From Lancefieldella sp. Marseille-Q7238 (GTDB taxonomy: Bacteria > Actinomycetota > Coriobacteriia > Coriobacteriales > Atopobiaceae): a stretch of DNA of 64,000 bases. The stretch is from NCBI RefSeq assembly GCF_949152215.1, contig NZ_OX424407.1, positions 748,530 to 812,529 of the forward strand, given 5' to 3'. A program made the position numbers and the translations under genes. The notes beneath the pieces are model-generated. The model did not search any database, was not told where the DNA came from, and saw nothing but the letters and a program-made list of their open reading frames with translations. Positions 1 to 64,000 of this stretch are shown one piece after another. Numbering within the stretch: position 1 is the stretch's first letter; each line of letters begins with the position of its first letter.

Positions 1-1
1 G

Positions 2-472
2 TTTGGACAGGTCAAGGGAGGATATCAACCCTATGTTGTTCCCGACAAGGCAGAGCTCTGGATTGACATGCGCCTGGTGCCGCCCGCGAACACTAGAACC
101 GCCGAAAAGATAGTTCAAGCCGCGTTGTCGAGCGCGGAGGAACAGGTGTCCGGCGTACATGCCCACTACGACATCACCGGTAACCGACCACCCGTAGTAC
201 TTCCCGCTGAGTCAGAGCTTCTCGCCGCAGTGCGTTCCTGCGCTCAGGCATGTGGAACACCGGCGGGGCTTGCTGTCTTCACGGGCTACACAGATACGGC
301 TGTTACAGCGTCTACATGCAAAAACACTGACTGTCTGTCATACGGACCGGGTGAGCTCGAACGAGCCCACAAGCCCAACGAATACGTTCCTGTCGCCGAT
401 CTTGAGCGCGTATATCATGTGTTCAGGGAGCTGACGTCAAGACTATCTGATGACACGACTGCAAGCGACTAA
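2..472 (+). CDS. M20-family metallopeptidase, C-terminal part
   Basis: The reading frame is open to the left edge, so only about the last 156 residues are present. The sequence fits the dimerisation and C-terminal catalytic parts of M20 peptidases (ArgE/DapE/acetylornithine deacetylase or dipeptidase group). It starts with a beta strand reading ELWIDMRL, typical of the lid domain. It then carries GYTDTAV, where the Asp-containing glycine loop sits near the active site, a YGPGE segment, and AHKPNEYV, whose histidine normally binds the second metal. Such enzymes cut amide bonds with a two-zinc centre in the cytoplasm. The exact substrate cannot be told from this half. The gene ends at TAA and is followed by a stem-loop. 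Confidence 0.85.
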   Translation, partial: FGQVKGGYQPYVVPDKAELWIDMRLVPPANTRTAEKIVQAALSSAEEQVSGVHAHYDITGNRPPVVLPAESELLAAVRSCAQACGTPAGLAVFTGYTDTAVTASTCKNTDCLSYGPGELERAHKPNEYVPVADLERVYHVFRELTSRLSDDTTASD

Positions 473-493
473 GGCTTTTTCCGTTTGCACAAC

Positions 494-526
494 AAGCCCC
501 TCTCGCCAATAAGACGAGAAGGGCTT
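494..526. terminator. Stem-loop between convergent genes
   Basis: A 12-base stem with one mismatch (494-505 pairs with 515-526) around a 9-base loop. It lies between the peptidase on + and ferritin on -, as expected of a shared terminator, although no clear T-tract follows on either side. The right arm contains the CGAGAAG core that recurs through the window. Confidence 0.55.
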
Positions 527-601
527 CGCAGTACTCTGAAACAGTGCTACCTGTCACATTGCCATAAAAGACGGCCTCTCCATTATCCTAGCAAGAAGAC
601 T

Positions 602-1120
602 CTACATTGCCATCGTAGGTGCGGTGTAGACGCGAGCGGCATTTTCACGGTCAAGATCAAAGAGGTTCTTGGCATCGCCGCCAAAAAGCTCGACGGCCTT
701 GATTTGGTCAGACGCGTTTGCCTCCTCTTCACCCTGCTCTTCAACGTACCAATCGAGCAGTTTCATCGTGCGGTAATCGTTAACGCTCTGCGCAACGGCA
801 TAGCACTCGTTAATGCTTGCCGTGATGTACTGCTCATGCTCAAGAGCGGCCTTAAGCGGTTCAATGATTTCCGTAAAGGTAAGATCCGGCTGAGCAATCG
901 CCTCCATCTTGGGCATCCAGTCGTTGTCAAGCAGATAGCGGCGCAGGATACGAGCGTGCGCCACCTCTTCCTGAGACTGGATGACATACCAATTCGCAAA
1001 CCCCTTGAGTCCTTTGTCCTCAAAGAAATCAGCAAAGGTCAGATAGAGATAGGCAGAGTAAAACTCCTTGTTGATTTGCTTGTTAAGAATCTCTCCAACT
1101 TTAGCGTCAAGTGCCATCAT
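602..1120 (-). CDS. Ferritin (non-haem, FtnA type)
   Basis: A 172-residue four-helix iron-storage protein. It is expected to assemble into a 24-subunit cytoplasmic cage that oxidises Fe(II) and stores Fe(III). The ferroxidase ligands are visible: Glu19 in NKEFYSAY, Glu52 and His55 in QEEVAHA, Glu96 in EHEQY, and Glu128-Gln129 in VEEQGEEE. The length matches bacterial FtnA. Two ATGs are adjacent at the start, and a GAAAGGGG ribosome site lies just upstream. There is no haem-ligand methionine pattern of bacterioferritin. It is transcribed the same way as the EttA gene behind it, but a gap of about 110 bases suggests its own promoter. Very likely correct. Confidence 0.95.
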   Translation of the reverse strand: MMALDAKVGEILNKQINKEFYSAYLYLTFADFFEDKGLKGFANWYVIQSQEEVAHARILRRYLLDNDWMPKMEAIAQPDLTFTEIIEPLKAALEHEQYITASINECYAVAQSVNDYRTMKLLDWYVEEQGEEEANASDQIKAVELFGGDAKNLFDLDRENAARVYTAPTMAM

Positions 1121-1146
1121 ACGCCCCTTTCAAAGGTAGTTGTTCT

Positions 1147-1156
1147 GGCGAGAAGT
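1147..1156 (+). repeat. GGCGAGAAGT element, intergenic copy
   Basis: One of seven exact copies of this 10-base sequence in the window. It sits in the gap between the ferritin start and the end of ettA. See the finding on the dispersed element. Confidence 0.6.
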
Positions 1157-1227
1157 GCTTGTATTCAGCTCGCCATTCGTTGTATACGGTACCCGCGCCG
1201 CACTGATTTAGACAGCTCGGCACACAC

Positions 1228-2907
1228 CTAATCGCGCGTAAGTTTGCGGTGGAGGCGATGCGGGCGGGATGCCTCGGGACCCAGGCGCTTCTCGCGATCA
1301 GCTTGATAGGACTCAAAGTTGCCCTCAAACCAATGCCAGCGACCCGGATTTTCGTCGTCTCCCTCCCATGCCAAGATATGCGTGGCAACGCGATCCAAAA
1401 ACCAACGGTCATGGCTGGTAACCACCGAGCAGCCCGGGAAACGCTCAAGAGCGGCCTCCAGGCTTTCCAACGTTTCGATATCAAGATCATTCGTAGGCTC
1501 ATCGAGCAACAGCAAGTTTCCTCCCTGCTTCAGCGTAAGAGCAAGATTAAGACGGTTCCTCTCGCCACCCGAAAGCACGCCAGCACGTTTTTGCTGATCG
1601 GAACCTTTGAAGCCAAAACTTGCCACATACGCGCGGCTGGGAATTTCAGTAGTTCCTACCTTGACGAAATCGTTGCCATCGGAAACCACTTCCCAGAGAG
1701 TCTTATTGGGATCAATGCCGGAACGCAGCTGGTCAACGTAGGAGAGTTTGACAGACTCCCCCATTTCAAGCGCGCCTGAATCTACGGATTCTTCCTTAAC
1801 GATCATCTTAAACAACGTTGATTTGCCTACGCCGTTGGGGCCAATCACGCCAACAATGCCGTTACGCGGCAGACTGAACGAGAGATCGTCGATAAGCACA
1901 CGCTCGCCGAAGGCCTTATGCACGTGGCTGGCCTCCAAAACTTTTTGGCCAAGACGCGGACCGACGGGGATCTGAATCTCAGTAAAATCAAGTTTCTTTG
2001 ACGCGCGGGCTTCCGCTTCCATCTGCTCATACCGATCAAGGCGAGCGCGGCTCTTGGTTTGGCGAGCCTTCGGAGATGAGCGAATCCAATCCAACTCAGA
2101 GCGCATCTTTTTGGCGCGTTTGGCATCTTGCTGGTTTTGAGCCTCAAGCCGCGCAGCTTTATGCTCCAGGTACGTTGAATAGTTACCCTCATACGGATAG
2201 AGCTGTCCCCGGTCAACCTCGCAAATCCACTCCGCAACGTCATCGAGGAAGTAACGGTCGTGCGTAACCGCCATAACGGCGCCAGGATAATCATGCAGGA
2301 ACTTTTCAAGCCACAGCACAGACTCCGCATCCAAATGGTTCGTCGGCTCATCTAAAAGCAACAGGTCGGGAGCCTCAAGCAGTAGACGACACAGCGCCAC
2401 ACGACGGCGTTCCCCGCCGGAAAGATGCGTCACCGGAGCGTCCGGATCCGGACACTGTAGCGCGTCCATCGCCTGCGACAGCCGGCTGTCCAGATCCCAA
2501 CCGTTAGCAGCGTCAATCTCTGTCTGCAGCTTCCCCATCTCAGCCATTAGCGCATCGAAATCTGCATCAGGATCAGCCATTTCTTCACCGATAGCGTTAA
2601 AGCGGGCGATTTTGGCGAGAAGGTCTCCAAACGCCTGCTCGATGTTTTCCTTGACGGTCTTATTTTCGTCAAGCGGCGGCTCCTGCTGAAGAAGCCCCAC
2701 CGTAAAGCCCGGGGTAAGCCGAGCCTCTCCATTGGAGACCGTTTCAAGCCCCGCGATAACTTTGAGCAGCGTAGACTTACCCATGCCATTAGGACCGATA
2801 ACGCCAATCTTGGCACCGGGATATACGCCTACGGTAACGTCATCGAGGATGACCTTGTCTCCAACTGCTTTACGTGCCTGATACATCTGGTACACAAACT
2901 CTGCCAT
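1228..2907 (-). CDS. ettA: ABC-F translational throttle protein EttA
   Basis: A 559-residue ABC-F protein with two ATPase domains and no membrane segments. EttA binds the ribosomal E site and gates entry into elongation according to ADP/ATP level. Both Walker A motifs (GPNGMGKST, GPNGVGKST) and both signatures (LSGGERRRVALCR, LSGGERNRLNLA) are intact, as are LLLLDEPTNHLD and LLLLDEPTNDLD. The basic linker between the domains contains the RSSPKARQTKSRARL segment typical of EttA. I chose the ATG at 2907 (MAEFVYQM), the conserved EttA start. It has a GGAAC-like ribosome site, and a longer in-frame extension upstream lacks support. A GGCGAGAAG copy lies about 50 bases upstream. Confidence 0.95.
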   Translation of the reverse strand: MAEFVYQMYQARKAVGDKVILDDVTVGVYPGAKIGVIGPNGMGKSTLLKVIAGLETVSNGEARLTPGFTVGLLQQEPPLDENKTVKENIEQAFGDLLAKIARFNAIGEEMADPDADFDALMAEMGKLQTEIDAANGWDLDSRLSQAMDALQCPDPDAPVTHLSGGERRRVALCRLLLEAPDLLLLDEPTNHLDAESVLWLEKFLHDYPGAVMAVTHDRYFLDDVAEWICEVDRGQLYPYEGNYSTYLEHKAARLEAQNQQDAKRAKKMRSELDWIRSSPKARQTKSRARLDRYEQMEAEARASKKLDFTEIQIPVGPRLGQKVLEASHVHKAFGERVLIDDLSFSLPRNGIVGVIGPNGVGKSTLFKMIVKEESVDSGALEMGESVKLSYVDQLRSGIDPNKTLWEVVSDGNDFVKVGTTEIPSRAYVASFGFKGSDQQKRAGVLSGGERNRLNLALTLKQGGNLLLLDEPTNDLDIETLESLEAALERFPGCSVVTSHDRWFLDRVATHILAWEGDDENPGRWHWFEGNFESYQADREKRLGPEASRPHRLHRKLTRD

Positions 2908-2956
2908 AGCATAGTTCCTTCGGTCGATGCCCCACGGTCCAAGCATAGGCGCTGGT

Positions 2957-2965
2957 GGCGAGAAG
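2957..2965 (+). repeat. GGCGAGAAG element upstream of ettA
   Basis: Nine-base match to the dispersed element, here followed by C. It lies about 50 bases upstream of the ettA start. Confidence 0.5.
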
Positions 2966-3109
2966 CCCACACAGAGCCACGGACGTCAAACGGGCGGACG
3001 GATTTCTCGCCCTATTATCGCATGAAGAAACAGGCGAGCAGAGAAAAGAAGAATAGAAAAAACGTCTCACAGACCACGGGTCCAGAAGAACTATCATTGC
3101 AGTGAGTTT

Positions 3110-3130
3110 TGAGACATAAGGGGTGTCTCA
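3110..3130. promoter_or_regulatory. Perfect inverted repeat upstream of gldA
   Basis: TGAGACA (3110-3116), a 7-base spacer, then TGTCTCA (3124-3130) form a perfect dyad 47 bases before the gldA start. A further GTCTCA lies at about 3064. The size and place suit an operator for a dimeric regulator of glycerol dehydrogenase; the regulator is not in view. Confidence 0.5.
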
Positions 3131-3176
3131 GCGGAGAGAAACATGAGGGATACCTCGTGTTGGAAGGAGCGCATCG

Positions 3177-4268
3177 ATGGCACGCATTTTTATCAGTCCG
3201 AGCAAGTATGTTCAGGGACCCGGGGAACTTACCAAGCTGGGAACCTACACCAAAGCCTACGGAACAACCGCTTTGGTAATCATTACTTCCGGCGGACTTA
3301 AACGTTCCGGCGACGTTATCGCCAAGAGCTTTGAAGACGCTGGAGTGGAACTTCATTACGACAATTTCAACGGAGAATGCTCGCAGGTTGAAATTGACCG
3401 TCTGATTGAGGTCCTTAAGTCTTGCGGCGCTGATATCGTAGTCGGCGTTGGCGGCGGCAAAATTTTCGATACCGCAAAAGCCGTCGCCGCAGCAAAGGAT
3501 CTTCCTGTGGTTATCGTTCCGACCATTGCCGCGACAGACGCTCCTTGCTCAGCGCTTTCAGTCATTTACACCGAAGAGGGACAGTTCAAGGAATATCAAT
3601 TCTTTAAACAAAATCCCAACCTCGTGCTCATGGACACTGAGGTGATTGCCAAGAGCCCCGTGCGCCTGACCGTCTCCGGCATGGGCGACGCGCTTGCCAC
3701 CTTTTTTGAGGCTCGCGCCTGTCAGCGTTCCGACGCGGGCACCTGCGCTGGCGGCAAAGTGACAAGCGCCGCGATGGCATTGGCAACGCTTTGCTATGAA
3801 ACCCTCATGGACGAAGGCATCAAAGCCAAGCTCGCACTTGAAGCCGGCGCTTGTACGGAAGCTGTCGAGAAAATCATCGAAGCGAACACGCTGCTTTCTG
3901 GCCTTGGTTTTGAATCAGCAGGTCTTGCGGGCGCTCATGCCATTCATAACGGCCTGACCGCTATGAGCGAAACACACGCTATGTACCATGGCGAAAAAGT
4001 TGCTTTTGGCACCCTGACACAGCTGGTCCTTGAAAATGCCGAGGAGCTCTACGATGTGCTCGACTTCTGCGTTGAAGTTGGCCTGCCCATTACTTTCAAA
4101 CAGCTTGGCGTAACAGACGTCACCTATGAGCGTGTCCTCGAAGTAGCTACGCTCGCCTGCGCCGAAAACGATACGCTCCACAATATGCCTTTTGAAGTCA
4201 CGCCCGAAAAAGTTGCAAATGCCCTGCTAGCTGCTGACGCTTATGGCCGTGCGGCATTGGAGGCGTAG
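3177..4268 (+). CDS. gldA: Glycerol dehydrogenase
   Basis: A 363-residue zinc-dependent, NAD-linked dehydrogenase of the iron-containing alcohol dehydrogenase superfamily. It converts glycerol and dihydroxyacetone in the cytoplasm. The NAD loop GVGGGK is at residues 90-95. The metal ligands match the family: Asp171 in SGMGDA, His254 in AGAHAIHNG and His271 in MYHGEKV. The length is normal. ATG 3177 has a strong GGAAGGAG ribosome site. The gene stands alone, with an inverted repeat in its promoter region that may be its operator. It could also act on other small diols; assignment to the family is firm. Confidence 0.95.
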   Translation: MARIFISPSKYVQGPGELTKLGTYTKAYGTTALVIITSGGLKRSGDVIAKSFEDAGVELHYDNFNGECSQVEIDRLIEVLKSCGADIVVGVGGGKIFDTAKAVAAAKDLPVVIVPTIAATDAPCSALSVIYTEEGQFKEYQFFKQNPNLVLMDTEVIAKSPVRLTVSGMGDALATFFEARACQRSDAGTCAGGKVTSAAMALATLCYETLMDEGIKAKLALEAGACTEAVEKIIEANTLLSGLGFESAGLAGAHAIHNGLTAMSETHAMYHGEKVAFGTLTQLVLENAEELYDVLDFCVEVGLPITFKQLGVTDVTYERVLEVATLACAENDTLHNMPFEVTPEKVANALLAADAYGRAALEA

Positions 4269-4302
4269 CCGCTGAATTTTAGTTATCGGAAATAGAGAAC
4301 CG

Positions 4303-4382
4303 CGTTCGTTAAGACGCACGCTCATTAAAGTACACGTTTGTTAAAGCGCACGTTCGCTCAAGCACATGCTTGTCAAACTGCG
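4303..4382. repeat. Five imperfect 16-base tandem repeats
   Basis: Five consecutive 16-base units begin at 4303, 4319, 4335, 4351 and 4367 and share the pattern CGTTCGTTAAAGCGCA with drift between copies. They lie just after gldA and before the terminator. No role is evident. Confidence 0.7.
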
Positions 4383-4403
4383 CGCTGTTGTGATTGGTAA
4401 CCC

Positions 4404-4440
4404 GAGCCTCTGGTTGTGTACACCCCACAACCGGAGGCTC
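4404..4440. terminator. Bidirectional terminator between gldA and GH2 gene
   Basis: A 15-base-pair stem (4404-4418 with 4426-4440, one G-T pair) around a 7-base loop, GC-rich and placed exactly between two convergent genes. T-rich tails are weak. Confidence 0.75.
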
Positions 4441-4453
4441 AACTTTCTGGAAT

Positions 4454-6367
4454 CTAGCAGCTGAGTTTATTGATCTTTCGGTCGTAAGTCAGAAGACCGT
4501 TGACTTCCTCTTCAACATCAGAAAGCTGCGTATAGATATATCCGGCAAGTCCTTCTCCCTGCAAAGATTCCGCTTTTGCAAGCTCTTGCTGAACCGCCGC
4601 TTTCCACTCATCAGCGGTAGCAAAATTACCGTAACCGTACGCGTGGTTGAGTGAGGAGTGTCCGGCGACCATCTGCGCAAGCCCGCCAAATTCGGAAATC
4701 ACAACAGCACGACCATCGCCGGGTTTTTGGCCATGACCCGCGTTTGACGTATGCCTACCCCGCCAGCCCGCGCCAAGCGGCCGAAAGTAATTATGAATGC
4801 TGAGAACGTCACCGCAGCCCTGATCATACCAGCCGCTTACAGCATCAATGGGTCGTGTCGCATCGAGCGCACGAACGGATTCGACCGCTGTTTTTGCATC
4901 AAATTGCCCCCAGCCTTCATTGAAGAGCGTCCAGACTGCAGCCGAAGGATGCCCGTCAAGAAGTCTGACCATCGCATGGCAGGTCGCAGTCCATTCTTGC
5001 TGATAGTTAGCATCGGCGGCAGACAGCGCTTCTTGATGACGTTTCGTCCTGTCTTGAAAACGCGCCCAGGTAAAACTAAACAGCGTCGGTTTTTGACTCG
5101 TATGCCAGGAGCTGTACGAATTTCCCCCAGAAACGCAATCCTGCCATACCAGCATCCCAAGCCGGTCGCAATGGTAGTACCAACGCTCACATTCAATCTT
5201 GATGTGCTTACGCAAGGTATTGAAGCCAGCCGCACGCATAGCCTGTATGTCGTAGAGAAGCGCGGCGTCGGACGGAGCCGTCATGAGTCCGTCAGGCCAG
5301 TACCCTTGATCGAGCACGCCTTTTACAAAGAATGGTTTACCGTTCAGGTGAATCCGCGAGACTCCATTGGCATCAGCCTCTACTTTGACCGTACGAAACG
5401 CGCAATAGCTTCGGACAATATCCACAGCGCTGCCAACATGCAGCGCGACAAGAGCCTCGTAGATATAGGGGGCCTCATGTGACCACAGGCGCGGCTCGTC
5501 TATGTGCAGCCTCGCGCAAATCTCTCCATTCTTTTCTATTGGAAGTGTTGTCTCTAGGACATTTCTCCCGTCGGCGTCAAAAAGCGTCAACTCCAGCGTG
5601 GCGTTGTCGAATAGCCTGCTGTCTGATAGCGCACTGTTTTCAAGATGGACGGAACTTCTCGCATGCAGATCAATATAGCCGTTCATGTCTCCTTGTAAGG
5701 TCAGCTCTTCAAGATGAGCCGCCGGCACCGTCTCGCACCAGACGCTTTGCCAGATACCGCTCTGTGCCGTATACCAAATATCACCGCGCGAAAGCATTTG
5801 TTTGCCGCGCAGTTGCGTGCCAGTATCGCTGGGATCATAAACGCAGACAGCAATCTCAGCTCTTTCTCGCGTATCGAGAAGATCGGTAATGTCATACGAA
5901 AATGGCAAGTAGCCTCCCGTATGCGTTCCAGCAAGCCGTTCATTGACAAAGCAGGCGCATCTCCAGTCAACAGCCTCAAAATGAAGAATGAGCCGCTGTT
6001 CAGGCGACAATTTTGGAAACTCCACCACACGCTTATACCAAAGAAGCTCATCAGGATGCAGGGTGCGACCAACGCCCGAAAGAGGCGCTTCAGGCGAGAA
6101 GGGCACCACAATCTCCCCATCCCAATGCGAAGGAATCGTTTCCTGCGCCAGCCTTTCAACATCAGGCGCTCCGTTGAACGGCACCATCACATAGTTCCAC
6201 ACGCCGTTCAGCACCACAATATTGTCGCGCTTCATGCGCGGACGCGGATGTTCGGAAAGCACCTCCGATGGGTTAAGTGCTTCTCCCCATACGGTCGTAA
6301 GAGCGTTGAGCGTTTCTTCCGTATGCTTTTTTGGTGCGCTTGCCAGAACACGGCGAATATCAAGCAT
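4454..6367 (-). CDS. Glycoside hydrolase family 2 (beta-galactosidase/beta-glucuronidase type)
   Basis: A 637-residue GH2 enzyme with the usual order: an N-terminal jelly-roll sugar-binding domain (WKRVVEF-like region and CFVNERLAGTHTGGYLPFSYDI), an immunoglobulin-like middle domain, and a C-terminal TIM barrel. The acid/base pair Asn483-Glu484 is in TLFNEGWGQF and the nucleophile Glu559 is in VVISEFGG. No signal peptide is seen, so it should act on imported glycosides in the cytoplasm. I chose ATG 6367 for its TAGGAG ribosome site; an in-frame extension to 6424 lacks one. The exact sugar cannot be told. No sugar transporter or regulator adjoins it. Confidence 0.9.
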   Translation of the reverse strand: MLDIRRVLASAPKKHTEETLNALTTVWGEALNPSEVLSEHPRPRMKRDNIVVLNGVWNYVMVPFNGAPDVERLAQETIPSHWDGEIVVPFSPEAPLSGVGRTLHPDELLWYKRVVEFPKLSPEQRLILHFEAVDWRCACFVNERLAGTHTGGYLPFSYDITDLLDTRERAEIAVCVYDPSDTGTQLRGKQMLSRGDIWYTAQSGIWQSVWCETVPAAHLEELTLQGDMNGYIDLHARSSVHLENSALSDSRLFDNATLELTLFDADGRNVLETTLPIEKNGEICARLHIDEPRLWSHEAPYIYEALVALHVGSAVDIVRSYCAFRTVKVEADANGVSRIHLNGKPFFVKGVLDQGYWPDGLMTAPSDAALLYDIQAMRAAGFNTLRKHIKIECERWYYHCDRLGMLVWQDCVSGGNSYSSWHTSQKPTLFSFTWARFQDRTKRHQEALSAADANYQQEWTATCHAMVRLLDGHPSAAVWTLFNEGWGQFDAKTAVESVRALDATRPIDAVSGWYDQGCGDVLSIHNYFRPLGAGWRGRHTSNAGHGQKPGDGRAVVISEFGGLAQMVAGHSSLNHAYGYGNFATADEWKAAVQQELAKAESLQGEGLAGYIYTQLSDVEEEVNGLLTYDRKINKLSC

Positions 6368-6763
6368 CGTATCTCCTAATTCTCTGAGAACAACAAACAC
6401 TCGCACTCTGTCAGCCATCCGCAATCAGCAGTCTGCAGCCGCTTACAGCAACCTGAAACGGACCGCTCACAGCCAGTGAAAGCCTTCTTTCAGCTTTGGA
6501 TGCTTGCCTTATGTATACCACTAAGCGCCATCTATAAGGTACTCACCTATAGGCACTTGCGAGAAGAAATACATGAGAGCTTCACAAGTAAAGACAAAGT
6601 TCACAATCTCCCATATACTATAAAAGATTACTCGTTTCACAACCGCTTCAGTGCACACGACATTGTTTTAGCAGTAGTCGTCCGTGTCCGCCAAGAAAAG
6701 ATATAAATTGGCATTTTATCCACATTGAACGACGTATCACATCGCTTAAAGGATGGTTCTTAC
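6368..6763. other. Intergenic region with divergent promoters
   Basis: About 400 bases between the GH2 gene and the importer operon. It must hold promoters for both. A TATAAA-like box occurs near 6700 and short repeats CTATAAGG/CTATAGG near 6530-6555. A CGAGAAG core lies at 6560. The short open frame at 6476-6706 has no ribosome site or coding look and I do not call it. Confidence 0.4.
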
Positions 6764-7885
6764 GTGAAGGAAACAGATAAAGAAACAGCTACAACAAACA
6801 ACTATGTACCACATATAGCAAAGGTTCCTGAAAAAACCGATACGTCATTGCCAATAGGATGCACTAAGCGCGGTTTTATCGCCTCGCTCACCATCTTGCT
6901 CACAATCGCCCTTCTTACCGTCATGATCTTATCTATGACGCTTGGACAATACCAGATGAGTCCGCAAGAAATTGTAAGCGCATTGATTCATCACTTTCTT
7001 GGTATAAAGCTTGAAGGTTTTGCAAACGTACATGAAACGGTCATTCTGTCCGTGCGCTTTCCTCGCGTTATTGCAGCCACTTTCATTGGATCAGCGCTTG
7101 CCGCTGCAGGCGCTTCTTATCAGGGACTTTTTCGAAATCCCATGGTCTCCCCCGACTTACTGGGCGCATCATCAGGAGCTGCTTTTGGAGCGGCAATAGC
7201 GCTACTGCTTGGAGCCAGTGATATCGGTGTACAGCTTTCCGCGTTTGCCTGGGGTTTGATAGCTGTCGGACTTTCATATTCTGTCAGCAACGCAGTAAGC
7301 CGAGGACAAAATATTATTTTGTCCCTTGTGCTCACTGGCATGATTGTAAGCAGCATGTTTTCGGCATTCATTTCCATCATAAAATATGTGGCAGATCCTG
7401 ATACAAAACTGCCATCAATAACGTATTGGCTCCTAGGAGGCCTAACTGGCATCCATACAAACAATTTACCTCTATTATTGCTTCCTATCTTCTTGGGACT
7501 CGTGCCCATCCTTCTTTTTCGTTATAGACTTAATGTTCTTTCATTCGGCGAAGAAGAGGCCCGGGCTTTAGGGGTCAATACAAAACTGATACGCCTTATA
7601 TATGTTGTCTGTGCAACGCTCGTTACATCAGCTTCTGTTGCCGCAGCCGGCATGGTCGGATGGGTCGGCTTGGTCATCCCGCACCTCGCCCGTTTCATTG
7701 TAGGACCGAATTACAAGGCTCTCATGCCTATCTCAATTTTGATTGGTGGATTATTTCTGCTCGTCGTAGACAATGTCTCACGCGTCTTTTTTTCCGTAGA
7801 AGTTCCTTTGGGTATCCTCACCGCTACGATTGGAGCGCCGTTCTTTTTGTATTTGCTGACCAAAGGAAAGAAGACTTGGACATGA
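6764..7885 (+). CDS. FecCD-family ABC importer permease
   Basis: An integral membrane permease of the BtuC/FecCD type, about 373 residues with roughly nine or ten membrane helices after a polar N-terminal tail of about 40 residues. Family motifs include VRFPRVIAATFIGSALAAAG, the GRNPMVSPDLLG-like FRNPMVSPDLLGASSGAAFG, and the GMVGWVGLVIPHLARFIVG segment near the end that contacts the ATPase. These permeases import siderophores, haem, cobalamin or, in the MolBC branch, molybdate/tungstate. I chose GTG 6764 because AAAGGATGG precedes it; an upstream TTG at 6725 has no ribosome site. The stop overlaps the ATPase start by 4 bases. Confidence 0.9.
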   Translation: MKETDKETATTNNYVPHIAKVPEKTDTSLPIGCTKRGFIASLTILLTIALLTVMILSMTLGQYQMSPQEIVSALIHHFLGIKLEGFANVHETVILSVRFPRVIAATFIGSALAAAGASYQGLFRNPMVSPDLLGASSGAAFGAAIALLLGASDIGVQLSAFAWGLIAVGLSYSVSNAVSRGQNIILSLVLTGMIVSSMFSAFISIIKYVADPDTKLPSITYWLLGGLTGIHTNNLPLLLLPIFLGLVPILLFRYRLNVLSFGEEEARALGVNTKLIRLIYVVCATLVTSASVAAAGMVGWVGLVIPHLARFIVGPNYKALMPISILIGGLFLLVVDNVSRVFFSVEVPLGILTATIGAPFFLYLLTKGKKTWT

Positions 7886-8709
7886 TATTTGCCGGCACTC
7901 ATATGGACTGTGGATATGGAAAAATTCGTATCCTTCATGACATCTCGCTCAACGCCACGTCAGGTCAAGTCTTTTGTCTGCTTGGACCTAACGGCGTAGG
8001 TAAGACCACCCTGTTCAAAACTATGCTGGGCTTTCTTCCTCTAATGGCGGGATCCATCACTATAGACGGAGAAGATATTACTTCTTGGTCAGACAGACGC
8101 AAAGCTCAAGCCATCGGATATGTTCCCCAGGTACATACACCACCATTCCCTTTTACCGTTATTGACGTCGTCACCATGGGACGCACCGCACACTTGAGCC
8201 CAGTGGCATCACCGAGCAAAAATGATACTAAAATTGCCAAAGAGGCCCTTAAAGAACTTGGCATCTCATATCTCTCTGATAAGATTTACACCGAAATCTC
8301 GGGCGGCGAAAGACAGATGGTACTTGTAGCACGTGCCCTCGCTCAACAGCCTAAAATCCTTATCATGGACGAACCGACAGCCAACCTTGACTTTGGAAAC
8401 CAAGTGCGCGTACTCGAGCAAATAAATCGCCTGGCAGCACAGGGGCTAGTTGTTATTATGACCACACACTTTCCTGACCACGCATTTCTCTGTCCTGGTA
8501 CTGTAGGACTTTTAGAACACGATCGCTTTACCGTCGGAACTGCTAAAGAAGTGGTTACTGAAGAAAGACTTCAGCGAGCCTATGCCGTTGATGTCAGAAT
8601 CGTTCACCACACGTATCTGGACATAGGTTTGCTGCACAGCTGCATCCCCGTTGTCAGCGGCATCCCAAAAAGCAAGATTGTCGAATATGCAGGCTCTATA
8701 ACACGATAA
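7882..8709 (+). CDS. ABC importer ATP-binding protein (FecE/BtuD type)
   Basis: A 275-residue ATPase that should drive the permease it overlaps (ATGA). Walker A GPNGVGKTT is at residues 35-43. The Q-loop is at YVPQVHT, the signature is ISGGERQMVLVARA, Walker B is ILIMDEPTANLD, and the switch histidine is in TTHFPDH. A tail of about 40 residues follows the ATPase core. The longer open frame upstream lies inside the permease gene and is a shadow. The substrate follows that of the binding protein downstream, probably an oxyanion or metal chelate. Confidence 0.92.
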   Translation: MIFAGTHMDCGYGKIRILHDISLNATSGQVFCLLGPNGVGKTTLFKTMLGFLPLMAGSITIDGEDITSWSDRRKAQAIGYVPQVHTPPFPFTVIDVVTMGRTAHLSPVASPSKNDTKIAKEALKELGISYLSDKIYTEISGGERQMVLVARALAQQPKILIMDEPTANLDFGNQVRVLEQINRLAAQGLVVIMTTHFPDHAFLCPGTVGLLEHDRFTVGTAKEVVTEERLQRAYAVDVRIVHHTYLDIGLLHSCIPVVSGIPKSKIVEYAGSITR

Positions 8710-8778
8710 TCTCATCAGCCTGCAGGCAGATGGAATTATAGAAGGTTAGGCACTACAAGGTATGAAAGGAACAGTTGT

Positions 8779-9999
8779 ATGGATGAGAAAAGGATTGATC
8801 AGGAAAGAATCGAGCAGGAAGACAGGTTGAGAAAGAGTTTCTCGCACAAGGGTTTCTCGCGCAGAACGTTCATGGGCTTGTCAACAGTATTCGGCTCATC
8901 ACTGCTGCTGACAACGATGGCCGGCTGTAACCAAAAATCCGAAACTTCAACGGCAGATACACAGGAAGCCAACAAGGAAGCGCCAAAGGATCGCACTTAC
9001 GTTGATGATGCCGATCGTAGTGTCACCATTCCGGCAACAGTTGAGCGCGTATACTGCGCTATTCCAACCGCACAGGCCGCAGTAGTAGCTCTGACTCCTG
9101 AAAAGCTTGTTGGCTGGGTCAACGAAGTCTCCGATGCCGCCAAGAAATACCTGCCCGAAAGCACCCATGATCTGCCCGTTCTTGGAGGTTGGATGGGTCA
9201 GGTACAAACAGCTAACATAGAAGCAATTATCAATGCCAAGCCAGATTTGATCCTCTATTGCTATGGCACAAGCACTGTAAACGAAGATACGTCCACATAC
9301 GTTAACGCTGCCGATACGATTCAAAATGACACAGGTATTCCTGTCTACGTCTTTAAAGGCAATTTGAATCTAATCCCCGAGAAATATCGCACTCTGGGAG
9401 AGATTCTCGGCGTTTCCGACCGTGGAGAACAGCTTGCCGCATACGCCGAGCAAAAGCTCAAGGCCGTTGGGGATGCAGTAGCCAAAGTTCCTGGTGACAA
9501 GGTTGTTACTTGCTATTATGCCGAAGGCAAGGGCGGTCTTGCTACCGATCCGTCAGGCAGTATGCACACGGAAGTCATCGATTATTGCAATGTTAAAAAT
9601 GTTGCCGTTGTAGATGGATTCATGGGTGCCAAAGGCCAGGGCATGATTGAGGTTTCCATGGAGAGTGTTATCAAATGGAATCCTCAAATGATTCTGGTTT
9701 CCGGTACAAAACCCGACAACTATGAGCTCATCAAAACCAGCCCGTCGTGGCAAGATATTGATGCAGTTAAAAACGGTGCCGTCTATCAAACGCCTATCAT
9801 ACCCTTTGGCTGGTTTGACCGTCCTCCCAATATGACTCGTATCATGGGTATACAGTGGTTTGCTAACCTGGTGTATCCGGATTATTACACCGCAAACGTC
9901 CGAACGGACATGAAAGAGTACTTCAAGCTGTTCTACAACGCCACTATTACTGACGATGATGTAGACACGATCTTGGCCCCTAATCCAAAGCTGGCATAA
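8779..9999 (+). CDS. Substrate-binding lipoprotein of the FecCD-type importer
   Basis: A 406-residue class III binding protein. The N-terminus carries a twin-arginine-like SRRTFMG, a hydrophobic stretch and a lipobox ending in MAGC near residue 50, so it is probably exported folded and lipid-anchored. The mature part reads like periplasmic-binding-protein type 2 modules (VERVYCAIPTAQAAVVALTPEKLVGW, then IEAIINAKPDLILYC) joined by a long helix. GAAAGGAAC precedes the ATG. Such proteins bind siderophores, cobalamin, haem or molybdate/tungstate. The MoeA-like gene two places downstream favours an oxyanion or metal role, but that is inference. Confidence 0.88.
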   Translation: MDEKRIDQERIEQEDRLRKSFSHKGFSRRTFMGLSTVFGSSLLLTTMAGCNQKSETSTADTQEANKEAPKDRTYVDDADRSVTIPATVERVYCAIPTAQAAVVALTPEKLVGWVNEVSDAAKKYLPESTHDLPVLGGWMGQVQTANIEAIINAKPDLILYCYGTSTVNEDTSTYVNAADTIQNDTGIPVYVFKGNLNLIPEKYRTLGEILGVSDRGEQLAAYAEQKLKAVGDAVAKVPGDKVVTCYYAEGKGGLATDPSGSMHTEVIDYCNVKNVAVVDGFMGAKGQGMIEVSMESVIKWNPQMILVSGTKPDNYELIKTSPSWQDIDAVKNGAVYQTPIIPFGWFDRPPNMTRIMGIQWFANLVYPDYYTANVRTDMKEYFKLFYNATITDDDVDTILAPNPKLA

Positions 10000-10000
10000 C

Positions 10001-10813
10001 ATGCAGTCGGAAAACATACTGGGTGATCAAGAGTATTGGAATAAACGAGCGGCAACTTTTTCATGTGGATCAGACGAAGCCTACAAGCAGCGCTTTTCTG
10101 AGCTTCTTTCTCTTGAGCCAGGTCAATCCATACTTGATATGGGCTGCGCAACCGGGACTTTTGCCATCCCCTTTGGAAGGAAAGGACACAGTGTCTACGC
10201 ATGCGATTTCGCAAAAGAAATGCTTGAAATCCTCGATAAGCGCGCAGCTGCTGAGAATCTTCCTGTCACTTCGCATCTTCTGGCTTGGGACGATGACTGG
10301 CAGTCAACAGGCCTTGGTGAGAAGAGCGTTGATGTTGCTATTGCATCACGCTCTCTCGGCTTCAAGAATAAGCACGAACGCATTCAAAAACTTGATGCCG
10401 TAGCGCGTCATAAGGCTGCAATCACCGTTTCCGCAAGCGTTTTGCCCTCTCGAGAGCCTCAGCTGCTCACGCATTTAGGACGTGAAATCCCACAGTCCGG
10501 CGAGGTATCCGAACTAGTAACTCTTCTTATTACTATGGGAAGACTCCCCGTAGTATCCTATATGCTCACGCTCCGTCCTATGATTTTTTTGACATTGGCA
10601 GACGGGGCCGCTGAGCTGCGCAAAATGGCAGGACCCGAACCATTCAACGTGCGTGAGCAGACACTATTTGACGCCTTTGTCGCCAGGCACTTCAGACACA
10701 TGCAAAATACCGACCCTAAAAGCCAGATAGCTGACGGCTGGGAGCTTGACTATCCGCTTCCTGTAATATGGGCCTTTATCGGGTGGCGCACTGACGGTAA
10801 GGTTTGGCTGTAA
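10001..10813 (+). CDS. Class I SAM-dependent methyltransferase
   Basis: A 270-residue methyltransferase. The SAM-binding motif I is ILDMGCATGTFAIPF, followed by motif II around VYACDFAKEM. The C-terminal third is less typical and probably forms the substrate lid. It starts one base after the stop of the binding-protein gene, so it is co-transcribed and translationally coupled with the importer. Its substrate is unknown. Its place between an importer and a MoeA-like gene suggests it modifies the imported compound, a chelator or a cofactor. Family assignment is firm; function is open. Confidence 0.85.
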   Translation: MQSENILGDQEYWNKRAATFSCGSDEAYKQRFSELLSLEPGQSILDMGCATGTFAIPFGRKGHSVYACDFAKEMLEILDKRAAAENLPVTSHLLAWDDDWQSTGLGEKSVDVAIASRSLGFKNKHERIQKLDAVARHKAAITVSASVLPSREPQLLTHLGREIPQSGEVSELVTLLITMGRLPVVSYMLTLRPMIFLTLADGAAELRKMAGPEPFNVREQTLFDAFVARHFRHMQNTDPKSQIADGWELDYPLPVIWAFIGWRTDGKVWL

Positions 10814-10849
10814 CGCACAATGAACTATCAAAACATCTGAGGAGTGCAT

Positions 10850-12262
10850 ATGGGCAAGAAGATTATGACGGGGTTTCCCACAAGAGAGAAAGCTTTAACA
10901 GACTTCTTTCAGGAATGGGAACCAAAAAGAGCGGAAGAGCTTGTCAGTCTCAATGACTGTGTAGGACGCGTTCTGACCCGTAATCTTTTTTCGTCTGTCA
11001 CATTGCCCGTATGCCGCTCCTCAGCCTGCGACGGAATCGCAGTCCGTTCGTCAGATTTTACAAATGGGTTACCCGACACTACCTCTTGGCAACCGAACGT
11101 CAACTATATACGAGCCGACACAGGGGATGATTTTCCGGATACCTATGACGCGGTCATCATGATCGAGCAAGCACATATACAATCAGACGGTTCGGTCATA
11201 CTTGATAAAGACATTCAGGTCTTCCCTGGCTCAAATGTAAATCCGGCAGGGTCAACTATTTCTACCGGACAGCCTCTCTTGTCTGCCGGCCATCTCATAC
11301 GCCCCACTGATGCAGCAGCCCTATGCATGGGAGGCATCTCCGTTGTTCCTGTTAGAAAAAAGCCGCTGGTGGCATTCATTCCCACTGGCAGCGAACTTGT
11401 CACGGCAGGCATGCGTCCGCGACGAGGAGAAATGATAGAATCAAATGCGATTATGGTTACGCACATGCTTGAGCAATACGGTGCCGAAACCTTAGCCTTC
11501 CCCATCGTACGCGATGATCCGTCAGCACTTGAAGCTGCCTTCACCGAAGCATTAAACATCGCCGATGTTGTGGTTATCAACGGAGGCTCCGCTGTTGGAA
11601 GCGAAGATTTCAATGTTCGCATGATTGAAACATACGGGCAGGTCATACACCACTACATTGCTGCAGCACCTGGACGCCCTCTTATGATGGCCGTCGCAGA
11701 CGGAAAACCGGTCATTGATCTTCCTGGTCCTATGATTGCCGCATTCTATGGCACTACCTGGTGTCTGCAGGCTATTGTCAAACGTATATTAGATATTCCC
11801 ATGTCCAAGCGGCAAACAATAACAGCTACCACAGCAACACCGGCCGGTGCGCATCCTTCTATTGCTATGTTACAGCGCTGGAATGTCACCCGCACCGATA
11901 CAGGATACAAAGCTTATTATTGCAATTTTCAAAAAGGAGAAACGGAGGCTGCACTCACATCAAATGCTTTACGCATTTCACCGCTTGGCGAAAAAAGCCT
12001 TGAGGTAGGACAGCAGATTGAGCTTGAATTGCTTGAAGGAACCGAATTTCTTGTTTCTGAGACTACAACACTACCATCCGGCTTTGCCTTGCCCTTTGAC
12101 GATGAGGCAAAAGCAGTGGGGCCTCACACGGCAGTTGGACTACGTGCATCAATGAACACCGGCGCGCAAACGACCGAAATACCTGCAAACGCGGGTGAGG
12201 TTGGTGACTTCTCTGCTGTACGGATTACCAATGCCATACAGTTTTCTGATAACCGAAGCTGA
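10850..12262 (+). CDS. MoeA-like molybdopterin molybdotransferase family protein
   Basis: A 470-residue protein with the MoeA domain order: N-terminal linker and beta domain, central molybdopterin-binding alpha/beta domain, C-terminal beta barrel. The start region has LPVCRSSACDGIAV, where MoeA has PxxxxSxMDGYA; the Asp-Gly is kept. The central domain has FIPTGSEL and NGGSAVGSEDF in place of GGVSVGDYD, and LPGPMIAAF in place of PGNPVSA. These changes make it a diverged paralogue rather than a clear housekeeping MoeA. ATG 10850 has GAGGAG before it. No other molybdenum-cofactor gene is in view. It ends the importer operon and may insert or sense molybdate or tungstate. Confidence 0.8.
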   Translation: MGKKIMTGFPTREKALTDFFQEWEPKRAEELVSLNDCVGRVLTRNLFSSVTLPVCRSSACDGIAVRSSDFTNGLPDTTSWQPNVNYIRADTGDDFPDTYDAVIMIEQAHIQSDGSVILDKDIQVFPGSNVNPAGSTISTGQPLLSAGHLIRPTDAAALCMGGISVVPVRKKPLVAFIPTGSELVTAGMRPRRGEMIESNAIMVTHMLEQYGAETLAFPIVRDDPSALEAAFTEALNIADVVVINGGSAVGSEDFNVRMIETYGQVIHHYIAAAPGRPLMMAVADGKPVIDLPGPMIAAFYGTTWCLQAIVKRILDIPMSKRQTITATTATPAGAHPSIAMLQRWNVTRTDTGYKAYYCNFQKGETEAALTSNALRISPLGEKSLEVGQQIELELLEGTEFLVSETTTLPSGFALPFDDEAKAVGPHTAVGLRASMNTGAQTTEIPANAGEVGDFSAVRITNAIQFSDNRS

Positions 12263-12440
12263 GCATCACTTGAGAGCAAGAGGAGCCGGTCTTACATAGT
12301 ACGTAAAAGCATGATTGTACACGGCAGTGACAAAAGTCATAAGCAGGTTGCATGTAACGTTTCCACTTCTCCAAATGAGATAACAACGGTGCATTTACTT
12401 GCTGTCAATCCAAAGCCGCAGATTCAGTCCTACCTATACC

Positions 12441-12472
12441 AAGACGGGAATGTCTCGCGACATTCCCGTCTT
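12441..12472. terminator. Strong stem-loop between convergent genes
   Basis: A perfect 13-base-pair stem (12441-12453 with 12460-12472) with a 6-base loop, between the MoeA-like gene and the surface-protein gene. It is very stable; no clear T-tract follows. Confidence 0.75.
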
Positions 12473-12553
12473 GCTTCGTACGCTGTCGAAAAGCGATTAC
12501 TCGCTTAATATTACCTAGGAGCGTTTAAGATCCATCTCATCTAGGGGCATTTG

Positions 12554-14149
12554 CTATGAGCGCTTGCGCAGAACAGCACCGGTAGCGATGGTGCCGGCGG
12601 CAACGGCTGCAAAACCAAGCGCTGCCGAAAGAGTAGCCGGATCAGACATGTCAGGAATAATGCTCTTCTTGCCTGACTTTGCCTTCTTACTCGACTTGCT
12701 ACCTTCGTTAGTCTTGTTTTGCTGCTGGTCGCCACTCTGATTGTTTCCCTGGTTGTTGTTCTGATTGTCAGGCTGAACCGCCGCTTTAGTAACCTTGAGC
12801 GTTCCTGAAACATAGGTGAAATCGTAGTCGCCAGCAGCTCCTCCCACCGGAGTCAGCTCATGATCACCGACACTTACATCAGAAGCAGTAAGTGTGGGAG
12901 CAGTATAGTTGTATGCTGTCTCAGGCGTCTCACCATTAACGAAACCGGTAACGTTAAGCTTAAGTTCAGGCGTCTTTCCTTCTGTAATGGTCTCACCGTC
13001 ATACGCAGCGGTCAGGTGCGCCTTACGAATGGTCCAACTGGCTGTCTTAGTGCTGGTCGTACCATCTTCCCATGTATAGTTAACGGGGTCGATAAGATCC
13101 ATTACAACGTCATACGTACCGGCATGTGTTGCGGCGACGGTTCCATTGATAGCCACATTGAGATGAGCAGAAATGTCATAGCCGCTGTGCTCCTGCCCGT
13201 CATAATCGTAATGTGTAGCCGTAGGAACGGCAACGGTGCCCTTCTCGACATCCATCATCATAGGAATCGTAAAGTCATAGGAGGAGCCGTTTTTGATAGT
13301 CGCACGAACCACACGATTCTTCTGAGCAGTCGTCGGTGTACCGGAAATGGTAGCCGTACTCTTGCGTGCAGCGGCATCATTTTCCATCGGACTCAGTGTC
13401 AAACCGTCCGGGAGATTGTCCATCGTAAACGTATCGTAGCCCTTAGAAGAGACTGCCCATGGAATGGTAACAGTCTCATGATAAGCCGCACCAGCCTTAG
13501 CGGGAGAAATCTTATTTGAGGGCAAAGTAATTCCGGCGGAATTGTCGGAATTTTGGAATCTCGTGTTTTCAATGTTAAGAACGCCGTCATCGGTGGTAGT
13601 CAGATCAAGCTGAACAACGGTGGAATTCTTGACGGTGGAGGTTCCTTTGTTGTCAAGGCCCTTGTAGAACGTAACATTATCAAAGGTCACGTTTGCCCCT
13701 GCCTCAACGGTCACCTCTCCCTCAAAAATCATGTTCGATACGGTTCCGTTAAAGCCGGCGGGAAATACCACACGCGTACCTTTTGCGATATAGCTGCTAT
13801 ATGGCTGCACGCGCGTACCATCGCCAAGATAGCTGCTGGTATACGTGCTGGTAACGTTAGTAACGGTAGTAGGGAACACAAAGTCTTTCTCGGTTGACGA
13901 GCTGCCGCCGACAGTGACTCTTGATGTAGTGAACTTCCAAGTAGACGCCGCGTCCATTGCCGACTTATTATTCCTGTAAATTGACTGGAGACTGCTGAAC
14001 CCGTAACCGGATAGCCAGTCGCTGATTTCAAACGAACCGTCCGCCAAAGCCTTTGTGGCAAATGGCGAGAAGAACAAGCAGCAGACAACAACTGCCATCA
14101 CAATGGCAAGTGAGGTGTGCAGCCTCTTCAGTGCGCGCATTTTGTGCAT
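12554..14149 (-). CDS. Secreted surface protein with MBG-like repeats and C-terminal anchor
   Basis: A 531-residue exported protein. A signal peptide (TSLAIVMAVVVCCLFF, cleavage near ALADG) precedes a long beta-rich part. Residues in the second half resemble MBG/YDG surface domains: one module around YDYDGQEHSGYD ending TASWTIRKA, another ending SGTLKVTKA. An Asn/Gln-rich and Lys-rich linker leads to a C-terminal hydrophobic helix and RKRS. This is the layout of a wall- or membrane-anchored adhesin, but no LPXTG is visible; SIIPDM sits where it would be. ATG 14149 has TTAGGAG upstream. No accessory genes adjoin it. Confidence 0.8.
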   Translation of the reverse strand: MHKMRALKRLHTSLAIVMAVVVCCLFFSPFATKALADGSFEISDWLSGYGFSSLQSIYRNNKSAMDAASTWKFTTSRVTVGGSSSTEKDFVFPTTVTNVTSTYTSSYLGDGTRVQPYSSYIAKGTRVVFPAGFNGTVSNMIFEGEVTVEAGANVTFDNVTFYKGLDNKGTSTVKNSTVVQLDLTTTDDGVLNIENTRFQNSDNSAGITLPSNKISPAKAGAAYHETVTIPWAVSSKGYDTFTMDNLPDGLTLSPMENDAAARKSTATISGTPTTAQKNRVVRATIKNGSSYDFTIPMMMDVEKGTVAVPTATHYDYDGQEHSGYDISAHLNVAINGTVAATHAGTYDVVMDLIDPVNYTWEDGTTSTKTASWTIRKAHLTAAYDGETITEGKTPELKLNVTGFVNGETPETAYNYTAPTLTASDVSVGDHELTPVGGAAGDYDFTYVSGTLKVTKAAVQPDNQNNNQGNNQSGDQQQNKTNEGSKSSKKAKSGKKSIIPDMSDPATLSAALGFAAVAAGTIATGAVLRKRS

Positions 14150-14338
14150 ACATTCACTCCTAACCTTGACTCTTTGGTGTCGATTGCAGGCAGGCCTGCA
14201 AGATCTGAACAGAGCCACGTATTCTTACCGTTTTTGAGCGGTAGTATCGTATCAGATAAGTTAACTGAGGAAAACTAAAAAGAAAAGAAATTTTAAACGT
14301 CAGTGTTCAGAGTATTGTTTTTATTAAAAGACTAATGA

Positions 14339-14650
14339 TGGCGTGTTCCTATAAGGCACAATTATGTTCTCAGCGAGGGCGGAAAGGCTTCCAAGACAGA
14401 AGCAACAAAGGCTGCTCTCATAGGCCTTCGTACCATAATCAGAATTTACGCGCCGGGAGAAGAAGAGACAGATAGAGCTCTTGAATCAACTTGGAGCGAT
14501 TTTGAAGATGCTTTGCTCTATCAGACAGCGCTAAGCTTAAAAGCTCGATGTATCATCACCAGAAACACGAGAGACTTTATCCTTAGTTCACTTCCCGTAC
14601 GCACCTGCCGACAATTTTTTCCTGGATGGAGCAGAAGAACCATCTTTCCT
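14339..14650 (+). pseudogene. 5'-truncated PIN-domain (VapC-like) toxin remnant
   Basis: An open frame without a usable start reads into the second half of a VapC-type PIN domain. It runs through EGGKASKTEATKAAL, then STWSDFEDALLYQTAL, then IITRNTRDF and SSLPVRT. In the family the Asp pair in SDFEDAL and the TRNxxDF block build the RNase site. The first roughly 50 residues, which carry the first catalytic Asp, are missing. After VRT the frame runs on into unrelated sequence. No antitoxin gene lies upstream. I read it as a dead toxin gene. Confidence 0.75.
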
Positions 14651-14741
14651 ATGAAGACTCACGTTTTAGTGTGGCTCCATTGCTGCGTCCTCATTGTTGA
14701 GGCTCCGTTAATGCGCCTTCGCACCTGTACTACGAGACCCC

Positions 14742-15125
14742 CTATGACGAGGGGATCGTTTTGACTATAAAGACAAAATAGATGAGATGAAACACCCAAA
14801 CGCACGACAATACGACACAGCCGATTACGATGCCTTTGAGCCCCATGAGTATCAAACCGATGCTCATGAGCAAGGTAATCGCACTCATAATGCGAATCTT
14901 GGTCTTTTTGGTCATACCGCGACCTGCCGTATAATCAGCAAGATTATCCCGGTACAGCTTTGTACCGACAAACCATGTATTAAGTCTCTCGGAACTTCTC
15001 GCAAAGCAAAAAGCCGCAAGAAGTAAGAAAGGCACCGAAGGAATAAAAGGTAGGACGGCGCCTACTGCGCCAAGCGCGACGCTGACGCACCCGACTATGA
15101 TATATAGAAGTTTTTTGATATTCAT
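14742..15125 (-). CDS. DUF454 (YbaN-like) inner membrane protein
   Basis: A 127-residue membrane protein with three or four helices. The LGAVGAVLPFIPSVPFLLLAAFCFARSS region with repeated Pro-Phe turns, then LADYTAGRGM and KTKIRI, are typical of DUF454. The molecular role of the family is unknown. It is last in an operon with two CydDC-like ABC exporter genes and a YgbA-like gene, so it may serve respiration or redox/nitrosative stress. No signal peptide; start at ATG 15125. Confidence 0.85.
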   Translation of the reverse strand: MNIKKLLYIIVGCVSVALGAVGAVLPFIPSVPFLLLAAFCFARSSERLNTWFVGTKLYRDNLADYTAGRGMTKKTKIRIMSAITLLMSIGLILMGLKGIVIGCVVLSCVWVFHLIYFVFIVKTIPSS

Positions 15126-15163
15126 GCGTTTTTGCCAATCGTTTCTACTAATCGTTAACTCAG

Positions 15164-15601
15164 TTATCTCTCTCTTTTTGATGTCAGCACATGACGAATC
15201 GCCATGATTGGATGGTGAAAAAGCATGCGCGGTCCGGAAAACTTCATGACTTCTCTAATCTTTTCCCGCATCTCGGGCCGATAACAATGCACCTTGCAAT
15301 TCGAGCAAAACGTCTTTGTTTCCATAAAAGGACACCTGTCGATTTGCTGGCGAGCATAACGGTCCAGCTCGGCACATTCAGCGCAGAGGACAGAAGTGTC
15401 CGCACGATGCCCCTTCAAAAAGCCGCCACACTTCTTGCCACCGTGTTTCTTGCGACAGTAAAGCGAAATCATGAGCGAAACTATGTTCTTTTCCCGCTCG
15501 CATTTGGCGTCCACGCAGCCGCCATCTGTCCCTTTGGACATCCGATTCGACCCCGAATGCTTCTCGTCCGCTTTCTTGTCAGAGGTATTCCTTGCCTGCA
15601 T
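15164..15601 (-). CDS. YgbA-like (nitrous oxide-stimulated promoter family) cysteine-rich protein
   Basis: A 145-residue protein whose last 100 residues match the YgbA family: ISLYCRKKHGG, LCAECAELDRYARQQIDRCPF, TFCSNCKVHCYRPEMREKIREVM and a closing FHHPIMAIRH. The ordered cysteines suggest binding of a metal or iron-sulphur centre. The N-terminal 35 residues are polar and unconserved. Its ATG overlaps the stop of the upstream ABC gene by one base (TGATG), so it is coupled to it. In proteobacteria ygbA responds to nitric oxide; that is family knowledge, not shown here. Confidence 0.85.
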   Translation of the reverse strand: MQARNTSDKKADEKHSGSNRMSKGTDGGCVDAKCEREKNIVSLMISLYCRKKHGGKKCGGFLKGHRADTSVLCAECAELDRYARQQIDRCPFMETKTFCSNCKVHCYRPEMREKIREVMKFSGPRMLFHHPIMAIRHVLTSKRER

Positions 15602-17286
15602 CAGCTTGTTCTCCCGTGCTCAACGGAATAGACCGTATCTGCAATGCCCATGGTTGAAGCGCGATGCGATACCAATACGACAGTCCTGCCCAACCTTTCC
15701 TCGTGAAGCGCCTTCAGGATCACCGCCTCATTGAGACTATCAAGGTTGCTCGTCGGCTCGTCAAGCAGCATAAACGGAGCATCATGGAGAAACGCGCGCG
15801 CAAGCCCCAAACGTTGTCGCTCGCCGCCGGAAAGCGTATCTCCCAACTCTCCCACCGGCGTATCGTAGGCTGCCGGCAACGACATGATGAAATCATGAAC
15901 AGACGCTTTTTTGCAGGCGGCAATAATTTCATCGTCAGTAGCGTCAAGCCTTGCAAGGCGTACGTTATTACGGATTGAGTCGTGAAACAGATAGGTGTCC
16001 TGCGTGACGAAACTCTCCATATCTCGCAGGTTCGAGGTATTAATCTCATTCACGTTTGTATGAGAAATCTGAATGCTTCCCTGCTGAACCTCCCAGAAGC
16101 GCATAAAAAGCTTAAGTAATGTTGATTTGCCGCTTCCGCTTTTTCCTACAATGCCAACAACCTTGTTGGAAGGCACTTCAACGGAAAGGCCGTCAAGGAT
16201 CGTCTCTTCCCCGTAAGCAAAGGTGACCTGCTCTGCCGCGGCGCCGTCAAACTCCACCAAAGCCTTGCCCTTGATCTCCTCCACAACAGGCTCTTCTTCA
16301 AGAATGGCGAGTACGCGACTACCGGCTGCAAGGGTGCTTTGCAAGGTCGCTCCCAACGCCGACAGTGCTACAACAGGGCCAAAGGAACTCATCAAAGCCA
16401 GCGTAGCTATCAAACATCCCTCAAAGCTGCACAACGATGCGGACAATGCCAGCATGGCGAGGTCAAAGAGAAGGATAACGCTGTTTGTCACCGCGCTGTT
16501 GCGTCCGGCTATCCGCTTCAGCTGCTCCTGGTCTTGAGCAAGCGCATCGCTCATGCGATTCATCTCTGACAAACGGCCGCCGCCACACCCATACTGAATG
16601 GTTTCAGAAAGGCCGCGCAGGCTATCCAACACAAATGACGACAGCTCCCCAGATGTACGGCGAAGCTTCAGGCCCTTGTCGCCACTGAGTTTTGCCGTCG
16701 CCACTGGAATAACGACTCCTATCGTGCTATATGCGACAGCTGCCAAAACTCCAAGCACAACGTGGAACGAACCGATAAACACCACCATGATGAGACTGAA
16801 TACGCAGGCGATACAAACCGGCGAAATGGTATGCGCGTAAAACACTTCAAGAAGCTCAATATCCGAGGTAATAATGCTGATCAGATTACCTTTATCTCTG
16901 CCCTCAAGCTTTGCAGGACAGAGCCTTCTCAGAGCGCTGAATACCTTGTCGCGAATAAGCGCAAGCAACTTAAAGGCAATAAAATGATTGCACGCCTGCT
17001 CCGCATAACGCAAAAATCCGCGAGCCACCGCAAAAATACCCAGACAGATGAAGATTCCCGTCAAGGAGAGTTCCGCGCCAAACGGCAGCGCAACTTCCTG
17101 CTGCAGTGCAGCCAGAACCGCGTAGCCTCCGAATATCGTGATGCAAGCGGCAAACAGGTGACCGATAACACCCATACAAACAGCCGCCACCATATACCCG
17201 GCAAGCGGTTTAACAAGGCCGATAAGCGACGCCATTACCGCAAGGCCTTTCCTGCTGTTACCCTCATGCCTTCCGTCCTGTTTCAT
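15601..17286 (-). CDS. CydDC-type ABC exporter, second subunit (membrane-ATPase fusion)
   Basis: A 561-residue half-transporter: six membrane helices over the first 320 residues, then an ATPase domain. Walker A is GIVGKSGSGKST, the signature is LSGGERQRLGLARA, Walker B is FMLLDEPTSNLD, and the switch histidine is in LVSHRAS. It pairs with the gene upstream, overlapping it by 4 bases (ATGA). Such heterodimers of the CydDC group export cysteine or glutathione and support cytochrome bd assembly and redox balance. No cydAB is in the window, so the substrate stays uncertain. Confidence 0.85.
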   Translation of the reverse strand: MKQDGRHEGNSRKGLAVMASLIGLVKPLAGYMVAAVCMGVIGHLFAACITIFGGYAVLAALQQEVALPFGAELSLTGIFICLGIFAVARGFLRYAEQACNHFIAFKLLALIRDKVFSALRRLCPAKLEGRDKGNLISIITSDIELLEVFYAHTISPVCIACVFSLIMVVFIGSFHVVLGVLAAVAYSTIGVVIPVATAKLSGDKGLKLRRTSGELSSFVLDSLRGLSETIQYGCGGGRLSEMNRMSDALAQDQEQLKRIAGRNSAVTNSVILLFDLAMLALSASLCSFEGCLIATLALMSSFGPVVALSALGATLQSTLAAGSRVLAILEEEPVVEEIKGKALVEFDGAAAEQVTFAYGEETILDGLSVEVPSNKVVGIVGKSGSGKSTLLKLFMRFWEVQQGSIQISHTNVNEINTSNLRDMESFVTQDTYLFHDSIRNNVRLARLDATDDEIIAACKKASVHDFIMSLPAAYDTPVGELGDTLSGGERQRLGLARAFLHDAPFMLLDEPTSNLDSLNEAVILKALHEERLGRTVVLVSHRASTMGIADTVYSVEHGRTS

Positions 17287-19019
17287 GCGGCGTCACCCCC
17301 TTGCGCATAACGCTCAAGCTCTTGTTGAGCGCCCCAAAGCCTCGCGTATGTTCCCTCTTTAGCGAGAAGATCCTCGTGAACACCCTCTTCAACAACGCTC
17401 CCTTGATCGAGAACGTAGATCTTATCTGCGTCCGTAACGTTCGCGAGTCGATGAGAAATCAGAATGACCGTCTTTTTCTTCGCCAGCGCATGGATCTGAG
17501 CCATGATGTCATTCTCGCTTTCAACATCTATGTTTGACGTCGCCTCGTCAAAGATATAGACGGGACTGTCATGCAAAAGAGCCCTTGCGAGCGCCAGCCG
17601 CTGCCGCTGTCCCCCGGAGAGGTTGGAGGCCATCTCGTCAAGTTTCATATCGAGGCCCTTCTCGCTTTGTAAAAATCCCGCGAGATTGACCTGTTCAAGA
17701 ACGCGCCAAAACGTCTCATCCTGAGCGGTCGAACATGCCATCAGAAGATTATCGCGGACCGTGCCTTTGAAGAGGTAACTTTGATGACCAACATACGTAA
17801 CGCTTTGCATAAGGCTCGCTTCAGAAATTTCAGTCAAAGACCTGTCGCCAAAAAGCACCGCTCCCTCATAGCCTTTATTGCGACCCATAAGGATGGAGGC
17901 GATGGTGGATTTTCCGCAGCCCGATTCGCCGACCAGCGCCGTAAAGCTCCCTTTTGGAAAAGCCATATCAATGCCGTGGAGAATCTCACGCTCCGACTCG
18001 TAGGAATAGTGAACATCCCTGCAGGTAATCGTAGCGCCTGTGGGAACTTCGCCTGTTTTTGCTTCCGCCTCGGGAAGATCAAGCAAGCGAAAAATCTTCT
18101 CGGAAGCCGCCATGCCATTCATGGCAATATGGAAGAAACTGCCCAGCATTCGCATGGGTAAAAAGAAATCTGCCGCCAAAAGGATAATCAACAGGCAACC
18201 CGCCAAATCAACGGCGCCCGCCTGAAATTGCGTCACGGCAAGGCCAACACCAAGCGCCGCGCCGCCATATGCAATAAGGTCCATTACGGTAATGGAGTTC
18301 AGCTGCATGGTCAGCACTTTCATGGTGATACGCCTGAACTGTTCAGCCTGTTCGTTCATCTCGTTGTGCTTGAACTCATCGGCTTGATAGATTTTTGCGG
18401 TGGTCAAACCCTGCAAATTCTCCAAAAACGTATCGCCAAGAGCGGTATATCGACCCCAATATTTTGCCAGCAATTTCTTCGCAAAGCGCTGCACCGCTAC
18501 GATGGTGAGCGGAATGAGCGGCACACAGATAAGTAAGACCGCAGCGGATGGCAAATTTACAAAGCCAAGTGCCACAAAGAGTGTCAGTGGAGCAAGCAGG
18601 GCATAGAAAAATTGCGGAAGGTACTGACCAAAATAGGTTTCAAGCTGGTCAACACCCTCGACAGCCACCTGAACAACTTCGCTGGTCTGCACCTGCTCGT
18701 TATAGGAGCTGCCCAGCCTGAGTAGTTTTTTGTAGATGTTCTCCCGCAGAATTTTTTTGACCGATTTTGAACTGAGGTATGCCATACGGCTTGATATGAC
18801 GCTACACACAAAACGCACGATAACAGCAATCGCAGCTATAACCGCCACAAAGATTACCTGGTTCTGGCTGAGTGTCTTTTCATATAGACTCTGCAGCAGA
18901 TGAGCTATCTCCCACATCATGACGATGTTTGCCAAAAGAGAGATCCACTGCAAGGCAACGTGTGCGGCAATATATTTCTTACTTTCGCCGATCATGGCGA
19001 TAAGTCGCTTATTAAACAT
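17283..19019 (-). CDS. CydDC-type ABC exporter, first subunit (membrane-ATPase fusion)
   Basis: A 578-residue half-transporter with six helices then an ATPase. The FGQYLPQFFYALLAPL segment in the membrane part is characteristic of CydD-like subunits. Walker A is LVGESGCGKST, the signature is LSGGQRQRLALARA, Walker B is VYIFDEATSNID, and the switch histidine is in LISHRLA. It is the first gene of a four-gene operon (exporter pair, YgbA-like, DUF454). Ribosome site GGAAG lies rather far from ATG 19019; a second ATG eight codons in is possible. Exporter of small thiols is the likely role. Confidence 0.85.
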   Translation of the reverse strand: MFNKRLIAMIGESKKYIAAHVALQWISLLANIVMMWEIAHLLQSLYEKTLSQNQVIFVAVIAAIAVIVRFVCSVISSRMAYLSSKSVKKILRENIYKKLLRLGSSYNEQVQTSEVVQVAVEGVDQLETYFGQYLPQFFYALLAPLTLFVALGFVNLPSAAVLLICVPLIPLTIVAVQRFAKKLLAKYWGRYTALGDTFLENLQGLTTAKIYQADEFKHNEMNEQAEQFRRITMKVLTMQLNSITVMDLIAYGGAALGVGLAVTQFQAGAVDLAGCLLIILLAADFFLPMRMLGSFFHIAMNGMAASEKIFRLLDLPEAEAKTGEVPTGATITCRDVHYSYESEREILHGIDMAFPKGSFTALVGESGCGKSTIASILMGRNKGYEGAVLFGDRSLTEISEASLMQSVTYVGHQSYLFKGTVRDNLLMACSTAQDETFWRVLEQVNLAGFLQSEKGLDMKLDEMASNLSGGQRQRLALARALLHDSPVYIFDEATSNIDVESENDIMAQIHALAKKKTVILISHRLANVTDADKIYVLDQGSVVEEGVHEDLLAKEGTYARLWGAQQELERYAQGGDAA

Positions 19020-19125
19020 CCAAACAAGGCTTCCAATGAGAGTTTACAGTTTCTAACTCTCTATTGTAGGTATCGTCGCTAAAAAAGCTACCTTGAACAG
19101 GATGACAACCTTTCGCGCTCCGGGG

Positions 19126-19135
19126 ACTTCTCGCC
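19126..19135 (-). repeat. GGCGAGAAGT element, intergenic copy
   Basis: Exact 10-base copy on the - strand, about 105 bases upstream of the exporter operon, in a pyrimidine-rich gap with repeated TTTTGGCG and TCCTCTT words. Confidence 0.6.
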
Positions 19136-19219
19136 CTCTTTTTGGCGATTTTCCTCTTTTGGCGGTTTCCTATTCTCTTTTCAGTAGTTTTCTGTCCTCT
19201 TCCAGCGGTTTATTGCTCT

Positions 19220-20068
19220 CTACAGTTGCAGGTGCACAAAAATAGCGCGCTTTTTGTCGTCACAGACCTTCATGGCAATTCTGGTATACAGCTTCAATTT
19301 CTTGCCAAGAAGCTGTCGAGCCTCCGTATAAAATACCCGCTCATCAAGAAGACGCATGCCAATCTTGTGAGCGAATTCTTGAGCGTCATTGATATAAAAA
19401 CAAATTTCCGCCGACACGTTGCCCGTCTTTTTCACATACCGATTAGCATACTTGGCGCCAACTTCGTTGGTGGAGTCAAAAATAATCTCGCTGTCCGGAA
19501 GATGTCTACTCAGAGCCTGAATGAACGATGTGTTTTTCTCCTCTGAGAAGTATTGAAATACACCGGAGACGATGATGAGTAGTGGCACCGTTGTGTCAAT
19601 CTTATGTATCCAGCTCAGCTCAAACATATCACCAGCAATAACAACCTCGTTTGGCAGCGGTTCAAGAAAAGCCTCTCTCAATTCAACGGTCTCGGGCAGA
19701 TCAACCTCATAAAACATAACTTTCGGCAGATTAAGCCTTGCTGCCATAGTTTCAAGCCCCGCGCCAAGATTGATAATGCCGCAGCCTTCGGGATGCTCTG
19801 ACACAAACGTGCGCACTACCCTGTCAAGCACATGATAACGAGCTACCGACGCGATCATCGCATATTCCGAAGATTTTTTTCTGATTCGATTGAGCGCTTC
19901 AGGAGGAATCTTCTTCCCTACCTCGACAGCCTTCTCGTCACAAAAGAACTCAGGAAAATGCTCAGTGACATAGATTCTGGCAACCAGAGGAATATAGGTC
20001 GTATCCGCAACGCCTTGTAGATTTTGCATTTTGTGCCCCATACCATTCCGTGAAACCCTTAGTGTCAT
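19220..20068 (-). CDS. Class I SAM methyltransferase, leucine carboxyl methyltransferase-like
   Basis: A 282-residue protein of the LCMT/polyketide O-methyltransferase group. Key parts are SSEYAMIASVARYHVLDRVV, the SAM loop IINLGAGLETMAARL, the acidic VMFYEVDLPETVELR, and the post-loop SGVFQYFSEE. These enzymes methylate carboxyl or hydroxyl groups of small molecules or proteins; the target is unknown. Two starts are possible (ATG 20068 or ATG 20041), neither with a strong ribosome site. It follows the flavodoxin gene at 60 bases and may share its transcript. Confidence 0.8.
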   Translation of the reverse strand: MTLRVSRNGMGHKMQNLQGVADTTYIPLVARIYVTEHFPEFFCDEKAVEVGKKIPPEALNRIRKKSSEYAMIASVARYHVLDRVVRTFVSEHPEGCGIINLGAGLETMAARLNLPKVMFYEVDLPETVELREAFLEPLPNEVVIAGDMFELSWIHKIDTTVPLLIIVSGVFQYFSEEKNTSFIQALSRHLPDSEIIFDSTNEVGAKYANRYVKKTGNVSAEICFYINDAQEFAHKIGMRLLDERVFYTEARQLLGKKLKLYTRIAMKVCDDKKRAIFVHLQL

Positions 20069-20099
20069 GCCCTAAGCGCTGTATATTTTCAGCCTGTCC

Positions 20100-20137
20100 C
20101 AGACCACCTTTATGCGGTCAGACCACCCTTATACGGT
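20100..20137. repeat. 19-base tandem duplication at the flavodoxin 3' end
   Basis: Two adjacent 19-base units (20100-20118 and 20119-20137) differ at two positions and share CAGACCACC, then TTAT, then CGGT. The second overlaps the flavodoxin stop. It looks like a recent local duplication. Confidence 0.7.
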
Positions 20138-20575
20138 TGCAATTTCCTTATAAAACTCTACGGCGCCTCGGATTTCTTCCGCATTTGGATGACCTTTTCC
20201 CTTTCCGCCTATCAACTTCAAGGGACCAAAGGTGTCAAATCCAATACATCCGTATTCGCCCAGAATCTCCGCATGCTTCTCTTCCGCGATCTTTCGTATG
20301 CTATTGGTGTGAGCAGCTCGCACTATACCGCAGGTATACATAAAAAAGACCTTTTTATGTTCAGGGAGGTTCTTCTCAGCATACTGAAGCACTGCTTTGT
20401 GCATTTTTCCGTAATAAATCCCTGAGGCAAAACCAACAAAATCGTACTCTGACAAGTCATCCGTCTCTGGACATGTCACATTGATCAGAGTTACTTCATA
20501 TTTTTGCGCTATCGCGTCAAGCAGCTTTTTTGTATTCTCATGATGCTTGGAGTAATACACTATCGCAGTTTTCAT
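20129..20575 (-). CDS. Flavodoxin-like protein
   Basis: A 148-residue short-chain flavodoxin-fold protein. The start IVYYSKHHENTKKLLDAI is the FMN phosphate loop; ASGIYYGKMHKAV and FMYTCGIV supply the isoalloxazine loops. It should carry electrons in the cytoplasm or act as an NAD(P)H quinone-type reductase. The length fits the flavodoxin domain of methyltransferase- or nitroreductase-linked proteins. AGGAGGAAAC before ATG 20575 is an excellent ribosome site. It lies between a methyltransferase and an isochorismatase-like gene, all on -. Confidence 0.9.
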   Translation of the reverse strand: MKTAIVYYSKHHENTKKLLDAIAQKYEVTLINVTCPETDDLSEYDFVGFASGIYYGKMHKAVLQYAEKNLPEHKKVFFMYTCGIVRAAHTNSIRKIAEEKHAEILGEYGCIGFDTFGPLKLIGGKGKGHPNAEEIRGAVEFYKEIATV

Positions 20576-20684
20576 GTTTCCTCCTACCGCTTCCGACTGA
20601 AAACTTTCTCCTTTGAAGAATCTTTTAGCATACCGGAGAAGATGCTCTGAGAGAGCGGCGTGAGAAGATAGAACCTGCGCCGCA

Positions 20685-21137
20685 CTACTCAGAAGTGATA
20701 TTTACCCCAGCATCGCGCAGACATTGCTCGGTATCCCCAAACGCTTTCTCGTTTTTTGAAACAACCGCACGCGTATTGACCGTTGTTTTTAGCCCGTTTT
20801 CCAAAGCGCCAAGAGCTGTTTCTTTGATGCAATAGTTGCCGTCAATGCCAATAATCTCAACTTCATCAACGCTCAACTTTTGAAGTTTCTGCAGCAATTC
20901 GGGATTTGAAAAAGCGTTACTTTCGCGCTTGTCAAACACGCAATCCGAAACAACTGCAAGCCCAGCGCCAAATTCTTTCTTTTTTGAGGCGCGTTCCCAG
21001 GGAAGCTTGTGTACCACATATATAACCTGCTCAGGAGTATAGCGACTGATTATGTCATTACATGCCTCAATAAGACCTTCAGTATTGCGGCGCTTCATAA
21101 CATTAGTTTGCACATCAACAACAAGTAGAACTTTCAT
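20685..21137 (-). CDS. Cysteine hydrolase, isochorismatase/nicotinamidase-like
   Basis: A 150-residue member of the isochorismatase-like hydrolases, shorter than typical nicotinamidase. The catalytic triad is visible: Asp8 in LLVVDVQTN, a Lys in the KLPWERASKKKEF region, and the nucleophilic Cys in GIDGNYCIKETALGA. These enzymes hydrolyse amides or vinyl ethers, for instance nicotinamide. The exact substrate is not clear from sequence. GGAAGGAACG precedes ATG 21137. It is divergent from asnA. Confidence 0.88.
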   Translation of the reverse strand: MKVLLVVDVQTNVMKRRNTEGLIEACNDIISRYTPEQVIYVVHKLPWERASKKKEFGAGLAVVSDCVFDKRESNAFSNPELLQKLQKLSVDEVEIIGIDGNYCIKETALGALENGLKTTVNTRAVVSKNEKAFGDTEQCLRDAGVNITSE

Positions 21138-21242
21138 GACGTTCCTTCCTGTATGGACTCACAAAAGTTACCTCATGGCAACAGCTGTTTGCAGTGTACC
21201 AGAAACCCACGGCAGGTATGCTATTATCCCCTTTTAAACGAA

Positions 21243-21268
21243 CAGTCCTCAGAATCTGCAGAGGACTG
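21243..21268 (+). promoter_or_regulatory. Hairpin in the asnA leader
   Basis: CAGTCCTC and GAGGACTG form a perfect 8-base-pair dyad around a 10-base loop, 27 bases before the asnA start and close to its ribosome site. It may be an operator or a translation-control hairpin. Confidence 0.4.
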
Positions 21269-21294
21269 CCAACGTACCTTTGACGAGGAGAGGT

Positions 21295-22296
21295 ATGACT
21301 ATCATTCCAAAAGGCTACGAATCACAGCTGTCGCTTTACGACACCCAACGTGCCATAGAGCGTATCAAGTACATCTTTCTTGCAAAACTTTGCGCCGCGC
21401 TCCACCTTGTACGTGTCACGGCTCCCCTCGTGGTAGACCCGACTACCGGTATGAACGACAACCTTAGCGGCATTGAACGACCTGTGCATTTTGACACGCC
21501 GGCTGTAGGCAAAAATGCCGAAGTCGTGCAGTCGCTTGCAAAGTGGAAACGCTATGCACTCCACCGCTACGACTTTAATGTGGGAAAAGGCCTCGTATGT
21601 GACATGAACGCCATCCGTCGTGACGAAGAGCTCGATAACTTGCACTCCATTTATGTTGATCAGTGGGACTGGGAAAAGGTCATTGACGAGAAGGACCGCT
21701 CTTCTGCCTATCTTCAAGATACCGTCAGCCGTATCGTCACCGCCATCTGCGGAACGCTTGACGAGCTGAAATGGCATTATCCCCAGCTGGAAACGGAACT
21801 TGACCGAACCGTTGCCTTTATAACCACGCAAGAGTTGGAGGACCTCTACCCAGAACTTACACCCACCGAACGTGAAAACCGCTTTGTGGCTAAGCACCAT
21901 ACCACCTTCATCATCGGCATCGGAGAAACCCTGCGTTCAGGCAAGCCTCATGACAAACGCTCCCCTGACTATGACGACTGGAATCTCAATGGAGACCTTC
22001 TCTTCTGGGACGAGGTCCTCGGTTGCGCTCTTGAAATCAGCAGTATGGGCATTCGCGTAAATCCCGCGACACTTGATCGACAGCTATCTGTCTCCGGTTG
22101 CGATAACCGCCGAGAGCTGCCATTCCACAAGATGCTCCTTGAAGGCAAGCTACCACATACCATTGGCGGTGGTATCGGTCAAAGCCGTCTTTGTATGCTG
22201 CTTTTAGGCAAGGCGCATGTAGGAGAAGTACAGGCATCCATTTGGGATAGTGATACCGTCCAAGCATGCCAAGAGGCTGGAGTTCAGCTGCTATAG
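21295..22296 (+). CDS. asnA: Aspartate-ammonia ligase (asparagine synthetase A)
   Basis: A 333-residue class II tRNA-synthetase-like ligase that makes asparagine from aspartate, ammonia and ATP in the cytoplasm. Recognisable parts include VTAPLVVDPTTGMNDNLSG, RPVHFD, KWKRYALHRY, LHSIYVDQWDWEK, GDLLFWDEVLGCALEISSMGIRV and the closing GGGIGQSRLCMLLL. The length matches the family. I chose ATG 21295 for the GAGGAGAGG ribosome site. It is separated from the convergent permease gene by only 5 bases. Confidence 0.97.
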   Translation: MTIIPKGYESQLSLYDTQRAIERIKYIFLAKLCAALHLVRVTAPLVVDPTTGMNDNLSGIERPVHFDTPAVGKNAEVVQSLAKWKRYALHRYDFNVGKGLVCDMNAIRRDEELDNLHSIYVDQWDWEKVIDEKDRSSAYLQDTVSRIVTAICGTLDELKWHYPQLETELDRTVAFITTQELEDLYPELTPTERENRFVAKHHTTFIIGIGETLRSGKPHDKRSPDYDDWNLNGDLLFWDEVLGCALEISSMGIRVNPATLDRQLSVSGCDNRRELPFHKMLLEGKLPHTIGGGIGQSRLCMLLLGKAHVGEVQASIWDSDTVQACQEAGVQLL

Positions 22297-22301
22297 GATC
22301 T

Positions 22302-23507
22302 CTATTGGTAGCGGAGCGATTCTACCGGATTGAGCTTTGCCGCCCGTCGTGCGGGCCACCAGCCAAATACAAGCCCGATTCCAATACAGATTCCTGAGGT
22401 CAAAGCTACGATTGATGGGGTAATAATAGGGGTAATCGCAGTCTCCAAATGCATGAGGGCTGAAGCTGATCCCGCCAAAGCCAACGCTCCGGCGTAGCCG
22501 AGGGCAACTCCAATAACACCACCCGAGATGCAGAGTAGTATCGATTCACATAAGAACTGCTTTGTAATATCGGCGGCACGCGCGCCAAGCGCCTTACGCA
22601 GGCCAATCTCACGAATTCGCTCCGTCACATTGGTAAGCATCATATTCATGATGCCAATACCGCCAACCAAAAGCGAAATACTGGCGATGGCTGTTACAAG
22701 TATCTGAAATGAAGCCATTGTGGAGTTGAGCTGGTCAATGATGGAGGACAATGTCATGACGTACACACGATCGTCTTCCCCTTCAGGAATGGCAAACCAA
22801 TCAAACAACCAGGCCTTTGTTTGATCCGCCAGAGACTTCATGTCAACATTTTCGCGTGCATATCCAAAAATCTGACTGATTGTTTTGGTACCCGAAACGC
22901 GTGTTGTAAACGTTGAATACGGCAGATAGCACAGAAGAGTATCACTTCCTCCTCCCATCCTTTGACCACTGTCGCATACGCCGATTACGGTATAAGTATT
23001 GTCATCGATACGGACTGTCTTACCAATGGCATCTTTCTCATTTCCGTAGAGCTTCTCGGCAGCCACTCGATCAAGAACAACGTTTTTTGCCACATTGTCC
23101 ACATCCGATTGCGAGAAGAGCGAGCCGGCCGAAGCCTTGAATCCCATTGCAGTGAAGTACTCAGGCTGACAGCCGATAATCTGTGTGTCAAACTGCTTCT
23201 CGATAGAATCAATGCGGCCGGCACTGGAGTCAATACCGGTAACAAATTCATAGCCGGGAACACTCATTGCCAGCTGATCTAAATCCTGCTGCGTCACCCC
23301 TCGATCAGGCCACGCATATATGCTCACCATTCGAGATTGATTGAGACCCAGTGAGCCCACCAGGGAGTATTTAATGCCATCGATAAGAGCCGTCATGGCA
23401 ATGACCGCACTGATTCCAATTACAATTCCAAGCACGGTCAATAGACTGCGCGCACGATTGGCATTGAAAGCAGAGAGGGTTTCATGAAGCAGGTCGCGAA
23501 GCCTCAT
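22302..23507 (-). CDS. MacB-type ABC permease (FtsX fold)
   Basis: A 401-residue permease with the MacB plan: one N-terminal helix (SLLTVLGIVIGISAVIAM), an extracellular domain of about 220 residues, and three C-terminal helices. The family motifs LLVGGIGIMNMMLTNVTERIREIGLRKALGARAADI and FGWWPARRAAKLNPVESLRYQ are complete. These pumps move peptides, lipids or antibiotics from the outer membrane face. It overlaps the ATPase gene by 4 bases (ATGA). It works with that ATPase and the adaptor protein upstream. Confidence 0.93.
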   Translation of the reverse strand: MRLRDLLHETLSAFNANRARSLLTVLGIVIGISAVIAMTALIDGIKYSLVGSLGLNQSRMVSIYAWPDRGVTQQDLDQLAMSVPGYEFVTGIDSSAGRIDSIEKQFDTQIIGCQPEYFTAMGFKASAGSLFSQSDVDNVAKNVVLDRVAAEKLYGNEKDAIGKTVRIDDNTYTVIGVCDSGQRMGGGSDTLLCYLPYSTFTTRVSGTKTISQIFGYARENVDMKSLADQTKAWLFDWFAIPEGEDDRVYVMTLSSIIDQLNSTMASFQILVTAIASISLLVGGIGIMNMMLTNVTERIREIGLRKALGARAADITKQFLCESILLCISGGVIGVALGYAGALALAGSASALMHLETAITPIITPSIVALTSGICIGIGLVFGWWPARRAAKLNPVESLRYQ

Positions 23508-24244
23508 AGAGATGCACCTCCTGCCATCCTCTGCACACCATGATGCAATACATATTCTCGTTCCTGCTCAGCCGTAAGCAAGCGTCCGTCGCGGATATGC
23601 ACAACGCGATCAGCCCATGTGGCAATTTCGGGATCATGGGTAATGAGTACGATGGTCTTGCCGCGATCCTGCATGGCTCGAAACGTTTTGAGCACCATTT
23701 CGCCCGTTGCGGAATCAAGATTGCCCGTGGGTTCATCGGCAAGAATCACTGCAGGATCGTTAACCAAGGCACGCGCAATGGCCACACGTTGAATCTGACC
23801 GCCGGAAAGTTCATTGGATTTATGGTCATAGTAATCCTCAGGTAAGCCCACCGATCGCAGCGCCTTCCAGGCACGCAGTTCCCTTTCTGCAACAGGTATA
23901 TCGGAGTAGATGAGCGGAAGAACAACATTGCGCAACACGGTAGTTCGGGGCAGAAGATTAAACGACTGGAATACAAAGCCAAGACGCGTTGCGCGAATCT
24001 CAGCAAGATCATCATCGGAAAGATTGGCAACCTCAAGACCTTCAAGCTTATAAGAACCCGAGGTAGGCGTATCAAGACAACCAAGGATATTCATAAGGGT
24101 TGATTTGCCCGATCCTGAAGGGCCCATAATGCAGAGAAACTCGCCCTTCTCGACGCTCAAAGATACGCCACGCAACGCATGAGTAAGTCCTGCAGCTGTC
24201 TCATATATGCGGTGCAGCTTATGTGCCTCGATTACCTTTGGCAT
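23504..24244 (-). CDS. MacB/LolD-type ABC ATPase
   Basis: A 246-residue ATPase for the permease downstream. Walker A is MGPSGSGKST, then FVFQSFNLLPR (Q-loop), signature LSGGQIQRVAIARA, Walker B VILADEPTGNLD and switch LITHDPEIA. I start it at ATG 24244, where MPKVIEAHKLHRIYE is the normal family N-terminus. The frame stays open further upstream but overlaps the adaptor gene and is Ala/Gln-rich, so that part is a shadow. The adaptor stop lies one base before this start. Confidence 0.93.
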   Translation of the reverse strand: MPKVIEAHKLHRIYETAAGLTHALRGVSLSVEKGEFLCIMGPSGSGKSTLMNILGCLDTPTSGSYKLEGLEVANLSDDDLAEIRATRLGFVFQSFNLLPRTTVLRNVVLPLIYSDIPVAERELRAWKALRSVGLPEDYYDHKSNELSGGQIQRVAIARALVNDPAVILADEPTGNLDSATGEMVLKTFRAMQDRGKTIVLITHDPEIATWADRVVHIRDGRLLTAEQEREYVLHHGVQRMAGGASL

Positions 24245-24245
24245 T

Positions 24246-25832
24246 TTATCTACCGCCGCCTGCCACGTCTTTATCGCTCGAAGAGTCGCTGCTTGAGCCA
24301 CTTGAGGTACCACTTGTGCCACCGCTTGAGCCGTCTTTTTCGCCGCCATCGGGATTGTCCAAAATACCTACATCGGGATTTCCTGTTCCACCGGCGAGAA
24401 GTACCTCGGTACCGTCATTGATGCCTTCGCCCTCAATGACGGCGGTAGTCGAACTCTTTGCCTTAACCGTAACGGGCACTCGTTTAACCTGAGGATTGTT
24501 CTTGTCATCACGAGAAGTGACGACGTTCACATAGGTTCCCGTCTCGTCCTCTGCCAGTGCAAAGAGAGGTACCGTGAGCACGTTTTCCATATGCTGGATC
24601 ATAATGTCTGCATTGGCGGTCATACCGGGCTTTATGGAGGCATCGGGGTTTTCTATCAGAAGTTCAACATCATACGTAACAATGGCGCGTCCCCTACCGT
24701 CATAGCTCATCCCTGAGGTATCCCCGCCTGAAGACGATACGGTAGAGACGTGCGTCACGGTTGCCTCACAGCTAAGTTCCCGAAGAGCCGCAAACGTTAC
24801 CTGCGCTTTTTGATCGACGGCAATACGGGAAATATCCACTTCATTTATCTGAACATTTACCTTCATTTTTGAGAGATCAGCGATAGTAACCAAAGATCCT
24901 GACGTACCTGATCCAGAATTCGAACCTGCCCCGGCGCCTCCGGAAGATCCAACCGATGCACCGTTTACCGCATTCATAACAATGACCGTACCATCGCAAG
25001 GAGCCGTTACCGTGCGTTTGTCCGCTTGGGCAACCGCGTCGTTGTGAGCTGAGCGAGCCTCTTCAAGAGCGATTTGCGCACTTTCAAGGTTTGCCTGCGC
25101 TGTTTCAACTGATGCCTCAACCGAAGAGGCATTGGCACCGCCGTTTTCCTGATCGTCTTCACCAACACCCGCAGCTCCACTACGGGCAGCCGCCAAAGCG
25201 GCTTTTGCTTTACTTACTTCATTTTCTGCCGCTTTCACTTGCTGCGCGGCTTTACGCACAGCTTTATCAAGCTCGTCGTTTTTAATGGTAAAGAGCTTAT
25301 CGCCCTTTTTAACAACAGATCCCTCCGTAACTTGAACATCCTGTATGATGCCATCGACTTCAGGAGTCACCACTGTTGAAGAGATGGGCTTGATGGATCC
25401 TGAAGCCGATACGGAATCGCTGAATTCCCCGCGCGTAATGAAAGCGGTGCTTGCGACAGGAGCTTCAACCTGTTTGTCGCTTTGGAATAAACGCACGACA
25501 AACGCAATACCGATAAGTACAACAACGCCCAGCGCAATGCCCACTTTTATGAATTTCTTCCTAAGGCGGATCTTACGATGACGCATAAGGCTTTCATAAG
25601 CTTCACGAGCTTCGGCATCCTCTTCATCCTCAGTTGAAGTTATCACCTCTATGCGGGAATTGATATCCACCGTTTTGTCGGTAACATCCGGCACCTTGTG
25701 AGCACTAACTGAATTTCGCTCGTTGTCAGGTGACGTATTGCCATCGAGCGGAGCACTACCGTCAGATGAAGGGCTGCCACCAGATGACGTATCAACTTTT
25801 TCCTGCTGGAGCTTATGATCAAAATGAAACAT
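24246..25832 (-). CDS. Periplasmic-adaptor-like (HlyD/MacA) protein with long cytoplasmic N-terminus
   Basis: A 528-residue membrane-fusion-type protein. An unusual cytoplasmic N-terminus of about 95 residues, rich in Ser/Asp, precedes one membrane helix (VGIALGVVVLIGIAFVV). Then come the barrel-sandwich halves (VDGIIQDVQVTEGSVVKKGDKL and RTVTAPCDGTVIVMNA) split by an Ala-rich helical hairpin, then a beta-barrel (MKVNVQINEVDISRI) and a membrane-proximal domain ending in a Gly/Ser tail. ATG 25832 follows GGAGGAG. It is the first gene of the three-gene MacAB-type exporter. In Gram-positives such adaptors may bind the substrate rather than reach an outer membrane. Confidence 0.9.
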   Translation of the reverse strand: MFHFDHKLQQEKVDTSSGGSPSSDGSAPLDGNTSPDNERNSVSAHKVPDVTDKTVDINSRIEVITSTEDEEDAEAREAYESLMRHRKIRLRKKFIKVGIALGVVVLIGIAFVVRLFQSDKQVEAPVASTAFITRGEFSDSVSASGSIKPISSTVVTPEVDGIIQDVQVTEGSVVKKGDKLFTIKNDELDKAVRKAAQQVKAAENEVSKAKAALAAARSGAAGVGEDDQENGGANASSVEASVETAQANLESAQIALEEARSAHNDAVAQADKRTVTAPCDGTVIVMNAVNGASVGSSGGAGAGSNSGSGTSGSLVTIADLSKMKVNVQINEVDISRIAVDQKAQVTFAALRELSCEATVTHVSTVSSSGGDTSGMSYDGRGRAIVTYDVELLIENPDASIKPGMTANADIMIQHMENVLTVPLFALAEDETGTYVNVVTSRDDKNNPQVKRVPVTVKAKSSTTAVIEGEGINDGTEVLLAGGTGNPDVGILDNPDGGEKDGSSGGTSGTSSGSSSDSSSDKDVAGGGR

Positions 25833-25895
25833 AACTCCTCCGAACACACACTTAGTAATGGCTGTTCAACCCATATACATTTTATAGAACATATA

Positions 25896-26921
25896 CTATG
25901 CCCGTCGAACCATCTCTTCATAACGTTGAGAATTCTCAGGAGTAAACCCAACCAAAACCGTTGGATTTTTGGCACTAACGGCAGCAGAAATCAGTTGAGT
26001 AGCTTCTTCAGAACTCTTCTTTCTAGTCTTAAGCCCAAGGCCGACCGTTTGGGAACCAGTCAGTCGGCATATCAAACTACGACTGATCGCTACAAAGTTT
26101 TTCCGCACAACATGCCGGTAAATCCAGAGAATATCCGTATAGGCCATAATCGCCCCGTCCTGTTTGGAAATAATAAAATTCTCGGACAGTGACATTCCCG
26201 GCAATCCCGGAACCATAGCTGAATCCTTCAGGCATACTTGCAATTCATCCCACGCTTTCTGGGTGAGTCCTTCCGCATCAAGACGATCCAAGCACGTACG
26301 AATCGTTTTTACGTGTCTGAAGTGGCTTGCAAGCATGATAATCCCCACAATGGCAGAAGCAATTGCAGCCGCAAAGAGCGGAGATGATAGGGAATCCTTC
26401 GCAGTAACCATCGTGTTAAGGTAGAACATGCCTACCTTGTTAGTCAGCGTGGTGGAGCTTATACCATACGTACTAGAAAGAACACTGATTAAATTGCTTG
26501 GCATCTTGGTTACGGTACCATACACCCGTATCGGCGACGGAGCCGTAACGCCTTCTCCATCTTTGGTGTACTGTGCCCAGTACTCTTTCTGACTGCTGAA
26601 TTTACTTTCGTCGGAGGGTTTCATACAGAGGATTGACAGTTGGCCATCCTTATCCACACATACATACATGTACTTGTCGTCAGAGCGCGCTGACCATTCA
26701 TCAAGACCCACTACATCAACATAGGCGTATTTTCCCTCCTGTGCATCGCTCATAGTGCCAAAGGGCACGGCATCAGCCTTACTTGTTGCGCCGATGATCC
26801 CAGCATTGACAAGACCACCGAGAAGGCCAAGAACAACCGCAACGATACAGCCGGCCACGCCCACCATAAAACGGAACTTTCTAGGTCTTAGATACTGCTC
26901 AAGATCGTTTCTTGCATTCAT
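25896..26921 (-). CDS. Two-helix membrane protein of unknown function
   Basis: A 341-residue protein I do not recognise. An N-terminal helix (FMVGVAGCIVAVVLGLLGGLV) leads to an outside domain of about 120 residues with strand-rich sequence (YAYVDVVGLDEW, KYMYVCVDKDGQLSILC). A second helix (FAAAIASAIVGIIMLASHF) follows, and then a cytoplasmic domain of about 140 residues resembling a small PH-like fold (NFIISKQDGAIMAYTDILWIYRHVV). ATG 26921 has AAGGCGG upstream. It lies 63 bases before the exporter operon on the same strand and may belong with it. Confidence 0.7.
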   Translation of the reverse strand: MNARNDLEQYLRPRKFRFMVGVAGCIVAVVLGLLGGLVNAGIIGATSKADAVPFGTMSDAQEGKYAYVDVVGLDEWSARSDDKYMYVCVDKDGQLSILCMKPSDESKFSSQKEYWAQYTKDGEGVTAPSPIRVYGTVTKMPSNLISVLSSTYGISSTTLTNKVGMFYLNTMVTAKDSLSSPLFAAAIASAIVGIIMLASHFRHVKTIRTCLDRLDAEGLTQKAWDELQVCLKDSAMVPGLPGMSLSENFIISKQDGAIMAYTDILWIYRHVVRKNFVAISRSLICRLTGSQTVGLGLKTRKKSSEEATQLISAAVSAKNPTVLVGFTPENSQRYEEMVRRA

Positions 26922-26954
26922 AGCATGACCGCCTTCTGCATCATCATGCACCAA

Positions 26955-27378
26955 TATATCGCTTCAAACGTATACTTTGTCTACCACGATTGATTGTACT
27001 ACAGCCGATTTCTATACAAAATGAGCAGCGCCTCTGACGATAAGCACAAGTAAATCTTCTGACTCTATTACTGCCTGTTAAGCCCTAGTATCATTGCCGG
27101 AGAATCTCATCGTTTTGTACAATAAAGCCGGAAACGCTTTACTCGGATACAGATCATCGCGTAAAGTCCAAATACCACCGCGCATCTTCGATCATCCTCA
27201 CTGCAAGATAATCGGAAAAATTGGCTACTTCGTTCTCAGTTCTAAAGGGCTCAACCATATTCTCAGGAAGTCTTACTTATAACAATATGATGATACTTGC
27301 TACAATTATCAAGATGGAGGAGCCCAAACTGCTGTACAACATTGCCACATGGATTTCTGAAACGTTATTAGCATAAAA
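26955..27378. other. Gene-free stretch
   Basis: About 420 AT-rich bases between the membrane-protein gene and the PTS operon terminator. It should hold the promoter of the - strand membrane-protein gene. Short open frames have no ribosome sites. I see no RNA gene. Confidence 0.4.
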
Positions 27379-27405
27379 GCAGCAGCAAGGCTACCCTGCT
27401 GCTGC
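27379..27405 (-). terminator. Rho-independent terminator of the PTS operon
   Basis: A perfect 9-base-pair stem of GCA repeats (27379-27387 with 27397-27405). Read on the - strand it is followed by TTTTATGC, a proper U-tract. It lies 47 bases after the IID stop. Confidence 0.85.
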
Positions 27406-27451
27406 CCATTTACCTAAAGAGTACAAACAAGTCCAAAGTACAATTTACGCT

Positions 27452-28330
27452 CTAAGCCAAGAAGCCAAAGTACGCTCCAATGACTCCTAAAACCATGGTA
27501 CCTAAAATAAGCCACATGGGATTGATCTTCTTGGCAAGAAGCCGGTAATAGATCCAAAATGCACTCATACCAACGATACCGGGCATGATGCTGTCAAGTA
27601 CGGTTTGAATGGTGGTTGGATCCTGACCCTCAACGGCCTGACCAATCTGCACGGGAATAGTTGCCCAGAACATATCTTTTGTCATACCACCAATAACCAT
27701 CGCACCCACGATGCCAATGGCAGCTATGACTTTCTGCATCAATCCGCTTTCGGATGCCTTCTCAAGAAAGCCCACTCCCATTGAATAGCCTTTTTGAACA
27801 CCCCAAACGCGAAGCCAGAACGCGGGAATGTTGTAGATGAGCAAAAAGACAATAGGTCCGGCCGCATTGCCCGCTTGACAAAGTGAAATACCTACGGCTG
27901 CGGCGACAACGCGAATGGTAGTAAGGAAGATAGCGTCACCAATGCCGGAAAGCGGACCCATGAGAGCGGCCTTAACGTCATTGACCGAATCAGGTTCAAT
28001 CTCACCGCGTGAGACACGCTCCTCCATAGCCATTGCAATGCCGCCAACAAACGGAGCAAACTGCACCGTGATATTGAAGAATGCCGCGTGACGGCGAAGA
28101 GCCGCCGCATAGTCATCAGGACGATCGTGATAAATCTTCTTGAGCATGCCGGCAACCATAAGACAAAACGCGAGGTTCATCTGCTTATAGTACGTCCAGG
28201 AAAACTCCATGCCCAAGGCGCCTGTATTGAGCGAAGACTTGATAAGATCGCTCTTGGTGATCTTATACTGATTATTATTCGCAGATACGTCAGTTTGAGC
28301 CGTAGTAGTTCTGGTCTTATTAGAAGTCAT
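27452..28330 (-). CDS. PTS mannose-family IID component
   Basis: A 292-residue membrane protein of the mannose-type phosphotransferase system. Family features are TGALGMEFSWTYYKQMNLAFCLMVAGMLKKIY near the start, the ALMGPLSGIGDAIF loop, and C-terminal hydrophobic segments. With IIC it forms the sugar channel. The start at ATG 28330 overlaps the IIC gene by 11 bases and is served by the GGAG inside the IIC tail. It is the last gene of the operon. Confidence 0.93.
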   Translation of the reverse strand: MTSNKTRTTTAQTDVSANNNQYKITKSDLIKSSLNTGALGMEFSWTYYKQMNLAFCLMVAGMLKKIYHDRPDDYAAALRRHAAFFNITVQFAPFVGGIAMAMEERVSRGEIEPDSVNDVKAALMGPLSGIGDAIFLTTIRVVAAAVGISLCQAGNAAGPIVFLLIYNIPAFWLRVWGVQKGYSMGVGFLEKASESGLMQKVIAAIGIVGAMVIGGMTKDMFWATIPVQIGQAVEGQDPTTIQTVLDSIMPGIVGMSAFWIYYRLLAKKINPMWLILGTMVLGVIGAYFGFLA

Positions 28331-29099
28331 CGTCGTCATCTCCTTCCGTTTCAAGCTGGGGACTACCGGAGTTGGCACCAAAGTTCAACAGGCCGAACTT
28401 CTCGATACCGATAATGATGGCGATAAGAGCAACGCCTAGCGAAGGAACGTTCATATACGAAGCAAGCAGGAAGCCTAGGAAGAAGAAGGGCAGAATCTCG
28501 CGCTTGAGAACAAGCCTGCCGAGCATAGCAAAGCCCATGGCAGGAAGAATATTGGCGGCAATACCAAAACCGTCCATAATGAACGCCGGAATCCAGTCAA
28601 GAAGGTTCTGTACAGCGCCGGCACCCAGATAATACGCAAAGCCGACGAGAAGAACGTTCTTCACAAGACCGATAAGGCCAATTGCCCAGTGCGCCACGTA
28701 AATACTTTTAAGATCACCCCTAGAAGCGCATACGTCGGCCTTGTCAACAATAATTGGCATAACGCCGTTGATAACGTTGCTGATAGCAAGCGAAAGCGTA
28801 GCGATAGGCATTGCCAGAGCAAGCGCCGCTTCAGTACCTTTTCCCAGCGTAATAGCAAAGGCGCAGGCAAGAATACTGCCTACCTTTTCGTCGGGCGGCA
28901 AATATGCACCGATGGAAATATTTCCCATAAAAAGAAGTTCAAGGCTGGCGCCAATAGCCAGTCCCGTCGGCAAGTCTCCCAGAATAAGACCGATTAAGGG
29001 ACACGTAACAATGGGTCTGAACGCATAGAGCGTACCAAGCTGATAATCAAACATCGCAAACGCTGTAACGAGCGATATCAGCAGTGTCTGTACGAGCAT
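28320..29099 (-). CDS. PTS mannose-family IIC component
   Basis: A 259-residue integral membrane protein. TCPLIGLILGDLPTGLAIGASLELLFMG and ISIGAYLPPDEKVGSILA are hallmark mannose-family IIC loops; seven or eight helices follow. The C-terminus ends in a run of five Asp. It forms the translocation path together with IID. ATG 29099 follows TTGGAGGAAAG. The order is IIA, IIB, IIC, IID on one transcript. Confidence 0.93.
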   Translation of the reverse strand: MLVQTLLISLVTAFAMFDYQLGTLYAFRPIVTCPLIGLILGDLPTGLAIGASLELLFMGNISIGAYLPPDEKVGSILACAFAITLGKGTEAALALAMPIATLSLAISNVINGVMPIIVDKADVCASRGDLKSIYVAHWAIGLIGLVKNVLLVGFAYYLGAGAVQNLLDWIPAFIMDGFGIAANILPAMGFAMLGRLVLKREILPFFFLGFLLASYMNVPSLGVALIAIIIGIEKFGLLNFGANSGSPQLETEGDDDDDF

Positions 29100-29156
29100 C
29101 TTTCCTCCAATCAAACTGTCTCAAACACTACATTGGTCGTGCAGGATCACGCGAGA

Positions 29157-29633
29157 CTATCTACCAAGGACATCTTCAATCTTGACCTTGGGATCGTCAG
29201 CAAGGGGCCGTATTTCCACCTCCACTCCCTTATCAAGCAACTCGTGAATGATCTCCTCCTCTTCAGGTTCAAGGAAGACCTGGCGAGCAACCTCGCGCGT
29301 AGTCGGACTTCCTTTGGTATTGCCTAGGTTTAAACTCTTGATTTGCGGACAACCATCGATAAGCTGCTTGGCTTCTGCAATGGTCTGCACACAGATAAGC
29401 ATGCGGTACTTGTCCGTCACGCCCGAGTTGATAGCTTCAACAGCATGAGCCATATCTTTAATGACCAGCTTGCAATCGGCTGGCTTACCCATCTTGAGTG
29501 TCATCTTCCAAACGGGATCATTCGCTACATGATCCCCTACACAAAAAATGCAGTTGGCCTGCAGGCCCTGAACCCAAGAGACGGCAACCTGTCCGTGCAG
29601 TAAACGATGATCAACCCTCGTAAGTAAAATCAT
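29157..29633 (-). CDS. PTS mannose-family IIB component
   Basis: A 158-residue cytoplasmic phosphotransfer protein. The start RVDHRLLHGQVAVSW holds the phosphorylated histidine, His13. KPADCKLVIKDM and LNLGNTKG fit the family. It takes phosphate from IIA and passes it to the sugar as it leaves the IIC/IID channel. It lies between IIA and IIC with short gaps. Confidence 0.93.
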   Translation of the reverse strand: MILLTRVDHRLLHGQVAVSWVQGLQANCIFCVGDHVANDPVWKMTLKMGKPADCKLVIKDMAHAVEAINSGVTDKYRMLICVQTIAEAKQLIDGCPQIKSLNLGNTKGSPTTREVARQVFLEPEEEEIIHELLDKGVEVEIRPLADDPKVKIEDVLGR

Positions 29634-29671
29634 GGTCAGCCTCTTTTCCTGAAAGCTAGATTCCCTAAAAG

Positions 29672-30091
29672 CTAGAAGGTTTCATCTTCTTCAAGCGTAG
29701 ATACATCATTCACAAGTTTTGGATGTACTTCAGTATTCGCAACAAGCTGTCTCAAAAGGTCTACCGTATTCTCAGTCTCATCAGAGAGAAAGAGCGTAAG
29801 CACCAGCGGAAGATTTATATTTGTGACCACATATACGTTCTTACGAGAAAGCATAAGTTTGGTGAACTCATTGTTTATGCTTCCTCCCATAAGGTCTGTC
29901 AGCACCACCACATCCGTGTCATTAGAAAAGGCGTCTACAAGAGCCAGGGCTTCCTTCTCGACATCATCATGTCCGTCTACGAACGCGTTGAGCACGTGCA
30001 CGTCAGCACGTTCCCCCATCAAAAGTTTTACGCTCTCGTAAAGACCTTTGGCAAAGTGTGCATGAGAAGCAATGATATAGTGCCTGTTCAT
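29672..30091 (-). CDS. PTS mannose-family IIA component
   Basis: A 139-residue cytoplasmic IIA protein. The phosphorylated His10 is in IIASHAHFAKGL. VVVLTDLMGGSINNEF is the conserved second block. It receives phosphate from HPr. Its start overlaps the stop of the epimerase gene by 4 bases (ATGA), which ties the transporter to that enzyme. Confidence 0.93.
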   Translation of the reverse strand: MNRHYIIASHAHFAKGLYESVKLLMGERADVHVLNAFVDGHDDVEKEALALVDAFSNDTDVVVLTDLMGGSINNEFTKLMLSRKNVYVVTNINLPLVLTLFLSDETENTVDLLRQLVANTEVHPKLVNDVSTLEEDETF

Positions 30092-30936
30092 GAATGAATC
30101 TCCTCCAGTGCCCTTCTATAAGCCGCAAGTGATCTTCTGTCCGCAGATGCGGGATCGGCGTAATATTGCGAACCAACAATCTCAAAACTCAGGTGACCTT
30201 TGTAGTCATTTCTTGTCAAAGCGAGAAGATCAGCCTCCAGGTTCCTCTCGCCATCTCCCCACGCCAAATGTGATACGGTCCCTGCATCCGTGAAGTGACA
30301 ATGCACGACATCTTTTCCAAAGGCATCAAAATAATCCTGTATCGTTTCATGGGCTCTCCACATGGCACCCGTATCAAGTAGAACCTTGAGGATGCTGCTT
30401 CCAACCTCATCAATCAACCTGCGAAGATCCTCACACCTGTTGCAAAGATTTGATTCTTCCGACTGAAGCGCCTCCACGGCAAGTACGATACCTTTGTGAG
30501 CAGCATACGATGACAAATCATTCAACATATAAACGCTGCGCTTCCAGGCTTCCGTGCGTTCTTCATCCAGAAAGCCCCAGCCCGGAGTTACGACAACTAT
30601 TCCCACTCCCAGCTCGGAAGCAACGTTAATGGCACGGAGAAAGTAATCCTTGGTTCTTTTAATTGATTCTTCTCCTCTGGCAGCAATGTTTGCCGGTTTG
30701 GGATTGTTCTGCTCGGGACAAAGCGCACATACGTCTAACCCAAAACTATTGGCAAGACGGGTAATCTTTTTAGGCGTATCATTTGAAGCATAATCAAGAA
30801 AGAAGTGCATGGGTCCGGTCCAGAGTTCAATGGCTTCAAACCCCGAATCTGCCGCAGATGCAAAAAACGCTTCCAGCGAGAAGAACCTGTGGGAGCAATT
30901 CATTGCTGCCGGAAGAAATCGCACATCAGAACCCAT
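30088..30936 (-). CDS. Sugar phosphate isomerase/epimerase (FrlC-like TIM barrel)
   Basis: A 282-residue TIM-barrel protein of the xylose-isomerase-like/AP-endonuclease-2 group. GFEAIELWTGPMHFFLDY, then VVVTPGWGFLDEERTEAWKR, LAVEALQSEESNLCN, LLDTGAMW and VVHCHFTDA carry the metal-binding Glu, Asp, His and Glu positions. The group includes FrlC, which interconverts psicoselysine and fructoselysine; the SIS gene next to it supports that role here. AAAGGAGG before ATG 30936 is excellent. Confidence 0.85.
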   Translation of the reverse strand: MGSDVRFLPAAMNCSHRFFSLEAFFASAADSGFEAIELWTGPMHFFLDYASNDTPKKITRLANSFGLDVCALCPEQNNPKPANIAARGEESIKRTKDYFLRAINVASELGVGIVVVTPGWGFLDEERTEAWKRSVYMLNDLSSYAAHKGIVLAVEALQSEESNLCNRCEDLRRLIDEVGSSILKVLLDTGAMWRAHETIQDYFDAFGKDVVHCHFTDAGTVSHLAWGDGERNLEADLLALTRNDYKGHLSFEIVGSQYYADPASADRRSLAAYRRALEEIHS

Positions 30937-30972
30937 ACCAACCTCCTTTCCAATATCCGAACCACTCGAACA

Positions 30973-32034
30973 CTAATACTCAAACTGATGGTAGTAGCGG
31001 CGATATTTGAGATTGTGCTTGGTTACCATCTCATAGTGTCTGGCTAAACGATCAGTCGTAAGAAGCGAGATAATATAAGACGAAACGATCGTACGGAATT
31101 TCTCATCAAGACCGGGAATGGCGTATTCTTTGGTATCAATAACGGTAATATCGGTATCACCGGTACGACCACTCATAAGGAACTTCTCGACACGTTCATC
31201 CAGTGCACGGCATTCATCTTCGCCTTTGAAGAGAACCACGGGTACACCGGGCTCCACAAGCTCCAGCGTTCCATGAAAGAAATCGGCTGAAGTGATATAG
31301 CGTGTACGCTTCCACTGCATTTCTTCAAGAATACACATAGAGAAGAGGATTGTCTCGCCCCACAGCGCACCGGAGCCGATAAACATGGTGTACGGCGCAA
31401 GAGCATACTTTTTGGCAAACTCTTCGGCTTTTGGTTCAAATCTTTTGCGAATGTCGAGAAACGCCGCCCATATATTCTTGGTTTGCTCGATAAATGCATC
31501 GTAATCAGGGAAGAAGCCTTCATGGTTAAGAATGCGCAGGCCAAAGCAGTCAGCTAGATAGTAGCCCTTTTCGCAACCACCGCTTCCGTGATTGTTTTTC
31601 ATGGACACACATCGATCAGCACCAACAACTTGTCCGATAGGACTGTCTGCCTGAGTCATGGCGTATATTCTCACACCCTTGTTTTTCATGGTCTTGAGCG
31701 CCTGCAGTACCTCGGGAGTGGTACCGGACTCGGATGAAGTGAGAACAACGGACTTCTCGGTCATGGTTTTATCACCCATGACATTAAACTCGGCCGCATG
31801 AAGCAGTGTAACTTGATGATCAGCATCCGCATATTTGTTCATAAGATACTGCATACGCAAAAACTCATCCCACGTGCCGCCCACACCCAAAAGATACAGC
31901 CGATCAAACCCCTCGTTACAGACATCGTCGGCAAACTGTTTCATGCGCTGACCTACGGTGTAGAGCTCTTTTCCATCTTCAAGATAACCTTCTTGATCAA
32001 AGTGCATAATCTCAACTTTTTCGGTTTCTTCCAT
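30973..32034 (-). CDS. SIS-domain deglycase, FrlB/GfrF-like
   Basis: A 353-residue double-SIS protein. YLLGVGGTWDEF and VLTSSESGTTPEV bind the phosphosugar in the first domain. The second holds ADFFHGTLELVEPGVPVVLFKGEDECRALDERVEKFL, which closely follows FrlB, the fructoselysine 6-phosphate deglycase. Such enzymes split Amadori products, phosphorylated at C6, into glucose 6-phosphate and an amino acid. ATG 32034 has GGAAGGAG; a longer in-frame start lacks support. It is the first gene of the PTS operon; the missing FrlD kinase is explained if the PTS phosphorylates the substrate. Confidence 0.85.
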   Translation of the reverse strand: MEETEKVEIMHFDQEGYLEDGKELYTVGQRMKQFADDVCNEGFDRLYLLGVGGTWDEFLRMQYLMNKYADADHQVTLLHAAEFNVMGDKTMTEKSVVLTSSESGTTPEVLQALKTMKNKGVRIYAMTQADSPIGQVVGADRCVSMKNNHGSGGCEKGYYLADCFGLRILNHEGFFPDYDAFIEQTKNIWAAFLDIRKRFEPKAEEFAKKYALAPYTMFIGSGALWGETILFSMCILEEMQWKRTRYITSADFFHGTLELVEPGVPVVLFKGEDECRALDERVEKFLMSGRTGDTDITVIDTKEYAIPGLDEKFRTIVSSYIISLLTTDRLARHYEMVTKHNLKYRRYYHQFEY

Positions 32035-32186
32035 ATTGCTCTCCTTCCCCACAAAACATCCCAATTGCTCTTCCTCATAACCGCAATGTCTTACCAATTA
32101 AAGCGCCTTGTGGATGCGTGCGCATGGCCTCCAAAATGCTTTGACCTTCCAAAGAACCATAGAGATACAAGTTCATACTTTTTATT

Positions 32187-32291
32187 ACCACTTTTGTGTA
32201 TAAGATAGCAAAATACCGAACCACTTTAATGAAAAAAGATTATATACATGTGTCCATACGGGTAAGTGGTATTAAATTGTCGCTCAGTGGT
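32187..32291 (-). promoter_or_regulatory. Promoter of the deglycase-PTS operon with four operator-like half-sites
   Basis: A TATAAT box on the - strand (32239-32244) sits about 200 bases before the deglycase gene. Around it are four copies of ACCACTT or its complement: 32187-32193 and 32220-32226 read on +, 32264-32270 and 32285-32291 read on - (the last with one change). The copy at 32264 covers the -35 position. Two GntR/UTRA genes lie just upstream, so these are likely their sites. Confidence 0.6.
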
Positions 32292-32328
32292 ATATATGGG
32301 ATTGACTGCTTGGCAAAATACCCGAACA

Positions 32329-33057
32329 TCAGTGGGAAACCGAATAGCCGCCTAGGTCTCCCCTTCTGAATGCCGAAACATATTCAACAGCCTTGCTGTC
32401 TTCATCATAGCTCACGCATTCGTATGAAATAACAGGCGCACCCTCGCTCACACCTAAAAGATGTGCATCTCTCACACCCAAGCGAGCCATATCCAGATGC
32501 TCAACTGCAGATACTACCGGATGACCAAACATGCTGTAGGCTTCATACAGTGAAAACACTCCAACATCCACACTCTCTATCTGGGGAAATAATGGGATGG
32601 GAATATAGGTTTTTTCTATCATAAGGGGAGCATCGTTTGCATAATTCAGGCGCTTGATGGTGAGAATATCGGCGTTGCAATCTATTCCAAAAAGATGCGC
32701 AAAGAACTCGCCCGCCGGCCTCACGGTTTTTGAAAGAACCTTAACTGAAGGTACCGCACTACGTGCGCGAACGCTCTCACGAAATCCTGCAAGCTTTACT
32801 GCATCCGACTCCCCCAAATGCTCGTTCATGACATAGACACCCTTGCCCTGAACACGTCGTAAAAGACCTCCCACCACAAGTGCATCGACAGCGTTTCTCA
32901 CGGTCAAACGTGTTACGTCAAAGCGCTCGGCAAGTTCATTTTCCGAAGGTATGGCACTCCCAGGCTGATAGAAACCATCCTCTATTTCGTCGCGGATAGC
33001 TTCACGTATTTGAAGGTATTTGGGCTTCTCGATATGTTGTAAGTTCACCTGCGTCAC
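32329..33057 (-). CDS. GntR/HutC-family regulator with UTRA domain (second of a pair)
   Basis: A 242-residue repressor or activator. The N-terminal winged helix reads QIREAIRDEIEDGFYQPGSAIPSENELAERFDVTRLTVRNAVDALV, and a UTRA ligand domain follows (LTIKRLNYANDAPLMIEKTYIP). UTRA domains sense sugar phosphates or amino-acid derivatives. I use GTG 33057, which overlaps the upstream regulator stop (GTGA); a TTG one codon earlier is possible. It probably controls the deglycase-PTS operon directly downstream and works with its paralogue. Confidence 0.9.
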   Translation of the reverse strand: MTQVNLQHIEKPKYLQIREAIRDEIEDGFYQPGSAIPSENELAERFDVTRLTVRNAVDALVVGGLLRRVQGKGVYVMNEHLGESDAVKLAGFRESVRARSAVPSVKVLSKTVRPAGEFFAHLFGIDCNADILTIKRLNYANDAPLMIEKTYIPIPLFPQIESVDVGVFSLYEAYSMFGHPVVSAVEHLDMARLGVRDAHLLGVSEGAPVISYECVSYDEDSKAVEYVSAFRRGDLGGYSVSH

Positions 33058-33806
33058 CAAAACGTCCTCTCAAGGCTCATTGGCCTACCGCATAAACTAA
33101 CAAACGTATACCTGTCGGACCGTATGACGGACTTGTAATACTCAAGAGGCTCTTTAGCTTTCCCAAAGTTAATACCCGATTGGAAAAAAACTGCATCTCC
33201 CTCATACATGTCAAGAAGATTCGCTTCTTGAGAATCAAGATGAGTAATGGAAAGGACATCCGTGCCGTGTATGAGAGAAAATCCGTATTCGTTTCTCATA
33301 ACATCAAAAAGAGATTCTTTTGAGAAATCATGACTCTCGATACCGGGACATAATGCTTCGTTCACATAGGAAGTCTCAATCATACAGGGGAGGTCATCCA
33401 CGTAGCGCAAACGCATAAGCTGCAGGACGTTGCAACTTATATCTATACTCAGTTTTCGAGCAACGTGAGCATTGCCCGAACAGATTTTTTGACTAATCAC
33501 CATGGAGTTAGGTATATGTCCAGATTTTCTAACGTTGTCACTAAATCCGTATGTTTCTGCCGTTCCTGTAACCGAGATTGGACGTTCCGGAGCCACATAC
33601 GTACCCGACCCCTGACGACTCTCTAAAACATGCATGGTAGTGAGATGGCGCACGGCGCTCCGTAAAGCAGAGCGCGAGATTTTCCACATTTCACACATAT
33701 CCCGCTCAGAAGGAAGCTTGTCACCTTCCTTAAGATGGTTGACCATGATGTAATTCTTAACACTCTCAAGTGCATTATCAAGAGGCGGAATCTTCTTGCG
33801 TGACAC
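33054..33806 (-). CDS. GntR/HutC-family regulator with UTRA domain (first of a pair)
   Basis: A 250-residue paralogue of the following gene. The winged helix is seen in VKNYIMVNHLKEGDKLPSERDMCEMWKISRSALRSAVRHL and the UTRA domain in VLQLMRLRYVDDLPCMIETSYV. It starts with GTG 33806 after GGGAGG and overlaps the preceding stop by one base (TAGTG). Two tandem regulators of this kind are unusual and may bind different ligands or half-sites of the same promoter. Confidence 0.9.
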   Translation of the reverse strand: MSRKKIPPLDNALESVKNYIMVNHLKEGDKLPSERDMCEMWKISRSALRSAVRHLTTMHVLESRQGSGTYVAPERPISVTGTAETYGFSDNVRKSGHIPNSMVISQKICSGNAHVARKLSIDISCNVLQLMRLRYVDDLPCMIETSYVNEALCPGIESHDFSKESLFDVMRNEYGFSLIHGTDVLSITHLDSQEANLLDMYEGDAVFFQSGINFGKAKEPLEYYKSVIRSDRYTFVSLCGRPMSLERTFW

Positions 33807-34354
33807 TACTTGCCTCCCGATCTACCCTTATCCGCTTGATCTCGCATGGCGAGTATATCTTCGCAGACGTTGTCAGCTCCTTCACGAAGCAGCTTATACA
33901 TACGCGATGCACGCAGTATTTCTCGCCTAACCAAAGAAATGCCCAAGACAAACCCTTTACCGTCGATTCCTTTAACGGTAAGCATGACGTTCATTGAAGT
34001 GCAATACTTGCCATCTTTTCCTGCATTAGCACGAGAAACGGCCGCAGGATTCATGAGCACACTCTCAAACAAATCTTTACGGCTCATATCCTTATTGACA
34101 TCGATGCTTTCGTTTTCGATGACCGTGCAATCCAATATGTCAGCATACTCGTGAATGGCAGGTTCCATTCCTGGAAGCGACACGGCCCATTGCTGATGTA
34201 TCTCATCTTGATAGATGGACGGCACCACAGAGAATTTAGGTGCTTCAAAGATGGCTTTTGTAACTAAAAAGCCCTTATCGGCCAGTTTTTCAGAAACTGA
34301 TTTTCCAAAGAGTGCCACATCTTCTCCGATTCGTATCCCGTATAGAAGGGTCAA
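33806..34354 (-). CDS. Conserved-looking protein of unknown function heading the regulator operon
   Basis: A 182-residue protein I do not recognise. It is mixed alpha/beta with no signal or membrane segment; notable stretches are YGIRIGEDVALFGKSV, FEAPKFSVVPSIYQDEIHQQW, DILDCTVIENESID and GFVLGISLVRREILRAS. It is translationally coupled to the GntR gene that follows. The start is a TTG with a poor ribosome site, so the true start may differ. Its place suggests a sensor or partner of the two regulators, or an enzyme of the Amadori pathway. Confidence 0.6.
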   Translation of the reverse strand: MTLLYGIRIGEDVALFGKSVSEKLADKGFLVTKAIFEAPKFSVVPSIYQDEIHQQWAVSLPGMEPAIHEYADILDCTVIENESIDVNKDMSRKDLFESVLMNPAAVSRANAGKDGKYCTSMNVMLTVKGIDGKGFVLGISLVRREILRASRMYKLLREGADNVCEDILAMRDQADKGRSGGK

Positions 34355-34476
34355 GCAAGTGCCGCATGAATTTCATTATATACAAGACAGCATTATTTAG
34401 AATCAGTTGAAAGACGCGCGTAAGTAAGAACTATTGTAATGCCTGATGATAGCATAAATTCAACTCTTCATTGATG

Positions 34477-34568
34477 ATTTTCGAGGATTTTCATTTATTA
34501 TTTTCGAGCCAACTCAACTATGTTTTTCGAGCGATTACATTGGCGATTTTCGAGGGATTAACCGTAGT
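34477..34568. repeat. Four ATTTTCGAG motifs at exact 23-base spacing
   Basis: TTTTCGAG occurs at 34478, 34501, 34524 and 34547, each followed by about 15 unrelated bases. The eight to nine bases are constant and the rest varies. A partial inverted copy (CTTCGAAAAT) is at 34634-34643. The array lies between the regulator operon and the TetR gene, as expected of cooperative binding sites for a DNA-binding protein. Confidence 0.75.
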
Positions 34569-34609
34569 GAAAGGCTTACTGTACGCCGTTATTCCTCCTG
34601 AAATTCGCC

Positions 34610-34619
34610 GGCGAGAAGT
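34610..34619 (+). repeat. GGCGAGAAGT element, intergenic copy
   Basis: Exact 10-base copy between the 23-base array and the TetR gene promoter. Confidence 0.6.
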
Positions 34620-34694
34620 CCTTGTCTCTTCGACTTCGAAAATGTTAGGGTAATTTCACAAGGTATAATAGCCGGTGTTATAAAGTGCGTACGT

Positions 34695-34770
34695 CATACG
34701 TATACAGCGATTATGCCGGCGAGCTCCACGAAGGTGACACCGTTCTTGCGGACGCCATACGTATACAGCG
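34695..34770 (+). promoter_or_regulatory. Duplicated palindromic operator upstream of the TetR gene
   Basis: The 15-base sequence CATACGTATACAGCG occurs at 34695-34709 and again at 34756-34770, 61 bases apart. It holds the palindrome ATACGTAT. The second copy is 28 bases before the TetR start. This is the usual place for self-control by a TetR protein. Confidence 0.65.
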
Positions 34771-34798
34771 GCTATAAAAGCGGAGGGATCTGTGTTTT

Positions 34799-35434
34799 AT
34801 GAGTGAGCAGAGTCATGCTGCGCGCAAGAAAAATACAACCCGACCCAAAGAGGTGGATGACAGCGCTGCTCAAAAAGAAAGAATCATTGCAGCTGCCTAT
34901 TCTATTGGAGCAAAACAGGGGCTTGCTGCAATTTCTGCACGAGGAGTCGCACGGAATGCGAATGTTTCAGTTGGCTATTTGTACAAGCTCTTTCCTTCAA
35001 AGAGCGACATCATGGTCGCAGCCGCTGAGCGTTACTTCGAACACGCTCTCTTCCATGAAATATGTCATATCAACATGAAAGAATCATACGTCGAGTATTG
35101 CAAGAGACTTTGGAATTGTGCCTCTGCAGCAGTTGCTGTCTTTAGGAAGGACTGGTTAAGGGACTGGAAAGATCTTCCAAAAGCCGATCTTCTCGCCGCC
35201 CAAATTCGCATGGATGCCATGCTTGAACATGCAAAGTCAGGACTTGAAAAAGCTCTCACACAAGATGAGTATATTGATTGGAAAACACTACCGGCAGAAA
35301 TAGAGGTAGCGTCTATTACGACGTTTACCGTGCGTTCCATGTTGGATTCCTTGCGCGAGAAAAACGTCGATTGCACGGTACTGTTTACGCTCCTTGAACG
35401 TGGTCTTTACGATACCGGCCAACATAATCTCTAA
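34799..35434 (+). CDS. TetR/AcrR-family regulator
   Basis: A 211-residue regulator. The helix-turn-helix is clear: RIIAAAYSIGAKQGLAAISARGVARNANVSVGYLYKLFPSKSDIMVAAAERYF. The rest is a helical ligand domain of unknown specificity. GGAGGG lies 11 bases before the ATG. Its promoter holds a duplicated palindrome. It probably controls itself and the small HsmA-like membrane gene and perhaps the flavodoxin downstream. Confidence 0.93.
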   Translation: MSEQSHAARKKNTTRPKEVDDSAAQKERIIAAAYSIGAKQGLAAISARGVARNANVSVGYLYKLFPSKSDIMVAAAERYFEHALFHEICHINMKESYVEYCKRLWNCASAAVAVFRKDWLRDWKDLPKADLLAAQIRMDAMLEHAKSGLEKALTQDEYIDWKTLPAEIEVASITTFTVRSMLDSLREKNVDCTVLFTLLERGLYDTGQHNL

Positions 35435-35571
35435 AATAGCGTCTGACCAAAGCATCGTGAACCAAACCGTATTGTTGTTCACGCTATGGCAACTAGCATC
35501 AATACCGTCCATAAATCACAACCAAATGCTTGAACCAAAAGGTAGAGCAATATGTATGGGACGGTGTCTTT

Positions 35572-36036
35572 ATGCTTAGATTTGCCACGATAGCAATTAC
35601 GGGTGCGCTTGTTTTTTATACTATTGGCGTTTTTGCCGAACGCCAGTCGGGCACACTTAAACTGAGTCATATCGTGCTTTTTTACTTGGGGCTTACGTGT
35701 GACACAACAGGAACAGCATGTATGTCTTTTATTGCGCAAAACGGCTCTCAGAGTCCGGTACATGCGACGACCGGAGCACTTGCGATTATCCTTATGATCG
35801 TGCATGCGGTATGGGCAACCATCGTATATTCCAAGAAAAATCCTGCAACGCTCGCTCGCTTCCATCGTCTCAGTATTGGAGTTTGGCTTGTGTGGCTTGT
35901 GCCTTACATTTGCGGCATGCTCATGGGAATACCGACTCTTGCCATGGGACCAAACCTCGCGCTTGGTATAGCGATTGGTATAGCCATCGTCATTGGCCTC
36001 ATTGTATATCGATGCAAACCATGTGCTCGCACGTAG
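35572..36036 (+). CDS. HsmA-family membrane protein (TIGR03987-like)
   Basis: A 154-residue protein with four or five membrane helices. ITGALVFYTIGVFAERQSGTLKLSHIVLFYLGLTCDTTGTACM matches the HsmA-like family, in which the DTTGT motif is conserved. Function is unknown. I start at ATG 35572 (MLRFATIA) because this is the family N-terminus; an in-frame TTG 14 codons earlier is less likely. It follows the TetR gene by about 140 bases. Confidence 0.8.
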   Translation: MLRFATIAITGALVFYTIGVFAERQSGTLKLSHIVLFYLGLTCDTTGTACMSFIAQNGSQSPVHATTGALAIILMIVHAVWATIVYSKKNPATLARFHRLSIGVWLVWLVPYICGMLMGIPTLAMGPNLALGIAIGIAIVIGLIVYRCKPCART

Positions 36037-36108
36037 CCATGAAAGGATAATTTGGCGATATAATGTGTCAGCACTACATTACATCAGCCGACTGACAGGA
36101 ATCCTTGC

Positions 36109-36591
36109 ATGAATCCTTTAATTGTGTACTACTCATATTCAGGCATAACAAGAAAGCTCGCGGAAGACATTGCACTCATTACGGATGGAGAATTACAAGA
36201 GCTTGAACCTCAAGATCCGTATTCCTTTTCATATAACACGGCAGTAAAAGAGGTACGAGCTCAAATTGAAAAGGGGTATTGTCCTCCGTTGCGACAAGGA
36301 CTTGCAAATATAGACGACTTTGAAACAATCTTCATAGGCTCTCCTAACTGGCTGAAAACGTTTGCTCCTCCTGTTCTTTCATTTTTGAGAACAACGGATT
36401 TAAGCGGGAAGACAATTATTCCGTTCTGCACACATGGTGGTGGAGGCTTCGGCCACATGCTTGAGGACTACAAAAGAGAATGCGGTGCGTCTCATATAAA
36501 AAAGGGTATCGCTCTGAAAGGCGATTACAGCTTTGACGAATTACAAAAATGGTTGGAAACGTCAGGAGTTTATCGGGATTCAAGAGGCTAA
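36109..36591 (+). CDS. Flavodoxin
   Basis: A 160-residue flavodoxin of the Flavodoxin_4 kind. The FMN phosphate loop is YYSYSGITRKLAEDI, then FIGSPNWLKTFAPPVLSFL and IPFCTHGGGGFG. It should carry low-potential electrons or reduce small molecules. AGGAAT precedes ATG 36109. A short hairpin (36617-36633) follows and may end transcription before the convergent phosphoesterase gene. Confidence 0.92.
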   Translation: MNPLIVYYSYSGITRKLAEDIALITDGELQELEPQDPYSFSYNTAVKEVRAQIEKGYCPPLRQGLANIDDFETIFIGSPNWLKTFAPPVLSFLRTTDLSGKTIIPFCTHGGGGFGHMLEDYKRECGASHIKKGIALKGDYSFDELQKWLETSGVYRDSRG

Positions 36592-36674
36592 AAAGTGTTC
36601 ATTTTTCAGCGTGCTAAGTGTGCTAAGCACACTCAATTCGCCTACTCTTTCTTTTTATTGTTGCCCTAATCGCT

Positions 36675-37535
36675 CTACAAAAATGGCAATACGTAGATAT
36701 CCATCCAGTTCCAAGAAGCCATATCCCACGACTCCAGGTCCAGCTCTTCTGAAGTTACCACTCTGGCCGACGTACCCTCAACCAGAAGCATGCTGCCATC
36801 TCCAACGGCTATCAAATGTGGCGTAAGACTGAACGTATCGCAAAAAATCAACTTTGATTTTGTACGTGCACCATCTTTGGTAGGAATCTCCCATATATCA
36901 ATGGATTCAACGGGAGTATGTCCAACGATTTGATTGACACCAGGAAGCGGATCTTGATAGAGCTCTGATAAATCCGCCCAAAGTGGACTGGCAATTTCGC
37001 TTCCACCACGACCCGGCCCTGCACTGTCAAGTGCCGCGAGAGCTTTATCGTCTCCACGTCGAAACATTTCATTGAGAGCATCGGAAAGCGTACAAGGAGT
37101 TTCCCTTTGGTCTGACGTAAGAAAGCGATAAGCCCACTCCCTTGTTATGCCCGCGTGAGTTACTACATAATTGCCCACAACGCATGCCATCTGAACCTTC
37201 ATATAGGTAAGTGCTTCCGAAACTTCTTTATAGAGATCGGTATGCGTACCAGGCCCTGGAATACCTCGTAGATATTGCATGTCATGGTTGCCAAGGACAA
37301 AATCAACATCAAAACCGTGTCTCCTTTTACCGTCAATCCATGTTAAAAAGTCATCAATCGCATCCAACATAATCGAGCGGTTGGAATGCCACTCATCAAC
37401 ATAGTCCCCGCAAAATACAACGCGATTAACATTCAGTTTCTTTATCGCTTGGTCAACCCGACTTAAAATGAGATCTTCTTTAAGGTGCATATCCCCTATG
37501 ACAAGTGTTTTTGCTTTGTTTTCGGAATTACTCAT
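36675..37535 (-). CDS. Metallophosphoesterase (calcineurin-like)
   Basis: A 286-residue two-metal phosphoesterase. All motifs are present in order: VIGDMH, FCGDYVDEW, LGNHDMQY, VTHAG and GHTPVE. The C-terminal 60 residues are extra and end in a Trp-rich stretch (SWDMASWNWMD). It may act on diadenosine tetraphosphate, protein phosphate or other phosphodiesters. Its ATG abuts, and slightly overlaps, the end of a decayed YafQ toxin gene, which suggests a deletion put the two together. Confidence 0.9.
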   Translation of the reverse strand: MSNSENKAKTLVIGDMHLKEDLILSRVDQAIKKLNVNRVVFCGDYVDEWHSNRSIMLDAIDDFLTWIDGKRRHGFDVDFVLGNHDMQYLRGIPGPGTHTDLYKEVSEALTYMKVQMACVVGNYVVTHAGITREWAYRFLTSDQRETPCTLSDALNEMFRRGDDKALAALDSAGPGRGGSEIASPLWADLSELYQDPLPGVNQIVGHTPVESIDIWEIPTKDGARTKSKLIFCDTFSLTPHLIAVGDGSMLLVEGTSARVVTSEELDLESWDMASWNWMDIYVLPFL

Positions 37536-37638
37536 CTTTGCCTCTCAAGAATTTCCTCAAGCTTTGCAAGGTTTTTACCCTGCTTTTTTGATCTTTTGTA
37601 GTCCTTTTAAACTTGACTGTAAATTTCAGCTCTAACAT
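37532..37638 (-). pseudogene. YafQ/RelE-like toxin remnant, frameshifted and truncated
   Basis: Two bases after the RelB-like stop an ATG opens MLELKFTVKFKR, the start of a YafQ toxin. Restoring one A in the A-run near 37605 gives KFKKDYKRSKKQGKNLAK and then LEEILERQR before TGA at the start of the phosphoesterase gene. Only about 35 of the usual 90 residues remain, and the catalytic C-terminal half is lost. A frameshift and a 3' deletion have killed it. Confidence 0.75.
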
Positions 37639-37640
37639 GC

Positions 37641-37922
37641 CTACTCTCTATTAAGAGCATCCATGGCTTCCTTGACAGAACGATAAGAACCAGAAAGATT
37701 CCTACCAACCACCGCATCATCCATTGCTGCAAGTGTCTCAGCATCAAATCCATAAGGGTTAGATGGATCAAAAGGAAAACCGCCACGACGATTAAATGCA
37801 GACACAAACATGCGAATGGCATTACTTGGAGATGTTCCAATCTCATCGCAAATGGCAGAAAAGCGATCTTTCTCATCTTTACGAAGCTTTGCAGAAATTG
37901 ATTCTGTAGCAGCAGTCATCAT
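37641..37922 (-). CDS. RelB/DinJ-family antitoxin
   Basis: A 93-residue antitoxin. The ribbon-helix-helix part is SISAKLRKDEKDRFSAICDEIGTSPSNAIRMFVSAFNRRGGFPFD, typical of DinJ/RelB. The C-terminal tail would wrap the toxin. Its toxin partner directly downstream is broken, so it is now an orphan and may only act as a DNA-binding protein, or protect against related toxins. Confidence 0.9.
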   Translation of the reverse strand: MMTAATESISAKLRKDEKDRFSAICDEIGTSPSNAIRMFVSAFNRRGGFPFDPSNPYGFDAETLAAMDDAVVGRNLSGSYRSVKEAMDALNRE

Positions 37923-38015
37923 AATTCCTTACTACAATATCTGACAATGTCATCTATTCTATTCTAAATAAAGCATTACTAAAACGCTGAACGTAATTCA
38001 AAAGTATCCAGTCAA

Positions 38016-38429
38016 ATGAGCTGGCAAAACTACTTACGTGCTTATGCGGTATCACTACATGACACGCTTCTACAGCATCCAAATGCCATTATGCTAGTGC
38101 TCACTCACCCGATTTCTACTCCTGGGCAGCTCTCACTTTTTGCTAAGATGCTTGCAAATCTCTCGAAAACCGGCTTTTCTGCACCTTTGGATATACTCGG
38201 GATTGCAACCGCCGTTACGGTATATACCACGGGTTTTTCTGCTTCGGAAGCTGTGCCTCCTGTGGGAAGTACCTCTAACGAAGATGCTCCTAGTCTCTCT
38301 GAAGCAATTAAGTCTCTGCCGGCTGATGAGCTTGATTCGCTCAATATGCTCATTAGAGACATAATGGAAGGTAAGTGGGGCTTCAGCACCCAGTTTGAAA
38401 GAGGACTTGACGCCATTCTTAAAGGGTGA
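38016..38429 (+). pseudogene. TetR-family regulator, C-terminal half only
   Basis: A 137-residue frame matches the C-terminal ligand domain of TetR-type repressors (LRAYAVSLHDTLLQHPNAIMLV, ending in FERGLDAILKG) but lacks the helix-turn-helix. The frame is closed by a stop 9 codons upstream of the ATG, and the gap before it has no DNA-binding motif. It is most simply a truncated gene. A free ligand-domain protein cannot be excluded. Confidence 0.6.
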
Positions 38430-38539
38430 GAATAGCGGAAGGCTTTGTAATACCAACGCCTCATCAGGGGATACTTTAGTTTTTCTTACATAGACTCTCA
38501 TACCAAACATAGACTTAAGGTTAATACGTTTGCTAGACA

Positions 38540-39106
38540 TCATTTAGCATTACGAATTAGATCTTCTTTAGCTTCATCACCTGAGTCATAAAATCTTGCC
38601 CATTTTGTTGAAAATGTATCTATAAAACCGATGCTTTTAACTTTATATTTATCGTGAGTAGGTTGAATACAAATCGGACTATAGTCCTGTTCCGTTTCAA
38701 CTCGCTTCAAATAAGTAAAGTATTTCTTTTCTTTGCAATACGATGTTACAAAATTGCCTACCGGGATTATCGGATATGTATTTATCGTAGGAGCAGTTAA
38801 ATCCACCCCATTCCAAATTACCTTGATTTTTACATTTCGAATCGGTCCGGAAGAATTATTACAGAGGTATAGACTGTAAAATTCCGCTCCTCCTTCTTTT
38901 TTTACTTCAATCCAAGCATTAACTCCATAAGCTAAGCTTTTTTGATTTCGTTTTTCTTCTTCAATTCGAAACTCTCTATCTTTCTTCTGTTCACTTTTAA
39001 ATTGCTCAATACTTATTAAAATTGCTGATAATGCTATTATGGCTGCTAAAATTTCTGCTACCGCTCCGATTAATCCTGAGTATGTATTCAATACTTCTAA
39101 CATCAT
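38540..39106 (-). CDS. Single-pass membrane protein of unknown function
   Basis: A 188-residue protein. One helix (AEILAAIIALSAILISI) follows a short outside N-terminus; then comes a charged coil (FKSEQKKDREFRIEEEKR) and a beta-rich cytoplasmic domain with LYLCNNSSGPIRNVKIKVIW and IIPVGNFVTSY. I do not know the family. The same plan recurs in the protein at 54766-55554. The sequence is more AT-rich than its neighbours and lies next to a DUF4143 ATPase, so it looks acquired. Confidence 0.65.
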   Translation of the reverse strand: MMLEVLNTYSGLIGAVAEILAAIIALSAILISIEQFKSEQKKDREFRIEEEKRNQKSLAYGVNAWIEVKKEGGAEFYSLYLCNNSSGPIRNVKIKVIWNGVDLTAPTINTYPIIPVGNFVTSYCKEKKYFTYLKRVETEQDYSPICIQPTHDKYKVKSIGFIDTFSTKWARFYDSGDEAKEDLIRNAK

Positions 39107-39123
39107 TTCTCCAATCTATCTCC

Positions 39124-40428
39124 TTAAACCCACTGTTCATATTGGGCAATTGCCCACAGCGGTATATTGACCAACCAACCGTCATCTCGGTATGAAGACA
39201 AAGAAGTTCGAATTGCATGAGATAAGTCAAATTTCTCAACCGCAATTTTTAAACTCTTTGATTGAAGGTTTTCCCCAGCTTTAACCTCAATGGGATACGG
39301 TTGACTCTTATACTCCACAGCAAAATCAGTTTCAGCTCTTCCAGATTCAGAAGACCAATATACAGGGGCTTTATTTTGACTCAATAACGATTGAGCAACA
39401 TATTGCTCAGTTATAGCTCCTTTGAATTCTGTAAATAGACGCATTGAATCTGAAAGTATAATCGCAGGATCCAGATTAGAAAGAGCTCCCAAAAGACCAA
39501 CATCAAGACAGAAAATCTTAAATGCTTGCGCATCCTCATAGCTCGCAAACGGAAATCTTAATGCGGCAACACGAGAAACTTTATAGAGTATCCCGTAATC
39601 AATCAGCCATTGAATGCTTTCCTCAAAGTCTCTTGCCCGTCCACCCTTTCGGACAACCCCATAAATGAATTTTTTATTTTCTTTCGCCAATTGACTTGGC
39701 AGTGAATGCCAAACGAGTCTCATACGTTCTTGAATTCTTGCTGGCGCATATTTTCCAAAATCACTTTCATAATCATTGATGATTTGCGACTGAATACGTC
39801 TACATGCCGAAAGATTTTGATGTAAAACATACGAATTAACCACTCCCGGCATTCCGCCAACAATCAAGTATTCTTTAAGCTTTGCTTGAAGAATATCCTC
39901 TACAGCCTTAAGGTTACTTTTATTCGCCTGAAGAAGTTCATCTGCCAGCGGATCACCTGAAGTTGCGCGAACAAACTCAACAAAACTCATTGGATAGAGT
40001 ATGAGCTGGTCAACCTTTCCTACAGGAAATGACACTCCTTCTCCGCGCATAGAGATGCCCATATAAGATCCTGCAGCAATAATATGATACTCGCTGGCTT
40101 GCTCGCAAAAATACTTAAGTGAGACAAGACCTTGTGGAGCTTCCTGAATCTCATCAAAAAGTATTAATGTATTAGACGGATCAATAACATTGCCAGTACG
40201 CAGCTCGATCTGTCGAACTATTTTGTGTGGATCCAAATCTTGTTCAAATAAAGAGCAGGCTGATGGCTCCATTAAAAAGTCGATACGAACAACGTTTTTA
40301 TATTCTTTCCTAGCAAACTCATTCATTAACCAAGTCTTACCAGTTTGTCTGGCACCTTTCAGAATAAGTGGCTTTCTTTCTATACTATTTTTCCACGCAA
40401 TGAGGTCTTCCATAAGAGATCTATACAT
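39124..40428 (-). CDS. AAA ATPase with DUF4143 nuclease-like domain
   Basis: A 434-residue protein. The AAA domain has Walker A LKGARQTGKT and Walker B ILFDEIQEAPQ; AAGSYMGISM follows. The C-terminal DUF4143 part carries SSESGRAETDFAVEYKSQPYPIEVKAGE, a PD-(D/E)XK-like Asp, Glu and Lys arrangement. The biological role of these common accessory ATPases is unknown. I chose ATG 40428 with AGAGGTG upstream; the frame extends back through a duplicated operator-like repeat that is better read as control DNA. Codon use is AT-rich. Confidence 0.85.
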   Translation of the reverse strand: MYRSLMEDLIAWKNSIERKPLILKGARQTGKTWLMNEFARKEYKNVVRIDFLMEPSACSLFEQDLDPHKIVRQIELRTGNVIDPSNTLILFDEIQEAPQGLVSLKYFCEQASEYHIIAAGSYMGISMRGEGVSFPVGKVDQLILYPMSFVEFVRATSGDPLADELLQANKSNLKAVEDILQAKLKEYLIVGGMPGVVNSYVLHQNLSACRRIQSQIINDYESDFGKYAPARIQERMRLVWHSLPSQLAKENKKFIYGVVRKGGRARDFEESIQWLIDYGILYKVSRVAALRFPFASYEDAQAFKIFCLDVGLLGALSNLDPAIILSDSMRLFTEFKGAITEQYVAQSLLSQNKAPVYWSSESGRAETDFAVEYKSQPYPIEVKAGENLQSKSLKIAVEKFDLSHAIRTSLSSYRDDGWLVNIPLWAIAQYEQWV

Positions 40429-40489
40429 CGCCATCACCTCTTTGTTGAACAAGCTTTCAGGCCAGTATAGCGCTTTTAGTAATAACTTA

Positions 40490-40546
40490 CACATTTCTCG
40501 TACGACTTTTGTGAAAATCTTGCACATTTCTCGTACGACTTTTGTG
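40490..40546 (-). promoter_or_regulatory. Two identical 24-base semi-palindromes upstream of the DUF4143 gene
   Basis: Identical 24-base copies lie at 40490-40513 and 40523-40546, a 33-base period (about three helix turns). Each has the dyad CACA-N4-TCGTACGA-N4-TGTG. They sit 60-120 bases before the ATPase start, as a pair of operators would. Confidence 0.65.
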
Positions 40547-40679
40547 CATATAGGATTCTCATACTCATTAATACTTAGCTTAACGAACACTCTATTACGA
40601 GCTTCTCGCTTCTCATATATTTAGTAGTCGCTGCCCATTAAAATCGACTCTTTATGCACAGCGCTCCCTGACTAAATCA

Positions 40680-41183
40680 CTATTCAGCCTTCGGGAACCA
40701 CGGAATGCAACGATTGACTCGCTTGCAGTAATCTCTGTATTCATCACCAAATTGCTCTAGCAACCATTTTTCTTCCGTTGCACGCATCATTATGGTCAGT
40801 AAAGCCCAATACAAAAGCGAAAGTGGAAATAAGTAGAGGTTGCCGTAAATCAGCAAAACACCAGTAAGGACAAAGGAAAATGCAGAATAAATGGGATTGC
40901 GCACCACCGAATACACGCCCGTAGTTATCAACTTGTTCTCAATAATATTATCCTGGAGCCTTTCTTTAATTGCAGCCGAAACCCAAAGCCAAATGCCCGC
41001 CACAAAAAAGATTGTTCCTGCAGTATGAAACACTGCAATGGTCGCCCGGATACGAAGGTAAGGCAAAACTCCCATCTGAGACAATACAATGCAAGTCGTG
41101 GTCAGAATTACAATGATAATCACATACACAGGTCCAACTCCAAGCACTGGAAGATGATTCTTCTCGTCTTTTTGAGGTGCCAT
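40680..41183 (-). CDS. Isoprenylcysteine carboxyl methyltransferase-like membrane protein
   Basis: A 167-residue protein with four or five helices, of the ICMT/phospholipid methyltransferase group. The SAM-contacting part is complete: LITTGVYSVVRNPIYSAF and, near the end, EEKWLLEQFGDEYRDYCKRVNRCIPW. In bacteria such proteins methylate lipids or small lipophilic substrates; the target here is unknown. It stands alone on - between the ATPase gene and a lipoprotein gene on +. Confidence 0.85.
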   Translation of the reverse strand: MAPQKDEKNHLPVLGVGPVYVIIIVILTTTCIVLSQMGVLPYLRIRATIAVFHTAGTIFFVAGIWLWVSAAIKERLQDNIIENKLITTGVYSVVRNPIYSAFSFVLTGVLLIYGNLYLFPLSLLYWALLTIMMRATEEKWLLEQFGDEYRDYCKRVNRCIPWFPKAE

Positions 41184-41460
41184 GTCCTAAACTCCGCTCA
41201 ATATATTGTAATGTTAGTGATGTCTAACTATATTGTAAGTAAGTATACCGTACACATAAGACCCTTTGTGCTGAGTAAATATGCAAATACCGCCGTTCGC
41301 ATTGACTTGTAAATATCTAATCAAATAGGCTCAGCAACTACCTTTGACCAGTCTGTAGGAATCTAAAATTGTTAAATTTGTAAGATTTGTTGTAACATAT
41401 TGACTGTTAAAAAACTTATTCTTTGCTTTAACGATGCGCCCTCCACTGAAAGGATGCTCA

Positions 41461-42411
41461 ATGAAACAACGTCAATTGGTGCTGGCACTTGTACTTTTCT
41501 TTATACTTTCTTTTGGCGCTGTATTTACTGCTTGTTCTACAGAAACCCCTGAACCATCTGCTGAAGAGATTGCGGCTCAGAAAGCAGAAGAAGAGAAGAA
41601 AGCTGCAATGGCTCCATTCGTAGGCATCTGGGAAGCTAAGTCCATCAACGACCCAGATCAGGGAGAAATTGTTGAAAGCGTTTATCCAACTGCAAGAGAT
41701 GCGTACAAGGCAATTTATGGTTACGATTTTGCTGAGGATGGCACCGGTTTGTTTATTCGTTTTGGCGCTCAAAAGCCATTTACTTGGTCTGTTGATGCTG
41801 ACGGTAAACTTACGATAACTCTTGCAGGAAATGCCGGAAGCTACACGGCAACCGTAGACTCCAGTACAGGTCAGATGACCATTGAAGGTTCCGATGGATC
41901 AAAGGCTATTCTTACGCAGGTCACTAAAACATCTGGTGACTATTCGAGTTTGAAATATAAACCTTTTGATGCAATGGCAGATAGAGGTACTATCGGCCTC
42001 AATTTCTCTAGCAAAATTGAATCCTCTATGCGCTTTAAGTTGAAGACTGAAGTGGATAAAGTGCTTATTGATAACGATGACATCTATGTCCGGTATATGG
42101 GCATAGCAAAAAGTCCAGACGGTTATATGGAAGGCTATGTCTTTGAGATTATCAATAAGTCTGATACATGGATTGCTTGCAATTTTCGATTAGATAATTC
42201 AGATCATACGCTGTGGTCCTATGATTCTAACTACCTGGAGCGTGGCGAGAGATTCTATGCCTTTGTTATTAACAGCTCCAATAAAAAAATGCCTCTTGCC
42301 GATCTTACTAAGGCTGAGGGAGTCATTGAGTATTACCACATCAAGGATGGTAAGAGCCTGGAAGATAATCAAAAACAAGATATCGACTTGGCAGTTGCTC
42401 AGAACAAGTGA
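41461..42411 (+). CDS. Lipoprotein of unknown function (paralogue of 50973-51902)
   Basis: A 316-residue lipoprotein. The signal peptide ends in a lipobox VFTAC. The mature part has FVGIWEAKSINDPDQGEI, FAEDGTGLFIRFG and PFTWSVDADGKLTITL, then SGDYSSLKYKPFD. It looks like a lipocalin-like beta barrel followed by a second beta domain. GAAAGGATG precedes ATG 41461. A close relative sits 10 kb away in the opposite direction with a matching upstream region. Confidence 0.85.
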   Translation: MKQRQLVLALVLFFILSFGAVFTACSTETPEPSAEEIAAQKAEEEKKAAMAPFVGIWEAKSINDPDQGEIVESVYPTARDAYKAIYGYDFAEDGTGLFIRFGAQKPFTWSVDADGKLTITLAGNAGSYTATVDSSTGQMTIEGSDGSKAILTQVTKTSGDYSSLKYKPFDAMADRGTIGLNFSSKIESSMRFKLKTEVDKVLIDNDDIYVRYMGIAKSPDGYMEGYVFEIINKSDTWIACNFRLDNSDHTLWSYDSNYLERGERFYAFVINSSNKKMPLADLTKAEGVIEYYHIKDGKSLEDNQKQDIDLAVAQNK

Positions 42412-42541
42412 CTCTAGACCATTACTTACATAGTACGTATGTTATGGGCATGATCTCTCTTGTTTGCCGGCCGCATAATCCAACTACCACCAAGGTATTC
42501 TTCCGCTTATTAGGTAACATAATGTTAAAGATGGTGATAGT

Positions 42542-43225
42542 ATGCGGGTTCTTCTAGCTGAAGATGAAAAAAGAATGGCTGCAGCCATTGTGGCTCTCTT
42601 GAAGCAGGAAAAATACGACGTGGATCACATGACAGACGGCGTATCCGCACTTCTCGCCTTAGAAAGCAATATGTACGACATCGCAATCCTTGATGTCATG
42701 ATGCCTAAAATGAACGGCTTTGAAGTTTCTCGTAAAGCACGGAGCAAGGGAATCAACATCCCCATTTTGATGCTGACGGCAAAAAGTCAGCTGGACGATA
42801 AGGTCGAGGGTCTTGATAACGGTGCCGATGACTACCTGACAAAACCGTTCCATACCGCAGAACTTCTCGCCCGCCTGCGCGCTCTAGGGCGGAGAAGCTC
42901 CAGCTTTCAAGATAGTGTTCTGCACTTTGGAGACCTCTCGCTTGATACTTCAACCGCAACGCTTACCTGCAATTCTTCGGGACAGAGCGTTCGCTTGAGC
43001 GAGAAAGAATTGCGCATCCTGGAGTATATGATTGGAAGCCATGGTCGGATTATGACGCGCGACCAGCTTGCCATTAAGATCTGGGGTTTTGAAAGCGACG
43101 CTGAATACAACAACGTGGAAGTGTATATGTCTTTCACGCGTAAAAAGCTGGCCTTTGTCGGCTCAAAGGTAGAAATCAAAGCCGTTCGCGGCTTGGGATA
43201 TGAATTGAGGGAACAAACTGTTTAG
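42542..43225 (+). CDS. OmpR-family response regulator
   Basis: A 227-residue regulator. The receiver has acidic residues in LLAEDEKR, the phosphorylated Asp51 in AILDVMMPK, LTAK and Lys101 in YLTKPFH. The C-terminal winged helix has RLSEKELRILEYMI and VEIKAVRGLGYEL. It is followed by its sensor kinase and the surface/polymer genes, which are its likely targets. A GGCGAGAAGT element occurs twice inside it (42649-42658 and 42862-42871, both - strand). Confidence 0.95.
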   Translation: MRVLLAEDEKRMAAAIVALLKQEKYDVDHMTDGVSALLALESNMYDIAILDVMMPKMNGFEVSRKARSKGINIPILMLTAKSQLDDKVEGLDNGADDYLTKPFHTAELLARLRALGRRSSSFQDSVLHFGDLSLDTSTATLTCNSSGQSVRLSEKELRILEYMIGSHGRIMTRDQLAIKIWGFESDAEYNNVEVYMSFTRKKLAFVGSKVEIKAVRGLGYELREQTV

Positions 43226-43256
43226 GCAATCCAAAAGAAAAATCATTCTCTCTATT

Positions 43257-44516
43257 ATGGTGTCGCTTGTCCTGTTGTTCGTGGTGACGCTGTCCGTAAT
43301 CCTGTTTGCCAGTTCTCAGGAAATCAGACAGAAAAACATGGACATGCTCAACCGTTATGCCGATCAGTATTCAATGCAGCAGAAATCGGAGACTACTGGG
43401 CAGTCTCGCGCTGGCAGCAAACCGGAGAACCAAACAGGAAATCAACCAAACAACCAACCGCAAAACAAGCCAGAGAATCAGCCTCCGGAAAACAAGCCAG
43501 ACTACGAACTTTCCACGTTCTACTCTGTTACCTTTTCATCTAACGGAAACGTTCTCTCCGTTTACGATGGAGAAAAAACAATCTACTCAAATGATGAGCT
43601 GACAACGCTTGCACGACAAATTTTGGACGAAGGTCACCCTTCCGGAAGAAAAGACAATCTCTCTTATGTGACACGTCAGAAAGACGGCTATACCCTTGTA
43701 GCATTTATGGACAACACGGTATCGGAAGGAGGCCTCAGAACGATGATGCACAATGTTCTCATCGTAGGAGGGGCTTCCATTGTTGTACTGTTTTTCATTT
43801 CCGTGTTCCTGGCAGGACGAATCATCCGCCCTCTGGAAGAAAACGATACGAAGCAAAAACAGTTTATCTCAAATGCGAGCCATGAGCTCAAGACCCCAAT
43901 TTCAGTAATTGGTGTTAACGCAGAAATATTGTCCCGGGAACTTGGCAAAAACGAATGGCTCTCTAATATCCAGTATGAGAATAATCGCATGGGCGAGCTG
44001 GTCGAGCAACTCCTTGAGCTGTCGAGCGCAGAAAATAAAGAAATGTCCATGGAAGAACTTGACTTCTCCCATGTTGTTACAGGAGAGGTTCTCGCCTTTG
44101 AAACACTTGCGTTTGAGAGAGGGAAAACACTTCAGAGCACTATTGAAGAGGAAATCACTCTTACCGGCAATCAGAATCAGCTTACGCAGGTTGTGGCCGT
44201 ATTGTTGGACAATGCCATAAGACACACAACGGGAAATCAGATTGACCTGATCCTGCAGAAGCGAGCACATAACGCCGTTCTCAGCGTTACCAATGACGGT
44301 GAAGAGATTCCACCTGAAAAACTGGAGCATCTCTTTGACCGTTTTTATCGCGTTGATGAAGTACGAAATAGTGAGGATCATCACTATGGACTGGGCCTCT
44401 CAATTGCAAAAGCAATTGTCGAGAAGCACGGTGGAAGCATCGAAGTTTCCTGCTCTGGAGGCAAGGTAACCTTTACCGTTTTGCTTCCAATCAAGCTTGT
44501 AAAGCATCATTTTTAA
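43257..44516 (+). CDS. Sensor histidine kinase
   Basis: A 419-residue membrane kinase. A first helix (VSLVLLFVVTLSVILFA) leads to an extracellular part with a Pro/Asn/Gln-rich repeat (QPNNQPQNKPENQPPENKPD), then a second helix near residue 175. The dimerisation box is FISNASHELKTPISVIG; the ATPase has LLDNAIRHT and GLGLSIAKAI. ATG 43257 has no ribosome site and starts at the edge of the first helix. The frame is open back to a CTG at 43218 that follows GAGGGAAC and overlaps the regulator gene, so the real start may be there. Confidence 0.93.
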   Translation: MVSLVLLFVVTLSVILFASSQEIRQKNMDMLNRYADQYSMQQKSETTGQSRAGSKPENQTGNQPNNQPQNKPENQPPENKPDYELSTFYSVTFSSNGNVLSVYDGEKTIYSNDELTTLARQILDEGHPSGRKDNLSYVTRQKDGYTLVAFMDNTVSEGGLRTMMHNVLIVGGASIVVLFFISVFLAGRIIRPLEENDTKQKQFISNASHELKTPISVIGVNAEILSRELGKNEWLSNIQYENNRMGELVEQLLELSSAENKEMSMEELDFSHVVTGEVLAFETLAFERGKTLQSTIEEEITLTGNQNQLTQVVAVLLDNAIRHTTGNQIDLILQKRAHNAVLSVTNDGEEIPPEKLEHLFDRFYRVDEVRNSEDHHYGLGLSIAKAIVEKHGGSIEVSCSGGKVTFTVLLPIKLVKHHF

Positions 44517-44637
44517 AAACTTTGCAAATTCAATCTTTGTTCAATCTTCGTTTTTTACTATGTCCTCGTCAGACGCAAGGAAATAACAAATTTACTTCCT
44601 TGCATACATCAAATGAGACGCAAAGGAGGCGCTCATT

Positions 44638-45975
44638 ATGAAATGGACGAGAAGAGACGTTGTGCTTGGTCTGCCTACCTTGATGGCTTTCAACCTTATC
44701 GGCTGCACGGCAAAGACCAATGCCACCACAAACGATGAAACTGCAACTACCACAGAAACTGATAAAAAGGCATCAGGTGCCACACAGATTACTGCTGCCG
44801 AAATTCTGGATGGCTATGCATTCACCAGCACTGCTGCTAATGAAAATGCAATTCTTGTAAACACGGCGGATGAGGTAACCATTAGCAATTCAACTGTCGA
44901 CAAGACCGGGAATTCCGACGGCGGAGACGACTCCAACTTCTACGGTAAAAACGCTGCAGTCCTCGTTGAGGGAGGTTCAACAACCACGCTCACAAACCTC
45001 ACCATTACTTCAGACGCAAAGGGTGCCAACGGCATCTTCAGCTACGGTGGCAACGGAGGTCACAACGGTAGTGATGGCGATGGCACCAAGGTCATCATCA
45101 AAGACTCTATCATCACGACAACCGGCGACGGCTCCGGCGGCACTATGACAACCGGTGGAGGCATCACCAATGCCTCCAATCTGACGGTTACCACCAACGG
45201 TCAATCTTCTGCGGCTATCCGTACCGACAGAGGTGGCGGAACGGTTTACGTAGACGGCGGTACTTATACTTCCAACGGTCTGGGATCGCCGGCTATCTAT
45301 TCCACGGCAGAGATTCACGTTGCTAACGCTGCGCTTGTCTCTAACCTCTCCGAGGGAATTTGTATTGAGGGTCTAAACTCCATTGAGCTCACCGATTGTG
45401 ACCTTACGGCAAACAACACCAAGTGCAACGGCAACGCAACCTTCATGGACACCATTATGATTTACCAGTCCATGTCCGGAGATGCCGCAAGTGGAAATTC
45501 AACCTTCGCTATGACCGGCGGATCGCTTACCAGTAAGAATGGCCACATGTTCCACGTTACTAACACGAACGCTGACATTGAGCTCAACGGTGTCAAGCTG
45601 ACCAACGAAGACACCGCCAACGTTCTTATCTCTGTCTGCGACGACGGTTGGAATGGCGGTAATAACAAGGCAACCTTTAACGCTAAAGCACAGGATTTGG
45701 CAGGAGCCGTTCTCGTTGGAAATAACTCTACGCTTGCTCTGAACCTTACCGAAGGATCCACGCTTGAAGGCTACGTTGACGGCAATATTGTTAACGCCGT
45801 TAATCAGACCGTTTCCGCCGAAGTTGGCACCGTTACCATAACGCTGGATGACAACAGCACTTGGACTCTGACGGCAGACAGCTACGTCACCGAGTTCACC
45901 GGCACTGCGGCAAACGTTATTACTAACGGTCACACATTGTACGTAAACGGCACGGCACTTACCGGAACTAACTAA
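44638..45975 (+). CDS. Beta-helix lipoprotein, adhesin-like
   Basis: A 445-residue exported protein. The N-terminus has a twin-arginine-like WTRRDVVLGLP and a lipobox FNLIGC. The body is repeated short strands rich in Thr, Asn and Gly (ADEVTISNSTVDKTGNS, TTLTNLTITSDAKGANGIF, LNSIELTDCDL) as in right-handed parallel beta-helices. It probably lies on the cell surface and binds or modifies a polymer. AAAGGAGG precedes the ATG. It leads a cluster with a VTC-domain protein, DUF4956 and a Cthe_2159-like protein. Confidence 0.85.
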   Translation: MKWTRRDVVLGLPTLMAFNLIGCTAKTNATTNDETATTTETDKKASGATQITAAEILDGYAFTSTAANENAILVNTADEVTISNSTVDKTGNSDGGDDSNFYGKNAAVLVEGGSTTTLTNLTITSDAKGANGIFSYGGNGGHNGSDGDGTKVIIKDSIITTTGDGSGGTMTTGGGITNASNLTVTTNGQSSAAIRTDRGGGTVYVDGGTYTSNGLGSPAIYSTAEIHVANAALVSNLSEGICIEGLNSIELTDCDLTANNTKCNGNATFMDTIMIYQSMSGDAASGNSTFAMTGGSLTSKNGHMFHVTNTNADIELNGVKLTNEDTANVLISVCDDGWNGGNNKATFNAKAQDLAGAVLVGNNSTLALNLTEGSTLEGYVDGNIVNAVNQTVSAEVGTVTITLDDNSTWTLTADSYVTEFTGTAANVITNGHTLYVNGTALTGTN

Positions 45976-46111
45976 GGGAGCACACAAGATGAAAGAAACG
46001 TCGAGAAGATCAGACAAATAGACAGGCTCTTTTCAAATGAGTTTCTCGATTCAATGTTTCTTCAATCTTCCTCCCTTACGATGTGTTCCACAAACGTAAG
46101 GGAGGTATTGT

Positions 46112-46789
46112 ATGGCAGGCGATTTTAGACATGAATGGAAACATGTCATCAACTACGCGGATCTTTTAACACTGCGACATCGGCTCGGAGCCGTCATGGA
46201 GCGCGATCCTCACACCATTGACGGAAAGTACCACATTCGTAGTTTGTACTTTGACAATCCAGATGACAAAGCACTTCGCGAGAAAATCGACGGAGTGAAC
46301 ATCAGAGAGAAGTTCCGTATCCGTTTGTATAACTGGGACACCTCACTGATTAAGTTAGAGAAAAAGAGTAAGAGAAACGGTCTCGGAACTAAGCACTCGG
46401 CCAATCTAACGGCAGAAGAGGCACAAAAGATTGTAGATGGAAGCCTGGATTGGATGATGACTTCAGATCAGGCGCTGGTACAAGAACTGTATTGCAAGAT
46501 GCGCTACCAGAGACTAGAGCCCAAGACCATTGTTGATTACACCAGGGAGCCGTTTATTTTCAAGCCAGGAAATGTCCGCGTCACACTTGATTACGACATT
46601 CGCACTGGTCAGGAGCGCACCGATTTTCTCGACCCTGAGGTAGTAACTATTCCTGCGGGAGATGCACCCATGTTGGTTGAAGTGAAGTGGGACGAGTTTC
46701 TCCCCACCATTATCAGAGACGCGGTTACCCTTCCAAATCGCCGCATTGGAGCGTTTTCTAAGTACGCGCAATGTCGCGTTTACGGTTAG
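46112..46789 (+). CDS. VTC-domain (polyphosphate polymerase-like) protein
   Basis: A 225-residue protein of the VTC/CYTH-like tunnel fold. The basic and acidic tunnel residues are seen in FRHEWKHVINYAD, YHIRSLYFDNPDD, EKFRIRLYN, LIKLEKKSKRNGLGTKHS, and VDYTREPFIF with VRVTLDYDIRTG. In yeast Vtc4 this domain makes polyphosphate from ATP. The bacterial paralogues next to DUF4956 are thought to act similarly, but their product is not established. AGGGAGG precedes the ATG. It is 16 bases before the DUF4956 gene. Confidence 0.9.
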   Translation: MAGDFRHEWKHVINYADLLTLRHRLGAVMERDPHTIDGKYHIRSLYFDNPDDKALREKIDGVNIREKFRIRLYNWDTSLIKLEKKSKRNGLGTKHSANLTAEEAQKIVDGSLDWMMTSDQALVQELYCKMRYQRLEPKTIVDYTREPFIFKPGNVRVTLDYDIRTGQERTDFLDPEVVTIPAGDAPMLVEVKWDEFLPTIIRDAVTLPNRRIGAFSKYAQCRVYG

Positions 46790-46805
46790 ATGAAAGGAGT
46801 TTGAG

Positions 46806-47477
46806 ATGACTTTCGCAGATATTTTCAAGTCCAGTTTTCTTCAGAACGTTACCAGTGTCAGTATTTTAGACATGGTACTTGCACTGGTACTTGCATTTGG
46901 CGTTGGCCTGTTTATTTTCTTTGTGTATAAGAAGACCTACGCAGGAGTTATGTATTCGTCCTCTTTTGGTGTCACCTTAGTTGCTCTGACGATGATCACT
47001 ACCCTTGTCATCCTAGCCGTTACCAGCAACATTGTGCTGTCCCTTGGTATGGTTGGCGCGCTGTCCATTGTCAGGTTCCGTACAGCAATTAAGGAGCCAA
47101 TGGACATTGCATTTCTGTTTTGGTCCATCGCGGTAGGTATTGTTTTAGCCGCTGGTCTTATTCCTTTGGCAGTTTTTGGCACGGTTATTATCGGCATCAT
47201 TTTGCTGGTATTTGCTAACCAGAAGGACAACACCAATCCATACATTGTTGTTCTTGCTCTTGACGGCAACGACGCCGAGAAAGCAGCAACAGAGTTTTTG
47301 GCACAGAACACTAAGAAATGCGTTGTAAAGAGTAAAACCGCTCGTAAGGATGACGTAGAGGTCAACCTAGAGGTACGCCTCAATAACGACAACACCGATT
47401 TCATCAATACTCTGGCTTCCATGCCTGGCGTTCAGAATGCGGTTCTTGTCAGCTATAACGGAGACTATATGGGTTAA
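46806..47477 (+). CDS. DUF4956 membrane protein
   Basis: A 223-residue protein with three or four helices. LSLGMVGALSIVRFRTAIKEPMDIAFLFWSIAVGI is the family hallmark. A cytoplasmic C-terminal domain of about 75 residues (EVRLNNDNTDFINTLASMPGVQNAVLVSYNGDYMG) has a ferredoxin-like look. The family almost always sits beside a VTC-domain protein, as here, and probably forms the membrane part of the polymer system. AAAGGAG precedes the ATG. Confidence 0.9.
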   Translation: MTFADIFKSSFLQNVTSVSILDMVLALVLAFGVGLFIFFVYKKTYAGVMYSSSFGVTLVALTMITTLVILAVTSNIVLSLGMVGALSIVRFRTAIKEPMDIAFLFWSIAVGIVLAAGLIPLAVFGTVIIGIILLVFANQKDNTNPYIVVLALDGNDAEKAATEFLAQNTKKCVVKSKTARKDDVEVNLEVRLNNDNTDFINTLASMPGVQNAVLVSYNGDYMG

Positions 47478-47489
47478 GGAGGAAACGAC

Positions 47490-49328
47490 GTGTTCACGGA
47501 TAAAAATATCAACAAGATTTGTATGGTCGTTCTCGTGTTCACGCTTCTTCTGACTGTTGCCTTTATAAACGGCAAGGAGCTAGGAATTACCTCCATAGAA
47601 GATCAGGATGCGGAAAATTACACCGCAAACGCTTACTTTACGGACAATGATCAAGACGGAGATTGGGCGGACAACGCTTATACCACCCATATCACACTTA
47701 ACGGCACAGATGGAACTATAAGCGGTAACGGTGCTTATTTCCAGGATGGCAATCTGGTGATTGCAAACGGTGGCTGGTATGAGATAGCGGGCACCCTTGA
47801 TAACGGCAGTATTATTGTTAAGGCAGAGAATTCTTCCAAGGTTTGGATTCGCCTTAACGGAGTTTCCGTTACCTGCACCGACGACGCCTGTCTCAGAATT
47901 GATCAGGCCGAGAAGGTCTTTCTCTCTCTTGCAGAGGGTACGGATAATACCTTTACCAGCGGTGATACGTACTCCGAGGAGGCGCTGGCTGACAATACCG
48001 GCGGTACAATTTATGCACACGACGATCTAACCATCAACGGTACGGGCAACCTTACTATTACTGCTGGTTACAAGCACGGTATTGATGCTAATGATTCCCT
48101 TGTTATCACAGGCGGAAACATTACCATCACAGCACCTCAAGATGGTATTCACGTCAACGATGGCTTCAGCTTTACGTCGGCTCACCTCACCATTGATGCC
48201 GGCGATGACGGTATCCATAGCGATACATTCATCTATACAGAGAGTGGAACCATATTGGTCAACTCCTGCTACGAGGGACTTGAAGCAAAGACTATCGATA
48301 TCGCAGGCGGCAACATCACCATTTATCCAACTGATGATGGCATTAATGCCAATGGCGATACCACTACAAACGGTGGTATGGGTGGTGGACCTGGCGGCGG
48401 CAACGGCGACCAGGGAGACCAAGATGACAGCGGCGAAAAGAACGACACGACCGAGACTACTGAAGAGAAGGAGACATATATTCACATTTCCGGCGGAACG
48501 GTAACCATTATCAATACAACCGGTAATGATGCGGACGGACTGGATTCCAACGGAAGCATTTACATTAACGGCGGAACGATTCTTATCAGCCTTCCGGGCG
48601 GAAATACCAATAACGCTATTGACTACGGTAGCGAAAATAACGGTAAAGCCATTGTTACAGGTGGTACGGTAATTGGTTTTGGTGGATCTGGTATGGCTGA
48701 GGAATTCAGCTCTGATTCTACTCAAGTGGCAGTTCTGTATAACTTGGACGAAACCGTAGAAGCGGGAACTACTTTCCGTGTTCTTGATCAAGATGGTACA
48801 GAAATTTTAGCCTACACGCCAACCACCACCTATTCTTCCATCGCATTCAGCTCCCCACAGTTAGCTGTTGGAAAAACGTACACCATAGAGTACGGCGATA
48901 CAACTGCTGAGCTTACTATTGAAAGCACCGCACAGGCCGTTGGCACAAGCGGCGGTATGGGCGGGGGTCCCGGACAAGGACAAGGTGGAGGATCTGGTCA
49001 GGGCAGTGTCTCTGACCAGGGTGGCGGTCCCGGACAGAATGGCGATCTACCAAGCCAAGGCAGTAATTCAAGCCAAAGTGAAAATACCGAGGGCGGCAAC
49101 CAGCAGAGAGAGCCAGGAGGAACACCTCCACAGCAAAATGGTGGAAACGGTGGTCCAAATGGTCAAGAGGCGGAGAAGAACGCTGAAACCGATAAGACCA
49201 ACACCACGACATCTGACAACTTTATTTCTCTTGATGAGATTGACGAGACTGTCTGGAAGCTGTTAGGCGGATCAATACTTGTGCTGATACCTGCAATTGT
49301 CTTTGCAATGAAGTATAAAAAGAGCTGA
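47490..49328 (+). CDS. Cthe_2159-like surface protein (carbohydrate-binding beta-helix)
   Basis: A 612-residue protein anchored at both ends: an N-terminal helix (ICMVVLVFTLLLTVAFI) and a C-terminal helix (LLGGSILVLIPAIVFAM) before KYKKS. Between are beta-helix turns of the Cthe_2159 type: VWIRLNGVSVTCTDDACL, VFLSLAEGTDNTF, DDLTINGTGNLTITAGYKHGI, and repeated DDGIHS or DDGINA turns. The Gly/Gln/Pro-rich stretch before the last helix should span the wall. The founding protein binds pectin or cellulose-like sugars. Starts at GTG with AAGGAGG. Confidence 0.88.
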   Translation: MFTDKNINKICMVVLVFTLLLTVAFINGKELGITSIEDQDAENYTANAYFTDNDQDGDWADNAYTTHITLNGTDGTISGNGAYFQDGNLVIANGGWYEIAGTLDNGSIIVKAENSSKVWIRLNGVSVTCTDDACLRIDQAEKVFLSLAEGTDNTFTSGDTYSEEALADNTGGTIYAHDDLTINGTGNLTITAGYKHGIDANDSLVITGGNITITAPQDGIHVNDGFSFTSAHLTIDAGDDGIHSDTFIYTESGTILVNSCYEGLEAKTIDIAGGNITIYPTDDGINANGDTTTNGGMGGGPGGGNGDQGDQDDSGEKNDTTETTEEKETYIHISGGTVTIINTTGNDADGLDSNGSIYINGGTILISLPGGNTNNAIDYGSENNGKAIVTGGTVIGFGGSGMAEEFSSDSTQVAVLYNLDETVEAGTTFRVLDQDGTEILAYTPTTTYSSIAFSSPQLAVGKTYTIEYGDTTAELTIESTAQAVGTSGGMGGGPGQGQGGGSGQGSVSDQGGGPGQNGDLPSQGSNSSQSENTEGGNQQREPGGTPPQQNGGNGGPNGQEAEKNAETDKTNTTTSDNFISLDEIDETVWKLLGGSILVLIPAIVFAMKYKKS

Positions 49329-49333
49329 CTCTA

Positions 49334-49365
49334 GCGGTGGCGGTTGAGTCTTTGCCCGCCACCGC
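49334..49365 (+). terminator. Stem-loop after the polymer cluster
   Basis: A perfect 10-base-pair GC-rich stem (49334-49343 with 49356-49365) with a 12-base loop, 5 bases after the stop. No T-tract follows. Confidence 0.65.
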
Positions 49366-49516
49366 CCCTCGCTATCGCTCGCATCTGAAATAGCATATTA
49401 TTGTTATCAAGAGTTTTTCATTTGCACATATGTTTTGTGTATACAACTTATGGTGTCGCTGATTGATGATGTGTTACAACTTGCTCTGCGAGACACCCAA
49501 GGAGAGAGGAACTATC

Positions 49517-49927
49517 ATGGCATGCTTTCTTGTCAGCGGTGGAGAAGCCATCGTAGTCACAGCCATTCGCGCTAAAGTCAGGAAGAAGGAAGAGCAAGAA
49601 GGCATCATCGATGCCAAAGGCAACCAGCTGACAGATCCTTCTCAACATGGGATCTGCTGGACACGCAAATTGAGCTGGCTCATGAACATGCTTTGGGGCG
49701 GCGTTTTGCTTCTCTGCATTGAGCACATGTGGCACGGCGAGGTTGTACCATTTCCTCCCTTCCTCACGGCTATGAATACGCCGGAAGAAATACCGGCCAT
49801 GCTTGGCGAAATGGCAACGGTTGGTGTGAGTATGGCCATTCTCGTCACCGCTATCTGGTTCGTAACCACACTTGTTGCTGACTATACGGTTAAGCACACA
49901 ACGCTTCTTGCGGTTCAGGAGGCATAA
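49517..49927 (+). CDS. Small membrane protein of unknown function
   Basis: A 136-residue protein with three helices. It opens MACFLVSGGEAIVVTAI and holds a conserved-looking KLSWLMNMLWGGVLLLCIEHMWHGEVVPFPPFLTA loop and a last helix VSMAILVTAIWFVTTLVA. I do not know the family; it recurs in my memory only as a partner of the next gene. ATG 49517 has AGAGGAAC; the frame upstream lacks support. It is two bases from the next gene. Confidence 0.75.
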   Translation: MACFLVSGGEAIVVTAIRAKVRKKEEQEGIIDAKGNQLTDPSQHGICWTRKLSWLMNMLWGGVLLLCIEHMWHGEVVPFPPFLTAMNTPEEIPAMLGEMATVGVSMAILVTAIWFVTTLVADYTVKHTTLLAVQEA

Positions 49928-49929
49928 CC

Positions 49930-50244
49930 ATGACCTTAGCTATTACACTTGCATGCGCGACTATCGCTACGGTGCTTTGGTACGCAAAGGCGCCCGACAA
50001 CTCCATGAGGTTTGGTGTACTTGCCCTTATGTATTGGGGTGCCGTGCTTATGTGGCTTGTCGATGGTATCTATCGCCTATTGGATGGAGAGCCGTTCATT
50101 GAGATAGCTGATACTGCAGTTATGTTCGATGATGCAATGCTTGGACTTCTTGTTGCTATCGTAGGCCTTGCCACCTGGACTGTGTACCTTGTCATCACAG
50201 ATCCCAAGCGTGTTCTGAGAAAAACAATAGCGCATGTATCATAA
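49930..50244 (+). CDS. Small membrane protein of unknown function (partner of the previous gene)
   Basis: A 104-residue protein with three helices. Acidic residues lie between helices (WLVDGIYRLLDGEPFIEIADTAVMFDDAML), perhaps in a charged channel. It starts two bases after the previous stop with AGGAGGC as ribosome site, and its end overlaps the CPBP gene by 11 bases. The three genes look like one transcript. Confidence 0.75.
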   Translation: MTLAITLACATIATVLWYAKAPDNSMRFGVLALMYWGAVLMWLVDGIYRLLDGEPFIEIADTAVMFDDAMLGLLVAIVGLATWTVYLVITDPKRVLRKTIAHVS

Positions 50245-50839
50245 ACAGTTCAAAAACGGGATTGCTTTTGCGATATTGATTTGGTTGCTGGACATGCTCT
50301 GCCTATACCTTATGGGCAGATTTTTGGACAATGATTATGTGTATTGGGGTCTGAGAATCATTCCCGTCGCTGCAGCGGTTCTTGCCGCTTATGTGCAAAA
50401 TCATGATTTGAGAAGCCTTGGGTTCTACCCCGACCATCTAAAACACGATGGAATCGTTATGCTTTGTCTACTCGTCATCGAACTGCTGGTTGGAGTATAT
50501 CTATACCATATGCCTTGGGAATACGCAGTTGGTGGCTGGTTGTATTTTATTTTTTGGGTTGTATTGCAGGAAGAACTTGTTTATAGAGGCTTCATTCAAT
50601 CTCATCTGTTTTCATCACACATCAGTAGAAAAGCCAGCTATCTGATTGGCGCAGCAATGTTTTCTGTGTCGCACATCCCCTTTCAGATGCAGATCAGACC
50701 GTGGACAGGTTTGTTTACGGTTCAGCTGTGTATTGCATTTCTCTCACACCTCTTATATTGCTGGATTATCGAGAAGCGCGGTACTATCTGCATCCCATTG
50801 GCACTTCATGTAGCAGGGGATTTTCTAGAAATTATTTAA
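50234..50839 (+). CDS. CPBP-family intramembrane metalloprotease
   Basis: A 201-residue membrane protein of the CAAX protease/bacteriocin-processing group. The metal and catalytic motifs are QEELVYRGF (EExxxR), SVSHIPF and LALHVAGDF in late helices. Such proteins cut membrane peptides or give immunity to bacteriocins. It overlaps the small membrane-protein gene before it. A dead AraC-like tail follows. Confidence 0.88.
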   Translation: MYHKQFKNGIAFAILIWLLDMLCLYLMGRFLDNDYVYWGLRIIPVAAAVLAAYVQNHDLRSLGFYPDHLKHDGIVMLCLLVIELLVGVYLYHMPWEYAVGGWLYFIFWVVLQEELVYRGFIQSHLFSSHISRKASYLIGAAMFSVSHIPFQMQIRPWTGLFTVQLCIAFLSHLLYCWIIEKRGTICIPLALHVAGDFLEII

Positions 50840-50904
50840 TTTTACCGCACCGTGAACGGCACAACAGGGATACCAAGGTACTATTCGATTTTCTTCGCGG
50901 CGAT

Positions 50905-50962
50905 ACACGGTTATTTCGAAAAAGCATACGGCATGACGCCCTCAGAGTTCCGAAAGCAATAA
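50905..50962 (+). pseudogene. AraC-family C-terminal remnant
   Basis: A short frame ends in HGYFEKAYGMTPSEFRKQ and TAA. This is the closing part of an AraC/XylS DNA-binding domain (family pattern FKKxYGMTPSEYR). Nothing upstream continues the domain. It is a 3' scrap of a lost regulator gene. Confidence 0.65.
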
Positions 50963-50972
50963 TGATCGCTCA

Positions 50973-51902
50973 CTATTCAGACTTAGGAGGAATGTTTAAA
51001 TCAAGCTCTGTCTTCTGCTTTTGCTCCGTCACAGTACCGTCCTTTGCGCTGTTATAAGCAGTAGTCAAAATGGCTTTTGGATTAGAAATTCCTACAAGAG
51101 ATCCTGGGGTTTTTGAAACATTAGGTATAAAGAAATAGAATTTCTCGCCAGGCTCCACAAACGTATTGCCACTGGCATTGAGAGGTCCCGTTATGTCGCC
51201 AAGCCAAAATTCTGTATAGAGAACATCTGAATACTTATTGACAATCTCAAAAACGTAACCCTCTTGAGAAGTTCCTGGAACCTGAGCGATGGCGTACAAG
51301 CTCATGTGTAACTTTTCGGTATCAATAAGAGTCTTATTAACTTCTCGGGTTACTTCGAACTTCTTTTCTTTTAAGTCATTAAACGTAGAAGTATGAGGAA
51401 TGGTGCCTTTGTTGGTCAGCTGATCAAAAGGTTCATAAGCAACACTTGAGTAGTCTCCTGCAGTTTTTGAAACTTGCTTAAGCTCGGCATCCGTTTCATC
51501 CGAACCCTTAAGTCTTAACCTGCCTGTACTTGTATCAATGCTACCTGTAAAAGTACCTGCAGTTCCTTCAAGGTTCACGGTAATTTTTCCATCACCGTCA
51601 GCAGTCCAAGTAAATGGTTTCTGTACTCCAAAGCGGATAAACGTACCGGTGCCATCTTCGGCAAAATTAAAAGCATATATTGCTTGGAACTGTTCGCTGA
51701 TCTTGGAGTATCCCTCCTCGGTCATGGTGCCTTGTTTGGGATCGTAAATATCGTATGCTTCCCAAACGCCTGCAATCTGTCCGGCTGAACTCTTGTTTTC
51801 AGGAGTGGTTCCCTTGTTTTCTGAAGAACACGCGGCAAGTACTCCTGTTACAGAAAGTACCAACGCAAGTACGCACGCTAACAGCATTTGACGCTTTTTC
51901 AT
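50973..51902 (-). CDS. Lipoprotein of unknown function (paralogue of 41461-42411)
   Basis: A 309-residue lipoprotein with lipobox VLAAC. It shares with its paralogue IAGVWEAYDIYDPKQG, FAEDGTGTFIRFGVQKPFTW, a GTFTGSIDTSTGRL-like strand pair, AGDYSSVAYEPFD and a matching second domain. GAAAGGATG precedes ATG 51902. The upstream 90 bases also match, with an AT-rich block around TTGACT. The two genes point toward each other across 10 kb. Confidence 0.85.
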   Translation of the reverse strand: MKKRQMLLACVLALVLSVTGVLAACSSENKGTTPENKSSAGQIAGVWEAYDIYDPKQGTMTEEGYSKISEQFQAIYAFNFAEDGTGTFIRFGVQKPFTWTADGDGKITVNLEGTAGTFTGSIDTSTGRLRLKGSDETDAELKQVSKTAGDYSSVAYEPFDQLTNKGTIPHTSTFNDLKEKKFEVTREVNKTLIDTEKLHMSLYAIAQVPGTSQEGYVFEIVNKYSDVLYTEFWLGDITGPLNASGNTFVEPGEKFYFFIPNVSKTPGSLVGISNPKAILTTAYNSAKDGTVTEQKQKTELDLNIPPKSE

Positions 51903-52058
51903 GGGACATCCTTTCAGGGGTGCAGTGTCAAAGCAAAATAAGTTTTTAATAGTCAATATGATACAACAAATCCAATAAATTAGAAAATTTTAGGTTCTTC
52001 ATATCTCCGTTCATATCTCCGCGAAATATGTTGCGGCATACGACAACACGCTAATTCA

Positions 52059-53624
52059 CTAAAAGCTCGTTACAAGCTCGTAGCCATTCTCTGACTTTTG
52101 TATTCTCCAAGTTATGGACGTAGCCGAACTCACTAAAGACGCATCGTGAGAAACAAGTAAAAGCGCCCCAGGATATACGGACAGCAGCCGCTCAAGAGCC
52201 TCTGTGGATTCAAGGTCAAGATAATTCGTTGGCTCATCCATCACAAGAAACTCAGGTGATTCCAAAATCCCAAACGAAAGCATGAGCTTTCTCATTTCAC
52301 CCGGACTTACGGCATCCCCCTCAAGAATACAATCTGGATCTGAGTTGAGCTGTGCCACAATGGAAAGCACTTGTCCACGCTGGGCGCTAGTAAGCTCTCT
52401 CATTTTCTTCAACGTTTTTTCTTTCTGCAATACATCGGGTTCCTGAGGAATATACAGTATCTTTGTGTCAGCACGACCCGTATTTGCAAAGGGTGCGTCC
52501 ATGAGACTCATATCGATAAGTCTCGCATCAATGGAACTTGTATCAGCGGAAATGCTCGCAATGATTTTCTTAACCAAAGTAGTCTTTCCAGATCCATTGT
52601 CTCCAACTAGTCCAATATGATCTGTATTACCTATAAAAAGTGCTGGAAAACTGAGCAAAGACTCACCAACAGAAATACGACCAGGTTCCATCCTAAAAAG
52701 AACCTTTCGCTTACTCGGTTCAACGTCAAGCCACACGTGAGCGTCATATCGTTTTTCAATCTTACTGTCAGCAACGTCATCCTCAGCTTTTTCAAGCCTG
52801 CTCTGCATACGAGAGGACAATTTGCCCGCCTTCCCGTCTTGACCGGAAACAATATAGTGGCGCTTTTTTGCTTTCGCATCGCTATCGTTTTTCGCAATGC
52901 CCTTCCCGCTCTTACGCGCTTGCACCCGAGACGCTTCTTCTCGACGACGCTGGGCTTCTCGCTCTATTCGTGCTTTCTCTTTTTGTGCTATTTCTCGAAC
53001 GTGAATTGCGCTCGAACGCTCTAAAGCTACCTGTGAAGATGCCTGTGAATACCCACCGGACCTCATGGTAGCTGTACCGTTTGCTATAAACAGACATTGC
53101 GAACAAAGTGCGTCGAGAAGTTCTCGGTCATGCGAAATAAGTATTCCAACGCCTTTGAACTTTGACAACGCTGCAAACAAAGCCTGCCGAGTGGACGCGT
53201 CTACATGGTTGGTAGGTTCATCAACAACAAGCACATCGGGAGTAGACCACAACGCACACGCAACCTGGAGTCGCTTCTGCTGTCCGCACGAGAGCAGGTC
53301 ATAGCGCCAAGGCCAATCGTCTCCTATGGACAACTCGTTTCTCAACTTTATCGCTGCCCGATCAAAGGCCACAGCAAAGTCTTCGAGATTGCTTGGAGGT
53401 TCCCCTGTGCTTTGAGCACAATATGTCGAGAAAAGCGAAGGGCTCACAACTCCCACACCAGGCTGCAGAAGGCCACACACAACACGCGCAAGTGTTGTCT
53501 TGCCAGAGCCGTTATCGCCGACAAAACCAGTCCAGCCCGCAGGAAGCGTAGTGGTCACATTGCGTATAGTAGGTTCAACTGTCAACGGATAGGTATATTC
53601 AATATTTGATAGATTAAGCTGCAT
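52059..53624 (-). CDS. ABC-F ATPase (ribosome-protection type)
   Basis: A 521-residue soluble protein with two ATPase domains. Both Walker A motifs read GDNGSGKTT. The first signature is the divergent LSCGQQKRLQVA and the second is SPGEMRKLML; Walker B motifs are VLVVDEPTNHVD and FLVMDEPTNYLD. A basic linker of about 90 residues (QKEKARIEREAQRRREEASRV) joins them. This plan fits antibiotic-resistance ABC-F proteins that clear drugs from the ribosome, but the linker tip does not let me name the drug class. ATG 53624 has CGAGGT; no regulator adjoins it. Confidence 0.85.
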   Translation of the reverse strand: MQLNLSNIEYTYPLTVEPTIRNVTTTLPAGWTGFVGDNGSGKTTLARVVCGLLQPGVGVVSPSLFSTYCAQSTGEPPSNLEDFAVAFDRAAIKLRNELSIGDDWPWRYDLLSCGQQKRLQVACALWSTPDVLVVDEPTNHVDASTRQALFAALSKFKGVGILISHDRELLDALCSQCLFIANGTATMRSGGYSQASSQVALERSSAIHVREIAQKEKARIEREAQRRREEASRVQARKSGKGIAKNDSDAKAKKRHYIVSGQDGKAGKLSSRMQSRLEKAEDDVADSKIEKRYDAHVWLDVEPSKRKVLFRMEPGRISVGESLLSFPALFIGNTDHIGLVGDNGSGKTTLVKKIIASISADTSSIDARLIDMSLMDAPFANTGRADTKILYIPQEPDVLQKEKTLKKMRELTSAQRGQVLSIVAQLNSDPDCILEGDAVSPGEMRKLMLSFGILESPEFLVMDEPTNYLDLESTEALERLLSVYPGALLLVSHDASLVSSATSITWRIQKSENGYELVTSF

Positions 53625-54028
53625 AGTACCTCGGTTCTGCCGAAGGCTATGCGGAGCAGCATGCAAATTATAAATTTCAACTGTATCTAACTTTGAATAT
53701 GTCTAACTGCAAAGATATCGTTATTTAGCGTATGTTAAGACATGAATAAGCGATGCTGCACCCGTGATAGTCGTCGGCGACGTTACATGTATTCGGGTTT
53801 ATGAGTATCGCTAGTTCTTCATGCACCTAATCCCTTCTCGTACCGGCGCTTGCCAAAGGCTCCGGCAGACTGTTAAAACCATAGTAGCTTTGGAAACGCA
53901 TTAAGACAAGGGAGCCTTGGTGGGTAGAGAAACTCATCTATTGGTTCGTGTATCTGAGATTTATCCGACAACAAGACCCTCATCACGTGTTTTGTTAATG
54001 TTTAAGGAGAATCAAAACACCTGACTAG
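53625..54028. other. Gene-free stretch before the ATPase remnants
   Basis: About 400 bases with no coding look. It holds the ABC-F promoter region on -, a CGAGAAG core near 53837, a long-range inverted pair AAGGCTCC (53856-53863) and GGAGCCTT (53911-53918), and AAGGAGAATC near 54004, which may be the ribosome site of the lost ATPase gene. Confidence 0.4.
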
Positions 54029-54564
54029 TTCGAGGCGACTATCGAGAAACACATATCGTCTAAAATCAAAGGCACAATATACCTCTTCATCGACAAGATT
54101 CAGAGAGTCGAGGGTTTTGAGGAAGTCATCAATGCTTACCGTGCCGATGGCAGATTCGCATCGCAAAGTATCTGCGTAATACACAAGAAATCCCCATTAA
54201 ACGCGAGACACTCGCAAGTTAGATCGAACTTCTGGTAAAGGCAAAGTTACTCTACCGCTGTGACCGCTTCGACATGAAATCGAAACGTTCACTGCGAGGT
54301 GGCGAGAAGTACTATCTCGCCGACATGAGCATCTACTTCGCTCGCAACGTCAACGCCACCATGGACTTCGGCCCGCTGCTCGAGAACGCAGTGTTTACGT
54401 ACCTGATGCCGAAGGACTATCGCGTGAGTGTCGGACAGATTGAAAAGTTAGAAGTCAACTTCATTGCACGAAGAGCCGACGAATGGTACGCCTACATACA
54501 GGTGTCCCTGTCGGTTGCGGACAAAACCGTCGCGGATCTTAAATTTTTCGTTTTCGTGAAATAA
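54029..54564 (+). pseudogene. DUF4143 AAA ATPase, decayed
   Basis: Two overlapping frames carry separated parts of one ATPase. The first (54029-54238) reads GTIYLFIDKIQRVEGFEEVI and NAYRADG, the Walker B region, with DE changed to DK. The second (54223-54564) reads LLVKAKLLYRCDRFDMKSKR, then EKYYLADMSIYFARNV, LLENAVFTYLM and VNFIARRADEWYAYIQV, the DUF4143 part. The N-terminus, the middle of about 150 residues and the end are gone. A GGCGAGAAGT copy lies at 54301-54310, next to TCTCGCC, forming a 7-base dyad. Confidence 0.8.
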
Positions 54565-54603
54565 TGGATATTAACATTTATCGATTTCGGCAAATGAGAA
54601 GCG

Positions 54604-54714
54604 ATGTCCACCTTTTTCAAGCGCAAAGCGTACGACAGAATTGCAGAATGGAAAAAGGTCTCCAATGGCAGGACAGCACTGCTAATTGAGGGCGCACGGC
54701 ATTTATGTGGTTGA
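54604..54714 (+). pseudogene. N-terminal scrap of another DUF4143-type ATPase
   Basis: A 36-residue frame reads MSTFFKRKAYDRIAEW, then KKVSNGRTALLIEGARHLCG, and stops. It is the start of an AAA ATPase up to where Walker A (GARRVGKST) should be. It differs in type from the remnant just before it. A different frame then continues as VVDCLPLAIIDNELRTLEDT to 54770, of unknown origin. Confidence 0.65.
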
Positions 54715-54765
54715 TTGTCTCCCTTTAGCCATCATAGATAATGAACTACGTACGCTTGAAGATAC

Positions 54766-55554
54766 TTAAGCTTGCAATTCTGAACGCCAACTATAAACGC
54801 TAACTTCTCGAAGTTCATTATTCTTGAGAGTTTCATCATTCTTGAAACATTTCTCATAATTCAGCGGGTTGACTAGCGGTTGACATTTACCATTGGAGGG
54901 TTTTTTCTCGATTCCAAAAAATGTCACTAGTTTATAAAACCAATATCGAGACAGCTTGCCGTTTTCCCTTCTGATCCAACAGTGTCCAGCGGCATCCTCA
55001 AAAATGAATGTATCAACTTTCCATTTCTCGTCGTTGATAATCGGCCGCACTTTACCAATTGTTTCTTTAATTGCAGATAGTTCCTCAGGATACATCCAAG
55101 GACGCTTATCAGTTTCTTTGTTGTTATCAACAACAGCGAATGAAATGAACTCCCCAGGTACCAGGATGGGCTGAAGGAGGAGTGTCCTCACCTGCTCAGG
55201 CTGTATCAGCCCTTCTTTATATCTCTCGCCATTTTTCATTTTGTACGCTTTGCCATAGACAGCTAGATTTCTAATGGGGGTCTGCGATTGATTGAGCAAT
55301 ACCATTCCGACATAATACTGTGACTTATCTTTACGCGGAGGCTGCTCAAACTTATTGTCGCCATCTTGCGAATTGTTATCTTCGTTCTCGACACAGCAGT
55401 CATCATCAACGCGCGCCCACCAAGCACTGATCTGCTCAGCCTGAGCTCTGCGCTTCTCTTTCCGACCTCGATAGACTTGAAAGAGTCCTATAACTGAGCC
55501 CATGACAGCCAATACCGGCGTTGCAATATCCTTGATAAACAGCATCAAATCCAT
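54766..55554 (-). CDS. Single-pass membrane protein of unknown function
   Basis: A 262-residue protein. A helix (ATPVLAVMGSVIGLFQVY) near the start is followed by a basic coil (RGRKEKRRAQAEQISAWW), an acidic insert, and a beta-rich domain with YVGMVLLNQSQTPIRNLAVYG, ILVPGEFISFAV and FIFEDAAGHCWIRRENGKLSRYW. The same plan occurs at 38540-39106. I chose ATG 55554 with TTGGAGCG. It is bracketed by inverted remnants of DUF4143 ATPases. Confidence 0.65.
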   Translation of the reverse strand: MDLMLFIKDIATPVLAVMGSVIGLFQVYRGRKEKRRAQAEQISAWWARVDDDCCVENEDNNSQDGDNKFEQPPRKDKSQYYVGMVLLNQSQTPIRNLAVYGKAYKMKNGERYKEGLIQPEQVRTLLLQPILVPGEFISFAVVDNNKETDKRPWMYPEELSAIKETIGKVRPIINDEKWKVDTFIFEDAAGHCWIRRENGKLSRYWFYKLVTFFGIEKKPSNGKCQPLVNPLNYEKCFKNDETLKNNELREVSVYSWRSELQA

Positions 55555-55819
55555 TAGACGCTCCAAAAAAACATTATCAATTCGAATATCATTAGCGCTG
55601 TCCCCCGTCGTTTGAAAAGAACTGCTTCCTCTATAGTAAAACACTATCATTCTCGATCACATTGAGTTTGCGTATTGGAAGGTAATTACCTCATCTTCAG
55701 AGCATCCATATAGACGTGAATCAACTCATAGAAAGTGCAGAACGGCTCAAAGCGACACATGACTTATGCCAAATAGGGGAGAAAGAATAGGCATGGCACA
55801 AATGAAATTCTTTCATCCC

Positions 55820-55940
55820 CGTTATAAATAAAGAGAGCGCGTTCTCCAGAGAGGGCCCGTAGTCCAAGCGCATATCGACGTTCCGGGCGAAGTAGATACC
55901 GGGGTCGGCAAGGTAGTACCATGCCGTCCGCTCTGGATGG
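55820..55940 (-). pseudogene. DUF4143 ATPase fragment on the opposite strand
   Basis: Read on -, the frame gives WYYLADPGIYFARNV, then DMRLDYGPSLENALSLF. This matches the remnant at about 54306 on + (KYYLADMSIYFARNV, then LLENAVFTYL). Similarity stops after that, and the frame runs into junk. It is a second, inverted dead copy. Confidence 0.75.
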
Positions 55941-56291
55941 GAGGTTTAGCAAAGCTTCTCTATCTTGTAAGATATCCATAAGTGGCTCAGCACCAAATAC
56001 GGGAAGATGGTCTTTTTTCTGCTGTTACTAGCCATACAAAAAAGCTCCATTCGATAACAAACATGTTAGAAATAACTAACTATTTACCTATAAGTGTATC
56101 TCACAGTTCTCAATAGTCTCCACTGTATAAACCTTACTTAAAACTACTTTTTGTAGTATCTGTCTGCGATTCTTTAACTCTGCCAGAGAAAAACAGCAAA
56201 AAGATGATTTTAACCCATATAAAAAGTATCTAATGCATTGTCTAATTGGTTGATTAGTGACAAGATGTTTTCGTACAGAAAGGAGTTCATC
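55941..56291. other. AT-rich stretch without a recognised gene
   Basis: About 350 bases, strongly AT-rich. It should hold the promoter of the small gene at 56292. The open frame on - across it has no coding look. I see no RNA gene. Confidence 0.35.
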
Positions 56292-56567
56292 ATGATGATA
56301 AGTCCTGAATTTTACGTTAATAAATATAAAAATACGCCATATAAAGAGCTTATTGAAGCAAGAGCGGAACTCATCAACAGACTTAGTAACCTGGAAAATT
56401 ATTTTGAGACTCCCCAAACAGAAACAACAATTTTGCCTTTTCCAGATGAAGATACCCAATATAAAATGTACCTTGAGTATCTTCAATCACTCATCGCCAT
56501 GATGATTGAGCGAGCTCCTGAGCTTACAGGAACCCCCTATATCAATCTCTTTGATGAAAATGAATAA
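56292..56567 (+). CDS. Small helical protein of unknown function
   Basis: A 91-residue acidic protein. After MMISPEFYVNKYKNTPYKELIEARAEL it seems to form two or three helices, ending in ELTGTPYINLFDENE. GAAAGGAG precedes the double ATG. The layout resembles small accessory or antitoxin-like proteins, but I recognise no family. It is 50 bases before the condensation-domain gene and shares its low GC, so both may have come together. Confidence 0.6.
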   Translation: MMISPEFYVNKYKNTPYKELIEARAELINRLSNLENYFETPQTETTILPFPDEDTQYKMYLEYLQSLIAMMIERAPELTGTPYINLFDENE

Positions 56568-56616
56568 TGTCTCGTACACTTGTAATACAGCGATATCTTA
56601 AGGACAGAGATGTCTT

Positions 56617-57846
56617 ATGGATATAAAAGGTCAGCCATTTGATTACATGCAATATATGTACAGCTTTGTCCAAAGTCCCATTATTAGAGGATGTATTCGT
56701 TTTAATGGAAAGTTACAAGACAGCAAATTAAGAAATGCTATAGAAAAATTAGCTTTAACTTATCCGATTTTACTATGTAAATACAAAGTTCAAAAAGGAA
56801 CATGGGTTACAGATCCTCATGCTTCATGTGAGGATTTATTAACAACTATATCTGCTAAAAATGATTTCTCAACTTTAGAGATTGATTCATTATTAACGTC
56901 TCTTAAAATTGGAATTGATCTACCACTAAAAATTTACTGGATATGTGGAGAAGAGAAAGACTCTCTTTGTATAATAGCAAGCCATTTACTTTGTGATGGA
57001 AGAGGATTTGAGCAATTACTATATCTTTTAGCTGAATTATATTCGGGTACTGAAATAAAAGAACAAATAAATAGAGATAGAAGTTTCTCTCAAGTAATTA
57101 ATAGGTTTTCCATGGGGCAAAAAATAAAGATTTTATGCTCAAAGACGCAAAAACATAGCAGCACGAAACTACATCTACCACTTAATAAGAGTAGCCGCAC
57201 GCCAAATCTCATAACCAAACAAATTAGCATATCTAAATTAGAGCAATATTGTTCTTGCACCAATGAATACAAACCAAGCATTAATGACATTTTACTTGCA
57301 GCATATCTGTTAACACTGCACGATATGTTTCAATGGAATAACATTACTATTTCATGCCCAGTTGACCTTCGTAAATTTAGCCCAGACGCACGTAACTCTA
57401 TCTGCAATTTAACAGGGAATTATTACTGTCATGTCAACTTTAATGACAATAGCACCTTTGAAGAGATTTGTCGTGAAATCACTACACAAATGCATACTCA
57501 AAAGAACAGCAATTCCTGTCTGAAGGAACCAATGTTGCTACATATCTTATATCGCATGCTTACCCTTTCAATTGTAAAAGAATTACTTTCCAGGGCTATT
57601 TCTGTCCCTGTAACTTCATATACAAATTTAGGAAAAATAAATGAGAAACTCCTTGTATTCCAAGGAGTTTCCATTTCAGATACTTTCATTGCTACCGCAG
57701 ATAAACCAGTGCCCTATTTTCAACTAGCAGTGTCTACGTACAAAGACAAATGCACCCTTTCAGTCTGTACCTATGCGAGCGGGAAAAGTTTTGATGTACT
57801 TTGTTCTGTTGTAGACAAAATCTGTAGTGTGCTTGAAAATTTATAG
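56617..57846 (+). CDS. Condensation-domain/acyltransferase-like protein
   Basis: A 409-residue stand-alone member of the CoA-dependent acyltransferase/condensation fold. The HHxxxDG motif appears as ASHLLCDGRGF near residue 130, and the structural CPVDLRKF and NLTGNYYCHV lie in the second half. The first active-site His of the usual pair is Ser here. Such proteins join acyl or peptidyl groups to alcohols or amines (papA-like or lipopeptide enzymes). The DNA is distinctly AT-rich, a sign of transfer. No peptide synthetase or acyl carrier gene is near. Confidence 0.8.
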   Translation: MDIKGQPFDYMQYMYSFVQSPIIRGCIRFNGKLQDSKLRNAIEKLALTYPILLCKYKVQKGTWVTDPHASCEDLLTTISAKNDFSTLEIDSLLTSLKIGIDLPLKIYWICGEEKDSLCIIASHLLCDGRGFEQLLYLLAELYSGTEIKEQINRDRSFSQVINRFSMGQKIKILCSKTQKHSSTKLHLPLNKSSRTPNLITKQISISKLEQYCSCTNEYKPSINDILLAAYLLTLHDMFQWNNITISCPVDLRKFSPDARNSICNLTGNYYCHVNFNDNSTFEEICREITTQMHTQKNSNSCLKEPMLLHILYRMLTLSIVKELLSRAISVPVTSYTNLGKINEKLLVFQGVSISDTFIATADKPVPYFQLAVSTYKDKCTLSVCTYASGKSFDVLCSVVDKICSVLENL

Positions 57847-57913
57847 CAATTCTTCAGCTCAAATTTTTCTTTATCCAACATTTTGATTACCTTTGCTGGA
57901 CTTTCAGCCACAA

Positions 57914-59743
57914 CTATTCAACCGTTACTGACTTCGCAAGGTTTCTCGGCTTATCGACATCGCAGCCACGGGCAAGAGCCACAGAGCGCGCAAACAGCTG
58001 AAGAGGTACCGAGGCAATGATCGGTGAGAATGCGTCTCTGACTTTTGGCACGTAGATGATATAGTCAGCATGCTTCTTGATTTCCTGATCACCCTCGGTT
58101 GCAATGGCAATAATCATGGCGCCGCGTGCTCGGGATTCCTGGATATTGGAGATCATCTTGTCATAAACCGGAGAATTTGTTGCTACAGCAATGACAGGAT
58201 AGCCTTCAGATAGAAGCGCAATAGGGCCGTGCTTCATTTCTCCGGCAGCGTATGCCTCGGCATGCAGGTAGCTGATCTCTTTGAGCTTGAGAGCTCCCTC
58301 ATAGCAGATAGCGGCGCCCATACCGCGGCCAATGAACAGAGCGTCATTGGCGTCTTTGCAGGCCTGCGCCGCGACGTCGATAGCCTTCGTGTCACTGAGG
58401 ACTTCTTCAACTTGCTCGGCGATATCGGCAAGTTCTTTAAAGAGCAAGCGTATCTGAGCAATTGAGAGCTTTCCTTTTGCCTGCGCAAGAACCATGGCAA
58501 GAAGTGTCAGGCTGACAATCTGCCCCAAAAATGATTTGGTGGAAGCGACGGCAATTTCCTTGTTGGCCTTGGTGTAGATAACACCGTCAGACTCACGGGC
58601 CACGGGACTTCCAATGACGTTGGTGATACCAAAGACCTTGGCGCCCTTGATGCGAGCATCGCGGATGGCAGCCAGGGTATCAGCGGTCTCACCGGACTGA
58701 GATACAGCAACTACCAGCGTTGACGGAGTGATAATAGGATTGCGATAGCGAAACTCGCTTGCGGCTTCAACTTCAACAGGTATGCGCGCCCAACCCTCGA
58801 TAAGTTGGCGGGCAATAAGACCGGCGTGGTAGCTGGTGCCGCAAGCAATGATGTAGACGCGGTCGATTAAACGAAGTTGCTCCAGGGTCATGCCCAGCTC
58901 GTCAATGGAAAGCACGCCGTTAGTCAGGCGTCCCGCAAGCGTGTCGCGAATGACGCGCGGCTGCTCATGGATTTCCTTGAGCATAAAGTCGGGGTAGCCG
59001 CCCTTCTCGGCAACATCAACGTCCCAATCAACATGCATAATTTTAGGTTGAACGGGATTGCCTTCAGCGTCGGTATAGCTGATGCCGTCAGGCTCCATAA
59101 TGGCAAACTCATTGTCGCCAAGGACAGCAACGTCTCGGGAGGCTTCAATGACCGCAATGATGTCGGATGCAACATAGCTGCCCTTCTCACCATGAGCAAG
59201 GACGATAGGGGAATCTTTGCGGGTAACCACGATGCGTCCGGGCTCTTGGGAGCATATAACGGCGAGGCCGTAGGTGCCTACAATCTGTGAGCATGCCTTG
59301 GCGACGGCGTTGCGAAGGTTGCCGTTGTAAGCTTCCTCCACAAGATGGGCTACGACTTCGGTATCCGTGTCGCTGCGGAATTTGTGTCCGCGTGATTCAA
59401 GTTGCTCGCGGAGCTCGGCGAAATTTTCGATAATGCCATTGTGTACGACAGCGATTGTATTGTCACAAGAGGTATGTGGATGAGCATTACGCTCGCTTGG
59501 AGCGCCGTGCGTTGCCCAACGAGTATGTCCGATGCCACAGGGGCTTTCATTATCGAGATACTTGACCGCTTCGGCAAGTCCCGCGACTTTTCCGACACGG
59601 TGTACTACGGTGAGTTCTTTGTCGGAAGCGTTTTGAAGTGCGATGCCGGCGGAATCATAGCCGCGATATTCCAGGCGCTCAAGACCCTGGATGAGAATGT
59701 TCTTTGCGCGCTGGTGACCAGTAAAGCCAACGATACCGCACAT
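57914..59743 (-). CDS. glmS: Glutamine-fructose-6-phosphate aminotransferase
   Basis: A 609-residue enzyme that makes glucosamine 6-phosphate, the first step to peptidoglycan amino sugars. Cys2 (MCGIVGF) is the glutaminase nucleophile; HTRWATHG, HNGIIEN and DTEVVAHL complete that domain. Two SIS domains follow (ACGTSYHAG, SQSGETADT, ASTKSF, GRGMGAAICYEGALKLKEI), and the end is DKPRNLAKSVTVE. The length is standard. TTGGAG precedes the ATG. A stem-loop separates it from the fic gene upstream. No glmS ribozyme is evident. Confidence 0.97.
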   Translation of the reverse strand: MCGIVGFTGHQRAKNILIQGLERLEYRGYDSAGIALQNASDKELTVVHRVGKVAGLAEAVKYLDNESPCGIGHTRWATHGAPSERNAHPHTSCDNTIAVVHNGIIENFAELREQLESRGHKFRSDTDTEVVAHLVEEAYNGNLRNAVAKACSQIVGTYGLAVICSQEPGRIVVTRKDSPIVLAHGEKGSYVASDIIAVIEASRDVAVLGDNEFAIMEPDGISYTDAEGNPVQPKIMHVDWDVDVAEKGGYPDFMLKEIHEQPRVIRDTLAGRLTNGVLSIDELGMTLEQLRLIDRVYIIACGTSYHAGLIARQLIEGWARIPVEVEAASEFRYRNPIITPSTLVVAVSQSGETADTLAAIRDARIKGAKVFGITNVIGSPVARESDGVIYTKANKEIAVASTKSFLGQIVSLTLLAMVLAQAKGKLSIAQIRLLFKELADIAEQVEEVLSDTKAIDVAAQACKDANDALFIGRGMGAAICYEGALKLKEISYLHAEAYAAGEMKHGPIALLSEGYPVIAVATNSPVYDKMISNIQESRARGAMIIAIATEGDQEIKKHADYIIYVPKVRDAFSPIIASVPLQLFARSVALARGCDVDKPRNLAKSVTVE

Positions 59744-59860
59744 GTAAACTCCAATCGTATGCTTCTGGGAGTGTCACAGAAACGATTAGTTTTAATTAAT
59801 CCACTCTATTTTAGCGAGTTATATAGGCAAACTTGTATGATATTAATCTTACTAATATTG

Positions 59861-59889
59861 GCTGTAGACGAGAAATTCTCATCTACAGC
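59861..59889. terminator. Stem-loop between fic and glmS
   Basis: A 14-base stem with one imperfect pair (59861-59874 with 59876-59889) between two genes on -. It likely ends the fic transcript; no U-run follows. Confidence 0.6.
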
Positions 59890-59919
59890 AAATATCGTCT
59901 TTATGCACAATAGGAAAAC

Positions 59920-60819
59920 TCAATTTTCATCATAGGCAATTCGGAAGTAATCCAACGTGGCTTTGAATCTATCCTGAGCCGTAAGGCAGGTATCAAGAAG
60001 ATAGCCGTTCTCCTTATCCCACTTAGAGAGCCCTCGATAGTAGAAAGACTTCATATCATCAGTAATTACGAACGGGACAACGTCATGGGTAAGGCATTCT
60101 TTAAGCATAATCAACCTGCCGACACGTCCATTGCCATCTTGGAATGGATGAATGCGTTCAAAACGAACGTGATAATCAACAATTTCTTCAAAGGTATGAG
60201 AGCTATTTGAGTTATATGCCTTTAACAGCGATTTCATCTCTTTAGCAACATTTTCTGGAAGAGTAGTTTCTCGCCCACCAACCTCATTTGGTAGGCGTTT
60301 GTAATCTCCAACAGCAAACCAATCTTTTACAGAGTCTGTAGTTCCCGTTTTTAGAATATGGTGAAGTTCTTTGATGATGGCCTCTGTAAGGGGGTCTTTT
60401 GCATGGTCAATCACATAATCGATAGCGCGAAAGTGGTTCTGAGTTTCTACAATGTCGTCAATGTGAACAGGATTTCCTTCAACACCGATGGTTGCCGTTT
60501 CAAAAATCATGCGCGTCTGATCAAGGGAGAGTTTACTTCCCTCAATGTGATTAGAGTTGTAGGTAAGCTCGACCTGGAGCTTATGGTAAATGCCGCCCTT
60601 TATTTTTGAGGACTTTTCTTCAATCAAGCGTGAAAGCAGCGGACTTGTTGAGGGTGTTTTAGCATTTTTTCGAGAAGGTTTTACCGAATCAGCTGGAATG
60701 TTCCAAGTTTTTCCCACGAGAAAAGCGCCTGGTACGCGTCCATTAGCGCAGTAATTACGCACACTTCTTTCAGATATGCCCCAGAGCTCAGCAATCTGAG
60801 CAACAGAAAGAAATCCCAT
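59920..60819 (-). CDS. Fic-domain protein with N-terminal DNA-binding helix
   Basis: A 299-residue protein. The first 50 residues form an excisionase/MerR-like helix-turn-helix (FLSVAQIAELWGISERSVRNYCANGRVPGAFLVGKTWNIP). The Fic core has HPFQDGNGRVGR with catalytic His224. An inhibitory motif, SNHIEG (Ser89 to Glu93), lies before the core, so this is a class II, self-inhibited AMP-transferase. Targets are unknown; the DNA-binding part hints at self-regulation. It lies upstream of glmS on -. Confidence 0.92.
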   Translation of the reverse strand: MGFLSVAQIAELWGISERSVRNYCANGRVPGAFLVGKTWNIPADSVKPSRKNAKTPSTSPLLSRLIEEKSSKIKGGIYHKLQVELTYNSNHIEGSKLSLDQTRMIFETATIGVEGNPVHIDDIVETQNHFRAIDYVIDHAKDPLTEAIIKELHHILKTGTTDSVKDWFAVGDYKRLPNEVGGRETTLPENVAKEMKSLLKAYNSNSSHTFEEIVDYHVRFERIHPFQDGNGRVGRLIMLKECLTHDVVPFVITDDMKSFYYRGLSKWDKENGYLLDTCLTAQDRFKATLDYFRIAYDEN

Positions 60820-60970
60820 CGAGCTTCACCTCCCTACCGGCAAAAACTGATGAAATTATTATAGCAAATGAGACTGTTTTTTGCCGATATCGGTAAAATT
60901 AAAAATCTAACCATACAAAAAAATTGTCCACTGAAATGAGCAGTATTTTGAGGTTGAGTATTTGTAGCTC

Positions 60971-61405
60971 TTAACACACAGGGTTGCCGTACTCACGCAT
61001 CATAGCTTCGCGGTTAATAATCCACTGCTTACCATACTTACGAGCATCTACTCCTGGAACTATTTTGCCGTATGCAACAGCCTTACGCAGAGTTGACTCG
61101 CTTAGGCCCCAGAGTTCGCTAGCATCTGAAAACGATATAAGTCCATCGAACGGAGTCGCAACTTCCGTTCCGTTCTCCCATAACTCATCACAAGAGAGAT
61201 CAAGGTCATCGTTCCAGATAATACCGTAGCCACCTTGATCAACCACAACATCTCTGAACAGCGATTCATCTTCCAGAAGCTTGAAAACCGAAAAACGATG
61301 CATAAGCGGAGCTACATCGTAGATTTTTGTAGTTCCATTAGTAAATTGAACGCTCAACTTTAAGTCAACCAGCGCAGAAACTTCTTTGATCTTATGAAAT
61401 TTCAT
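60971..61405 (-). CDS. DUF2442 protein with helix-turn-helix tail
   Basis: A 144-residue protein. The first half is DUF2442 (VDLKLSVQFTNGTTKIYDVAPLM, then GYGIIWNDDLDLSCDELWENG). The second half is an excisionase-like helix-turn-helix (LISFSDASELWGLSESTLRKAVAYGKIVPGVDARKYGKQWIINREAMMREYG), like that at the start of the nearby Fic protein. It follows the DUF4160 gene by 12 bases. Such pairs often behave like toxin-antitoxin units, with this as the regulator; that is inference. Confidence 0.85.
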   Translation of the reverse strand: MKFHKIKEVSALVDLKLSVQFTNGTTKIYDVAPLMHRFSVFKLLEDESLFRDVVVDQGGYGIIWNDDLDLSCDELWENGTEVATPFDGLISFSDASELWGLSESTLRKAVAYGKIVPGVDARKYGKQWIINREAMMREYGNPVC

Positions 61406-61417
61406 ATTCTGCCTCCT

Positions 61418-61672
61418 TTAGACGAGCGGATCGATTTTCTTAAATTCTTGCGTCTCCCACATAACCAGGAGTTCAGTTTGATGAATCTCTATCCACTCGC
61501 GCACCATACCGGCAGCCCGAAGCGGCAGACTACCATCAATTTCCTCGCCCGAATTAATATCAAAAGCTGCAGTATCCTCACCGTAAATTGCATGTATATG
61601 CGGTGGATTGTGTTCTGAGCCCAAGAAATACATGCGTATAACTATCCCGTAAAACCGTGTAAGTGTAGGCAT
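61418..61672 (-). CDS. DUF4160 protein
   Basis: An 84-residue protein. TRFYGIVIRMYFLGSEHNPPHIHAIYGEDTAAFDI and RAAGMVREWIEIHQTELLVMWE match DUF4160, with the conserved HNPPHIHA. It is usually coded just before a DUF2442 protein, as here. Its activity is unknown; a toxin role has been suggested for such pairs. AGAAAGGAT precedes the ATG. Confidence 0.88.
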   Translation of the reverse strand: MPTLTRFYGIVIRMYFLGSEHNPPHIHAIYGEDTAAFDINSGEEIDGSLPLRAAGMVREWIEIHQTELLVMWETQEFKKIDPLV

Positions 61673-62160
61673 ATGTATCCTTTCTTTTTGATAAGTATAT
61701 CACGATAACGTGATATCATCCGCAACTCTTTATTAATAAAAACTCCTCGCATCGTGAACGAGGGGTTAATTTAAGACTGGAACTAAAAATACCTACTGAA
61801 TCTTATTTCCACTCAATAGTCGCATGGGCCGTTTCTGTGTAGTCAGCAGGTCTAGTGGGCTTGGACTTCCTCTGATCTCTTATCAAGAAAACCGTGTAGT
61901 CATCATATAATCTGCACTGACTATATAGTATGTAATCACCTTGAAAAAAATATTTTCGCCCAACCAAAGAATGACACGTATGGCCTACAGAAATGCAGTA
62001 TGATTGTGTACAACTAAGTACATGGACTGAGACGGCGCTAACGAAGTGCGATGCTTCCCAACCCAAGAATTACAAAGTCCGACTGAAGAGTGTCAGTATT
62101 TAACTAAGAAAACACGCCTATTAGTAAACGAAGTAACTACATGCGAATTGTGAAATGAAG
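61673..62160. other. Mostly non-coding stretch with one weak open frame
   Basis: About 490 bases. It includes the promoter of the DUF4160 gene. One - strand frame (61803-62066) ends in RDQRKSKPTRPADYTETAHATIEWK, which has a coding feel, but its TTG start has no ribosome site. It may be the tail of a lost gene. Confidence 0.3.
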
Positions 62161-62544
62161 TTAGAATTCCTCTGCCTCAGGTGCAGACTCGACCTCGGTC
62201 TCAGACTCAAGATTAGCCTCAGACACAGGTTCAGATTCCTGTGCTTCCGATGACTTCGAATCTGCTTCATCCGTAGTCTTGCTGTCGGCAAGAGTTTGCT
62301 CGTATAGCTTACGCAACTCGCTGTCAGCTGCGGTTCCGCTCTGAATGGTTTGAAAGAAGTTGCCGACGATGCCCTTGCTCTCAAGGACGAAGTCAACCTC
62401 ATCGGCCAGGGCCTTATCTACCAACCTCTCAAAGAAATCGGCTTCGAGATTTTCGATTTTTTTCTCAGTGCCGTCGATTGTCAGTTTTTCCTCTTTATCG
62501 ACTTTTATAGTCAGCTTTTTTCCTGTGCTCGATTCTTTACTCAT
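62161..62544 (-). CDS. Small acidic protein coupled to the edge ATPase
   Basis: A 127-residue protein I do not recognise. A lysine-rich start (GKKLTIKVDKEEKLTIDG) is followed by a short helical part with FFERLVDKALADEVDF and a long Glu/Ser-rich tail (EPVSEANLESETEVESAPEAEEF). Its ATG overlaps the ATPase stop by 4 bases (ATGA), so the two are made together. It may be the effector, inhibitor or partner of that ATPase. Confidence 0.7.
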   Translation of the reverse strand: MSKESSTGKKLTIKVDKEEKLTIDGTEKKIENLEADFFERLVDKALADEVDFVLESKGIVGNFFQTIQSGTAADSELRKLYEQTLADSKTTDEADSKSSEAQESEPVSEANLESETEVESAPEAEEF

Positions 62545-64000
62545 GATTTCATCCCTTCGTAGATGTCGCTGCGTCTCTTTACCGCCTTTGATCCGCCGTC
62601 AATAAGTTTGGCAATATTCTCAACAAGCTCGCTCTTACCTCGCGCCCCAACAAACGATTTGTTTGAATAAGTGATGTGATTTTCCTTGCCGATAGTTTTG
62701 TCGTTTTCGGCAAGGATGATTTCGTTAGAGTCAGCGTTCACGACCAGTAGAGGTTCATGCGTCGCAATAAAAAGCTGATGGGTTTTCCTAAGCTCATCGA
62801 ACTTGCTTGCAAGCACGTTTAGGAGAAAAAGTTTGTCCATGTTTGACTCGGGCTGGTCGAACACTATCACCGTATTGCTACCGGAATCTTCAATTTTCTC
62901 GTCAAGGAAATTTGAAACATATATCTTGCTCAGCATGCCTGCTGACAATTCATCGATGGGCATGAAGTTGTTTCCATCAGTTTTAATCTTAATTGTGTAA
63001 TCGAGAGCATCCCTGTAGGGAAGAGAGAAGTTCAGAGAGTCGGAGAAACCTTCCGTAAAGAATACCTCTACCAGCGAATCTACGCTTTCGGGATCAGTGA
63101 GGTCGTAGGGCGGGTTAAAACGCGACTTATTTACTTTTGGTTTATTTCCAATAGCCCCTAGAAACGCCTCTCTGATGCTGTCAGCATCAGAGAGCTCAAG
63201 ATTGATTCCCTCCGTCTCAAGTTTTACAGAACTAGACTCTGACAAGAGTTTCAAGGACGAGGTCAGTTCCTTTTTGTCCAAGCATGGCACGGATTTGGTC
63301 AGCTTCAGTTTCTTAATCTCTAGACAGTTCTTTGCGATGGTTTGCAAGTCGTTATCGGCAGCTGTCTCCTTATTGGCCACTTCAGTTGACCGAAGGCTAA
63401 TCTTGCTGTTATACGCTTTAACTGCAGCATAAATAAGATTGCTAACTCTCTGCTCGAGTTCTAGGTGACGTGATTGTTTTTCATACTTGAGCTTTAAGTC
63501 ACCCAACTCTTTAGTAAACAGGGTTTTAAGCTGTTCCATTGTCAAAGTAAGCTTGTTTGACAATGCACGATTGCTTGCGATTTCTTTGAGCGCCTTGAAG
63601 GCATCATCCACACGATCGATGTCTTCAGAAATACTCGTAACTTTCTGGTTGATAGTTTTTAGCTCGCCAGTCATTCGAGCGTCTGGCTTGTAATCAATCA
63701 CACCCGTACGGTGGCTTTTGTTTGCGTCGATAAACTTGAATGCATCGCCGACGCGAGCAATGCACTCTGAATTTTCATTTTGCAGCCGTTTGCTTACCCG
63801 CTTGTTCGTGAGAAGAACATTCATTGAATCTCTGAAGCTATCGAGTTTCTTTTGGTAACTTCCGCTTTCGATGCTTAACCCGAGATCATCGAGCAGTCCC
63901 GCAGGATCAGAGGAATATGCCTTGATGATTTTCTGATACAGATTCTCAAGCTCAACAACTTTGTAGCTTGAATCGAAATTAAGTTCTCGATTATTCGAAT
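62541..64000 (-). CDS. SMC/OLD-like AAA ATPase, N-terminus beyond the window
   Basis: At least 486 residues; the frame is open to the right edge, so Walker A is not seen. A long helical middle (coil-like, KELGDLKLKYEKQSRHLELEQRV) is followed by the signature-like IDELSAGMLSKIYV, Walker B VIVFDQPESNMD, and a switch motif FIATHEPLLVV. The end GGSKAVKRRSDIYEGMKS is basic. This is the plan of RecF/SMC-like ATPases found in many defence systems. The coupled small acidic gene after it makes a two-gene unit. Confidence 0.8.
   Translation of the reverse strand, partial: SNNRELNFDSSYKVVELENLYQKIIKAYSSDPAGLLDDLGLSIESGSYQKKLDSFRDSMNVLLTNKRVSKRLQNENSECIARVGDAFKFIDANKSHRTGVIDYKPDARMTGELKTINQKVTSISEDIDRVDDAFKALKEIASNRALSNKLTLTMEQLKTLFTKELGDLKLKYEKQSRHLELEQRVSNLIYAAVKAYNSKISLRSTEVANKETAADNDLQTIAKNCLEIKKLKLTKSVPCLDKKELTSSLKLLSESSSVKLETEGINLELSDADSIREAFLGAIGNKPKVNKSRFNPPYDLTDPESVDSLVEVFFTEGFSDSLNFSLPYRDALDYTIKIKTDGNNFMPIDELSAGMLSKIYVSNFLDEKIEDSGSNTVIVFDQPESNMDKLFLLNVLASKFDELRKTHQLFIATHEPLLVVNADSNEIILAENDKTIGKENHITYSNKSFVGARGKSELVENIAKLIDGGSKAVKRRSDIYEGMKS

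Follow-up and report, generated by a model that had tools for sequence, protein, structure and literature searches.

A predicted gfr-type operon with an added epimerase in an oral Lancefieldella

Heated food is rich in fructoselysine, and most of the known bacteria that remove it live in the gut. In the window analysed here, a stretch of 64,000 nucleotides from a bacterium of the human mouth that is conspecific with Atopobium sp. oral taxon 199 (Lancefieldella group), nine genes run head-to-tail on the minus strand between positions 27452 and 34354. They encode the PTS subunits IIA-IIB-IIC-IID, a SIS protein, a FrlC-like epimerase (EPI), two GntR/UTRA regulators and a protein named P182. This gene set raises the question of which compound the locus serves, and why an epimerase would accompany a PTS. 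Based on homology, which supplies both the substrate and the activities, we predict with a probability of about 0.7 that the locus is a gfr-type operon for the utilisation of Amadori compounds (fructosamines). It belongs to the known gfr family, with an extra epimerase and a different regulator set. The locus would place a compact PTS-fed route in an oral Lancefieldella and across the Coriobacteriia.

Gene layout and the PTS

A first-pass annotation had described a mannose-family PTS joined to a SIS protein, an epimerase, two UTRA regulators and a 182-residue protein, and this inventory agrees with the coordinates and the Pfam matches (Table 1). All frames are open at these coordinates. For the SIS gene, the most likely start is the ATG at 32034 (353 aa), within an open frame that extends to 32097, while P182 probably starts at an internal GTG near 34318, EIIC at the ATG at 29099 and EIID at the ATG at 28339. 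The two regulator genes overlap by 7 bp, and the EIIA and EPI genes by 4 bp.

Table 1. Features of the locus, in the order of transcription
Feature	Position	Strand	Pfam match or remark
P182, PH-like domain protein of DUF4428 kind, without zinc ribbon (predicted)	33806..34354	-	
GntR2, GntR/UTRA regulator	33054..33806	-	GntR 7.1e-13, UTRA 3.4e-28
GntR1, GntR/UTRA regulator	32329..33060	-	GntR 5.4e-19, UTRA 2e-27
Operator-like region	32187..32293	-	repeated ATACCA[CT]T element
SIS protein, GfrF-like, predicted Amadori-6-phosphate deglycase	30973..32034	-	SIS 4.2e-07
EPI, FrlC-like TIM-barrel epimerase	30088..30936	-	AP_endonuc_2 3.4e-37
PTS EIIA, mannose family	29672..30091	-	EIIA-man 6.3e-18
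PTS EIIB, mannose family	29157..29633	-	PTSIIB_sorb 3.5e-43
PTS EIIC	28320..29102	-	EII-Sor 4.5e-66
PTS EIID	27452..28351	-	EIID-AGA 1.3e-81

The mannose-family PTS is complete, and an Enzyme I family was found in the genome. Each of the four subunits is nearer to Gfr than to E. coli Man: EIIA shares 36% identity with KpGfrA and 25% with ManX, EIIB 49/46% with Enterococcus/Klebsiella GfrB and 28% with ManX, EIIC 44/42% with Klebsiella/Enterococcus GfrC and 28% with ManY, and EIID 38% with GfrD of both Klebsiella and Enterococcus and 32% with ManZ. Among the best 12 of 295 plasmid records, the best EIIC proteins outside Collinsella were those of Klebsiella and Enterococcus. The absence of the FrlD kinase from the locus, also claimed in the earlier annotation, was borne out, since Pfam identified no kinase family among the locus proteins. 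Searched against all of this genome, E. coli FrlD matched only C-terminal parts, over 61-92 residues at 28-36%, in six frames of 318-663 aa.

According to the available part of PMC12675984, Salmonella gfrABCDEF is a fructoselysine and glucoselysine PTS operon with two deglycases. This operon and the plasmid operons of Klebsiella and E. faecium resemble the window in their separate IIA, IIB, IIC and IID proteins of the mannose family, their GfrF-like SIS protein and the absence of a kinase. In contrast with gfrABCDEF, the window locus has an epimerase but no GfrE-like gene, carries two GntR/UTRA regulators and P182 in place of a sigma54-dependent regulator, and has its SIS gene ahead of the PTS genes. 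The seven-gene gfrABCDF operon of Faecalibacterium prausnitzii, compared by its description in the available text of PMC12136445, likewise combines the PTS with GfrF and lacks GfrE, and has a further gene for which Salmonella offers no counterpart.

In the pathway that we propose from homology, the PTS would import fructoselysine or a close relative and phosphorylate it at C6 during entry. The SIS protein would then cleave the fructosamine 6-phosphate, releasing glucose 6-phosphate and a free amino acid, most likely lysine.

The SIS protein and the likely substrate

The best matches of the SIS protein among PDB sequences were 2a3n (264 bits) and 8glr (263 bits), the next best reaching 102 bits. 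Both entries match the final gene of an operon on a Klebsiella plasmid (650/645 bits); the order of that operon, sigma54 regulator-IIA-IIB-IIC-IID-SIS-SIS, fits gfrABCDEF as laid out in the available part of PMC12675984; thus, this gene was taken as KpGfrF. The window protein shares 39% identity with KpGfrF (240 bits), compared with 23% for both KpGfrE (30 bits) and E. coli FrlB (77 bits), and 23% or less for GlmS. In the tree, it is sister to KpGfrF (support 93/83), and the GfrE group is set apart (100/99). By these comparisons the protein is GfrF-like rather than E. coli FrlB-like, which refines the FrlB-like deglycase first annotated. The best NCBIfam family is fructoselysine 6-phosphate deglycase (1.2e-19), at 70.8 bits far below the equivalog cut-off of 430. 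'GfrF' is not one clean clade: in the tree, the E. faecium GfrF rows group with SIS proteins of the kinase type, and the window protein, although only 23% identical to E. coli FrlB, has a better match in the kinase-type SIS protein of Priestia (36% identity, 204 bits) than in GfrF of E. faecium (32%, 181 bits). The active-site segment LEEMQWKRTRYITSADFFHG aligns with KpGfrF, FrlB and GlmS. Residues E234 and H250 are invariant in 14/14 alignment rows, and we take this Glu/His pair, 16 residues apart and aligned with GlmS and GfrF, to be catalytic.

The PTS subunits also matched Aga and galactosamine families of NCBIfam below the cut-off, and the SIS protein weakly matched the GlmS and NagB-II families, the latter over 53 residues (4.3e-05). 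Such matches would suit a locus that imports amino sugars, with the SIS protein as a glucosamine- or galactosamine-phosphate deaminase/isomerase. We regard this as highly improbable: the best PDB matches are GfrF-like, the PTS is nearer to Gfr than to Man, Pfam identified no NagA-like family among the locus proteins, and E. coli GlmS groups with the GfrE side in a tree whose rows include no NagB-II protein, a partial check of the kinship with deaminase types.

An improbable alternative is that the SIS protein acts as a deglycase of glucoselysine 6-phosphate and that the locus uses Heyns products. The gfr loci handle both fructoselysine and glucoselysine, and the text and a figure legend of PMC12675984, in its available part, contradict each other on the roles of GfrE and GfrF. 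The gap in score between KpGfrE and KpGfrF argues against a Heyns route, as does the GfrE-like gene, which is a separate gene in 10/21 family loci and missing here; the available text of PMC12136445 names GfrE as the glucoselysine enzyme. In the genome of the window, a GfrE-like probe matched just two frames, one of 619 aa and one of 664 aa, at 24%. One of them is the window's 609-aa frame at 57914-59743, which we recognise as presumably GlmS-like.

The amino acid released is harder to predict, as the specificity for the amine is not readable from the sequence and the identity to KpGfrF is just 39%. SIS deglycases of other specificity exist, such as Salmonella FraB for fructose-asparagine (PMC9609667, available part), and the same machinery could handle another Amadori compound, such as this one or an amino acid or peptide glycated at its alpha position; we consider this unlikely, yet a real contender. 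Against it, the SIS protein and all four PTS subunits best match Gfr among the references compared. Additionally, Collinsella intestinalis DSM 13280 has the core genes in a different arrangement, with no epimerase among them, and Wolf in 2019 reportedly found this species to consume fructoselysine. The available text of PMC10255453 states that C. intestinalis can degrade dietary AGEs. The kinship of the SIS protein and the PTS thus supports the gfr-like, PTS-fed Amadori pathway first annotated in this oral bacterium, with fructoselysine as its probable substrate.

The epimerase and the level at which it may act

The added FrlC-like epimerase was upheld in that fructoselysine 3-epimerase is the best NCBIfam family for EPI (1.4e-33), although its 116.6 bits lie far below the equivalog cut-off of 305. 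Residues E155, D188, H214 and E252, presumably the metal ligands of the epimerase barrel, are invariant in 13/13 rows, E. coli FrlC included. FrlC-like epimerase genes also lie near SIS deglycase genes in E. coli K-12 frlABCD and in kinase-type loci of Coriobacteriia and Priestia, but with, where recognisable, a permease and a FrlD-like kinase in place of the window's PTS. E. coli FrlC works on unphosphorylated fructoselysine, and Wiame in 2004 is said to have described it as the enzyme of free fructoselysine/psicoselysine. Since a PTS delivers the 6-phosphate, the epimerase beside it should act on the phosphorylated compound, and the use of psicoselysine-type epimers, suggested in the first annotation, would need an epimerase at the phosphate level, a point not raised there. 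At about even odds, EPI would convert psicoselysine 6-phosphate, the phosphorylated C3 epimer, to fructoselysine 6-phosphate, and a single deglycase could then serve both. No description of a psicoselysine 6-phosphate epimerase was found in the limited literature collection searched.

The loop after beta3 sets EPI apart. In the window it reads CPEQNNPKP, with Lys for Tyr and one extra residue, whereas relatives without a link to this PTS, including E. coli FrlC and the epimerases of kinase-type loci, carry a [TC]PE-xxx-Y loop with Tyr in 14/14. This Lys/Tyr difference was observed directly: in the first alignment, the position of K80 is Lys in 15/15 PTS-linked rows and Tyr in 9/9 others, and in later regions it is Lys in two linked epimerases (one already counted, as L076) and Tyr in 5/5 unlinked ones. 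Genome G496 has two epimerases, one with Tyr (L124) and one with Lys (L126). We tentatively propose, at somewhat less than even odds, that the PTS-linked epimerases are a distinct psicoselysine-6-phosphate/fructoselysine-6-phosphate 3-epimerase in which the invariant Lys of the CPEQNxPKP loop and a nearby Arg hold the 6-phosphate. As part of the same proposal, the epimerase would be an add-on alternative to GfrE that opens both C3 epimers to the pathway, under a control unit of three proteins, the GntR/UTRA pair and a PH-like partner, that binds direct repeats spaced 21 bp.

That FrlC is the best named family, and that an MFS gene lies beside 10/21 loci, would also fit an epimerase working on an unphosphorylated pool from another route or a leak, with the PTS serving fructoselysine only. 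This is rather unlikely, since the window locus has no MFS match nearby and no recognised kinase for the free product, and the beta3 loop differs from that of relatives with kinase or permease neighbours, even within G496. The proposal of a phosphate-level epimerase has limits of its own. The linked epimerases form one clade (support 98/100) and hence represent one event, and shared descent, not phosphate binding, may explain the Lys; the predicted structure of the EPI loop has pLDDT < 50, and one linked epimerase, L072, shows no PTS gene in the surrounding stretch that was read.

A search for cases outside Coriobacteriia, meant to break this one-clade problem, found no epimerase beside such a PTS in the plasmids, phages, viral_contigs and genomes of the phylum that it covered. 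The plasmid search gave 99 records, the best 25 of which were considered; of three neighbourhoods read outside Collinsella, two had the epimerase clustered with a kinase gene and one had a PfkB gene about 10 kb away. The phages yielded one unannotated 5-kb record, with Tyr, and the viral_contigs scan no relative. The phylum search gave 6/396 genomes at E<=1e-25, all from the same order. The locus raises the question whether PTS-coupled epimerases have shifted from acting on the free compound to acting on the 6-phosphate.

Family loci, regulators and the repeated element

The eight core genes occur together in 21/21 family loci examined, the window included. Several of these loci are near relatives, so the 21 cases are not independent; the joint conservation, a direct observation, is more than chance. 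The epimerase is present in 12/21 loci and missing from 9/21. The gfr-like loci of Collinsella, Enorma and Olsenella, that of C. intestinalis DSM 13280 among them, are probably those that Wolf et al. 2019 reportedly linked to fructoselysine. They share the window's SIS clade, regulators, P182 and mostly its PTS; in many, a second SIS gene of GfrE-like type is present along with an MFS gene, or the genes lie apart, and only some have the epimerase. Two loci outside the family, L072 and L080, have the regulators and the SIS gene with no PTS genes nearby. Search matches in frames of 720, 644, 495, 469 and 450 aa had suggested fusions of the SIS protein or of a regulator, an idea that was dropped because the frames, when read, were GC-rich shadow extensions upstream with no fused domains.

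GntR1, which shares 28% identity with E. coli FrlR, and GntR2 each occur in 21/21 family loci. Before the SIS gene, two copies of ATACCACT lie in the same orientation at 32286-32293 and 32265-32272, 21 bp apart, followed by AGTGGT copies at 32220-32225 and 32187-32192. The element ATACCA[CT]T was found in the gap before the SIS gene in 15/23 loci scored, against an expectation of 0.19 for intervals drawn at random from those loci, a count made on the regions from which the element was derived. Pairs spaced 21 bp were observed in 8/23 loci, and 8/23 gaps lack the element. Based on this conservation, GntR1, GntR2 or both may control the SIS-to-IID transcription unit through these sites, partnered by P182. 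The classical GntR operator GTNTANAC was rejected as a candidate, with 8 matches in the window compared with 9.5 expected, and no match between GntR1 and the SIS gene.

P182 had been annotated as a protein of no known family. Indeed, it has no Pfam or NCBIfam family, and its 18 family members, compared with Pfam at E up to 10, matched seven families, one member each (best 0.037). The description can be refined. The AF2 model (mean pLDDT 83) had no Foldseek match at E<=0.001, while the best VIA-align row was the bacterial PH domain 3hsa (Z 9.2, rmsd 2.9, 100 aligned), and the rows were mostly PH, PTB or FERM domains. The P182 profile matched the C-terminal part of a DUF4428 protein, L150, at E 1.5e-8 (Z 1000) and at 4.1e-7 in another search, and 7 further searched sequences at 2.6e-4 to 7.6e-3. 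Model and profile together suggest a PH-like domain of DUF4428 kind. Strong matches of P182 (E<1e-40) occur only in the same 22/140 genomes as this SIS gene, and weaker ones (4.1e-7 and 9e-4) in 2 others. This putative PH-like protein is steadily linked with the GntR pair, in what is presumably a regulatory arrangement. Among plasmids, P182 was found in one record, from Collinsella.

A probable PTS-fed fructosamine locus with a GfrF-like SIS protein

The locus, in the genome of an oral actinobacterium, probably serves PTS-fed fructosamine use, for which systems of this kind are already known; the parts that distinguish this variant are an epimerase, two GntR regulators (GntR1 and GntR2) and a PH-like partner (P182). 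The nine genes proposed in the first-pass annotation were all recovered in place on the minus strand, within a single 1.6-Mb contig. Neighboring genes overlap or lie no more than ~60 bp apart, with the exception of a 294-bp gap between the stop of GntR1 and the start of the SIS gene. The locus was found in three of the five genus genomes listed. Wolf and coworkers reportedly described fructoselysine-induced loci in Collinsella in 2019; thus, parts of the system may already have been described. Elsewhere in the window, two similar lipoprotein-like genes lie one on each side of an intervening stretch (see table).

Coordinates of the locus, its control elements and additional regions
Feature	Source	Coordinates	Strand
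P182, GntR2, GntR1, SIS, epimerase and PTS IIA-IIB-IIC-IID genes	window	27452-34354	-
Start of the SIS gene, at the 294-bp gap	window	32034	-
Paired ATACCA[CT]T copies, 21-bp spacing	window	32265 and 32286	
Lipoprotein-like gene	window	41434-42411	
Presumed two-component system, by recognition only	window	42542-44516	
Presumed VTC/DUF4956/CotH-like group, by recognition only	window	46112-49328	
Lipoprotein-like gene	window	50973-51956	
Second mannose-type PTS (L052)	G025, contig C1	785000-804000	
Doubled kinase-type Amadori locus (L123)	G236, contig C2	53000-70000	

The best PDB matches of the SIS protein were 2a3n (264 bits), which we take to be Salmonella STM4540, i.e., GfrF, and 8glr (263 bits), followed by 3eua, a putative fructose-amino-acid-6-phosphate deglycase (102 bits). 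A Klebsiella plasmid operon comprises genes for a sigma54 regulator, IIA, IIB, IIC, IID and two SIS proteins, the last of which scored 650 and 645 bits against 2a3n and 8glr, respectively. This layout is consistent with gfrABCDEF as published (PMC12675984). The window SIS protein shares 39% identity with the Klebsiella GfrF (240 bits) and 32-33% with E. faecium GfrF (about 180 bits), against 23% with both the Klebsiella GfrE (30 bits) and E. coli FrlB (77 bits); a kinase-type SIS protein of Priestia (36%, 204 bits) is closer than E. faecium GfrF. In a tree of 48 rows, the window protein belongs to a clade of 19 Coriobacteriia rows (support 100/100) whose sister is the Klebsiella GfrF (93/83). 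A separate group (100/99), with GlmS next to it, contains GfrE together with the second SIS proteins found in relatives, and both E. faecium GfrF rows group with kinase-type SIS proteins. A Glu/His pair, 16 residues apart and presumably catalytic, is common to the window protein, GfrF, FrlB and GlmS.

Regarding the compounds cleaved, the text and a figure legend of PMC12675984 disagree on the assignment of GfrE and GfrF, and its growth data lean towards GfrF as the fructoselysine enzyme, with residual growth in the gfrF mutant; PMC12136445 assigns glucoselysine to GfrE. The window genome yielded a single SIS match at 1e-10. The same-species genome G025 carries a second mannose-type PTS with an SIS protein on either side, these being 24% identical to E. 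coli FrlB and 20% to the window SIS protein.

The four PTS subunits are closer to the Klebsiella and E. faecium Gfr subunits than to E. coli ManXYZ: 35-36% vs 25% (ManX) for IIA, 46-49% vs 28% (ManX) for IIB, 42-44% vs 28% (ManY) for IIC and 38% vs 32% (ManZ) for IID. Among the best 12 of 295 plasmid records, the closest EIIC matches outside Collinsella came from E. faecium and Klebsiella, and the three such neighborhoods that we read are gfr-like operons. The enzyme I family is encoded in the window genome.

Conserved core, companion genes and P182

The SIS protein was present at 63-100% identity in 22 of 140 family genomes, and P182 (E<1e-40) in the identical set. For 12 of these genomes the presence of P182 is by construction, since their sequences built the profile; its lack of a strong match in the remaining 118 is not. 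Weak matches occurred in two further genomes, G051 (a DUF4428 protein, 4.1e-7) and G127 (9e-4). One of the 22 loci, whose contig ends within the SIS gene, was excluded from the locus comparison, and the P182, GntR2, GntR1, SIS and IIABCD genes were all present in the other 21. A GfrE-like SIS gene and an MFS gene were each found in 10 loci and the epimerase gene in 12; three loci had both the epimerase and the GfrE-like gene, nine the epimerase alone, seven the GfrE-like gene alone and two neither. These two genes look like alternative add-ons, in counts that ignore kinship and include several near-copies.

A scan of genome contigs, with two search patterns fitted to the Coriobacteriia clade, gave 34 loci, all from Coriobacteriia judging by the record titles, including Collinsella intestinalis DSM 13280. 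Their gene arrangement is less tight than that of the family loci: L073 has the core genes in altered order and lacks the epimerase, and in L072 and L080 no PTS gene was found within the stretch fetched. Four Collinsella loci (L069, L070, L071 and L074) contain two SIS genes of the window clade and a second, divergent PTS in tandem (44-45% for IIB, 38% for IIC), possibly a duplicated pathway with a second specificity; in L069 and L074, an epimerase gene lies 3' of the second IID.

No Pfam or NCBIfam family was found for P182, nor any Foldseek match at E<=0.001 for its AF2 model (pLDDT 83). The top VIA-align row was a bacterial PH domain (Z 9.2, rmsd 2.9, 100 aligned), where a Z near 8 can reflect a common arrangement, and later rows were mostly PH, PTB and FERM. 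The P182 profile matched a DUF4428 protein over that protein's C-terminal half (E 4.1e-7; 1.5e-8 at Z 1000), with weaker matches to others. Based on these matches, we interpret P182 as a PH-like domain of the DUF4428 kind without the zinc ribbon. Its location adjoining two regulator genes suggests a regulatory role.

A repeated motif in the GntR1-SIS gap

Of the 23 loci scored, out of 36 collected, 15 carry the motif ATACCA[CT]T in the gap downstream of GntR1 and eight lack it there; random intervals of the same loci give an expectation of 0.19. This figure is optimistic, because many of the regions counted had also served to define the motif. Two copies in the same orientation, exactly 21 bp apart, occur in eight loci from about four lineages, including the window. 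The motif was not found upstream of P182 in the window. The motif differs from GTNTANAC, the pattern followed by many GntR/HutC operators, and no match to that pattern lies in the gap.

Substrate level of the linked epimerases

The epimerase keeps four metal ligands, and the PDB matches of its model (pLDDT 88) are sugar epimerases and isomerases. E. coli FrlC is said, from the work of Wiame in 2004, to work on the free compound; since the PTS should deliver a 6-phosphate, the substrate here should differ. We compared 15 linked epimerases (14 adjoining the PTS; that of L072 adjoining the SIS gene only) with nine relatives outside this system, and then added five more relatives and two more PTS regions, one of which (L125) is from the genome of L076, already counted. 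The linked rows share a loop after beta3 of the form CPxQ-x-x-PKP, the Lys being present in every one; in all 14 others the loop is [TC]PE-xxx-Y. For 12 of these 14, the locus includes a recognizable kinase, permease or ABC transporter; none was recognized in L053 and L121. Both kinds of epimerase are present in genome G496 (L124 and L126). As the 15 linked rows form one clade (98/100), the Lys loop represents one event and may reflect ancestry and not function, and the corresponding model residues, 78-82, are of low confidence (pLDDT<50). The chances that the linked epimerase would act at the phosphate level are about even.

In L123, a doubled kinase-type Amadori locus, two adjacent FrlC-like epimerase genes and two adjacent FrlD-like kinase genes have one SIS gene beside them. 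L121 (MT838646.1), a 5-kb record that encodes a FrlC-like epimerase, is classed as bacteriophage with an UNVERIFIED flag and may be bacterial DNA.
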